Of a DNA stretch of 38,528 nucleotides, positions 1-38,528 are shown in pieces. The notes below the pieces were generated by a model, which did not search any database, had not been told where the DNA came from, and worked only from the letters and a program-made list of their open reading frames with translations. A program made the translations under genes and the position numbers. Source of the stretch: Saprospiraceae bacterium (GTDB lineage: Bacteria > Bacteroidota > Bacteroidia > Chitinophagales > Saprospiraceae); NCBI GenBank assembly GCA_027486765.1, contig JAIXOO010000398.1:1-38528 (forward strand). Direction: 5' to 3'. Every line of letters begins with the position of its first letter. The first letter of the stretch is position 1.

Positions 1-966
1 CCCCAAGAGCTTGTTGAAAATCCGCAATCGGATAGTGTTCTGGATACCGCTCTGGAACTTTTTTCTGGTTACGAAACCACCAGCGACACCCCTCCTGGAA
101 CTACCCCCCCCGTTGCGGCCGCCCCCCCTAAATCCTCTGAACCCCCTAAGCGCCGCAGGCGCCCCCTCCCTAAGGTGACCCCTAAGGTGCCTGAGGTTTC
201 TAAGGTGGTGAACAAAAAAAGCAGCGAAGCTGCGCCAAATTCCCCCACGCGCGAAGCGCGCAATCGTCGTGTTCGTCGTGACGTCGTGGTGAATAAAACA
301 AGCAGCGAAGCTGCGCCAAAACCTGCCTCTCCTGAGGTAGTAAAATCAACCAGCAGCGAAGCTGCGCCCTCACTCACCTTACCTACCCAACTCCCCCTCA
401 CCCTGGAATCCGTCTACCTCGGCCTATCCCCCGCCGATCGCCTCCAACTCGATCGCCAAGTCAGCCGCATGGCCTCCGTAGCCTCCGCCATCCTCTACGC
501 CGATCGCTGGATCTGCGACCAGGAACACGACCGCCTCCGCATCGCCCTGGCCGAATACCTCCGTTACGCCCCCGCCGCCAACTACACCCGCGGCGCCAAC
601 GAAGTCGTAGAACGCATCCACCTGGTCCGCCGCTGGATCGACTCCGGCCTGGCCAGTGGCCAAAACCGCTGGGTATCCCTCCCCAGCCTCTACTTCGATG
701 TGCGCAATGACAAGGGCTTCAAAGCCACCAAAGCCTGGTTCAAAAAGCACCAGCAAGCCAAAATCGCCATCAAAGACCGCGAACTGCTCACCAAAGCCGT
801 CAATTTCTACCTGGCCAGCCTCCGCCCCGAGGCCACCATCGCTCCCACGGAGGCCTACCGCCGCGTCACCCAAACCCTGGGCAAACGCAAAGCATCTTTG
901 GTTCAATTATTCCATCAAGAAATCCAAAATTCCGTCCCTCATGTCCAGCAACACCGCGCAGCGTAA
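1..966 (+). CDS. Hypothetical protein with SSEAAP-repeat linker, 5' end outside window
   Basis: The frame is open from the first base of the window, so the gene starts upstream; a GTG at 175 is only an internal candidate. About 320 codons are visible. The first ~125 residues are a low-complexity Pro/Lys/Arg-rich linker with three SSEAAP blocks, each encoded by a hairpin repeat that also occurs in non-coding DNA at 1318 and 1477. The rest is a compact, mostly helical domain (from about 'LTLESVYLGLSPADRLQ') with a 'ASVASAILYADRW' helix and a basic 'KATKAWFKKHQQAK' helix. I recognise no family. Codon use is strongly C-ending. The last 26 bases overlap the next gene in another frame. The domain is clearly coding in character; function is unknown. 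Confidence 0.7.
   Translation, partial: PQELVENPQSDSVLDTALELFSGYETTSDTPPGTTPPVAAAPPKSSEPPKRRRRPLPKVTPKVPEVSKVVNKKSSEAAPNSPTREARNRRVRRDVVVNKTSSEAAPKPASPEVVKSTSSEAAPSLTLPTQLPLTLESVYLGLSPADRLQLDRQVSRMASVASAILYADRWICDQEHDRLRIALAEYLRYAPAANYTRGANEVVERIHLVRRWIDSGLASGQNRWVSLPSLYFDVRNDKGFKATKAWFKKHQQAKIAIKDRELLTKAVNFYLASLRPEATIAPTEAYRRVTQTLGKRKASLVQLFHQEIQNSVPHVQQHRAA
201..365 (+). repeat. Cluster of GAA-triloop mini-hairpin repeats inside a coding region
   Basis: GCAGCGAAGCTGC (5-bp stem, GAA loop) occurs at 221-233, 302-314 and 353-365. A GC variant with arms CGCGC/GCGCG and the same GAA loop is at 248-260. The core GCGAAGC is known from biophysical work as an unusually stable DNA mini-hairpin. In this frame the unit reads S-S-E-A-A. 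The preceding TAAGGTGGT plus A-run at 201-220 matches the leader of the non-coding copies, so the repeat has been absorbed into a protein. Confidence 0.8.
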
Positions 967-1207
967 AAACAAGCCAAAGGCTTGCGACAAAGGCCGCTTC
1001 AAACTCGGCGTCCGTTTCCTCAACAACCTGGAAAAGGTCCACTACTTCTGGTCCAACCGCAACCAGGACACCCGCGGCGTCAGCGCCTTCCGCTTCCGGC
1101 AACTGGTCCTCTCCAAACCCGAATGGATCGGCAAAATCGCCTGGGCCGCCATCTACGACGATGGTCAACGCATCCACGAATTCGCCCCCGACGACGGCTG
1201 GCGCTGA
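941..1207 (+). CDS. Small hypothetical protein, 88 residues
   Basis: The ATG at 941 lies inside the end of the preceding gene (26-nt overlap, +1 frame), a typical arrangement for translational coupling. The product begins MSSNTAQRKNK and is basic at the start. It ends in an aromatic-rich segment ('VHYFWSNRNQDTRG', 'WIGKIAWAAIYDDGQRIHEF') that looks like a small folded domain rather than noise. No family is recognised. A longer open frame extends upstream to 656, but there it only shadows the preceding gene, so the 941 start is preferred. A hairpin repeat begins 10 nt after the stop. Confidence 0.55.
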   Translation: MSSNTAQRKNKPKACDKGRFKLGVRFLNNLEKVHYFWSNRNQDTRGVSAFRFRQLVLSKPEWIGKIAWAAIYDDGQRIHEFAPDDGWR

Positions 1208-1217
1208 TCCCTCGTAC

Positions 1218-1239
1218 GGGCGACCCTACGTGGTCGCCC
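1218..1239. repeat. REP-like hairpin 10 nt after a stop codon
   Basis: Perfect inverted repeat with arms GGGCGACC and GGTCGCCC and loop CTACGT, after the stop at 1207. It belongs to the same family as the hairpins at 1824, 4024 and 4057. It could act as a terminator-like or 3'-end protecting structure, but no T-run follows. Confidence 0.65.
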
Positions 1240-1299
1240 TCCTTTGCGACATCCCCACATCCCCCAGACCCCACCCACCCTAAGATGCCCTTAGATGCC

Positions 1300-1489
1300 T
1301 AAGGTGGTTCAAAAAAAGCAGCGAAGCTGCCCCCCCGTGCGCAGCACCCTGTCAACACCTAACTTTGTGCCCTCCGCGTCCTCTTTTTTCCCTTTGTGCT
1401 AAAAAAAATGCCGCTTTGGCCTTAACTTAAGTGCCCCTTAAGTCCCTTCCGTGCCTTAGGTGGTTCAAAAACAACCGCAGCGAAGCTGC
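1300..1489 (+). repeat. Non-coding copies of the GCAGCGAAGCTGC repeat
   Basis: Two further copies lie between genes: leader TAAGGTGGTTC at 1300-1310 with hairpin at 1318-1330, and leader TTAGGTGGTTCAAAA at 1456-1470 with hairpin at 1477-1489. The stretch between them (about 1360-1450) is simple, repetitive CTTTGTGC/CTTAAGTGCC-type sequence with no convincing gene. The repeated leader-plus-hairpin layout suggests a dispersed REP-like element. Confidence 0.7.
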
Positions 1490-1528
1490 CCCCAAAATCT
1501 TTCAACCCTCAACACCGAGACCATCCAC

Positions 1529-1822
1529 ATGAAAACCACCTACAAAGTCAAACGCCTCAAAGACGGCCGCTTCAAGTTCACCCTCGATGACGAGCTCCGC
1601 AGCATCCTCTACAACGCCACCGCCTCCGTCCTCCACTTCGACGGCGACGAACTCCCCGACTACCTCTTCGCCCTCCTCCATGAAACCCTCACCTTGTTGG
1701 AAGACACCTTGGAGCCACGCCTACATAAAAGCCAGGTGCTGGCTATGCTGCAGTTTGCGAGTAAATACATTGACCAGCCGACTCAGGTATTGATTGTGGG
1801 CATGGTGCAATCCGCCAAGTAG
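1529..1822 (+). CDS. Small hypothetical protein, 97 residues (intact master copy)
   Basis: The ATG at 1529 is preferred over an upstream in-frame ATG at 1460 because the latter would translate the dispersed hairpin repeat. The product starts MKTTYKVKRLKDGRF and continues with an acidic 'HFDGDELPDYLF' segment, a leucine-rich helix ('LLHETLTLLEDTL') and a C-terminal 'KYIDQPTQVLIVGMV' segment. No known family is recognised. Two 5'-truncated copies of the same gene lie at 2944-3117 and 3832-4023, which keep the stop codon and, for the last one, the downstream hairpin. Conservation of the reading frame in all three supports a real coding sequence. The hairpin follows the stop by one base. Confidence 0.65.
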   Translation: MKTTYKVKRLKDGRFKFTLDDELRSILYNATASVLHFDGDELPDYLFALLHETLTLLEDTLEPRLHKSQVLAMLQFASKYIDQPTQVLIVGMVQSAK

Positions 1823-1823
1823 C

Positions 1824-1843
1824 GGCAGCCCTATGTGGCTGCC
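1824..1843. repeat. REP-like hairpin directly after the 97-residue gene
   Basis: Perfect inverted repeat with arms GGCAGCC and GGCTGCC and loop CTATGT, starting one base after the stop. A decayed half-copy (CTATGTGGTTGCCC) follows at 1851-1864. The rest of the gap to 2099 is AT-rich, with A-runs, and contains no gene. Confidence 0.65.
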
Positions 1844-2099
1844 CTTTCCCCTATGTGGTTGCCCTCCCCACCTAATGTGGCACGATCTCCTCTGCATTCA
1901 GCATCTCTACTAGCTCCATGGTTGAAAATACTGAAACAACCTAGAGTGCTGATTACATTTCGTTTTTAACAAAACAAAAAGAATAAAAAAAGTATAAAAA
2001 ATACAAAAAAAGGTATTTTTACACCTGTTCAGATAAGCTCTTATAACCCAGTATCACCTTGTTTTGTAATTCTTGTCACATATAAAATATCAGTCAAAA

Positions 2100-2924
2100 A
2101 TGAGCAAATCAAAGACAATCACAGTAAAGGGAATTGGAATCGCCACTTTAAAAGTCAATGGCGAAGATTTTATCTCTTTGACGGATATTGCTAGAAATAA
2201 AAACCCTGATGAACCGAAAGACGTGGTTAAAAATTGGCTGCGCTCAAAAACTACCATAGAATTTATCGGGCTTTGGGAGCAATTAAATAACCCTAACTTC
2301 AAAGGGGTCGAATTCGACGCCTTTCTGTTTGAAGCTGGAAGCAATGCTTTTACACTGTCTCCCTCTAAATGGATAGAGACGACCAATGCGATCGGACTTG
2401 TTTCCAAACAGGGGAATAACGGCGGCACTTTTGCCCACAAAGACATTGCATTTGAATTTGCATCTTGGGTGAGTGCTGGTTTCAAACTCTATCTGATCAA
2501 AGAATTCCAACGCCTCAAAGATGATGAAAACGACCGACTTAAACTGGAATGGAACCTCCAACGCACCCTGGCAAAGGTGAATTATCAGATCCATACGGAT
2601 GCCATTAAAGAAAACCTGATTCCACAAGAATTGAGCAAACAACAAGTCAGTTTTGTCTATGCCAATGAAGCTGACCTACTCAATGTGGCCTTATTCGGCA
2701 TGACTGCCAAACAATGGCGAGAGGCCAACCCCCAAGCAACAGGAAACATCAGGGACGCCGCCAACCTCGAACAATTGGTCGTATTATCCAACTTGGAAAG
2801 CATCAACGCCGTGCTCATTCATCAGGGTTTACCCCAACCCGAACGATTGATCCAATTGAACAAAATTGCCATCACTCAGATGAAGTCTTTGCTGAATAGC
2901 AAATCAATGAAAAAACTGAAGTAG
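2100..2924 (+). CDS. KilA-N domain protein
   Basis: The product has 274 residues from the ATG at 2100; a TTG at 2073 would add nine residues and is less likely. The first ~115 residues match the KilA-N DNA-binding domain of phage and large-DNA-virus proteins: 'LKVNGEDFISLTDIARNKNPDEP', then 'VVKNWLRSKTTIEFIGLWEQL', then 'GGTFAHKDIAFEFASWVS' and 'FKLYLIKEFQRLK'. The C-terminal half is helical, with 'ALFGMTAKQWREANP'. Such proteins are common in prophages and mobile islands and are thought to bind DNA; the exact role here is unknown. The gene is clearly more AT-rich than the C-rich DNA around it and is followed 19 nt later by a truncated copy of the 97-residue gene, both signs of acquisition. 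Confidence 0.88.
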   Translation: MSKSKTITVKGIGIATLKVNGEDFISLTDIARNKNPDEPKDVVKNWLRSKTTIEFIGLWEQLNNPNFKGVEFDAFLFEAGSNAFTLSPSKWIETTNAIGLVSKQGNNGGTFAHKDIAFEFASWVSAGFKLYLIKEFQRLKDDENDRLKLEWNLQRTLAKVNYQIHTDAIKENLIPQELSKQQVSFVYANEADLLNVALFGMTAKQWREANPQATGNIRDAANLEQLVVLSNLESINAVLIHQGLPQPERLIQLNKIAITQMKSLLNSKSMKKLK

Positions 2925-2943
2925 GTGCCGATTCAAATTTAAT

Positions 2944-3117
2944 CCCGACTACCTCTTCGCCCTCCTCCACGAAACCCTCCACTTGCTCGAAGATACCCTG
3001 GAGCCCCGACTGCATAAAAGCCAGGTGCTGGCCATGCTGCAATTTGCCAGCAAATACATTGACCAGCCAACGCAGGTGCTGATTGTGGGGATGGTGCAAG
3101 AAGCAGGAAAAAAATAA
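2944..3117 (+). pseudogene. 5'-truncated copy of the 97-residue gene (copy 2)
   Basis: Homology to the gene at 1529-1822 begins abruptly at the codons for PDYLF and runs in frame to the stop ('...QVLIVGMVQEAGKK'). The first ~45 codons and the start are missing. It directly follows the KilA-N gene. The sequence AATCCCGACTAC at its left edge (2941-2952) recurs just after its stop (3117-3128), a short direct repeat bracketing the fragment. Copies 2 and 3 are more similar to each other than to copy 1. Confidence 0.8.
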
Positions 3118-3206
3118 ATCCCGACTACTTTCTGCGTGCAAACGCTATTATACTTGATTTAATACTTGGCTTAGGTTAAAGGAAAAAACTCGATCATTCC
3201 CAATGC

Positions 3207-3821
3207 CTACTGTTGGATATTAGCTACTTCAAATTCCCAGGTTTTTGAATATCTATCTAGTTTGAGTAAAAAACCAAACTGTTTTACCGCCAGTGACAAA
3301 GAATTAAAATTTACATTTTTTTGGCCATTGAGCAAACGACTCAGGTAATTAGGACTACATCCATATACTTCAGAAAATTTAGCCTTTTTGATTTTAAACA
3401 GAACTAAGAAGTCTCTTAAACAGGCTCGCAAGAGTTCGTTATATTCAGCTCTTTCGGCACTTTCCTGCGCATTACTTAGTGCTGTGACACTATTATAGTC
3501 GATGGGAGTTGAGTAAAGTGGGGTGGCCTCTCGCTCCGGAGCAGCTTTAAAATCAGGATGTTGATTCAATAAATCCAGTACTGATTCCAACCGCTGATAT
3601 AATTCTATTTCCAGTGGGCTTCTTTCGTCTTTGGTGCCTTCAGGGTGTTCAACTTCCTGAAGCATGTTGATGAAGATCATGGATTCAGCTACTGGCTCAT
3701 AAAGTTTATTGACCCAATTTTCTTTAGGGAGTATCTTATTGTGATTGTACATCTTTATTGATTTATCGGTCAAGGTATAAAAATTTACCTTTTGGTGCAA
3801 TTTTTTTAAATCAACTGCCAT
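3207..3821 (-). CDS. XRE-like helix-turn-helix protein
   Basis: The 204-residue product starts at 3821 on the minus strand. Residues about 140-190 look like a Cro/XRE-type helix-turn-helix: 'KAKFSEVYGCSPNYLSRLLNGQ' has the spacing of helices 2 and 3, followed by 'NFNSLSLAVKQFGFLL'. The N-terminal 135 residues are unrecognised, mostly helical and acidic. It is probably a transcriptional regulator, perhaps an antitoxin, but no toxin partner lies beside it. The gene is AT-rich and opposite in orientation to its neighbours. It sits precisely between two truncated tails of the 97-residue gene, so it looks like an inserted cargo gene. Confidence 0.7.
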   Translation of the reverse strand: MAVDLKKLHQKVNFYTLTDKSIKMYNHNKILPKENWVNKLYEPVAESMIFINMLQEVEHPEGTKDERSPLEIELYQRLESVLDLLNQHPDFKAAPEREATPLYSTPIDYNSVTALSNAQESAERAEYNELLRACLRDFLVLFKIKKAKFSEVYGCSPNYLSRLLNGQKNVNFNSLSLAVKQFGFLLKLDRYSKTWEFEVANIQQ

Positions 3822-3831
3822 TTTTCCATTT

Positions 3832-4023
3832 CACTTCGACGGCGACGAGCCCCCCGACTACCTCTTCGCCCTCCTCCACGAAACCCTCCACTTGCTCGAA
3901 GATACCCTGGAGCCCCGCTTGCATAAGAGCCAGGTGCTGGCTATGCTGCAATTTGCGAGTAAATACATCGACCAGCCGACGCAGGTGTTGATTGTGGGGA
4001 TGGTGCAAGCAGCTAAATCGTAA
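3832..4023 (+). pseudogene. 5'-truncated copy of the 97-residue gene (copy 3)
   Basis: Homology starts at the codons for HFDGDE, about seven codons earlier than in copy 2, and continues in frame to the stop at 4021-4023 ('...LIVGMVQAAKS'). The start codon and the first ~35 codons are missing. The left end lies about 10 nt from the start codon of the minus-strand XRE-like gene. The GGCAGCC-type hairpin found after copy 1 is also present here, so the copied unit includes the 3' hairpin. Confidence 0.8.
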
Positions 4024-4077
4024 GGGCAGCCCTATGTGGCTGCCCGCCTCTCGTACGGGCACCCCTTGCGGGTGCCC
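4024..4077. repeat. Two adjacent REP-like hairpins
   Basis: The first (4024-4045) has arms GGGCAGCC/GGCTGCCC and loop CTATGT and begins at the base after the stop of copy 3. The second (4057-4077) has arms GGGCACCC/GGGTGCCC and loop CTTGC. The linker CTCGTAC resembles the base sequence before the hairpin at 1218. They may terminate or insulate transcription upstream of the Roco gene. Confidence 0.7.
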
Positions 4078-4111
4078 TGCCCTCACTCCCAAAAACAATT
4101 TCTCACCTTTT

Positions 4112-4143
4112 TTTGCCCCTCCCACCCCATTTTCCTATATTTG
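4112..4143 (+). promoter_or_regulatory. Bacteroidota-type promoter for the Roco gene
   Basis: TATATTTG at 4136-4143 is a perfect TAnnTTTG -7 element. TTTG at 4112-4115 is a -33 element with 20 nt between them, matching the consensus of the Bacteroidota primary sigma factor. The start codon is about 53 nt downstream. Confidence 0.6.
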
Positions 4144-4196
4144 ACAAAACACAAATTTACCGCCCCCTCAGGCACCCAAAAAACAACCCTACTCCT

Positions 4197-7100
4197 ATGG
4201 CAGGAAACACTGAAGAAGCGCTTCGCCGCATCCACGAAAACAAACGGACGAAATCAAAAATTCTGGACTTGAGTGGCCTGGGGTTGACCGAGCTGCCAGA
4301 TGAGTTGTGGGATTGTGTGTGGGTGGAGGAGTTGGGGTTGGGACATTGGTATAGTTGGAATGAGGAGAAGCAGGATTGGGCATGGTATTATAATGATGGA
4401 AAAATAGCCAATCGTCTGACCAATCTGCCCAGTACTCTATCGAATTTCACCAAATTAACCAGGCTTTTATTGGACTATAAACAGCTTAGGGATATTAGCG
4501 TATTGAGTAGCTTGGTTAATTTAACCAAGCTTTCCTTGCTTGGTTCTGGGATTAAGGACATCAGTGACTTGAATACCTTAGTGAATTTGACCAACCTTGA
4601 TTTGAGCTATACCCAAATCAGCGACATCAGTACCTTGAGTACGTTAGTAAATTTGACCAATCTTTCCTTGAGTGGTTCTGGGATAAAGGACATCGGTGCC
4701 TTGAGTACGTTAGTAAATTTGACCAATCTTTCCTTGAGTGGTTCTGGGATAAAGGACATCGGTGCCTTGAGTACGCTAGTAAATTTGACTAATCTTTCCT
4801 TGAGTGGTTCTGGGATAAAGGACATCGGTGCCTTGAGTACGTTAGTAAATTTGACCAATCTTTCCTTGAGCGGTTCTGGGATTAAGGACATCGGTGCCTT
4901 GAGTAGCTTAGTGAATTTGACCAACCTTAATTTGAGCCATACCCAAATCAGCGACATCAGTGCCTTGAGCAGCTTAAGTCGCCTTAATCGTGTAGAATTA
5001 GAATTAGATCAGGTTGTCGACATTAGCATACTCAAGAACTTTGCTTATTTAGACCACCTAGCTTTAATTTCTGATTCTTCACACCATTACTCACCTCATA
5101 TTCACAACAAGCGCAGCTTTAGACTAATATCAAAGCAGATTGATGACATCAGTGTATTGAGCAATTTGGTAAATTTAAGTACCCTTGAACTGCATACTAA
5201 TGATTTGAGAGACATTAGTACATTAAGTAGCTTGGTAAATTTGACCGACCTTTCCTTGAGTGGTTCTGGGATTAATGACATCAGTGCCTTGAGCAATTTG
5301 GTAAATTTGACCAAACTTACTTTGAGTGGTTCTGAGATTAATGACATCAGTGCCTTGAGCAATTTGGTAAATTTGACCAATCTTACTTTGAGTGATTCTG
5401 AGATTAATGACATCAGTGCCTTGAGCAATTTGGTAAGTTTGACCAATCTTACTTTGAGTGGTTCTGAGATTAAGGACATCAGTACTTTGAGTGGGTTGGT
5501 GAATTTGACTACTCTTTCCTTGTGGAATAATGCCATTAGCGATATCAGTGCCTTGAGTACCTTAGTAAATTTGACCGACCTTTCCTTGAGTGGCTCTGGG
5601 ATTAAGGACGTTAGTACCTTGAGCAATTTGGTAAATTTGACCGACCTTTCCTTGAGTGGTTCTGGGATTAAGGACATCAGTGCCTTGAGCAATTTGGTGA
5701 ATTTGGCCAATTTTACTTTGGGTGGCACTCAAGTCAGCGACATCAGTTCATTGAGCAACTTAAATCACCTAAATCGTGTAGAATTAAAATTAGATCAGGT
5801 TGTCGATATTAGCATACTTAAGAACTATACGTATTTAGACCACCTAGCTTTAATTTCTGTTTTAAACCATCACTTACCTCATGATCCCCATAGGAGAAGT
5901 TTTATGTTAATTGCAAAGCAGATTGACGACATCAGTGTATTGAGCAATTTGGTCAATTTAAGTACCCTTGAACTGCATACTAATCACTTGCGAGACATTA
6001 GCCCCTTGAGGAGCTTGGTTAATTTGAACAAGCTTTCCTTAGAGGGCTCCGAGTTCAACGATATTGCTGGGTTGAGCAGTTTATTGAATTTAACTAATCT
6101 TACTTTGGCGGATGCCCAAATCAGTGATATCAGTGAGTTGGGTAGCTTGGTAAATTTGACCAATCTTTATTTGAGAGGTGAACAGCTTAGGGATATCAAT
6201 CCCTTGAGTAGCTTGGTAAATTTAACCGAACTTACTTTGGCGGGTGCCCAAATCAGTGATATCAGTGTGTTGGGCAGCTTGATAAATTTAACCAAGCTTA
6301 ATTTGAGCGGTGAACAACTTATGGATATCAATCCTTTGAGTAGCTTGGTAAACTTAACCGAACTTACTTTGAGCGGTGCCCAAATCAGCGATATCAGTGT
6401 GTTGGGCAACTTGATAAATTTAACCAAGCTTTATTTGAGCGGTGAACAGCTTAGCAACATCAGCCCCTTAAATAGCTTAGTAAATTTAGCCAATCTCGAC
6501 TTGGGGGGCACGTCCGTCAGCGATATCAGCGCCTTGAGTAGCCTGGTAAATTTGATTTATCTTAACTTGAGTGAGACAAACGTTATTGACATCAGTCACT
6601 TAAAAAGTCTAGTAAATTTGGCCATTCTTGACTTGAGTTACACGTCCGTCAGCGATATCAGCGCTTTGAGTAGCTTGGTAAATCTGGTCAATCTTGACCT
6701 GAGTGAGACAAACGTTATTGACATCAATTCCTTGAGTGGATTGATAAATTTGGCAGATCTTATCTTGAGTAAGACAAACGTTATTGATATCAATCCCCTG
6801 GGGCACTTGGTAAATTTGGCAGATCTTATCTTGATTAAGACTAAACTTAGTGACATCAGTATCCTGAATAGCCTGAAAAAATTGACTACCCTTAACTTAA
6901 GCGAAAGCGCCGTACCGTATTTCCCCTTCGAAATCCTTTTTTTACCCAAACTTGAAAATCTAGACCTCCAAAACACCCACTGCCTCAACCTCCCTCCCGA
7001 ACTCACCCATGAAGACAACGCCCTCCCTGACCTCCGCAACTACTACGCCGAGCTCCAAAAAAACGCCTACACCGCTTACGACGCCAAACTCATCACCGTC

Positions 7101-8903
7101 GGCAATGGCCGCGTCGGCAAAACCAGTGTACTCAAAGCCCTCTTCCAGATCGAGGCCTTCAATCCCCAGGAAGACTCCACCCATGGCATCCAGCTCTTTA
7201 CCACGGCGCTGCCTTTGCCCCAAAAGCCAGAGCCTGCTAAGCTCAAATTATGGGACTTCGGCGGGCAGGAGCTCTACCACGCAACCCACCGCATATTTAT
7301 GAAGAGCAGGGCTTTGTACCTCCTGGTTTGGGACCCCCATACCGAACAAAAGCCCGGCGAGGACCCCATTACTATTGATGGCCAAACCTACATTTTTCGC
7401 AACTATCCGCTAAGTTATTGGCTGGGCAACATTCGGGCCCTAAGCACCCACGCCAAAATTATTGTGGTTTGTAATAAATCCGACGATGGCCAGGAACGCT
7501 TTCCTGATCAGCTCAGCGCACTTCAGGAAAAATACAAAATCGATTCTTTTATCAGTGTAAGTGCCCGTACTGGGTACGGCCTCAGCACCTTGCACCAGCG
7601 CATTGAATATCTCTTGGAGCAAATGCCCGAAGTCGGCATGCAAATGCCGGTATCCTGGAAACAGGTACAGGATCAACTGGCAGCCATCACCGATCAGCCT
7701 TTCATCCCAATGGAGCAGTACCTGCACATTTGCGCCACTGAGGGGCTCTCTGAAGACTCGGCCATCACGGTCCTGCGTTTTTTGCACCATTCTGGCTTTT
7801 TATTTTGGCATGAGCAATACCTTCAAGATCAAATCATCCTGGATCAAAAATGGGCCTTGGGTGCCATTTACCAGTTACTGGATCGTAATTCCTGGTACAA
7901 ACTCCTCAAAGGCAATGGCCTGCGCAAGCGTAGTGACCTGTCTCTCTGCTGGAAAGAATACACTCCTGCCCAGGTCCAGGTATTTTTAGAAATGATGCAA
8001 AGTTGCGAGCTGGCACTCGAAATCGGGGACGATAAAGAGAAAGACCCCACCTACCTCATCCCCGAGTTTTTGCCCGACCATCCGGCCACTGCCGTAGCTT
8101 ACACCTGGGATGCGGCCACCAGCACGGTCTTCCATTTTCGCTTTCAGCACCACTTTTTCCACGCTGCGCTCATTCAGCGTTTCATTGCGCGTAGCGCCAA
8201 ACTGGCCGAAAGTTACGATCTACTTTGGCGTACTGGCCTCTTGCTCAAGGTGGAGGGCACCATGGCTCGCATCCAGGTCTACCCCGAGGAGGGCCGCATC
8301 GAAATGCAAGTGCGCGGCACCAACTCCGCCGAGCTGATTGAACGCCTCAAAAATGAAATCGCTGGTATTCAAGAAACGGAAGGAGATTCCGGCTTTTTGC
8401 TATCCCTCAGCGGGCAAGAAGAAGAATGGGTAACCTTGGAGCAAATTCAACAGCACCTGAAAAAAGGCAAATCCCACATAGCCTCCACCACAGGGGAAAT
8501 CCTCGAACTTGCCCCTTTCCGCCACTTAATCCATACCCCCAGCCAGGAAGAAGAGGAAGACGAAGCCCTACCGATGGATTTAAAATCCCTGGCCGATCTA
8601 CAATCTGGTGCTCAACTCTTGAAAGCTACCACTGCCTTCAACCTGGCAGAATTCAAATTCACCGCCAAACGCAAAATCATCGAAGGAATAGAAGTTGCAA
8701 TGACTTATCTCTTCGAGCACCTCCAACCCAACTCAGCTGCGCAGGATGAGCTTATTTTACTCCAGGGCCAGTGGAGCAGTTTCAGCCGCAGCAATCGCAT
8801 CGGAACCCTAAACCACGACAACACCCAACTTTCCGAAAACCAAATCCGTGAAAGGATCATGTCGCTCATCAACAGCCTAAAAGAACAAGATTTAAAACCA
8901 TAA
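4197..8903 (+). CDS. LRR-Roco GTPase (Roc-COR) with C-terminal effector-associated-like domain
   Basis: The product has 1568 residues from the ATG at 4197; the open frame reaches 4113, but that part lies over the promoter. Order: a start LRR ('LDLSGLGLTELPDELW'), about 36 LRRs of 22 residues (pattern LSxLVNLTxLxLSxxxIxDIS), then a Ras-like Roc domain. The Roc domain has P-loop GNGRVGKTS at 969-977, G3 WDFGGQE at 1019-1025, G4 NKSD at 1093-1096 and G5 'SARTGYGL'. A COR-like region follows ('LRFLHHSGFLFWHEQYLQDQ'). The last ~50 residues ('ILLQGQWSSFSRSNRIGTL...NQIRERIMSLI') resemble an effector-associated domain of the EAD11 type. Bacterial Roco proteins are GTP-controlled switches, and the LRR-EAD layout suits an NLR-like conflict sensor recruiting a partner. 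LRR DNA is AT-rich, and the GTPase part is GC-rich from about 6900. It is followed 10 nt later by a membrane-protein gene. Confidence 0.92.
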   Translation: MAGNTEEALRRIHENKRTKSKILDLSGLGLTELPDELWDCVWVEELGLGHWYSWNEEKQDWAWYYNDGKIANRLTNLPSTLSNFTKLTRLLLDYKQLRDISVLSSLVNLTKLSLLGSGIKDISDLNTLVNLTNLDLSYTQISDISTLSTLVNLTNLSLSGSGIKDIGALSTLVNLTNLSLSGSGIKDIGALSTLVNLTNLSLSGSGIKDIGALSTLVNLTNLSLSGSGIKDIGALSSLVNLTNLNLSHTQISDISALSSLSRLNRVELELDQVVDISILKNFAYLDHLALISDSSHHYSPHIHNKRSFRLISKQIDDISVLSNLVNLSTLELHTNDLRDISTLSSLVNLTDLSLSGSGINDISALSNLVNLTKLTLSGSEINDISALSNLVNLTNLTLSDSEINDISALSNLVSLTNLTLSGSEIKDISTLSGLVNLTTLSLWNNAISDISALSTLVNLTDLSLSGSGIKDVSTLSNLVNLTDLSLSGSGIKDISALSNLVNLANFTLGGTQVSDISSLSNLNHLNRVELKLDQVVDISILKNYTYLDHLALISVLNHHLPHDPHRRSFMLIAKQIDDISVLSNLVNLSTLELHTNHLRDISPLRSLVNLNKLSLEGSEFNDIAGLSSLLNLTNLTLADAQISDISELGSLVNLTNLYLRGEQLRDINPLSSLVNLTELTLAGAQISDISVLGSLINLTKLNLSGEQLMDINPLSSLVNLTELTLSGAQISDISVLGNLINLTKLYLSGEQLSNISPLNSLVNLANLDLGGTSVSDISALSSLVNLIYLNLSETNVIDISHLKSLVNLAILDLSYTSVSDISALSSLVNLVNLDLSETNVIDINSLSGLINLADLILSKTNVIDINPLGHLVNLADLILIKTKLSDISILNSLKKLTTLNLSESAVPYFPFEILFLPKLENLDLQNTHCLNLPPELTHEDNALPDLRNYYAELQKNAYTAYDAKLITVGNGRVGKTSVLKALFQIEAFNPQEDSTHGIQLFTTALPLPQKPEPAKLKLWDFGGQELYHATHRIFMKSRALYLLVWDPHTEQKPGEDPITIDGQTYIFRNYPLSYWLGNIRALSTHAKIIVVCNKSDDGQERFPDQLSALQEKYKIDSFISVSARTGYGLSTLHQRIEYLLEQMPEVGMQMPVSWKQVQDQLAAITDQPFIPMEQYLHICATEGLSEDSAITVLRFLHHSGFLFWHEQYLQDQIILDQKWALGAIYQLLDRNSWYKLLKGNGLRKRSDLSLCWKEYTPAQVQVFLEMMQSCELALEIGDDKEKDPTYLIPEFLPDHPATAVAYTWDAATSTVFHFRFQHHFFHAALIQRFIARSAKLAESYDLLWRTGLLLKVEGTMARIQVYPEEGRIEMQVRGTNSAELIERLKNEIAGIQETEGDSGFLLSLSGQEEEWVTLEQIQQHLKKGKSHIASTTGEILELAPFRHLIHTPSQEEEEDEALPMDLKSLADLQSGAQLLKATTAFNLAEFKFTAKRKIIEGIEVAMTYLFEHLQPNSAAQDELILLQGQWSSFSRSNRIGTLNHDNTQLSENQIRERIMSLINSLKEQDLKP
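4623..4952 (+). repeat. Tandem 66-bp repeats encoding identical LRRs
   Basis: Five 66-bp units start at 4623, 4689, 4755, 4821 and 4887. The three central units differ from one another at only two to four bases and encode the same 22-residue LRR. This points to recent duplication by slippage or unequal recombination, so the LRR number probably varies between strains. Assembly errors are also possible here. Confidence 0.9.
4965..6001 (+). repeat. 786-bp-spaced super-repeat within the LRR array
   Basis: A block of about 250 bp at 4965-5218 recurs at 5751-6001. It encodes LNRVELxLDQVVDISILKN, a non-LRR island of about 20 extra residues rich in histidine (HHYSPHIH in the first copy, HHLPHDPH in the second), then SKQIDDIS/AKQIDDIS and a standard LRR. 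The array therefore grew by duplicating a large module as well as by single-LRR duplications. Confidence 0.8.
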
Positions 8904-8913
8904 TTCAACTCCT

Positions 8914-9498
8914 ATGGAAAACCAAGCCTCCCAATGGGAACTCTACAAACTCCTCAAAGAAGAATACAAACACTACCTCGATCATGCCGAAAACCTCTGG
9001 CGCACAAAATTCATCGCCATTGGTGCCTTCATTTCTCTCGCCATCCTCAATGAAAAACTCATTGAAATCCTCAAAACCCAACCGGACAAAGCCAATGAAG
9101 TAACCGCGCTGGGCATCCTGATCATCCCTATGTTGGCTTTTGTCATTGACCTCAAAATCCTGGAGACCGGATTCCACTTGAAAAACATCTCCACCTACAT
9201 CGAAAAACATTTCAGTGAATTAAGCCTTGCCCAAGGTTGGGAGCGTGAAAACTGGGGCAATAACCGCATTACCCTCTTCCGCAAATGGATTACCCTTTTC
9301 CTTAGCGTTGGTATCAGTTTGATCATCCTCAATTTTTGCTTGATCATCGTCAGCACCTACATCCAAACCTCCTGGGCTACCTTCTGCACCTGGCTTAGTA
9401 TAATAATGAACATTTGCATGCTGGCACTGGCAGTATTTGTGAGCAGAAACCTCTACCCTTCCAGCAAACATTCCAGTCTTCAAAAACCTAAAGCTTAA
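8914..9498 (+). CDS. Four-helix membrane protein next to Roco sensor
   Basis: The 194-residue product starts at the ATG at 8914, 10 nt after the Roco stop, so the two genes are almost certainly co-transcribed. Four hydrophobic segments are visible: about residues 31-50 ('FIAIGAFISLAIL'), 67-87 ('ALGILIIPMLAFVIDL'), 125-150 ('LFLSVGISLIILNFCLIIV') and 153-177 ('IIMNICMLALAVFV'). An amphipathic charged N-terminus ('LYKLLKEEYKHYLDHAENLW') precedes the first. No signal peptide or known enzymatic motif is seen. In NLR-like and STAND-type systems small membrane proteins often serve as membrane-damaging effectors. That role is an inference from position; the family itself is not recognised. Confidence 0.8.
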   Translation: MENQASQWELYKLLKEEYKHYLDHAENLWRTKFIAIGAFISLAILNEKLIEILKTQPDKANEVTALGILIIPMLAFVIDLKILETGFHLKNISTYIEKHFSELSLAQGWERENWGNNRITLFRKWITLFLSVGISLIILNFCLIIVSTYIQTSWATFCTWLSIIMNICMLALAVFVSRNLYPSSKHSSLQKPKA

Positions 9499-9534
9499 AG
9501 CCCCCGCTTTACCCTTTCAAAGTTTATTTTTTTA

Positions 9535-9545
9535 CCCTATCTTAC
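9535..9545 (+). promoter_or_regulatory. Probable -7 box upstream of the Trypco1 gene
   Basis: CCCTATCTT at 9535-9543, about 20 nt before the ATG at 9563, is a variant of TAnnTTTG. A TTTC at 9515-9518 sits 19 nt upstream, where a -33 element would be expected. The same CCCTATCTT box precedes the genes at 13589 and 17111. Confidence 0.4.
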
Positions 9546-9562
9546 CTCCAAAACCACAACCC

Positions 9563-9892
9563 ATGCAAGACAACCCTGAACCCACCACCCAAAAAGTAGA
9601 ACTCTCCGACGGCACCATCATCCTCATGGAAGTCAACGGCGTTGATGAAGACGGCCCCGTATCCGTCCAAGGCCTCACCATAGCCGCCAAAAAAACCTTC
9701 GCGGTCGTATCCAGCCTGGCCCAGGACATCAAAGAAACCCTCATCAACGCCAAGCCCGACAAAGCCACCGTGGAATTCTCCATCGAACTCGAAAAAAAAG
9801 ACGGCGACATCCTGTCCAAAATCTGCAACTTCAGCGGCAAAGGAGGCATCAAATTCACCCTCGAATGGGACTTTAGCAAGGAGAAAAAATAG
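9563..9892 (+). CDS. Trypco1 (trypsin-co-occurring domain 1, CU044_2847-like) protein
   Basis: The 109-residue protein has the typical Trypco1 layout: a first strand around 'VELSDGTIILMEVNG', a central helix 'FAVVSSLAQDIKETLINA', then 'ATVEFSIELEKKDGDIL' and a final 'IKFTLEWDF' strand. The family is defined by genomic association with trypsin-like peptidases coupled to STAND NTPases in bacterial conflict systems, and exactly such a protein starts 3 nt after this stop. Its biochemical role is not established; it may regulate or be cut by the protease. No signal peptide is present. The second STAND paralogue has no Trypco1 gene of its own, so this protein may serve both. Confidence 0.85.
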   Translation: MQDNPEPTTQKVELSDGTIILMEVNGVDEDGPVSVQGLTIAAKKTFAVVSSLAQDIKETLINAKPDKATVEFSIELEKKDGDILSKICNFSGKGGIKFTLEWDFSKEKK

Positions 9893-9895
9893 CCC

Positions 9896-12800
9896 ATGCC
9901 CACCCCAATCCTCGAACGTGTCCCGCTCAAGCAACTGCTGCAAAGCTGTACGGTCAAACTTTTGAGCAGCCCCACTGGCAGGTTCCTCGGCACTGGCTTC
10001 TTTGTCACCCCCGACAAAATCGCCACCTGCCACCATGTCTTTTTTGCCCAGGACAAAGCCATCACCCCTCAATTTAGCATTGAAGGATACCCCGATATAT
10101 TCATCTTGGAGGGCCATACCCAACACCACCCCGGCCTCGACCTGCTGGTGATTCACCTAGATGCTCCGCTCAATAAGCATTGCATCAACCTCGAACCCAG
10201 TTCTAGCAAGGAAGGTGACCGACTCTGGGCATGGACATTCAACACCAAATACGCGGAAGGTGGTGATTTGGTACCTATTCTACGCGGAGCAGTCCAACAC
10301 CAGGGCCACTCTATCCTGCGCATCATGCGCGATATTGTGGAAGAAGGCAGCAGTGGTACCCCAGTCCTCAACATCGATACAGGTCACCTGCTAGGTGTCG
10401 TCTACTGGAAGCGCGATGACTCAGCCCTCATCATCCCCGCCCAGTACTTTCAGCAACACTTCTCCGACCTCTACACCGAAAACCAAAACCACCACCAACA
10501 TACCACCTACTGGGCCGAAGCCCAACGCCACAGCCGCCCCCAGCGCACCAAACGCCTGACCCTCATCCCGCCCATCGATAACCGGGATGTCATCGGCCGC
10601 GCCGACGACTTGGCTACCCTCCGCCAACGCCTGTTGGACAGCCACAAAGTCCTGCTCATGAACGGCATCGGCGGCATCGGCAAAACCACCCTGGCCAAAT
10701 TGTACCTCAACAATTATGCCGAGGAATACGACCGCTTGCTTTGGCTTGAGCAAAAAAGCAATCTGATTCAGGACATTGTCACCAATACACTCCTGCTTCA
10801 AAGCCTGGGTATGGAGCAGTTTAGTGGTATGCCTGCTCAAGACATTTTCAAGCAGGCTATGCTACGCCTGCAAAATTTTAATGATGGCGTCAATCTGCTG
10901 ATAGTAGACAACGCCACCCAGTCCATCCGCGAGCTGAAAGACAGCCTGCCGCATGGCCCTCACTGGCATGTATTGCTCACTTCTCGCGAACAGGTGAGCA
11001 CTACTTTCGAGTTGATGGAGCTGGGCATCCTCTCCCTTACTGCCGCCAAAGAGCTATTCCGTCTGCATTGCAGTAAACTCCAGGAGGAAAGTGCCCTGGA
11101 TAGCTTTTTGGCTCAACTCCAATACCATACCCTGAGCATTGAGCTATTTGCCAAGATTCTAGATGCGCACTGGGAATTAGATAATGTTGTAGAACTGAGC
11201 GCGTACTTGACCAAAAGACAAATTGATGAGGAGCGACTGCAAATAGTGGTGGAACTTGAGCATGCCAGGGGTGAAACCCAGCTCTATCGTCATCTACTGA
11301 GTGCTTTCGATTTGTCTGGTATCGCCTCACGCCCGGAATTGCTGCTGATCTTGCAACGTATGGCGGCTTTGCCTCCATCGACGGAGGGCTACCTGCTTAA
11401 TGACCTGATTGAATGGTTTGGTATGGAAAACGAAGCCACGGCTTTTGTCAATAACCTGTTGGAGTTATTCAAATTGGGTTGGTTGAGCCAGGGGCAGAAA
11501 AATCATTTTGGGCTGCATCGTTTGATTGGGTTGATCGTTACTAAAGTGTATCCTGCCGTTTTTGAAAAGTTTACGCCGTTGATACAGGTGTTTACAGATA
11601 AACTTGCAATCGATCAAATCAAAGACAACCCTATCCACAAATTCCGTTGGCTCCCTTTTGGTCAGGCTTTATTGGCAGTACTTGGGGACATAGAATATGA
11701 AAAAATAATCTTGCTAGTAAATAACTTGGCAATAATCTTACGAGCAACAGGTGACTATCTTGGAGCGCGGCTACTTCTGGAAAGAGTTATTAATTCATCT
11801 GAAAAAAAATATGGTGAAGATCACCCTAATCTAGAGTCAATATATGCTAATCTAGGTATAATTCTTAATGACTTAGGAGATTTTGATGAAGGACGGATAC
11901 TGCTAGAAAAAGCTATTCGCATAACTGAAAAAAATAATAATGGGGATGATACCAAATTGGTGGAGAACTATCACAATCTATCAATTATACTCCAGTCTCT
12001 AGGAGATTATGCAGGAGCACAGAGTTTGCTGGAAAAAATTGTTCGCATAGCCGAAAAAAATTACGGTGTAGATCATCCTAATACTGTAGCGATTTACTAC
12101 AATTTGGGCTGCGTCTTATATGCTTTAGGGAACTATCATATGACAAAGATTTTGCTTGAAAAAGTGGTTCGCTTGAACGAAGAAAATTTCGGTTCAGAAC
12201 ACCCGACAACAATAAATAGTTTCAACAATTTGGGAGCGGCACTCCGGGCATTAGGAGATTATTCTGGCGCTCGGGACTTGCTGGCAAAATCAGTATCTTT
12301 TAATGAAAAGAATTATGGACCGGATCATTCTAGTACAGGGAATAGTTACACCAATCTAGGTTTAGTTCTTGAGGCCTTAGGAGACTATGAAGGGGCGCGG
12401 GAATTATTGGAAAAAGCAGTGCATTCTTTTGAAGCAAGTTTTGGCTCAGGTCACCCCTCTACTGCAAACAGTTACTCTAATCTAGGCTTAGTACTCCAAT
12501 CCTTAGGGGACTATAAGGGAGCACGAGACTTATTGGAAAAAGCTGTTCTTTCAGACGAAAGTAATTTCGGTGTAAACCATCCCTCCACTGCACGAAGTTA
12601 CACTAACTTAGGCTTATTATTTAAAAACATAGGTAACTATAATGGCGCTCGGACCTTATTGGAAAATGCAGTTCGTTCTAATGAAGAAAATTTAGGTTCG
12701 GATCATCCCTCTACAATAACTGGTTACTCTACTCTCGCCTTATTATTCTATGAATTAGGAGACTATAATGTGGCAAGAGATTTATTAGAGAAAACGGTTC

Positions 12801-13528
12801 GTTTGAATGAGAAAAATTTAGGGGAGGATCATAATACCACAGTGTCAAGTTACTCCAACTTGGCTATGGTTTTGCGAAGCATTGGTGATTATGGTGGCGC
12901 CCGAGCCTTGCTAGAAAAGGCGAGTTTATCAATTGAAAAGATTTTTGGGTTGGACCACCCTAAAACAATGACTATTTACGCTGAACTCGGAATAATCCTA
13001 GCTGAACAAGGGGACTACATTGGGGGGCGGAATTTGCTAGAAAAAGCAGTTCATTATTTTGAGCAAAATTTCGGAGAGAATCATCCCAAAACTGCGGAGA
13101 GTTATTCCAACCTAGGAGCTCTACTTCAGAATTTAGGGGATTTTGGAGAAGCCCGACTTTTTATGGAAAAAGCGATTAGTTACTATGAACAGAATTTCGA
13201 GTTGAATCATCCAACTACAGCAATGTGTTACTCCAACCTTTCCGAGATTCTTAGAGAACTGGGTGATTACGAAGCCTCGTACATTTTACTGGAAAAAGCA
13301 GTCCTAGCCTTTGAGAAAAACCTCGGTGAGGATCATTACACAACAGCGAGTGCTTACTTTAACCTGGGAATTATTCTTGCGATTCTTGGGCAGTACCAGA
13401 AATCAGGACTTGTCCTTACCAAAGCCTATGCCGTTTTTAACACCCAGCTAGGTCCAGATCACCCCAATACTCAATCAGTGGCATCCTTTCTCCAACAGCT
13501 AGATGACCTTGAACAAAACCCAGACTAA
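9896..13528 (+). CDS. STAND protein: trypsin-like protease, NB-ARC-like NTPase, 14 TPRs (copy A)
   Basis: The product has 1210 residues. Residues 1-190 are a cytosolic chymotrypsin-fold protease: catalytic His47 in 'TCHHV', Asp82 in 'GLDLLVI' and Ser153 in 'GSSGTPV'. Residues ~225-500 are a STAND NTPase with Walker A GIGGIGKTT (257-265), Walker B 'LLIVDN' (Asp338) and 'LLTSREQV' at 361. Residues ~604-1195 hold 14 TPRs with a strict 42-residue period (NLGxxLxxLGDYxxARxLLEKAVxxxExxxGxDHPxT), of the kinesin-light-chain/TPR_12 kind. The expected mechanism is that the TPRs sense a ligand, the NTPase oligomerises and the protease is switched on. It is co-transcribed with Trypco1 (3-nt gap). DNA turns AT-rich where the TPRs begin (about 11650). 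The substrate is unknown. Confidence 0.92.
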   Translation: MPTPILERVPLKQLLQSCTVKLLSSPTGRFLGTGFFVTPDKIATCHHVFFAQDKAITPQFSIEGYPDIFILEGHTQHHPGLDLLVIHLDAPLNKHCINLEPSSSKEGDRLWAWTFNTKYAEGGDLVPILRGAVQHQGHSILRIMRDIVEEGSSGTPVLNIDTGHLLGVVYWKRDDSALIIPAQYFQQHFSDLYTENQNHHQHTTYWAEAQRHSRPQRTKRLTLIPPIDNRDVIGRADDLATLRQRLLDSHKVLLMNGIGGIGKTTLAKLYLNNYAEEYDRLLWLEQKSNLIQDIVTNTLLLQSLGMEQFSGMPAQDIFKQAMLRLQNFNDGVNLLIVDNATQSIRELKDSLPHGPHWHVLLTSREQVSTTFELMELGILSLTAAKELFRLHCSKLQEESALDSFLAQLQYHTLSIELFAKILDAHWELDNVVELSAYLTKRQIDEERLQIVVELEHARGETQLYRHLLSAFDLSGIASRPELLLILQRMAALPPSTEGYLLNDLIEWFGMENEATAFVNNLLELFKLGWLSQGQKNHFGLHRLIGLIVTKVYPAVFEKFTPLIQVFTDKLAIDQIKDNPIHKFRWLPFGQALLAVLGDIEYEKIILLVNNLAIILRATGDYLGARLLLERVINSSEKKYGEDHPNLESIYANLGIILNDLGDFDEGRILLEKAIRITEKNNNGDDTKLVENYHNLSIILQSLGDYAGAQSLLEKIVRIAEKNYGVDHPNTVAIYYNLGCVLYALGNYHMTKILLEKVVRLNEENFGSEHPTTINSFNNLGAALRALGDYSGARDLLAKSVSFNEKNYGPDHSSTGNSYTNLGLVLEALGDYEGARELLEKAVHSFEASFGSGHPSTANSYSNLGLVLQSLGDYKGARDLLEKAVLSDESNFGVNHPSTARSYTNLGLLFKNIGNYNGARTLLENAVRSNEENLGSDHPSTITGYSTLALLFYELGDYNVARDLLEKTVRLNEKNLGEDHNTTVSSYSNLAMVLRSIGDYGGARALLEKASLSIEKIFGLDHPKTMTIYAELGIILAEQGDYIGGRNLLEKAVHYFEQNFGENHPKTAESYSNLGALLQNLGDFGEARLFMEKAISYYEQNFELNHPTTAMCYSNLSEILRELGDYEASYILLEKAVLAFEKNLGEDHYTTASAYFNLGIILAILGQYQKSGLVLTKAYAVFNTQLGPDHPNTQSVASFLQQLDDLEQNPD

Positions 13529-13558
13529 TTCCATATCTCCCCAGCGTTTCCCAAAAAT

Positions 13559-13567
13559 CCCTATCTT
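13559..13567 (+). promoter_or_regulatory. Possible -7 box upstream of STAND copy B
   Basis: CCCTATCTT, identical to the boxes before 9563 and 17111, lies 21 nt before the ATG at 13589. No clear -33 element is seen. Copy B may thus have its own promoter instead of depending only on read-through from copy A. Confidence 0.35.
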
Positions 13568-13588
13568 GACTTTGAAAAACCCAAACCC

Positions 13589-16500
13589 ATGCCCACCCCA
13601 CTCCTAACCCGCCACCCCCTCAAGCACCTGCTCGAGCGCAGCACGGTCAAGCTCTTGAGCCACCCTGGCGGCACTTTCCTGGGCACTGGCTTCTTTGTCA
13701 CCCCAGACAAAATCGCCACCTGCCACCACGTATTTTTTACCAATAACAAAGTCATCACCCCCCAGTTCAGTATTGAAGGATACCCCGATATATTCACCTT
13801 GGAAGGCCACACCCAACACCACCCCGGCCTCGACCTGCTGGTGATCCAGCTCGGCAGCTCCCTCTCCCAGCACTGCATCAACCTAGAGTCCACCTCCAAC
13901 CTGGAAGGTGCCCGCCTCTGGGGTTGGTCGTACAATATAAAATACCCTGACGGTGGCGGTATCATTCCTATTCTCCAAGATGTAGCAAAATTTGAGACTT
14001 GGGAGGTCTTTCGTGTATCCCGAGACATCATCACAAATGGAAGCAGTGGCACCCCAGTCTTGAATCTTGAAACTGGAAAATTCCTTGGAGTTACTTATTA
14101 TAGGCTAGAAGACTCAGCCCTCATCATCCCCGCCCAGTACTTCCAGCAACACTTCCCCGACCTCTACACCGAAAACCAAAACCACCACCAACATACCACC
14201 TACTGGGCCGAAGCCCAACAACACAGCCGCCCCCAGCGCACCAAACGCCTGACCCTCATCCCACCCATCGACAACCGGGATGTCATTGGCCGCGCCGACG
14301 ACCTGGCCACCCTGCGCCAACGCCTGCAAGACAGCCACAAAGTCTTGCTCATGAACGGCATCGGCGGCATCGGCAAAACCACCCTGGCCAAATTGTACCT
14401 CAACAACTACGCCGAGGAATACGAGCACCTGCTTTGGCTCGAACAAACCGAAGATCTCATCCAAACTATCACCACCAATACCGCCCTGCTGCGCAGCCTG
14501 AACTTGGAGCAACTCACGGGGCTCAGCCCCCAGGAAATGTTCCAACAGGTGATGCTGAGCCTGCAAAACTTCAACGAGGGCCTCAACCTGCTGGTGATCG
14601 ACAACGTCACACATACACTCCAACCGTACAAAGATAGCCTGCCCCACGGCCCTCACTGGAACGTCTTGCTCACTTCCCGCGAGCAAGTGAGTTCTTCCTT
14701 TGAGCTGCTGGAACTGGGCACCCTTGAACCTGCCGCCGCTCTGGAGCTGTTCCGCCGCCATTGCCACAAACCGCAGGACGAGGCCACCCTCCTGACTTTT
14801 TTGGCCCAGCTGCAATACCACACCCTCAGCATTGAGCTGTTTGCTAAAATTTTGGACAGCCACTGGCAACTGGATAGCGTAGCCGAATTGAGCGACTACC
14901 TCCGCCACAATCAAATCGACGAGGACATCCTGCAAACGGTCATCGAACTGGAACACGCCAAAGGAGAAACCCAACTATACCGCCACCTGCTGCGTGCCTT
15001 TGATCTGTCTGGCCTGAGTACCCACCCAGAATTGATCCTGATTTTGCAACGGATGGCCGCTTTGCCGCCTTCGGCGGAGGGGTATGCCGTGAAAGATTTG
15101 GTTGAATGGTTTGGAGTCGATAATGAGGCTAATTTTTTTGTTAAAAACCTCCATGAACTGTTTAAATTAGGTTTATTGAGCCAGTCTATGGAAAAGGCCT
15201 TTAGCCTGAATCGTATGATTGCGCTGCTTGTAGTAAAAAAATATACAATTGATTTTGAAACACTTAAGCCTCTGATTGAAACCCTCGCTGATAAACTAAG
15301 TTTTGATGAAGCCCAAGATAATCCTATTATGCAACTGCAGTGGATACCATATGGGTATTCGTTGTTAAATTTTTTGGACGACCTGGATTGGGACGAAAAA
15401 AGCTCCTTGCTAAATGACTTAGCTTTAGCCATTAAGTTCTCAGGGGATTACGATACTGCTAGAGAATTACTTGAAAAAGCATTAGCTATTGACGAAATTC
15501 GTTTGGGAGGTGACCACTCTGATACAATTACGATGTTCATAAACTTGGCTTCTGTATTACATGATTTGGGGGATTATTTAAATGAGCAACAACTTTTAGA
15601 AAGAGCATTAGCTACGAATATTAAACATTTTGGACCAGGTCATAAAGGTGAAGCCAACATTTATTCTACTATGGGAAGTTTGAGTAGAGAGTTAGGGCAA
15701 TTTGAGAAGGCTCAAGTACTCCTTGAGAAGGCAGTTAATCTGCACGAAAAATATTTTGGCGATGACCATCCTTATACAACAGAATGTTATTCTAGACTTG
15801 CTTTGGTGCTTCGAGAGCTAGGAGATTTCAAAAATTCAAAAATTTTACTTGAAAAGTCACTAAATTCTGAGGAAAAACATTTTGGTAATGACCACCCCAG
15901 AATGATCTGGCGTTATTCAAATCTGGCTTTACTTCATAATGACTTTGGGGATCCTAAGGCGGCAGCAACATTATTGGAAAAATCAGTTTATTTGTCTGAA
16001 AAGTATTTAGGCCCTTATCATCCATATACTTTAAGGAGTTGTTTGAATTTAGCATTAGCCCTTTTAGAATTGGGTGAGTCTACTGAAGCATATAAGATGC
16101 TAGAAAAAGTAGTGCCTTTAGTTGAAAATCACTATGGACTAAGTCATCCAGAAACAGCAAACGCTTATGCCAACTTAGGTGATGTTCATATGGATTTAGG
16201 AAACTATCTAAAAGCAAAAGTATTAATGGAAAAAGCAGTAAGCATAGATGAGAAGAATTTTGGATCCGATCACCCCACAACTGCCAAGAGTTATTCTGGC
16301 TTGGCTAAAGTTCATTTGAAACTTGGGGATTATAAGAAAGCTAAAGAGTTATCTGAAAAAGTTGTTTTATCTAATGAGCAGAATTATGGTTTGAATCATC
16401 CTAACACTGGAAAAAGTTACACAGATCTAGCCATTGCACTTCAGGAGTTGGGCGATTATACGGGAGCACTTAAATTAATGGAAAAAGTGGTATTAATTGA

Positions 16501-16948
16501 AGAGCGAAATTATGGAGAAGATCATCCCAATTTGGCTGTATGTTACTCAAACTTAGGAGTCGTACTGTGGCAACTAGAAGACTATGAGAGAGCTCGTATT
16601 CTATTAGAAAAAGCGATAGCATTAGAAGAGCAAAATCTAGGGCCAGATCATCCAGATTTAGCTAGGAATTACTCCAGTTTAGCCTTGATAATCCAGGATT
16701 TAGGAGATTACAAAGGCGCACAGATTTTGCTGGAAAAGGCAGTATTAATGGATGAACTGAATTATGGAGAAGGCCATTCAAATACAGCTTTGGATTACAC
16801 AAACCTGGCTTTTGTATATCAGGGTTTGGGAGACATTACAAGAGCGAGAACATTGCTGACTAAAGCTCACTTAATTTATAAAAACCTTTTTGGCCCTGAC
16901 CATCCCTATACCCAACAAGTTCTCAACCTCCTTCAAGACCTATCTTGA
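13589..16948 (+). CDS. STAND protein: trypsin-like protease, NB-ARC-like NTPase, 12 TPRs (copy B)
   Basis: The 1119-residue paralogue of copy A aligns without gaps over at least the first 340 residues, so the key residues share numbers: His47, Asp82, Ser153, Walker A 257-265, Walker B Asp338 in 'LLVIDN'. TPRs start at about residue 605; there are 12 instead of 14, which accounts for nearly all of the length difference. DNA for residues ~175-275 is almost identical to copy A. The second protease lobe (about 100-170) and all TPRs have diverged strongly. This fits duplication with conserved signalling and diversified sensing. It lies 60 nt after copy A on the same strand, and no second Trypco1 gene is present. 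Confidence 0.92.
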   Translation: MPTPLLTRHPLKHLLERSTVKLLSHPGGTFLGTGFFVTPDKIATCHHVFFTNNKVITPQFSIEGYPDIFTLEGHTQHHPGLDLLVIQLGSSLSQHCINLESTSNLEGARLWGWSYNIKYPDGGGIIPILQDVAKFETWEVFRVSRDIITNGSSGTPVLNLETGKFLGVTYYRLEDSALIIPAQYFQQHFPDLYTENQNHHQHTTYWAEAQQHSRPQRTKRLTLIPPIDNRDVIGRADDLATLRQRLQDSHKVLLMNGIGGIGKTTLAKLYLNNYAEEYEHLLWLEQTEDLIQTITTNTALLRSLNLEQLTGLSPQEMFQQVMLSLQNFNEGLNLLVIDNVTHTLQPYKDSLPHGPHWNVLLTSREQVSSSFELLELGTLEPAAALELFRRHCHKPQDEATLLTFLAQLQYHTLSIELFAKILDSHWQLDSVAELSDYLRHNQIDEDILQTVIELEHAKGETQLYRHLLRAFDLSGLSTHPELILILQRMAALPPSAEGYAVKDLVEWFGVDNEANFFVKNLHELFKLGLLSQSMEKAFSLNRMIALLVVKKYTIDFETLKPLIETLADKLSFDEAQDNPIMQLQWIPYGYSLLNFLDDLDWDEKSSLLNDLALAIKFSGDYDTARELLEKALAIDEIRLGGDHSDTITMFINLASVLHDLGDYLNEQQLLERALATNIKHFGPGHKGEANIYSTMGSLSRELGQFEKAQVLLEKAVNLHEKYFGDDHPYTTECYSRLALVLRELGDFKNSKILLEKSLNSEEKHFGNDHPRMIWRYSNLALLHNDFGDPKAAATLLEKSVYLSEKYLGPYHPYTLRSCLNLALALLELGESTEAYKMLEKVVPLVENHYGLSHPETANAYANLGDVHMDLGNYLKAKVLMEKAVSIDEKNFGSDHPTTAKSYSGLAKVHLKLGDYKKAKELSEKVVLSNEQNYGLNHPNTGKSYTDLAIALQELGDYTGALKLMEKVVLIEERNYGEDHPNLAVCYSNLGVVLWQLEDYERARILLEKAIALEEQNLGPDHPDLARNYSSLALIIQDLGDYKGAQILLEKAVLMDELNYGEGHSNTALDYTNLAFVYQGLGDITRARTLLTKAHLIYKNLFGPDHPYTQQVLNLLQDLS

Positions 16949-16995
16949 GGGACATTGAATGTAATCCTATTTTAGGACACTTCTTTTACGTGTAA

Positions 16996-17033
16996 AGTAA
17001 TTTTAGGACGAGACAGTAATTTTAGGACGAGAC
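16996..17033. repeat. Two perfect 19-bp direct repeats upstream of hsdM
   Basis: AGTAATTTTAGGACGAGAC occurs twice head-to-tail with no gap; a third core TTTTAGGAC lies at about 16970. The position between STAND copy B and the hsd operon suits an operator. Multiple short terminal repeats are also typical of some insertion-sequence ends (for example the IS21 family), so it could be the remnant of an element end. No transposase is present. Confidence 0.75.
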
Positions 17034-17070
17034 AACTCAAAAGTATAACCCACCCCACAACCCATTTTTT

Positions 17071-17079
17071 CCCTATCTT
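17071..17079 (+). promoter_or_regulatory. Possible -7 box of the hsd operon
   Basis: CCCTATCTT is found 31 nt before the hsdM ATG, identical to the boxes upstream of 9563 and 13589. No clear -33 TTTG is visible at the expected distance. Confidence 0.35.
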
Positions 17080-17110
17080 CACCCCTCAAACCCAACAACC
17101 CGTACTCCAC

Positions 17111-18697
17111 ATGTCGGAAGACCATAAAAAACAACTCGAACAACAACTCTGGAACATCGCCAACACCCTGCGCGGCAAGATGAACGCCGACGAATTCCGC
17201 GACTACATCCTCGGCTTCATCTTTTACAAATACCTCTCCGAGCGCATGTCCATCTACGGCAACAAGCTGCTCAAAGAGGACGGCATCACCTACGAAAGCA
17301 TCGACGAAAGCTCCGCCGAAGGCCAGCTCTACCTCGATGCCGTGCGCACCGAAGCCATCGAAGAACTCGGCTATTTCCTCAAACCCTCCGAACTCTTCCA
17401 CGCCATCGCCAGCCGGGGCAACGGCAACGGCCACGCCACCGCCGAAGGACAAGGCGGCGTCTTCATCCTCGACGACCTCAGCCGCATCCTCAAAAACATC
17501 GAGCAAAGCACCATGGGCACCGAGAGCGAAGACGATTTTGACAAGCTCTTTGAAGACCTCGACCTCACCTCCACCAAACTCGGGCGCACCGAATCGGCCA
17601 AAAACGAGCTGATTGCCAAAGTGCTCTCGCACCTGGATAAGATTGACTTCCAACTGGAAAAAACCGAGCTGGATGTACTGGGCGATGCCTACGAATACCT
17701 GATTGGCCAATTTGCCAGCGGCGCGGGTAAAAAAGCCGGGGAGTTCTACACCCCGCAGGAAGTCTCCAAAGTGTTGGCTCGACTGGTGACCACGGGCAAA
17801 ACCAAAATCAAATCCGCCTACGACCCCACCACAGGCTCCGGCTCGCTGCTGCTGCGCGTAGCCAAGGAGGTGCAGGAGGTATCCGCCTTTTACGGCCAGG
17901 AACTCAACCGCACCACCTACAACCTGGCGCGGATGAACATGATCCTGCACGGCGTTCACTACCGCAAGTTTGACATCCGGCAGGAGGACACCCTGGAGCG
18001 CCCCCAGCACCTGGGCCAACGCTTTGAGGTGATTGTGGCCAATCCGCCCTTTTCTGCGGAGTGGAGCGCCAACCCGCTGCACATGAGCGATGACCGCTTC
18101 AGCCAATACGGCAAACTCGCCCCTTCCTCCAAGGCGGATTTTGCCTTTGTCCAACACATGATTCACCACCTGGATGAAAACGGCCAAATGGCGGTGGTAC
18201 TGCCCCACGGTGCCCTCTTCCGGGGCGGCGCCGAAGGCCACATCCGCCAATACCTAATCGAGGATCGCAACTACCTGGACGCCGTGATCGGCCTTCCGAC
18301 CAACATCTTCTACGGTACCACTATTCCCACTTGTATCCTGGTCTTCAAAAAATGCCGAGAGTATCCCAATGACATCCTCTTCATTGATGCCAGCCAGCAT
18401 TTTGAAAAGGCCAAAAACCAGAACTACCTGCGCGAGGACGATATTGACCGCATCGTCAATACCTATCGCCAGCGCACCGCCACGGAGAAATACAGCTACC
18501 TCGCCCCACTTTCCGAAGTGCGCGAGAACGAGTACAACCTGAATATCCCCCGCTATGTGGATACATTTGAAGAGGAGGAAGCGGTGGATTTGGCGGCGGT
18601 GTCACAGGAACTGGCCCAGCTCAATGCGGCAATGGCGGTGACGGATGCCGAGATTGCCGATTTTTGTCAACAATTGGGGATTGATACTCCGTTTTAA
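17111..18697 (+). CDS. hsdM: Type I restriction-modification methyltransferase subunit HsdM
   Basis: The 528-residue protein is of usual HsdM length. The N-terminal helical HsdM_N domain is clear ('QLWNIANTLRGKMNADEFRDYILGFIFYKYLSERM'). The N6-adenine methyltransferase core has SAM-binding motif I 'DPTTGSGSLL' from Asp238 and catalytic NPPF at 311-314, followed by 'FVQHMIHHLDENGQMAVVLPHGALFRGG'. With HsdS it methylates adenine in the recognition site, and both form the complex that HsdR joins for cleavage. It is first in the operon, with hsdS 6 nt downstream. The protein appears complete and active. The C-terminal acidic segment 'FEEEEAVDLAAV' leads into a helix that normally contacts HsdS. 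Confidence 0.97.
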   Translation: MSEDHKKQLEQQLWNIANTLRGKMNADEFRDYILGFIFYKYLSERMSIYGNKLLKEDGITYESIDESSAEGQLYLDAVRTEAIEELGYFLKPSELFHAIASRGNGNGHATAEGQGGVFILDDLSRILKNIEQSTMGTESEDDFDKLFEDLDLTSTKLGRTESAKNELIAKVLSHLDKIDFQLEKTELDVLGDAYEYLIGQFASGAGKKAGEFYTPQEVSKVLARLVTTGKTKIKSAYDPTTGSGSLLLRVAKEVQEVSAFYGQELNRTTYNLARMNMILHGVHYRKFDIRQEDTLERPQHLGQRFEVIVANPPFSAEWSANPLHMSDDRFSQYGKLAPSSKADFAFVQHMIHHLDENGQMAVVLPHGALFRGGAEGHIRQYLIEDRNYLDAVIGLPTNIFYGTTIPTCILVFKKCREYPNDILFIDASQHFEKAKNQNYLREDDIDRIVNTYRQRTATEKYSYLAPLSEVRENEYNLNIPRYVDTFEEEEAVDLAAVSQELAQLNAAMAVTDAEIADFCQQLGIDTPF

Positions 18698-18703
18698 AAT
18701 GGG

Positions 18704-19930
18704 ATGATTATGACGGCGAAGATGAAGGTTCCAAAGTTGAGGTTTGCAGAGTTTGAGGGAGAGTGGGAGGAAAGAAAACTCGGAGACATAACAAAATGGG
18801 CTTCAGGAGGTACCCCTTCTAAAGACAGAGATGACTATTGGAATGGAGAAATCCCTTGGATAAGTGCTTCTAGCATGAAGGGTAATGAGTTCGGTGACTC
18901 TAATTTGAAGATATCAAAAAAGGGATTAGAAAAAGGCTCTAAACTCGCAAAGCAAGGCTCTATACTTATTTTGGTTCGAGGTAGCATGCTGTTTAATATT
19001 ATTCCGGTTGGAGTTACAACCCGAGATGTCGCATTCAATCAAGATGTAAAGTCAATAGATGTCTTCGATGGCAATGAGGTCAAATATTTACTTTACTGGC
19101 TAATTGCATCGGAAAGTAAGCTTCTAAATATGGTCACTGGTACGGGGATCGGTGCAGGGAAATTGGATTTGTTGGACTTAAAGAAATTAGCTGTATTTGT
19201 TCCCACCCTCCCCGAACAACAAAAAATCGCCACCTTCCTATCCACCATTGACACCCGCATCCAGCAGCTCAGCCGCAAGAAAGCCCTGCTGGAGCAATAC
19301 AAAAAAGGGGTAATGCAGCAGATTTTTTCACAGGAAATCCGCTTTAAAGATGAGGAGGGGAAGGAGTTTCCTGCGTGGGAGGAGAAGAGATTGGGGGAAA
19401 TTGGAAATTTTATTGGAGGGGGTACCCCAGACACACAAAATAGTGAATACTGGGACGGGGACATTCTATGGTTTACCCCAACTGAGGTTAAAGAGGGTAT
19501 TTTGACCAATAGTAAAAGAAAAATTACGGAACAAGGACTACGAAATTCTTCCGCCAAACTACTTCCAGCAGGCGCCTTGTTAATAACGACAAGAGCTACT
19601 ATCGGGGACATTGGAATCGCAAAATTTCCTTGCACTACCAATCAAGGTTTCCAATCTCTTGTTGTAAACAAAAATCAAGTAAATATCTTTTGGTACTATT
19701 GGTTTTTGTGCAATAAAAATGAATTAATTAGACTTTGTTCAGGTTCTACATTCCCGGAAATAGGGAAAAATAAGATAATTCAAATTGCAGCCTCTGTTCC
19801 TACACAACCTGAACAACAAAAAATCGCCACCTTCCTTTTCACCCTAGATAGCCAGATTAATCAAATAGCGCAGCAATTGAATCGAATGCAAGCCTTCAAA
19901 AAAGGCCTCTTGCAGCAAATGTTTGTATAA
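18704..19930 (+). CDS. hsdS: Type I restriction specificity subunit HsdS
   Basis: The 408-residue protein has two target-recognition domains, each opening with a characteristic motif ('RKLGDITKWASGGTPS' near residue 25, 'KRLGEIGNFIGGGTPD' near 230). Each is followed by a conserved helical dimerisation segment ('EQQKIATFLSTIDTRIQQL' in the middle, 'EQQKIATFLFTLDSQINQI' at the end). HsdS chooses the bipartite DNA target of the HsdMSR complex. The recognition domains are AT-rich while the helical spacers are GC-rich and near-identical at DNA level, indicating domain shuffling by recombination. The ATG at 18704 is 6 nt after hsdM; in-frame ATGs at 18710 and 18722 are alternatives. Confidence 0.96.
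   Translation: MIMTAKMKVPKLRFAEFEGEWEERKLGDITKWASGGTPSKDRDDYWNGEIPWISASSMKGNEFGDSNLKISKKGLEKGSKLAKQGSILILVRGSMLFNIIPVGVTTRDVAFNQDVKSIDVFDGNEVKYLLYWLIASESKLLNMVTGTGIGAGKLDLLDLKKLAVFVPTLPEQQKIATFLSTIDTRIQQLSRKKALLEQYKKGVMQQIFSQEIRFKDEEGKEFPAWEEKRLGEIGNFIGGGTPDTQNSEYWDGDILWFTPTEVKEGILTNSKRKITEQGLRNSSAKLLPAGALLITTRATIGDIGIAKFPCTTNQGFQSLVVNKNQVNIFWYYWFLCNKNELIRLCSGSTFPEIGKNKIIQIAASVPTQPEQQKIATFLFTLDSQINQIAQQLNRMQAFKKGLLQQMFV
19214..19836 (+). repeat. 26-bp direct repeats flanking the second HsdS recognition domain
   Basis: Bases 19214-19239 and 19811-19836 are identical over 26 bp and encode EQQKIATFL in both conserved helical regions. They bracket the second recognition domain and could serve as substrates for homologous exchange of specificity domains. 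Confidence 0.85.
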
Positions 19931-19942
19931 AAACCCTATTCC

Positions 19943-19996
19943 ATGACCACACCATCCGAACAAATCCTGAAACCACAGCAGTTTGTAACAATTTAG
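19943..19996 (+). pseudogene. Duplicated 5' stub of hsdR (insertion scar)
   Basis: A 17-codon open frame begins MTTPSEQIL, nearly identical to the true HsdR start MTTQSEQIL at 22161. At DNA level about 31 bp (19941-19971) match 22159-22189 with only two mismatches, then similarity ends and the frame closes at 19994-19996. It lies just downstream of hsdS, where hsdR would normally begin. This is best read as a duplication left when the ATPase-TOPRIM pair was inserted at the start of hsdR. Confidence 0.8.
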
Positions 19997-20016
19997 GGGT
20001 AAAAAACGTAACTTTG
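19982..20016 (+). promoter_or_regulatory. Promoter of the nested ATPase-TOPRIM module
   Basis: TAACTTTG at 20009-20016 is a perfect TAnnTTTG -7 element, with TTTG at 19982-19985 upstream (23-nt spacing, at the long end of the accepted range). The ATG at 20029 follows closely. The inserted pair therefore carries its own promoter within the hsd operon. Confidence 0.55.
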
Positions 20017-20028
20017 AGTGTAAACGCC

Positions 20029-21417
20029 ATGAGTATGATTACCAAACTGGAAATATCGGGCTTCAAATCATTTTCCAACTTTAGCGTTGACCTGGCACCA
20101 TTTGTGGTGGTAGCCGGGCTCAATGGGGCTGGCAAGAGCAATTTGTTCGATGCCATCAGTTTGTTGTCCGATCTGGCGAAAATGAACATTCAGGAGGCTT
20201 TCGGCAAACAGCGGGGCACTGCCCTGGAGCTGTTTACCCAATATGGCCAGAGCCAAACGGCCACCGAAATGGCCTTTGCAGTAGAAATGCTCCTCGACAA
20301 AACCATTCGTGACTCCTGGGGCGAAAAGGCCGAGCTGCAATACACCCGCCTGCGTTACGAGCTCATCATCGAGCGCCGACCCGACCGCAGCGGCATCCAG
20401 CGGCTTTTTATCAAGTATGAATCCCTCAGGTCCATTCCAGCCTCCACCGATCAGTGGTACAATACCTACGTAGGATCTGATAACCGGCATTGGCGGCCAG
20501 TACAAGCGGACAATCCTGAATTTTTCATCAATACTGGCCGATTGACCGGTGGAAATCACGAAACCATTATCATCCTCCAACAAAGAACAGCTGGGGGCAG
20601 TAGTTTCCGACACAATATCGAACACCTGGAGAGCACCATGCTCAACAGGGCCAACGATACCCAGTATTCCCATGCTTTTGCTACCCGCGAGGCCATGCGC
20701 AATTGGGGGCTTTTGCAACTCGATCCTACCGAACTAAGCAAACCCTCGGCCAGCCTTCAATCTTTAAGCCAGATGGCTCCCGATGGTGCCGGGTTGGCTT
20801 CGACTTTGTACCGCATCAAGCAGGAAACTCCTCTGATTTTTAATGACATTTCAGTAGAATTGATCAGCCTCATTCCCGATATTAAGGGAATTGATGTCAG
20901 GCTTGACCCTTATGAGAATAGATACGTACTCAGCCTGGAAATGGACGACGGTCGTACGTTTAGTTCCAAGGTTTTTTCAGAAGGTACCCTGCGTACCCTG
21001 GCTCTGCTGACGCTCAAACACGACGAAAAACACCATGGCGTCTTGTGTTTTGAAGAGCCCGAAAATGGGGTCAACCCTCGGCTTATTGTCCAACTGAGTG
21101 CCTTGTTGCGCGATATGAGCACCATTTTTCAACAAGATCCTAAGGCTGAGTTTCCACTTCGACAGGTGTTGATCAATACCCATTCGCCCGTGTTGGTTGG
21201 TGAGATCAAACAAATGGAGCACTTTGATCAATGGGGCATGTTGTTGTTTGCCCGGCAAGTTACCCAGGTTAAAAAAGGCCACAAATGGAAACATTCCCTG
21301 ATCACACCAGTGAGCAGTGCAGAGGGCAACTTGTTTTGGGAAAAAAACATGGAGCAAGGCTTGCGATCGGTTAATCGGGAAGAGCTGCGGCACTATCTGG
21401 AAACGGCAAAATTTTAA
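20029..21417 (+). CDS. ABC-type AAA ATPase (AAA_21/RloA-AriA-like) nested in the hsd operon
   Basis: The product has 462 residues from the ATG at 20029 (an ATG at 20035 is equally possible). The start 'LEISGFKSFSNFSVDLAPF' is typical of SMC/OLD-like ATPases. Walker A GLNGAGKSN covers residues 30-38. The signature is 'FSEGTLRTLALLTL', Walker B is 'GVLCFEEPENG' with Glu342/343, and 'LINTHSPVL' is the H-loop. Known relatives pair with a nuclease: RloA/RloB ('R-linked ORFs' of type I loci), AbiL, and PARIS AriA/AriB. The likely role is to sense an invader or sequester and release the downstream TOPRIM protein in an abortive anti-phage response. It lies between hsdS and hsdR, 23 nt before its partner gene. 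The role is inferred from family and context. Confidence 0.88.
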   Translation: MSMITKLEISGFKSFSNFSVDLAPFVVVAGLNGAGKSNLFDAISLLSDLAKMNIQEAFGKQRGTALELFTQYGQSQTATEMAFAVEMLLDKTIRDSWGEKAELQYTRLRYELIIERRPDRSGIQRLFIKYESLRSIPASTDQWYNTYVGSDNRHWRPVQADNPEFFINTGRLTGGNHETIIILQQRTAGGSSFRHNIEHLESTMLNRANDTQYSHAFATREAMRNWGLLQLDPTELSKPSASLQSLSQMAPDGAGLASTLYRIKQETPLIFNDISVELISLIPDIKGIDVRLDPYENRYVLSLEMDDGRTFSSKVFSEGTLRTLALLTLKHDEKHHGVLCFEEPENGVNPRLIVQLSALLRDMSTIFQQDPKAEFPLRQVLINTHSPVLVGEIKQMEHFDQWGMLLFARQVTQVKKGHKWKHSLITPVSSAEGNLFWEKNMEQGLRSVNREELRHYLETAKF

Positions 21418-21440
21418 GCAACCCCGCGAATCCACATCAA

Positions 21441-22136
21441 ATGAACGCACTGTACAGCTCTTTTTGGGGAGAAGGGAAAACGGATGAGCGATTTTTTCCA
21501 ACCCTGATCAAAAGGGTTTTGGAGGAATTGTTGCAGGCATGTGCGCGGGGAGAGTGGGACGTTGAAACACCCATTGCCTTGAAAAGTGAAAAGGATGGTT
21601 TTGTCGCATCGGTGCTGGATGTGGCGCAACAATCTATAGGCTATTCACTGGTTTTTGTACACACCGATGCAGATGCCCCCAGCATTGCCCAAAAGGCCCT
21701 GCCCAACAAAATTGACCCGGCACTAAAAGCAGTCGAAGGACTTGATGAGAATCAGGCTTGTAAATATGTCGTCCCAGTTGTGCCCGTTACAAAGACAGAA
21801 AATTGGAAACTGGCTGATGTTGAGGCTTTGGAACAAATTTTAGGTGTTCAACTCGACCGACCAGCTCTGGGTTTGAACAAAAGTGCAGAAAACCTTGAAG
21901 AATACGCTGATTCTAAAAATCTTTTGCAAAATGTCATCAAAGCTGCCGCAGAACAAAGAAAGAGTAAGCATTCCTTGTCTCCCAATGTGCTGGATGATGC
22001 CCTGGCCAAACAAATCAGCTTGCAGGCATTGAACAGATTTAGCTCATTTAGGCATTTTTTGGATGGCTTAAAAAAAGCCTTGATCGACCAAAATATCATT
22101 GAACAGGATTGCAGCCCCTCATTTATGACCCCTTGA
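21441..22136 (+). CDS. TOPRIM-like nuclease (DUF4276/RloB-like), partner of the nested ATPase
   Basis: The 231-residue protein shows the TOPRIM-type acidic signature: Glu11 in 'WGEGKTDERFF', an Asp76-x-Asp78 pair in 'VHTDAD' after a hydrophobic strand, and 'ENWKLAD' at 120-126. The last motif is typical of DUF4276/RloB-type proteins. Its overall length matches that group. These proteins act as metal-dependent nucleases (some cut tRNA) controlled by a partner ATPase. The ATPase gene ends 23 nt upstream, and hsdR starts 24 nt downstream. All acidic residues expected for activity are present. Whether the target is tRNA or DNA cannot be told from the sequence. Confidence 0.75.
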   Translation: MNALYSSFWGEGKTDERFFPTLIKRVLEELLQACARGEWDVETPIALKSEKDGFVASVLDVAQQSIGYSLVFVHTDADAPSIAQKALPNKIDPALKAVEGLDENQACKYVVPVVPVTKTENWKLADVEALEQILGVQLDRPALGLNKSAENLEEYADSKNLLQNVIKAAAEQRKSKHSLSPNVLDDALAKQISLQALNRFSSFRHFLDGLKKALIDQNIIEQDCSPSFMTP

Positions 22137-22160
22137 CCCCATTAAACGCCAGCCACGCCC

Positions 22161-25088
22161 ATGACCACACAATCCGAACAAATCCTGGAAGACAACCTCG
22201 TCAAGCAGCTCAATACCTTGGGCTACGACCTGGTATCCATCCGCAACGAGGCGGAGCTGTTGGCCAACCTCAAAGGCCAATTGGAAAAACACAACGGGGT
22301 GACCTTGAGCAAGGGCGAGTTCGACAAGGTTTTGAACCACCTGAACAAGGGCAACAGCTTCGACCGCGCTAAACTCCTGCGCGACCGCTTCCAACTCACC
22401 CGCGACAATGGCGAGAACCTCTACCTGGAGTTCCTGAATCTGGAGCATTGGTGCCAAAACCAGTACCAGGTCACCCAGCAGGTGAGCATGGAGGGAACCT
22501 ACAAGAACCGTTACGATGTCACTTTGCTGATCAACGGCCTGCCCCTGGTGCAAATCGAACTCAAGAAGCGTGGCCTGGAACTGAAAGAGGCCTTCAACCA
22601 AATCAACCGTTACCACCGCCATTCCTTCGGGGCATCCTATGGCCTGTACCAATTCGTGCAGATTTTTGTCATCAGCAATGGCGTGAACACCAAGTATTAC
22701 GCCAACAACCGCGATCAATCGTTCAAACAAACCTTCTATTGGACCGACCAGAACAATAAGGCCATCACCCGCCTGGAGGGTTTCGCTGAGGCTTTTTTGG
22801 AGAAATGCCAGCTCTCCAAAATGATCTGCAAATACATCGTCCTGCACGAGTCGGATAAGATTCCCCTGGTGCTGCGCCCTTACCAGTATTATGCAGTAGA
22901 AGCCTTGATCGACCGGGTGAAAAACAGCAACAAAAACGGCTACATCTGGCATACTACAGGCTCGGGTAAAACCCTCACCTCCTTCAAGGCCAGTCAAATC
23001 CTGGTCAAGCTCCCGCAGGTGCACAAGGTGGTGTTTGTGGTGGATCGCAACGACCTGGACTACCAGACTACCCGTGAGTTCAACTACTTTTCGGAAGGCA
23101 GCGTAGACGGTACTGACAACACCGCTCAGCTCGTCAAACAACTCGCCGACGATACCAAACTGATTGTTACCACCATTCAAAAACTCAATACCGCCATCAG
23201 CAGGCCGCACTATCAGCGGCAAATCCAACCTAAGTTGGCAGCGGAGGCGCAGGGAATCTATGCCCGACAGTCAGGGCAAACGCCAGGCCTCCCCGAGCGG
23301 CGCATCATCTTCATTTTTGACGAATGCCACCGCAGCCAGTTTGGCGAGACCCACAAACGCATCGTGGCCTTTTTCCCCAATGCCCAACTCTTTGGCTTTA
23401 CAGGTACGCCCATCTTTGTTGACAACGCCGTGGCCAACCAGTTCGGCAAGCGCACCACCAAGGAGCTTTTTGACGAGTGCCTGCACAAATACGTAATCAC
23501 CAATGCCATCCGCGACGAGAACGTCCTGCGCTTTTCCATCGAATACGTCGGGCGCTACAAGCAAAAGGAAGGCAGCGAGGTGGAGCTGGACATTCCGGTG
23601 GAGGAAATCGACACCAAAGAACTACTGGAATCACCGCAGCGCCTGGATCGCATCGTGGACTACATCATCCAGCAGCATCCGCGCAAAACGCATCAGCGCC
23701 AGTTTACGGCCATTTTTTGTGTGAGTAGTGTGGATGTGCTGATCAAGTACTACGAGTTGTTCCGCGCCAAAAAACAGGCTGGCCAGCACGACCTGCGCAT
23801 CGCCACCATTTTTTCCTACGCCGCCAATGAGGACGACAAAGACGCCAACGGCCTGATCGGTGACCCTGATCTGGAAATCAAAGAAGGCGCGGCGATCAAT
23901 GTCCATTCCCGCGAGAAGCTAGACGAGTTCATCGAAGACTACAACGCGCTGTACAACACCAAGTTTTCAACCAAGGACAGCCAGAGTTTTTACAATTATT
24001 ACAAGGACATCGCCAAACGCATCAAGGATCGGGAGCAAAAAACCTTCCAGGAGCAAAACCGGGTGGACATCCTGCTGGTGGTGAACATGTTCCTCACAGG
24101 TTTTGACGCCAAAAAAGTCAACACCCTTTACGTGGACAAAAACCTGAAACACCACGGCCTAATCCAGGCTTTTTCCCGCACCAACCGCATCTTGAACGAG
24201 GTCAAATCCTACGGCAACATCGTGTGTTTCCGCAACCTCAAAAAGGCCACCGACGACGCCATCGCCCTCTTCTCCAATCTGGACGCCAAAGAGGTGATCC
24301 TGATGCAACCCTACGAGGTGTACGTCCGCAAGTTCGACGATGCGCTCAGCAAACTCCTGGAGATTGCCCCCACCGTAGACAGCGTCAACGAGCTCCCCAG
24401 CGAGGAGGAGGAACTGGACTTCGTCAAAGCCTTCCGCGAGCTGATGCGCCTGCGCAACATCCTTTCCGGCTTCTCCGATTTTGAGTTCACCGACCTGGCC
24501 ATGGACGAGCAGGATTTTGAAGACTACAAAAGCAAATACCTCGACATTTACGACAAGGTAAAAACCACCACCGAGAAGGAAAAAGTCTCCATCCTCAACG
24601 ACGTGGATTTTGAGCTGGAACTGATCCACCGCGATGAAATCAACGTGGTGTACATCCTCAAACTGCTGGGCAAATTGCACGAGGCCGAGGAAGAGGAAAA
24701 AGAAGCGCAGCGCAAGGTCATCAGCGACCTCCTGGGCGGCGAAGCGCAACTGCGTAGCAAAAAGGAGCTGATTGAAAAATTCATCCGCGAGAACCTGCCC
24801 TTCATCAAAGAGAGTGAAGAAATCCCCGAAGCCTTTGAAGCCTTCTGGAACAGCGAAAAAATCCAGGCTCTGGAGCAATTGTGCATCGACGAGCAGTTAA
24901 ACCCGGAGCAACTCAGCAAATTACTGGAGGATTATTTGTTCTCCGGGCGCACTCCGCTTAGTGAGAGCGTGGTGGCGGCCATGCAGGTGAAGCCTAAACT
25001 GTTGGAGCGCAAGTCGATCGTGGAACGGATTAAGGAAAGGATTTTGGATTTGGTGGCGACGTTTGAGGATGCGATGGGGAGTTTGTAG
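22161..25088 (+). CDS. hsdR: Type I restriction endonuclease/translocase subunit HsdR
   Basis: The 975-residue protein is of normal HsdR size. It has an N-terminal PD-(D/E)xK nuclease with Asp119 ('RYDVTLLI') and Glu133-x-Lys135 ('QIELKKRG'). An SF2 translocase follows: Walker A 'TTGSGKTL' with Lys270, DECH box at 387-390 and 'LFGFTGTPI' (motif III). A second RecA domain contains 'VVNMFLTGFDAKKVNTLYVDK' and 'IQAFSRTNRI'. The C-terminal ~250 residues are the helical region that docks HsdM. It cleaves DNA unmethylated at HsdS sites after ATP-driven translocation. It is separated from hsdS by the inserted two-gene module, and its first codons are duplicated at 19943. Confidence 0.97.
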   Translation: MTTQSEQILEDNLVKQLNTLGYDLVSIRNEAELLANLKGQLEKHNGVTLSKGEFDKVLNHLNKGNSFDRAKLLRDRFQLTRDNGENLYLEFLNLEHWCQNQYQVTQQVSMEGTYKNRYDVTLLINGLPLVQIELKKRGLELKEAFNQINRYHRHSFGASYGLYQFVQIFVISNGVNTKYYANNRDQSFKQTFYWTDQNNKAITRLEGFAEAFLEKCQLSKMICKYIVLHESDKIPLVLRPYQYYAVEALIDRVKNSNKNGYIWHTTGSGKTLTSFKASQILVKLPQVHKVVFVVDRNDLDYQTTREFNYFSEGSVDGTDNTAQLVKQLADDTKLIVTTIQKLNTAISRPHYQRQIQPKLAAEAQGIYARQSGQTPGLPERRIIFIFDECHRSQFGETHKRIVAFFPNAQLFGFTGTPIFVDNAVANQFGKRTTKELFDECLHKYVITNAIRDENVLRFSIEYVGRYKQKEGSEVELDIPVEEIDTKELLESPQRLDRIVDYIIQQHPRKTHQRQFTAIFCVSSVDVLIKYYELFRAKKQAGQHDLRIATIFSYAANEDDKDANGLIGDPDLEIKEGAAINVHSREKLDEFIEDYNALYNTKFSTKDSQSFYNYYKDIAKRIKDREQKTFQEQNRVDILLVVNMFLTGFDAKKVNTLYVDKNLKHHGLIQAFSRTNRILNEVKSYGNIVCFRNLKKATDDAIALFSNLDAKEVILMQPYEVYVRKFDDALSKLLEIAPTVDSVNELPSEEEELDFVKAFRELMRLRNILSGFSDFEFTDLAMDEQDFEDYKSKYLDIYDKVKTTTEKEKVSILNDVDFELELIHRDEINVVYILKLLGKLHEAEEEEKEAQRKVISDLLGGEAQLRSKKELIEKFIRENLPFIKESEEIPEAFEAFWNSEKIQALEQLCIDEQLNPEQLSKLLEDYLFSGRTPLSESVVAAMQVKPKLLERKSIVERIKERILDLVATFEDAMGSL

Positions 25089-25175
25089 TGACCTCAAAAC
25101 GGAAAATCATCTTATTAAATTAAATCGTGGATTTACAAATCATCTATGCTTTCTTATTATTTGTTTTTTGAACTT

Positions 25176-25209
25176 AAACAGTAAAGAAATAAAGATTTCT
25201 TTACTGTTT
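25176..25209 (+). terminator. Intrinsic terminator after hsdR
   Basis: Perfect 15-bp stem (25176-25190 with 25195-25209) and AAAG loop, with a short T-rich tail (TTTTGTT). It lies 87 nt past the hsdR stop and before the convergent small gene ending at 25244. Confidence 0.7.
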
Positions 25210-25243
25210 TGTTAGCTTGGATAAAGAACTTAATATCAATTGA

Positions 25244-25441
25244 TCATGCTTTGGTTAGTTCGTTTTCATGAACGGAATTGATCATTGATTCACGATATTC
25301 ATTAGCTATTTCGAGGCTTTCGCCTTCCTTATCACTGATGTGTTGAGGTACTATGTGGTATTTTCCTTCTTCATCAGTCTGTTCAACTGTGTAAAGTCTT
25401 CCTTTGTATCGTACGAGATCGCCGACTTGAAATTTTCCCAT
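25244..25441 (-). CDS. Small hypothetical protein, 65 residues (SH3-like start)
   Basis: The minus-strand ORF starts at 25441: 'MGKFQVGDLVRYKGRLYTVEQ' is a typical beginning of small SH3/KOW-like beta-barrel proteins ('F-x-VGDxV' followed by a second strand). The rest is charged and helical. It converges on hsdR, sharing the terminator region. On the minus strand, TAGCTTTG (complement at 25474-25481) is a good TAnnTTTG -7 box 33 nt before the start, which supports real expression. Function unknown. Confidence 0.6.
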   Translation of the reverse strand: MGKFQVGDLVRYKGRLYTVEQTDEEGKYHIVPQHISDKEGESLEIANEYRESMINSVHENELTKA

Positions 25442-25473
25442 AGGTAAAAGTTTTAAGATTTAATCAATGCGTT

Positions 25474-25481
25474 CAAAGCTA
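25474..25481 (-). promoter_or_regulatory. -7 box of the 65-residue gene
   Basis: Minus strand TAGCTTTG matches TAnnTTTG exactly. No well-placed -33 element was found; the nearest TTTG is only 14 nt upstream. Confidence 0.4.
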
Positions 25482-25755
25482 CTGAGTTTTGTGAACAAAA
25501 GCAATGGAGCTTTCCCTATCGGGTCGGGCTGTTCATGACTCCCTTCTGGTCGATCCTTCGGATGCCTCACTAGGTGAGGCTCATTACCATCCCTCAACCC
25601 GGTTACGAACACCCCTACGAGCTCGGAATCTAAAGGGAAATAAAATCCAATTTAGCAGATTTTACACTCTAAAGTCTATTGGGCTTCCAGACGGGGAACT
25701 AAATAAATAAAATTTTGGTTTATCTGTATTATTCACTCTTAAACAGGTTTCAATT
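25482..25755. other. Intergenic stretch with two consecutive triloop hairpins
   Basis: A 68-codon frame (25504-25710) covers this stretch, but I doubt it is a gene. It contains an ATCC-TTC-GGAT hairpin at about 25552 followed directly by GCCTCAC-TAG-GTGAGGC at 25564-25580, and its composition is unlike neighbouring genes. It may be another dispersed hairpin-bearing repeat. Nothing else is seen before the gene at 25756. Confidence 0.4.
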
Positions 25756-26118
25756 ATGGCATATGGATTATTTAATACTCTAAATTATGTAGGTAGCGAG
25801 TGGCCAGGAGATAGAGGTCGTGGCGGTGGTTTTGGAGGCGGCGGTGGCGGTGGCGGTGGCTCCGACGATACCGAAAAAAATGCACTCCAGGTTTTATTTA
25901 CAGCGATGGTCGGTATTCCGGTACTTATCGTATCAGCTGCCTCTATTGGTGCCATGATGCTTGCTTATCCACTTGTTACAAAGGTGGTAATCGGAGCAGT
26001 GATAAAGAAACTGGCTGATGAAGGTGATCCCTACACACCCCTTTACGAAATAGGGTTGGATAAGGTCACAAGTAAAGAAGTGGTCGATACTTTAAAAAAT
26101 GCAATTCAATTGCCTTAA
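25756..26118 (+). CDS. Small glycine-rich membrane protein, 120 residues
   Basis: The N-terminal ~20 residues are followed by a run of glycines ('GGGFGGGGGGGGG', residues ~24-36) encoded by a GGN microsatellite that could slip. A long hydrophobic stretch comes next (~45-80, 'VLFTAMVGIPVLIVSAASIGAMMLAYPLV'), enough for one or two membrane passes, then a short charged C-terminus. No lipobox or classical signal peptide is seen. The architecture recalls small toxins or bacteriocin-like peptides, but no immunity or export gene is adjacent, so this is only a possibility. It lies between the hsd operon and a decayed region. Confidence 0.6.
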   Translation: MAYGLFNTLNYVGSEWPGDRGRGGGFGGGGGGGGGSDDTEKNALQVLFTAMVGIPVLIVSAASIGAMMLAYPLVTKVVIGAVIKKLADEGDPYTPLYEIGLDKVTSKEVVDTLKNAIQLP

Positions 26119-26171
26119 AACATACCTCCCCAAGAGGTGCTGTGGGCTTATAAAAAAGCCTCTCAAAGAGT

Positions 26172-26237
26172 AACAAGATGCACAATAATTAGCCCTCCAA
26201 GTGAAAACTCGGAGGGCTAATTATTGTGCATCTTGTT
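26172..26237. repeat. Perfect 27-bp-arm palindrome with GAAA-capped loop
   Basis: Bases 26172-26198 are the exact reverse complement of 26211-26237. The 12-nt loop has one mismatch, then AGT pairs with ACT around a GAAA tetraloop. It begins 53 nt after the glycine-rich gene. A smaller hairpin (GGCTT/AAGCC) lies just upstream around 26145. No T-run follows, so it is not a plain terminator. It might be a mobile-element end, a small RNA or a protein-binding site. Confidence 0.85.
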
Positions 26238-27099
26238 GTTGGCCAGAACCAGCCTAGTACAGAAACACAGGCAGCCATGAACAATGCTTTTTTGGCCTCA
26301 ATAAGCAGTAAACTGGTATCACAAAACCCTCGTTCTATGAAACAGCCACTCCTTTCTCCTACCCTATCATTAATCCACCGTAAAAAGTCTCAAAAACTCG
26401 TTTCAATAAACAACGTCTCTTGTATTTCCCTTTCAACCAGTTTTGAAAAAATCTGAAGGTTGGATACGTATGAGTCAGCACTTGAGGTGCGATCTACCAA
26501 ATGCATCGTGATGCGAGCACCCGGAGTTTCAGGGGAAGCTGGATCAAGGAGGTACGGGTAGTGACAAGCCCTGCAAATAATGGAATGACTCTAAAAACTC
26601 GTACATAAGAAGGCGACCAATTATCCGATAAAATCGGACAACAGAAAGTGAAAGCCAAAGATGGCAAGAAATACCAGCTCGGCGAGCCTTAATCGCACCT
26701 GTCGAAATTGAAACGGAATACCTCGCTTTTTTGGACAAAGTGGCTGACTTGCCTTAATCGCACCTGTCTGAATTGAAACTTGGTTGCAGCAAAAGGCACC
26801 GTTCCACCGAATGCAACCAACAATTGCTGGATGAAGGTGTGGCTAAATCGGATTTAGTATTGGCCGTTCACTCCCCACGTATGCGTGAATGGTCAGGTTT
26901 TGAGGTATCTTAAGATGGAAAAGATAGCCCGAGCGGGCATTCTAGCAAAAGAAGGATTAAGACTGGCGAATCGCCTCCCTATCCAATCTGAATTTTCCTT
27001 GAAAAAGTAACATCTAAGGTCACAATCCCAACCAATCCTCAAGATAACCCCCGCAAAACTTGTGTTTTAAAATCTTTTTCCTTAACTTTAATCCAACAA
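26238..27099. other. Degenerate region with coding remnants
   Basis: There is no intact gene here. A minus-strand frame (about 26390-26590, with no good start) reads like decayed protein ('RITMHLVDRTSSADSYVSNLQIF'). A plus-strand frame from 26782 to 26913 ends '...LVLAVHSPRMREW...' and also lacks a start. The CRISPR-like repeats lie between them. It looks like a graveyard of mobile-element or phage genes. Confidence 0.45.
26686..26779 (+). CRISPR. Relic CRISPR-like pair: two 29-nt repeats, one 36-nt spacer
   Basis: Repeats at 26686-26714 and 26751-26779 match at 27 of 29 positions and end in ATTGAAAC, the hallmark 3' end of many type I-B/III repeats. The sequence between them is 36 nt, a normal spacer length. 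No third copy is found one period (65 nt) up- or downstream, and no cas gene is in the window. The spacer can be read as protein (EYLAFLDKVADL), compatible with capture from a coding gene. A short direct repeat within a decayed gene is the alternative. Confidence 0.5.
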
Positions 27100-27134
27100 T
27101 TTGCGAAGTTTTCCAAAACAATCCGTCATCTTTG
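27100..27134 (+). promoter_or_regulatory. Probable promoter of the AAA+/subtilase pair
   Basis: TTTG at 27100-27103 and CATCTTTG at 27127-27134 (seven of eight positions of TAnnTTTG), 23 nt apart; the ATG follows 45 nt later. Confidence 0.4.
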
Positions 27135-27178
27135 TTGCCGAAAACATCCCAACGCTTTAGCAAAAAGAATCCAAACTC

Positions 27179-28156
27179 ATGGCTGCCGCAGATCAAATCA
27201 AAAGTTTAATCCAATCTTTTGGAGAACAGGATGAAGATCGCTTCTTCTCTACAGCCATGCAAATTGCGGCATCCGAAGCCCGTCAAGGGCGTACCGCCTT
27301 CGCACAGGAACTCAAAAAACTGATCGAAAAAAACCGCAAGGCTTTTGCCGATGCCTCGGCTACCGAAGGCAAAACCATCCCGCTGTCACTCCCTAAGCGT
27401 GAGTTGCAAGAACTCATCGATGTATTCCAGCCACGTTTGCGTTTGCGCGATATGGTCCTTGCACCCAATGTCCGGGAGTCTTTAGATACCCTGCTGCGGG
27501 AACAAGAAAGTTGGGAAATCCTCCGCCAGCACAATCTTTCCCCCCGCCGTAAGCTGCTGCTCACAGGAGCCCCTGGTACCGGCAAAACGATGACTGCCCA
27601 AGCCCTCGCTGGCGAACTGGGGCTGGCCGTGTACATCATCCGCCTAGATGGCCTCCTATCCAAGTACATGGGCGAATCCATCGCCAAGCTGCGCCTCATT
27701 TTTGACGCCATGCAGGATCACCGCGCTGTTTACCTCTTTGACGAGTTTGATTCCATTGGCTCGCACCGCGATCAAGGCCAGGATGTTGGCGAAGCCAAAC
27801 GAGTCCTCAATAGTTTTTTGATCAACATCGAAAAAGACGAAAGCAACAGCATCATCATCGCCGCCACCAACCTCCCCGATGCGCTGGATAAGGCGCTTTT
27901 CCGCCGTTTTGATGATGTTGTGGCCTATCCCCTACCCCAGCAAGAGCAAATTGTTGCTTTGCTGGAAATGCGTTTGTCTGGGTATTCATTTAAGGAAAAA
28001 GTAAATTTCGCCAGCCTCGCCAAATTGGCTCAAGGTTTGAATTATTCTGATCTTGGCAAGGCTTGTGAAGATGTAATTAAAGATATGATCATCAAAGGGC
28101 AAAAGGAATTATCATTGGTGAACCTTAAAAATGCTCTTGAAAAACGAAAACTGTAA
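27179..28156 (+). CDS. AAA+ ATPase paired with subtilase
   Basis: The 325-residue protein has a ~90-residue helical N-terminal region, then a classical AAA+ module of the FtsH/VPS4/spastin kind. Walker A is GAPGTGKT at 130-137 and Walker B is 'VYLFDEFDSIG' with Asp188/Glu189. Sensor 1 is 'IIIAATN', the arginine fingers are in 'LFRRFDD' (Arg242/243), and a helical lid follows. 'LLSKYMGES' is the pore-loop region, so it probably threads a protein substrate. Its stop codon directly abuts the ATG of the S8 protease gene, implying tight coupling and a two-component ATPase-protease. Similar AAA-subtilase pairs occur in bacterial defence islands; the trigger is unknown. Confidence 0.92.
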   Translation: MAAADQIKSLIQSFGEQDEDRFFSTAMQIAASEARQGRTAFAQELKKLIEKNRKAFADASATEGKTIPLSLPKRELQELIDVFQPRLRLRDMVLAPNVRESLDTLLREQESWEILRQHNLSPRRKLLLTGAPGTGKTMTAQALAGELGLAVYIIRLDGLLSKYMGESIAKLRLIFDAMQDHRAVYLFDEFDSIGSHRDQGQDVGEAKRVLNSFLINIEKDESNSIIIAATNLPDALDKALFRRFDDVVAYPLPQQEQIVALLEMRLSGYSFKEKVNFASLAKLAQGLNYSDLGKACEDVIKDMIIKGQKELSLVNLKNALEKRKL

Positions 28157-30682
28157 ATGCCTGTAAAAAACCCTAAACAGCACATTCGTTTGCAGGGATA
28201 TTCCCGCAGCGAAAAATACAAATATCCCCGCTTCTCGGGAAGTCCCGATTTTAAAAGAAAGCTCCAAAATCGGCAATTACACGGCAAAGCGATTTTGCGG
28301 CAGCTCGAACAAATTCGCATCCAATTCTCAATTCCAGCGGATCAGGAACTTTCCACGGATATCATTCGGGATGATGCCCTTTATGTAGAGTTTACTTCTG
28401 AATGGGGGCATGCATTGAAGTTTGAAAGTTTTAACAAGGATACCCAAGAGCCAAAGTTCCAAATCTTGAATGTTCGCTCGGAATCCAGAACTTTAAATGA
28501 AGAGGAAGAAGAACTGCGCTACCACATCACGGTCATGATGACTAAGGGGGGAATCTCTGAATTCATTAAGAAAGTTGAGAAGTATCTGGATATTACCAAA
28601 AAGACTAAAAAGGATAATATTTGGCATGCTGATTTAGTCAACAACATTGCATCTGTTCAGTTGGCTACCTTAAAGGCTTTCTGGACGGACGCTCCAGAAA
28701 TTCCATTCCCTGCTGAAGATGAAGTGGTATGGTGGGAAGCGTGGTTTAGAAAAACCTCCAACGATGAGCAAAAACTAGCCAATGTTCTTCAAAATTTGCA
28801 AACATTTGAGGTGCAAATTGGAGAAACTGAGCTGGATTTTCCAGAACATTGGGTAAGATTACTACGTGGTTCTTCTGCTCAGTTAGCTGCTTCTTTGCTG
28901 CTTTTGGATAACCTTGCTGAACTGCGTAAGCCCCAGGAGACGGCTCAATTCTTTTTGGGCCAACTAAAATATGAAGACCGACAGGAATGGGTCGCTGATC
29001 TTAGCGAACGAACTGAAACCTTGGTCACCGAAGACAGTGTCTTGGTTTGTATTTTGGATTCAGGTGTCAATCATCAACATCCTTTGTTGCTTCCATTTTT
29101 GCCTAATCCTCACCTGTATGCTTATAACCCAAGTTGGGGAGTTGATGACAGTGTTTCCCCCGGAGGTCATGGCACTGGAGTGGCTGGTTTAGCATTGTAT
29201 GGCGATTTGGTTGACGCACTGGCTAGCCCAAGCAGAATCCAGATTTACCATGGTTTAGAGTCTTATAAGATGATCCAGCGGGGCACAGCTAGCGACCCTG
29301 AATTGTATGGTGCCATTACTGAAACAGCAGTCAGTACACCCTTGGTAGACCGCCCGTTCAATCCTCGCGTTTTTTGTATGACCATCACTGCTGAACAGAT
29401 CTTTGCTGGTCGTCCCTCGGCCTGGTCTGCTGCAGTTGACAAAATTGCTTTTGGTTCTCACCTTGATCCTGCCAGTCCTCAGTTGCTGATTTTAAGTGGC
29501 GGCAACGTTGAAATTGAGAAACATCAAGATTACCCGCATAAGAATCAATTAGAAACTGTTCAAGACCCTGCTCAAGCATACAATGCCATTACCGTGGGTT
29601 CGTATACCCGGAAAGATCGTTTATCAACCATTGCTTACCGCCCGCTGGCTCCAGTTGGCGCTATGGCACCCAGCAACTCTACCTCTTTAACTTGGGATCA
29701 TCAGTGGCCAATCAAGCCAGATATCGTCATGGAAGGAGGAAACCGTTCAACTGATGGAGTAAATACCTGGGATGATGATGCGTTACAACTTCTTTCGTTA
29801 GACAAAGACTACCAGCAGTACCTCCTTCAACCTTTTCATTCCACCAGCGCCTCTGCTGCCTTGGCTGCACGCTTCGCTGCAACTTTGCGAACAGCTTATC
29901 CAGAATTATGGCCGGAAACCATCCGAGGTCTCATGGTCCATTCCGCGGAGTGGACTTCTGCCATGCGGCAAGATTATGACCTCAATAAAGAAAGTGAGCG
30001 CAAAGCACTTTTGCGAACGGTTGGTTACGGTGTTCCCGTGCTTACAAAAGCCCTTCATAGTGCTAGGAATAGCTTGACCTTAATTGCAGAAAGAACCATT
30101 CAACCCTATCAGAAAACCATCCAAAATCGCATCAATTACAAGGAATATCACTTGTACGAATTGCCTTGGCCGACTAAAGTTTTAGCCAATGAGCTTTTTG
30201 ATCAGGATGTTACACTGAAAGTAACCCTTTCCTATTTCATTGAGCCTAATCCGGGTAAACGAAGTGCCGAATATGCTCAAAGTGTGCAGTATCATTCTCA
30301 CGCCCTTGAATTTTCGGTCATCAAGCCACTAGAAAATATCGAGCAGTTCAAACGCCGAATCTCCGCTTATTCTGAAGCACCAGATGAAGAGACAGAAGAA
30401 AAGGAAGAGGTCAATTTTAAAGGTGAACCTTGGGAAATTAACCGCCCCAGATTGAGAGGTTCTGTTAAAAAGGATTTCTTTACCATGTCGGGAGCTGAAA
30501 TGGCTACTCGACACGTGATTGCCGTGTATCCCAAAAGTGGGTGGTATAAAATGCGTAAAAAATTGGATCGTGCAAATGCTAAAGTTCGCTACAGCTTGAT
30601 AGTGTCATTAGAGACTCCTAGCATAGATGTGGATATTTATACTCCGGTGTTGAATCAGATTGCAGTGAAGGTGGAGGTATGA
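28157..30682 (+). CDS. Subtilisin-family (S8) serine protease, cytosolic
   Basis: The 841-residue protein has no signal peptide, unlike most secreted subtilases. A ~290-residue N-terminal region with no recognised fold precedes the catalytic domain: Asp301 in 'CILDSGVNHQHP', His338 in 'GGHGTGVAG', oxyanion Asn450 in 'LSGGN' and Ser564 in 'STSASAALAA'. A long insertion lies between His and Asn. The C-terminal ~250 residues are beta-rich and end with a Glu-rich segment ('EAPDEETEEKEEVNF'). The complete triad predicts activity. The gene starts at the base after the AAA+ stop, so the ATPase likely delivers substrate to it or controls it. Confidence 0.93.
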   Translation: MPVKNPKQHIRLQGYSRSEKYKYPRFSGSPDFKRKLQNRQLHGKAILRQLEQIRIQFSIPADQELSTDIIRDDALYVEFTSEWGHALKFESFNKDTQEPKFQILNVRSESRTLNEEEEELRYHITVMMTKGGISEFIKKVEKYLDITKKTKKDNIWHADLVNNIASVQLATLKAFWTDAPEIPFPAEDEVVWWEAWFRKTSNDEQKLANVLQNLQTFEVQIGETELDFPEHWVRLLRGSSAQLAASLLLLDNLAELRKPQETAQFFLGQLKYEDRQEWVADLSERTETLVTEDSVLVCILDSGVNHQHPLLLPFLPNPHLYAYNPSWGVDDSVSPGGHGTGVAGLALYGDLVDALASPSRIQIYHGLESYKMIQRGTASDPELYGAITETAVSTPLVDRPFNPRVFCMTITAEQIFAGRPSAWSAAVDKIAFGSHLDPASPQLLILSGGNVEIEKHQDYPHKNQLETVQDPAQAYNAITVGSYTRKDRLSTIAYRPLAPVGAMAPSNSTSLTWDHQWPIKPDIVMEGGNRSTDGVNTWDDDALQLLSLDKDYQQYLLQPFHSTSASAALAARFAATLRTAYPELWPETIRGLMVHSAEWTSAMRQDYDLNKESERKALLRTVGYGVPVLTKALHSARNSLTLIAERTIQPYQKTIQNRINYKEYHLYELPWPTKVLANELFDQDVTLKVTLSYFIEPNPGKRSAEYAQSVQYHSHALEFSVIKPLENIEQFKRRISAYSEAPDEETEEKEEVNFKGEPWEINRPRLRGSVKKDFFTMSGAEMATRHVIAVYPKSGWYKMRKKLDRANAKVRYSLIVSLETPSIDVDIYTPVLNQIAVKVEV

Positions 30683-30684
30683 GC

Positions 30685-30731
30685 TGAAGTAGTCACGATT
30701 TAATCTGACAGATTAAGTTGGGACTACTTCA
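30685..30731. terminator. Bidirectional hairpin terminator between convergent genes
   Basis: 23-nt arms (30685-30707 and 30709-30731) pair with three mismatches around a single-base loop. It starts 3 nt after the protease stop and ends 12 nt before the stop of the minus-strand gene. Confidence 0.65.
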
Positions 30732-30743
30732 ACTTTAGAGATG

Positions 30744-31484
30744 CTATAAGATTTCGACCCTGTTTTTAATTTCGCCACCTAAAACATGCCAATACTCATT
30801 TCTACGCATATGTATTGGATGAGGGCAAAGGACATACAACGTGCCTTCTTTAACTACGAAATGCGCAGCATAAATTCCCATTGAAAATGATTCAGTTGCT
30901 GCGTGATCGATTAACACGTCCCAGTATTTTTTCATTTTTGTTGAATAACAGACCACGACTTTGGGTTTATACTGGGTGATTTTATGCTTTAGTGTTTCAA
31001 GCCTTTGTAGTCCTACTTCCCGTTGGTACCTTTCCCTTGATTCCAATAGCTCGTTTTCAGGAAACCATTCTGCGTACCTCCATGCCTTATTGTTGGGGGA
31101 GGCCAGTGGAAAAATTTCCAGCAAGCAATGATCACTGTTTGTTCGACCCAGGCGCAGTTGTTGAAATGCCTTGACAATATCCTTGGAGATATTCTCATGG
31201 TTAAAGGCCAACAATAACCGAATCAACTTATTCCAGGTAGGCTGAATTCTGATTTTTTTACCATTGTGTGATTCAAATAAATTGGTATCTGGAAATTGTT
31301 TATGTTGTTCGTAGACGTCCAACAATCCTTCGTTTTCGGACTTTTGCCAACTTTCCATTTTTGCTTCAATATCCTCTTTTTTGTTCCCTCCCCCCTCTTC
31401 AATGCCAATCAACCAGATTGGTGCTTCAAACGTGCCATAACCGAAAAAACGATCAATGTATTGCTGTAATAGAGATGTGTTCAT
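30744..31484 (-). CDS. Possible uracil-DNA-glycosylase-fold protein
   Basis: The 246-residue protein on the minus strand is convergent with the subtilase gene. Features suggest, but do not prove, the UDG superfamily: an early hydrophobic strand with glycines ('APIWLIGIEEGGG', residues ~21-33), a 'VVVCYSTKMKKYW' strand and a C-terminal 'LYVLCPHPIHMRRNEYW' with the His-Pro pair where UDGs have their HP(S/P) loop. Classical catalytic GEAPG is absent, so it would be a divergent or non-enzymatic member. UDG-fold proteins are found in anti-phage systems. A product of unknown family is the fallback. Confidence 0.5.
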   Translation of the reverse strand: MNTSLLQQYIDRFFGYGTFEAPIWLIGIEEGGGNKKEDIEAKMESWQKSENEGLLDVYEQHKQFPDTNLFESHNGKKIRIQPTWNKLIRLLLAFNHENISKDIVKAFQQLRLGRTNSDHCLLEIFPLASPNNKAWRYAEWFPENELLESRERYQREVGLQRLETLKHKITQYKPKVVVCYSTKMKKYWDVLIDHAATESFSMGIYAAHFVVKEGTLYVLCPHPIHMRRNEYWHVLGGEIKNRVEIL

Positions 31485-31606
31485 AAAGTGTTGTTTGCTT
31501 TTAAGGAAATCTTTTAAAATTTTTTACACATAAGCATTAAAACTAACATTTGCGCATGTATATTGCTTGAAGTTTGATGAAAAATTGATAAATATTCCTC
31601 AAGACC

Positions 31607-32206
31607 ATGAACAACAACCTGCTTTTAACAACTGTAATTCAAAATCTTCCCTCAATTTTCGAAAAACTCAAATCCAGTCACTTTGAACGTTATGCTTACC
31701 TGATCCACAACCTAAAATCTACGGATGTGAGCGCCAATGCTGCGTTTCAAACAAAATTCAATGGGCTCTACAGGGTGCGCTTTCGGCCAGCAGAATGGAA
31801 AAAAGTCTACTATGCATGGATGGAAAAAATGAAAACCAATCCAAATCCCTCTTTTGAAGAGACGATGAACCACCTTTATCAACAAACCGGAAAAATTGAG
31901 CCCTCCTTCTCTTCCAAACTGGTGGCCATTATCAATCCTGATGCTCCTGTTTACGATTCTGTAGTGGCATCTCGCTTGGGCTTGAATGCCCCTAAGCAGT
32001 ATGTGCCCGATCATGAACGAATCCAGGCTTTCGCTGAAATGTATACTTCACTTTCCACTCAGATGAATCGTTTGATTGAGCAACCTGATTTTCCTAAACT
32101 GAGTAGAGCGCTGGATGCTCAATTTGTCCAATTTGCCCCTGCTTTGACACCCATGAGGAAATTGGATTTGCTACTTTGGCAATTTAGACCTAATCGATCT
32201 TTCTGA
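31607..32206 (+). CDS. Hypothetical protein, 199 residues
   Basis: It is divergent from the UDG-like gene, with a 122-nt AT-rich intergenic region between them. It is mostly helical. The segment 'KIEPSFSSKLVAIINPDAPVYDSVVASRLGL' (about residues 95-125) is a recognisable conserved-looking core. It recalls helix-hairpin-helix glycosylase-like proteins that carry 'INPxxxPIYDSxV', but the catalytic Lys/Asp motif of that fold is not seen. It may work with the neighbouring UDG-like protein, sharing a control region. Function unknown. Confidence 0.65.
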   Translation: MNNNLLLTTVIQNLPSIFEKLKSSHFERYAYLIHNLKSTDVSANAAFQTKFNGLYRVRFRPAEWKKVYYAWMEKMKTNPNPSFEETMNHLYQQTGKIEPSFSSKLVAIINPDAPVYDSVVASRLGLNAPKQYVPDHERIQAFAEMYTSLSTQMNRLIEQPDFPKLSRALDAQFVQFAPALTPMRKLDLLLWQFRPNRSF

Positions 32207-32355
32207 ATGCTTTTATGCGTTTAAATGCATGTGAAGTAATGAATTTGATCGATTTTTTTTGTTTGCCTACGAATCATTTCATCCTTTGTGACTTTTTTGG
32301 AAATGGAGGAAGGTGAGAGGGAGGCACCCTCGTAAAACCCAATCCTCTAATGAGC

Positions 32356-35022
32356 TCATTCTCCTCTTTCCTTCCATACCTGATCTAATTCTTCCAGTCT
32401 TTTCTGGAAATACTTCTTATCAGTAATGCTATCTGAGTCATTGATGCAGGCTTGATACAATCGCTTGGCTCGTTCATAATCTAGACGAAGCGGAACACTT
32501 TTGGCAATTTTCTCGGCATAGAGATCAGCAAAGGCAGCAATTTGCCAGGCATCGTGGCCAGCAATAAGCAGGGTTTCGTTGTTGGGCTTCTGATCTAAGA
32601 GGTTTTCTAATCCGTAGGCAAATAGTTTTATATGGCTAAGACCAGGCAGATTTAACGCATATTTCCCCGTACTTAGGGTAACTGGAGGTACTAACTCCAA
32701 TACTTTTGCAATCTTATCATTTGATCCAATGGCCAACCTTTGACCATTAGGTGAAAAAACTACACTAGAAACTGCATCATTACAATTCGCTTGGCTCAAT
32801 ATTGCTTTTCCTGTGCTCAAGTCCCATATCCTTGCTAAATAATCAAATGATCCCGTAGCTAACCATTGTCCGCTTGGGGAAAAGGCTACACTACTAACGC
32901 TAGCAGGTCCTTCTAAATTAAAGAGCTCTTTACCTGTACTCAAGTCCCATACCTTCGCCGTATTATCATAAGACCCTGTGGCTAATCTTTGACCATTAGG
33001 TGAGAAGACTACACTAGAAACCAGGTCACTGTGTCCTTGCAGATTTAGAATAGCTTCGCCTGTGCTCAACTCCCACACCTTCGCCGTTTTATCATAAGAC
33101 CCAGTGGCCAGTCTTTGTCCATCTGGCGAAAATGCTACACTAGAAATGTGAAAACTATGTCCTTTTAGGCTCAACAGAGCTTTACCTGTACTCAGTTCCC
33201 ATATCTTTGCTGTTTGGTCACTTGATCCTGTGGCCAGCCTTTGTCCGTCTGGAGAAAAAACTATACTAGAGACCTCACCATAATGTGTTAGATTTAATAA
33301 TTCTTTGCCCGTTTTAATGTCCCATACCTTCGCTGTCATATCTTTTGAACCGGTAGCCAGTTTTCGCCCATCTGGCGAAAAGGCAACGCTAGAAATAACG
33401 TTACTATGTCCTTGCAAGTTAAGAAGAACCTTGCTTGAGTTTAAGTCCCAGATTTTCACTGTCTTGTCCCAAGATCCTGTGGCCAAGCTCTGCCCACTTG
33501 GCGAAAAGGCCACACTTGAAATGACACCTGTATGCCCTTGTAGGCTCAGTAGATTTTTACTTGAGTTTAAGTCCCAGATTTTTGCTATATTGTTCCAAAA
33601 CCCAGTGGCCAACCTTTGTCCGTCTGGAGAAAAGGCCACACTAGTAATAAAGGCTCTATTAAAAACTCCAGCATGCCCTTGCAAGTTCAAAAGGTTCTTA
33701 CCAGTGCTTAAGTCCCAGATTTTTGCCGTATTATCCAAAGATCCCGTAGCTAACCTTTGTCCATCTGGTGAAAAAGCCACACTTTCAATAGAGCGACTGT
33801 GCCCTTTTAGAGTTAAAATAGCTTCCCCCTTATTTAAGTCCCACATTTTTGCCGTATTATCCGAAGATCCCGTAGCTAACCTTTGCTCATCAGGTGAAAA
33901 GGCCACACTACTAATTGATCCACTATGCCCGATCAGGCTTAAGAGAGTGTTACCTGAATTCAAGTCCCATATTTTCGCTGTATAGTCCCACGACCCTGTG
34001 GCCAATCTTTGTCCATTCGGTGAAAAGGCTACACTCGAAATGCGATCACTATGTCCTTTTAAACTTAACAGTTCTTCGCCTGTATTCAAATTCCATAATT
34101 TCGCTGTCGTATCTTTTGAACCAGTAACTAATTTTTGCCCATCTGGCGAAAAGGCTATGCTAGTGATACCGGCATTATGTCCTTGAAGGCTTAGGATTTT
34201 TTTTCCTGAATTCAAATCCCATATTCTTGCCTTCTTGTTTTCAGACCCTGTAGCGAGCCTTTGTCCATCTGGTGAAAAGGCTACACTAGAAATAGCAGCA
34301 CTATCACCTTCCAAGTTCAAAAGTACTTTGCCAGTCTTCAATTCCCATATTTTCGTCGTCCAATCCCCTGAACCTGTTGCTAGTTTTTGCCCATCTGGTG
34401 AAAAGGCTACACACCAAACGATGAGAGCGTGCCCATCCAAATTTAAATTCCAGGGTAAAGGATTTTGGTCAATATTGTCATTGTAATAAAGAGCCTCAAC
34501 CAGTGCTCGGGTAACATACAAGTTGTTATCATCTACATATCGATGTGCAAACTCAGCAAGACGGTAAGCACTTGTTCGGTCACCTTCTTTCAGCGCAATT
34601 TGGCTTTTGTAGGCGAGGTCATTGGCGTAGGCGCGGCGAGCAGCAAGTTGGGCGGCACGGGATGTGCTATCAGCCCGAAATTTTTCTTGGTTTGCTTTTA
34701 ATGTTTGTTTATTCGCCTCTTCAGCAAGCTTATTCGCTCGGTTCTTTTCAACATCCGCCCGCTCCTTCTCACTCTGGATCGCCTCAAAAGCCCGCTTCCG
34801 CAATGCCTTTATCTTATCCCGCTTCACCTGATCACTCCCCGCAAAATTCTCCGCATCATCCAAATTAGCCAGCACCTTCTCGTACTTATCCTTTGCAGTA
34901 GAAGTCTTCAAAATTTGCTCCGCCTTTTGAAAAGCACAGTCAAAGGTATTACAAGGCTGCTGCGCAATACCTGGCAAACCTGGCAGACAAAAAATCAGCG
35001 CGATCAATAATTCTTTTTTCAT
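32356..35022 (-). CDS. Exported WD40-repeat protein (copy 1), 14 blades
   Basis: The 888-residue protein starts with a Sec signal peptide ('MKKELLIALIFCLPGLPGIA', cleavage probably before QQPC). A charged coiled coil rich in EKERAD/AEEAN heptads (about 85-135) follows, then a helical TPR-like segment ('AYANDLAYKSQIALKEGDRTSAYRLAEFAHRYV'). Fourteen WD40 repeats of 41-43 residues come next (VAFSPDGQRLATGSxDxTAKIWDLxTGK), enough for two seven-bladed propellers. A helical C-terminal domain ends it ('HDAWQIAAFADLYAEKIAKSVP'). WD40 propellers scaffold protein complexes; the location is envelope or outside. It is the last of three tandem paralogues, and the 58-nt gap to the upstream copy is itself duplicated. 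The partner is unknown. Confidence 0.92.
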   Translation of the reverse strand: MKKELLIALIFCLPGLPGIAQQPCNTFDCAFQKAEQILKTSTAKDKYEKVLANLDDAENFAGSDQVKRDKIKALRKRAFEAIQSEKERADVEKNRANKLAEEANKQTLKANQEKFRADSTSRAAQLAARRAYANDLAYKSQIALKEGDRTSAYRLAEFAHRYVDDNNLYVTRALVEALYYNDNIDQNPLPWNLNLDGHALIVWCVAFSPDGQKLATGSGDWTTKIWELKTGKVLLNLEGDSAAISSVAFSPDGQRLATGSENKKARIWDLNSGKKILSLQGHNAGITSIAFSPDGQKLVTGSKDTTAKLWNLNTGEELLSLKGHSDRISSVAFSPNGQRLATGSWDYTAKIWDLNSGNTLLSLIGHSGSISSVAFSPDEQRLATGSSDNTAKMWDLNKGEAILTLKGHSRSIESVAFSPDGQRLATGSLDNTAKIWDLSTGKNLLNLQGHAGVFNRAFITSVAFSPDGQRLATGFWNNIAKIWDLNSSKNLLSLQGHTGVISSVAFSPSGQSLATGSWDKTVKIWDLNSSKVLLNLQGHSNVISSVAFSPDGRKLATGSKDMTAKVWDIKTGKELLNLTHYGEVSSIVFSPDGQRLATGSSDQTAKIWELSTGKALLSLKGHSFHISSVAFSPDGQRLATGSYDKTAKVWELSTGEAILNLQGHSDLVSSVVFSPNGQRLATGSYDNTAKVWDLSTGKELFNLEGPASVSSVAFSPSGQWLATGSFDYLARIWDLSTGKAILSQANCNDAVSSVVFSPNGQRLAIGSNDKIAKVLELVPPVTLSTGKYALNLPGLSHIKLFAYGLENLLDQKPNNETLLIAGHDAWQIAAFADLYAEKIAKSVPLRLDYERAKRLYQACINDSDSITDKKYFQKRLEELDQVWKERGE

Positions 35023-35080
35023 GCCCTAATTGATGTTTTAATTTAAGTGATTAGCAGTGCTCTGTATTTCAAGTATTTAT

Positions 35081-37915
35081 TCATTTTTTCGTTTTCTTTA
35101 ATATCTCATCCGCCTTAGCATCCAATTCTTTGGCCTTAACCTCTTTACCATTATCCCTATACAATACAGCCCAGCTGCGAAGCATCCAGTAATAATCCTT
35201 GCGAATGAGTAGTTCATCCTGCAGCGCCAGTGCCGCTGCATACAGCCGATCAGCACGGGTATACGATACCTCTGCACTGCTTATTATGTTATTTTTCCTA
35301 GCTTGGCCAGCTGTCAAATCGGCAAAAGCTTTGATTTGCCAGGCATCGCTAGTAGAGATGAGTTTTTGTTCGTTTTCGAGATTTAAGTCAAGGAGGGTTT
35401 CTAGGTTATAAGTGATTAACTTTAGAGCGTTAAGCGGTGATAAACGCCTACTTTTGTTCAATTTTTCAACAATATTGTCTGGATTAATTTCCCAAATTTT
35501 AGTAGTACGGTCAAAGGAGCCAGTTGCAAGCTGGGTACCATCTGGAGAGAAAGAAACGTCTCTTATTATGGAAGTATGGCCTTGGATTGTGATTGGTTGC
35601 AAACCAAATTGAAGGTCCCAAATCTTAGTTGTTTTGTCCCATGAACCTGTGGCGAGTCTTCTACTATCTGGAGAGAAAGAAGCGCTTTCGATGAGCGAAT
35701 TATGGCCTTCAAGGCTAAAGAGTAGTTTTCCTGTCTGGGAATCCCAAATTTTGGCGGTGTTGTCATTAGATCCAGTCGCGAGCCTACTACCATTAGGGGA
35801 AAAAGAGACGCAATTAACCGCCCCAACATGTCCATTAAGTGTAGAAAAAAGTTTATTCAATTCTAAGTCCCAGATTTTGGCGGTTAGATCGTTAGATCCC
35901 GTGGCGAGTCTTTTCCCATCTGGAGAGAATGCGACACTCTTGACATCACCAGCATGTTCTTCAAAGGTAAAAATTAGTTTACCCGACTCTAAATCCCAAA
36001 TTTTGGCAGTTTGATCGTCTGATCCCGTGGCGAGTCTTTTCCCGTCGGGGGAGAATGCGATGCTCGTAACATCCCCGGCATGCCCTTCAAGGTTGAAAAG
36101 TAGCACATTTGACTCTAAATCCCAGATTTTGGCAGTTTGATCGTCTGATCCAGTAGCGAGTCTTTTCCCGTCAGGGGAGAATGCTATATCGTTAACTATA
36201 TCGGCGTGTCCTTTAAGAGTTAGAATTGTTTTGCCTGATTGAATATCCCAAATTTTGGCAGTTTGATCGTCTGACCCAGTAGCTAGCTTTTTACCATCTG
36301 GGGAAAACGATACGGCGGTAACGCTGGAAGTATCTTCTTTTAGGGTTAAAGTTTGTAAGCCGGGTGTCATATGCCAAATTTTCGTTACATTCTCAGGATT
36401 GTAATTATAGAGAGTTCCATCCCCAGATACTGTTGCAAGTTTTGTTCCATCTGGTGAAAATGCAACGCTATTGATTGATTGTATATGCCCTTGAAGGGTT
36501 GTAATTAATTTACCAGATTGAGCATCCCAAAGTTTGATTGTTTTGTCCTCGGATCCGGTTGCAAGCACTTTAGAATTGGGGTAGAAAGCTACGCTATTAA
36601 CTGAATTTGTATGCCCTTCAAGAGTGAAAATTAGTCTGCCGAATTGAGCATCCCAAATTTTGACCTTATTGTCCCATGAACCTGATGCGAGTAATTTACC
36701 ATCAGGGGAAAAAGCGACACTCCAAACTGCAGAATTATGACTTTCAAGTATTATTTTTTGATTACCAGAATGAGTTTCCCAAATTATAGCAGTACTATCC
36801 GAAGATCCAGTTGCAAAATGCTTACCATCAGGAGAAAAAGTGACACTCCATACTTCTCCCTTATGGCCTTTTAGGGTTACGATGGGTTTATTAGATTGGA
36901 TATCCCAAATTTTGGCAGTATTATCCGAAGATCCGGTTGCAAAATGCTTACCATCAGGAGAAAAGGTAATACTGTTTACGGATTCGGTATGGCCTTTAAG
37001 GGTAGTGATCAATCTACCTGATTGGGTATCCCAAATTTTAGCAACATTATCAAATGACCCAGTTGCAAGTTTGCTGCCATCTGGAGAAAAAGAGACACTG
37101 CGAACTGAAGAACTATGAATAAGGACTAATGTTGGCTTACCTGATCGGATATCCCAAATTATTGCCGAGTGGTCGTCAGAACCTGTTGCAAGTCGTGAAC
37201 CATCAGGAGAGAAAGCAACGCTTCTAACGCGAGAAGTATGCCCAATAATGTCCTCTGACCATGTCAAGACTTGGTGGGTAGGCACATCGTTGTAATATAA
37301 TGCATCCAACAAAGCGCGTAATACATTAGTATTATCGTTATTTACAAACCGGTGGGCAAAAGTGGCCAATTGAAAGGCAGTAGTTCGGTCGCCTCTTTCA
37401 AGTGCAATCTGGCTTTTGTAGGCCAGGTCATTAGCATATGCAGTAAGGGTTTGGCGGCGATTGGCCTCTGCAGTGCTGTCAGCGCGTATTTTAGCTACTG
37501 TGGCAAGGATTGTTTGTCTTTGAGCTTCTATGGCAGCTGTATCTGCACGAAGCTTTTCTTTGATTGCTTTTTCAGTTTGCTTTTTCGCCTCTTCAGCAAG
37601 CTGATTGGCGCGCTCTTTTTCTGCTCTAGCTTTTTCTGCCTGCAAATCCGCCCTTTCCTTCTCCCCCCGAATCGCCTCAAAAGCCCTTTTCCGCAACGCC
37701 TTAATCTTCTCCTTTTTCACCTGATCCCCCCCCGCAAAATTCTCCGCATCATCCAAATTGGCCAGCACTTTCTCATACTTATCCTTAGCAGTGGAAGTCT
37801 TCAGAATCTGCTCCGCCTTTTGATACGCACAGTCAAAAGTATTACAAGGTTGCTGCGCAAAACCCAGCAAGCCTTGCAGGCAAAATATCAACGCGATCAA
37901 TAATTCTTTTTTCAT
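35081..37915 (-). CDS. Exported WD40-repeat protein (copy 2), 14 blades
   Basis: The 944-residue paralogue of the downstream gene has a near-identical first ~70 residues, including the signal peptide and the conserved 'CNTFDCAYQKAEQILKTSTAKDKYEKVLANLDDAENFAG' region (positions ~22-61). Its coiled coil is longer (extra 'EKARAEKERAN' and 'IKEKLRADTAAIEAQRQ' heptads). There are 14 WD40 repeats, one with an insertion ('GDGTLYNYNPENVTKIW'). The helical C-terminal domain has extra residues ending 'AKELDAKADEILKKTKK', which copy 1 lacks but copy 3 has. The WD40 repeats of the copies differ more than the ends do. It is likely in one transcript with copies 1 and 3. Confidence 0.92.
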   Translation of the reverse strand: MKKELLIALIFCLQGLLGFAQQPCNTFDCAYQKAEQILKTSTAKDKYEKVLANLDDAENFAGGDQVKKEKIKALRKRAFEAIRGEKERADLQAEKARAEKERANQLAEEAKKQTEKAIKEKLRADTAAIEAQRQTILATVAKIRADSTAEANRRQTLTAYANDLAYKSQIALERGDRTTAFQLATFAHRFVNNDNTNVLRALLDALYYNDVPTHQVLTWSEDIIGHTSRVRSVAFSPDGSRLATGSDDHSAIIWDIRSGKPTLVLIHSSSVRSVSFSPDGSKLATGSFDNVAKIWDTQSGRLITTLKGHTESVNSITFSPDGKHFATGSSDNTAKIWDIQSNKPIVTLKGHKGEVWSVTFSPDGKHFATGSSDSTAIIWETHSGNQKIILESHNSAVWSVAFSPDGKLLASGSWDNKVKIWDAQFGRLIFTLEGHTNSVNSVAFYPNSKVLATGSEDKTIKLWDAQSGKLITTLQGHIQSINSVAFSPDGTKLATVSGDGTLYNYNPENVTKIWHMTPGLQTLTLKEDTSSVTAVSFSPDGKKLATGSDDQTAKIWDIQSGKTILTLKGHADIVNDIAFSPDGKRLATGSDDQTAKIWDLESNVLLFNLEGHAGDVTSIAFSPDGKRLATGSDDQTAKIWDLESGKLIFTFEEHAGDVKSVAFSPDGKRLATGSNDLTAKIWDLELNKLFSTLNGHVGAVNCVSFSPNGSRLATGSNDNTAKIWDSQTGKLLFSLEGHNSLIESASFSPDSRRLATGSWDKTTKIWDLQFGLQPITIQGHTSIIRDVSFSPDGTQLATGSFDRTTKIWEINPDNIVEKLNKSRRLSPLNALKLITYNLETLLDLNLENEQKLISTSDAWQIKAFADLTAGQARKNNIISSAEVSYTRADRLYAAALALQDELLIRKDYYWMLRSWAVLYRDNGKEVKAKELDAKADEILKKTKK

Positions 37916-37973
37916 GGCCTAATTGATGTTTTAACTGAAGTGATTAGTTGTGTTCTGTATTTCAGGCATATTC

Positions 37974-38528
37974 CTATTTCTCCTCCTTCCACAACCCATC
38001 CGCCTTCCCTTCCAATTCCTTCGCCTTCCCCTCCTTCCCATCATCCCGATACACCGCCGCCCATTTGCGCAGCATCTTTGCCCAATCCATCTTGATGAGC
38101 AGTTCATCCTGTAGCGCCAGTGCCGCTGCATACAGCCGATTGGCGCGGGCATAAGGTGCCTCTACCCTACTGAGCACATTGCTACCCCCCGCCTGCGCTG
38201 CCGCCAGATCGGCAAAGGCTTTGATTTGCCACACTTCGCGGGTGGCGATGAGTTTGGACTCGTTGTCGGAGTGGAGGTCGAGGAGAGTTTCCAGGTTGTA
38301 AGAAATCAATTGAGGGGCACTAAGGGGGGATAAATGCCGGTTTTTATTGGCTTTATCAATAATTTGTCCAGGGTCTATCTCCCAAATTTTGGCGCTGTTG
38401 TCGGAAGATCCCGTGGCCAGTCGTTTGCTGTCGGGGGAAAAAGCGACGCTCCCGATGCTTGTGCTTACTTCCAGGCTGAGGGTTTGTTTATTGGATTCTA
38501 GGTCCCAAATTTTGGCGGTTCTGTCGGA
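37974..38528 (-). CDS. WD40-repeat protein (copy 3), C-terminal part only
   Basis: The reading frame is open from the window edge to the stop at 37974, giving 185 codons. It begins inside a WD40 repeat ('SDRTAKIWDLES'), contains one more full repeat ('VAFSPDSKRLATGSSDNSAKIWEI') and the shared helical C-terminal domain ('REVWQIKAFADLAAAQAGGSN', '...KAKELEGKADGLWKEEK'). It is closest to copy 2 at the C-terminus. The start lies beyond the window. The TTG near 38309 that would open a shorter frame is internal. Confidence 0.9.
   Translation of the reverse strand, partial: SDRTAKIWDLESNKQTLSLEVSTSIGSVAFSPDSKRLATGSSDNSAKIWEIDPGQIIDKANKNRHLSPLSAPQLISYNLETLLDLHSDNESKLIATREVWQIKAFADLAAAQAGGSNVLSRVEAPYARANRLYAAALALQDELLIKMDWAKMLRKWAAVYRDDGKEGKAKELEGKADGLWKEEK

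Follow-up and report, generated by a model that had tools for sequence, protein, structure and literature searches.

A HEC-01-type gene pair between hsdS and hsdR, and a repeated hsdR start that may be a leftover of its arrival

Introduction

How did a type I restriction operon come to hold two further genes between its hsdS and hsdR, and why is the start of hsdR repeated in front of them? Both questions arise from a stretch of 38,528 nucleotides from a Saprospiraceae bacterium, analysed here as a whole and called the window. To our knowledge, the route by which recombinase-free cargo enters type I operons is unsettled. That cargo can occupy a slot between hsdS and hsdR, and that unrelated defence genes occur inside type I operons, is itself already in print. 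According to the accessible text of the respective reports, DarTG2 lies between hsdS and hsdR in EPEC, at a site called a potential recombination hotspot (PMC12255303), rloA and rloB lie in an R/M region of C. jejuni (PMC2928727), RloF lies between hsdR and hsdS, and TgvAB resides in a V. cholerae operon (PMC11411939). As described there, these cases resemble the window in carrying defence cargo within a type I operon, but the cargo differs and the accessible text makes no mention of duplicated hsd gene ends at the junctions. Nor were gene-end copies in hsd operons found in a literature search, preprints and most subscription journals being outside its scope. Such leftovers, present in some but not all of the related bacteria, offer a hint of the way restriction operons collect extra defences.

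Results

All genes of the operon lie on the forward strand. The methyltransferase gene hsdM (17111-18697; TIGR00497, 4.7e-132; PF02384, 1e-108) is followed by the specificity gene hsdS (18704-19930; PF01420, 2.5e-55) and, starting 10 bp past its end, by a stub of the hsdR start at 19941-19972. These 32 bp are identical at 30 positions to 22159-22190, which comprise 2 bases ahead of the hsdR ATG and the first 30 of the gene itself. The ATG of the stub stands 12 nt after the hsdS stop codon and opens a frame of 17 codons that closes with a TAG at 19994-19996. A leader (19973-20034) then precedes a gene for an ABC/SMC-head ATPase (20035-21417), whose conserved start at 20035 has an alternative ATG earlier, at 20029, and a gene for a TOPRIM-like protein (21441-22136). 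From the stop codon of the latter, 22 nt (22137-22158) lead to the second repeat copy and to an intact hsdR of 975 aa (22161-25088; TIGR00348, 3.1e-142). The original prediction had recognized a near-copy of the hsdR start behind hsdS, its closure after 17 codons, and the order of stub, ATPase gene, TOPRIM-like gene and full-length hsdR, all of which hold at these coordinates and with these profile matches. The stub differs from its own hsdR by 1-2 bases, and the only codon that has clearly changed encodes another amino acid. When the 121 bases from 19930 to 20050 were searched against the whole genome (7.72 Mb, 514 contigs; matches with E up to 0.001 kept), only two places were found, the query itself and the hsdR start (E = 8.3e-7). 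The repeat is therefore neither a chance similarity nor a dispersed sequence, and the recurrence at many unrelated sites that had been named as fatal to an insertion model is not seen.

In a relative that lacks the insert (G026), hsdS is followed by hsdR after 11 nt, and its hsdR is 74% identical to that of the window, the contig ending inside hsdS. The stub, with its 12 nt, sits at the hsdS-hsdR junction equivalent to this uninterrupted one, as had been anticipated for an insert-free relative. This supports the view that the pair was inserted where hsdR starts. A copy of the module in a same-genus genome (G004) stands alone, its DNA being 75% identical to the pair in the window. Nothing marks the hsdR of the window as foreign, since hsdM and hsdR are alike in GC3 (0.737 and 0.742) and a comparison of hsdR with two relatives gave no obvious mosaic break. 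In an E. coli operon that was left aside, an IS1 gene lies between hsdM and hsdR.

The pair itself belongs to a described family. In PADLOC, the ATPase matches the HEC-01A model PDLC04184 at 1.6e-126 (profile positions 1-460 of 464) and the second protein matches the HEC-01B model PDLC04210 at 2e-37 (1-211 of 217), and the HEC-01B-type gene begins 23 nt downstream of the HEC-01A-type gene on the same strand. The ATPase assignment draws further on AAA_21 (2.3e-25), an alignment of six sequences and a fold search, and that of its partner on DUF4276 (PF14103, 1e-7). The TOPRIM fold is marked by acidic EG and DxD motifs. EG and DAD are present in the TOPRIM-like protein of the window, but not in all six aligned rows. 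Its structural model (pLDDT 86.6) has the C-terminal region of OLD as best fold match, a weak one (E 0.018, TM 0.40), and in contrast to the single chain of an OLD nuclease the ATPase and the TOPRIM-like protein occupy two separate ORFs. The original prediction had likened the pair to RloAB. Such an identity fails because what the second protein matches is DUF4276/HEC-01B rather than RloB, for which Pfam (PF13707) gave no match in the pair at E up to 0.1. For MAD3 (MADS), the NCBIfam score of 143.3 bits falls short of the cut-off of 420. Spread of the pair by plasmids was considered and rejected, the DUF4276 protein matching 1 of 72,556 records at 27% identity.

The family of AriB is DUF4435. 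In the second protein, Pfam shows only DUF4276 (E up to 0.1), and AriB is absent among the nine PADLOC families listed for the pair. PARIS, as far as the accessible parts of the reports describe it, consists of the ATPase AriA and the Toprim tRNase AriB (PMC9122126, PMC12409363), and it resembles the pair in having an ABC ATPase and a TOPRIM-type effector on separate genes. However, the second protein of the window is DUF4276 rather than DUF4435, and the AriA model scores the ATPase more weakly than HEC-01A does (2e-26 versus 1.6e-126). HEC stands for Hma-embedded candidate, and antiviral activity has been shown for several HECs, HEC-06 among them, according to the accessible text of PMC12988326 (citing Payne et al. 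2024). Like HEC-01, the window pair consists of neighbouring genes whose products fit the HEC-01A and HEC-01B models; what differs is the location, here the hsdS-hsdR interval of a type I operon. Judged from its sequence, the pair is a candidate phage-defence module of the HEC-01 type that appears ordinary apart from its setting. By analogy with its family, the ATPase may sense infection and hold or activate the TOPRIM-like protein, which would act as a toxic effector. The back-up suicide role given to the pair in the original prediction, firing when restriction is blocked, is hypothetical.

A promoter ahead of the ATPase gene, which had also been predicted, is plausible. The leader contains TTTG-N23-TAACTTTG at 19982-20016, between stub and ATPase gene, which we take to fit the Bacteroidota promoter consensus. 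The solo module of G004 also has the box TAACTTTGAGTG conserved ahead of it, its DNA alignment with the window starting at window base 20001. However, the window contains the promoter pattern three times, where 1.64 occurrences are expected.

The arrangement was then compared across 145 loci, from which exact duplicates alone had been removed. In 109 operons hsdS has an ORF of 150 aa or more, and the gap between it and hsdR is at least 250 bp in 90 of these and below 60 bp in 16. All loci with such an ORF and 60 bp or more before hsdR, the window included, form a set of 93 occupied gaps with no later exclusions. A copy of the operon's own hsdR start, beginning at the start codon, is found in seven, so that operons with other cargo likewise hold duplicated hsdR starts; a copy of the hsdR start region is absent from 85. 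The shortest copy has 24 nt and the longest about 145 nt; in 7/7 the start codon is where homology sets in, and the 20 nt upstream are identical at 47 of 140 positions, about background. The other side of the slot shows hsdS-end copies in 5/93 gaps, all five of which finish no more than 4 nt from where the stop codon ends. Control segments sought in the same gaps gave no copies for the start, end or interior of hsdM (0/85 each) or the interior of hsdS (0/93), and one for hsdR positions +200 to +380 (1/93). One gap (L057) holds an internal hsdR fragment (+70 to +106), and a match to the hsdR start in L042 proved to be a short tandem repeat. The remaining 36 loci lack an hsdS ORF of that length and lie outside the set. 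Among them, 28 by hand count, with more than 300 bp upstream, were tested for an hsdR-start copy and none scored above 30; two (L040, L055) have a direct hsdS-hsdR junction, and L074 holds an hsdS-end copy that was not counted. RloB-family proteins account for 4 of 164 cargo ORFs scanned with Pfam, nine short ORFs of the 173 having been left out.

Codon differences between stubs and intact hsdR genes are synonymous in 13 cases and not in 10, against 20% synonymous expected (p = 1e-4, under a uniform model with aligned codons picked by hand), an excess that leans on one locus, L088 (6/13). When the stubs were compared with the hsdR starts of all 145 loci, those of the window and L111 matched their own hsdR best, the window by far (50 versus 39 for the next), those of L088, L103 and L104 tied between their own and another genome's, and those of L184 and L161 matched another genome's better.

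Matters differ between hsdM and hsdS, where 29 gaps reach 60 bp or more and hsdS-start copies do not respect the start codon. The copy in L168 reaches at least 40 nt upstream of it and that in L094 sits ahead of an ATG and extends over it, both looking like local duplications, the copy in L057 extends 8 nt upstream, and that in L184 starts at +3. In L057 the hsdS-start copy runs into a copy of the hsdM end, with 3 nt common to both. Matches in L115 and L165 are tandem repeats.

Discussion

The window on its own is compatible with recombination and with target-site duplication alike and cannot separate the two. We favour, at a rough probability of 0.56, that the HEC-01-type pair with its probable own promoter is cargo acquired by recombination with a related hsd operon, the old hsdR start being left as a stub. 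We infer the donor, the crossover and the order of events as follows. The donor DNA would have been a related hsd operon in which the pair already stood just upstream of hsdR. On the right the exchange would have been homologous, at some point in hsdR, while on the left illegitimate joining would have attached the incoming DNA near codon 10 of the resident gene. From the latter, the initial 9 to 10 codons would thereby stay behind hsdS, with a complete hsdR downstream of the cargo. The gene-end copies and the joint in L057 may reflect one homologous and one illegitimate junction.

The original prediction was right about an insert at the hsdR start, but the likeness to RloAB did not stand, nor did duplication of target sequence as the likeliest origin. 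Under the latter scenario, the module would have inserted directly into hsdR near codon 10 by transposition or integration, duplicating some 30 bp of target, and the present hsdR would be the original. The module is indeed flanked by direct repeats, the nearest match of its stub is its own hsdR, and the GC3 common to hsdM and hsdR fits as well. However, the varying lengths of the copies at seven loci, all of them beginning at the start codon, and the hsdS-end copies that finish at the stop codon fit recombination with another hsd operon better than target-site duplication. We also count in favour of recombination the insert-free junction of G026, the synonymous excess among the codon differences, the stubs of L184 and L161 that match another genome's hsdR better, and the L057 joint. 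Moreover, neither the two genes of the insert nor four minus-strand ORFs in or overlapping it belong to a recombinase family, although a recombinase could have acted in trans. Since the copies in hsdM-hsdS gaps cross gene boundaries, they weaken the recombination account and strengthen direct insertion, which we nevertheless consider unlikely. Also counting against recombination are the small difference of 1-2 bases between stub and hsdR in the window, the lack of a foreign signal in its hsdR, the 85 gaps free of an hsdR-start-region copy and the internal position of the L057 hsdR fragment.

It is also conceivable that the stub is what remains of a second complete hsdR, a former hsdS-hsdR-cargo-hsdR arrangement having arisen by tandem duplication or merging of loci before the first hsdR was deleted down to its start. 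This would predict the same gene-end boundaries, and L088 and L184 do hold longer stubs with fading similarity. However, a tblastn search of HsdR against all 93 gaps found no long remnant, returning only 38 codons in L088 and a weak C-terminal match in L111, which weakens this scenario to an improbable one. Least credible, and very improbable in our judgement, is that the stub is no relic and acts as a functional leader through which the module's translation or regulation is coupled to hsdS. While it retains its ATG close behind hsdS, as a leader should, the great majority of occupied gaps do without such a copy, and where copies occur their position and length vary, that of L161 stopping after nine codons.

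If recombination with related hsd operons is the route, type I operons may grow into layered defence arrays, with cargo moving on hsd-anchored fragments, truncated gene-end scars as a possible result, and new cargo placed next to hsdR while older cargo stays. We put this forward tentatively, as rather doubtful, because the boundary-crossing copies in hsdM-hsdS gaps weaken it too. Were it true, restriction genes would serve as homology anchors for trading and stacking defences among bacteria, and gene-end scars would give a readable trace of the order of insertions and of the points where donor DNA was joined. A similar process has been described for V. cholerae T6SS loci, where, according to the accessible text of PMC8189183, homologous and homology-facilitated illegitimate recombination swaps modules or adds new ones and leaves remnants of earlier genes. 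The serial addition of modules with remnants is as proposed here for hsd operons, but the genes concerned encode effectors and immunity proteins rather than restriction systems. Finally, clean loss of the cargo could be possible through the direct repeat that the stub makes with the hsdR start.

Gene-end copies recur between hsdS and hsdR

In the window (contig C374 of a genome with 7.72 Mb in 514 contigs), hsdM (17111-18697) and hsdS (18704-19930) are followed by 32 bp that nearly repeat the start of hsdR (the stub, 19941-19972), then by genes for an ATPase and a DUF4276 protein and by full-length hsdR (22161-25088). The stub matches 22159-22190 at 30/32 bases, its reading frame has 17 open codons before a stop, and a search of the stub region against the whole genome returned just two places, the stub itself and the hsdR start (the latter at E = 8.3e-7), confirming the arrangement described in the original prediction. 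By the original prediction, a relative without the insert should have hsdR right after hsdS at the stub position, as is seen in G026 (hsdR 74% identical), in which 11 nt separate the hsdS stop from the hsdR start and whose contig terminates within hsdS; the window stub begins 12 nt past the hsdS stop. Six more relatives carry different cargo in this slot. By our reading of the sequences, the cargo is an RloA/RloB-like pair in G005 and at one G035 locus, and consists of other genes in G047, G044, G006 and at a second G035 locus.

We surveyed 152 hsdR loci including the window, or 145 once 7 exact duplicates were dropped. Of the 145, 109 have an hsdS ORF of 150 aa or more, whose distance to hsdR (median 1354 bp) was below 60 bp in 16, 60-249 bp in 3 and at least 250 bp in 90. 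Among the 100 loci with all three genes, gaps of at least 250 bp occur at hsdS-hsdR in 81 and at hsdM-hsdS in 22. Cargo families, from a scan of 164/173 ORFs, include DUF3800, Abi_2, AAA_21, RloB, Fic, Uma2, PDDEXK_3, Abi_C, PIN and tyrosine recombinases. Cargo in type I operons, with hsdS-hsdR as a possible recombination hotspot, is already published (PMC12255303); what is new is the recurrence of gene-end copies.

Copies were sought in 93 hsdS-hsdR gaps of at least 60 bp. Eight gaps contain a copy of their own hsdR start region (score 43 or more); seven of these copies begin at the start codon (window, L088, L103, L104, L111, L161, L184), while the eighth is internal (L057, hsdR +70..+106). 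Copies of the hsdS end, finishing 0-4 nt before the end of the stop codon, are present in 5/93 gaps (L075, L083, L128, L192, L194). In the same gaps, controls with the hsdM start, end and interior (0/85 each) and the hsdS interior (0/93) gave no copies, and hsdR +200..+380 gave one weak match in 93 (L128, where it accompanies the hsdS-end copy). A cross-locus null of 1095 pairs had a mean of 21.8, and the 12 highest null values listed all come from gaps containing copies. For the seven start-codon copies, identity is 47/140 over the 20 bases upstream of the two start codons and 154/168 over the 24 bases downstream, the latter being high by selection and the upstream figure the informative one. 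The rule rests on these 7 cases, a small number, and the loci are phylogenetically non-independent. The cargo after the stub is HEC-01 in the window and Abi_2 in L111, L161 and L184, and includes DUF3800 in L088 and L103.

In L184 as fetched (4741-5782), an ORF fuses the apparent start of a four-helix-type protein to the 3' part of hsdS and leads into the hsdR stub, followed by an Abi_2 gene and hsdR, so that an old hsdS-hsdR junction seems to be embedded in the slot. Tyrosine recombinases and hsdS domains each account for 10/164 cargo ORFs, perhaps reflecting phase-variable hsdS sets in the same slot. The pre-hsdR gap is also filled outside Bacteroidota, on an Arcobacter plasmid (L223) and an Acinetobacter plasmid (L224), with DUF2971 and Fic genes in one and a gene annotated for abortive infection in the other.

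Recombination or duplication

If donor DNA carrying a different hsd allele with unrelated neighbours supplied a second copy, by recombination homologous on one side and illegitimate on the other, gene-end copies would be expected. Such a reaction goes by the name of homology-facilitated illegitimate recombination (PMC3240628) and is described as exchanging and adding modules at V. cholerae T6SS loci (PMC8189183). The original prediction had instead proposed that the pair was inserted at the hsdR start with duplication of the target. Insertion at this position stands, given the insert-free junction of G026, whereas target duplication is less favoured, since it should not respect gene boundaries and should tend to a fixed length, and other operons show start-codon boundaries. 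The window itself is compatible with a very close donor as well as with plain duplication: between stub and hsdR there is a single clear change, which is nonsynonymous, and another at the edge, no other hsdR start of the 145-locus set matches the stub closely, hsdM and hsdR have a common GC3, and no mosaic break is seen in hsdR. Moreover, in the hsdM-hsdS gaps that reach 60 bp (29 in all), copies of the hsdS start do not keep the start codon as a boundary, extending at least 40 nt upstream in L168 and 8 nt in L057, spanning an ATG plus upstream bases in L094 and beginning at +3 in L184. Those in L168 and L094 resemble local duplications, and the matches in L115 and L165 are tandem repeats rather than gene-start copies; thus, simple duplications also occur in these operons.

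Nevertheless, because of the other operons we prefer recombination for the window as well. Codon differences between stubs and intact genes are synonymous in 13 cases and not in 10 (a uniform model expects 20% synonymous, p = 1e-4), in a test that is rough, with hand-chosen codons, an expectation that transitions would raise, and L088 accounting for 6/13 synonymous differences. In a comparison with the hsdR starts of the 145 loci, the L184 stub is closer to the hsdR start of L070 than to its own (122 vs 103), as is the L161 stub to the hsdR start of L160 (50 vs 45); L088, L103 and L104 tie with others, and the stubs of the window and L111 are closest to their own hsdR. In the hsdM-hsdS gap of L057 (6122-6202), a 30-nt hsdS-start copy continues, with 3 bases in common, into a 54-nt hsdM-end copy that terminates at the stop codon, and this composite sits between two cargo blocks. 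Such a structure would be expected from a donor fragment (hsdM end, cargo, hsdS) that was anchored at its right end and illegitimately joined at its left. Older cargo precedes the stub in L088, L111, L161 and L184, which suggests that new cargo was added next to hsdR. A second complete hsdR, later deleted down to the stub, would leave long remnants, but tblastn of HsdR over all 93 gaps found just the 38 codons of L088 and, in L111, a weak C-terminal match.

In L111, the first cargo protein (6729-7739; 336 aa, weak Abi_C match) is alone among 173 cargo ORFs in having an end similar to the HsdR C-terminus (E 4.7e-10), which may be a docking segment that was borrowed or a relic of the hsdR 3' end. 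Elsewhere in the window's genome, on a different contig (L052, G000:C9:4507-4638), a 44-codon hsdR C-terminus fragment (75% identical) sits within an ORF otherwise unlike HsdR.

Identity and role of the inserted pair

PADLOC assigns the pair to HEC-01 (HEC-01A 1.6e-126, HEC-01B 2e-37, each across nearly the entire model); both this candidate type and the slot that it occupies are already known. The pair is not RloAB, and its second protein matches neither RloB nor AriB. Pfam gives AAA_21/AAA_15 for the ATPase and DUF4276 for its partner. For the ATPase, the top NCBIfam model is MAD3 (143 bits, below the cut-off of 420), its profile matches OLD and AriA weakly, and a middling structure model (pLDDT 68) is closest in fold to Rad50/SMC heads and PtuA-type ATPases. 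For the DUF4276 protein, a good model (pLDDT 86.6) has the OLD C-terminal region as its top fold hit, a weak one (E 0.018, TM 0.40), and a profile search found no solved relative of note. TOPRIM nucleases are expected to carry acidic motifs, which are present in the window protein and absent from some of six alignment rows, making TOPRIM-like a fair, not a proven, description.

The DUF4276 protein occurs at six places in 5/60 genomes, and the ATPase family (E up to 1e-40) in 3/395 genomes of the phylum sample, own included in both counts. Around the five non-window places (9.8-18 kb), tblastn with the window's hsd proteins, which could miss distant type I families, found no hsd genes. To judge from these neighbourhoods, the pair is independent of restriction genes, and the finding of the family on its own at five further places speaks against an obligatory tie to HsdR. 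In G004, of the same genus, the pair (75% DNA identity over 2133 columns) is flanked by unrelated genes, and since the alignment begins at window base 20001, just ahead of TAACTTTGAGTG, the module probably brings its own promoter. In another genome of the family (L158, 2983-6998), a more distant HEC-01-like pair directly follows hsdS, in a gap where no hsdR-start copy was found.

A defence role is likely given the family and known ATPase-TOPRIM systems. PARIS detects the anti-restriction protein Ocr and exerts its effect via a Toprim tRNase (PMC9122126, PMC12409363). The HEC-01 pair might sense blocked restriction, as the back-up suicide system originally envisaged would require.

Other genes in the window

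Just upstream of the operon, two neighbouring large NB-ARC/TPR genes (9896-13528 and, with a trypsin-like domain, 13589-16948) are NLR-like defence candidates. A long leucine-rich-repeat Roc-COR protein (4113-8903) ends in the effector-associated domain EAD11, and two tandem WD40-repeat proteins are encoded on the minus strand (32356-35022 and 35081-37915). An AAA ATPase gene and the subtilase gene directly after it (27179-30682) possibly form a two-gene unit.
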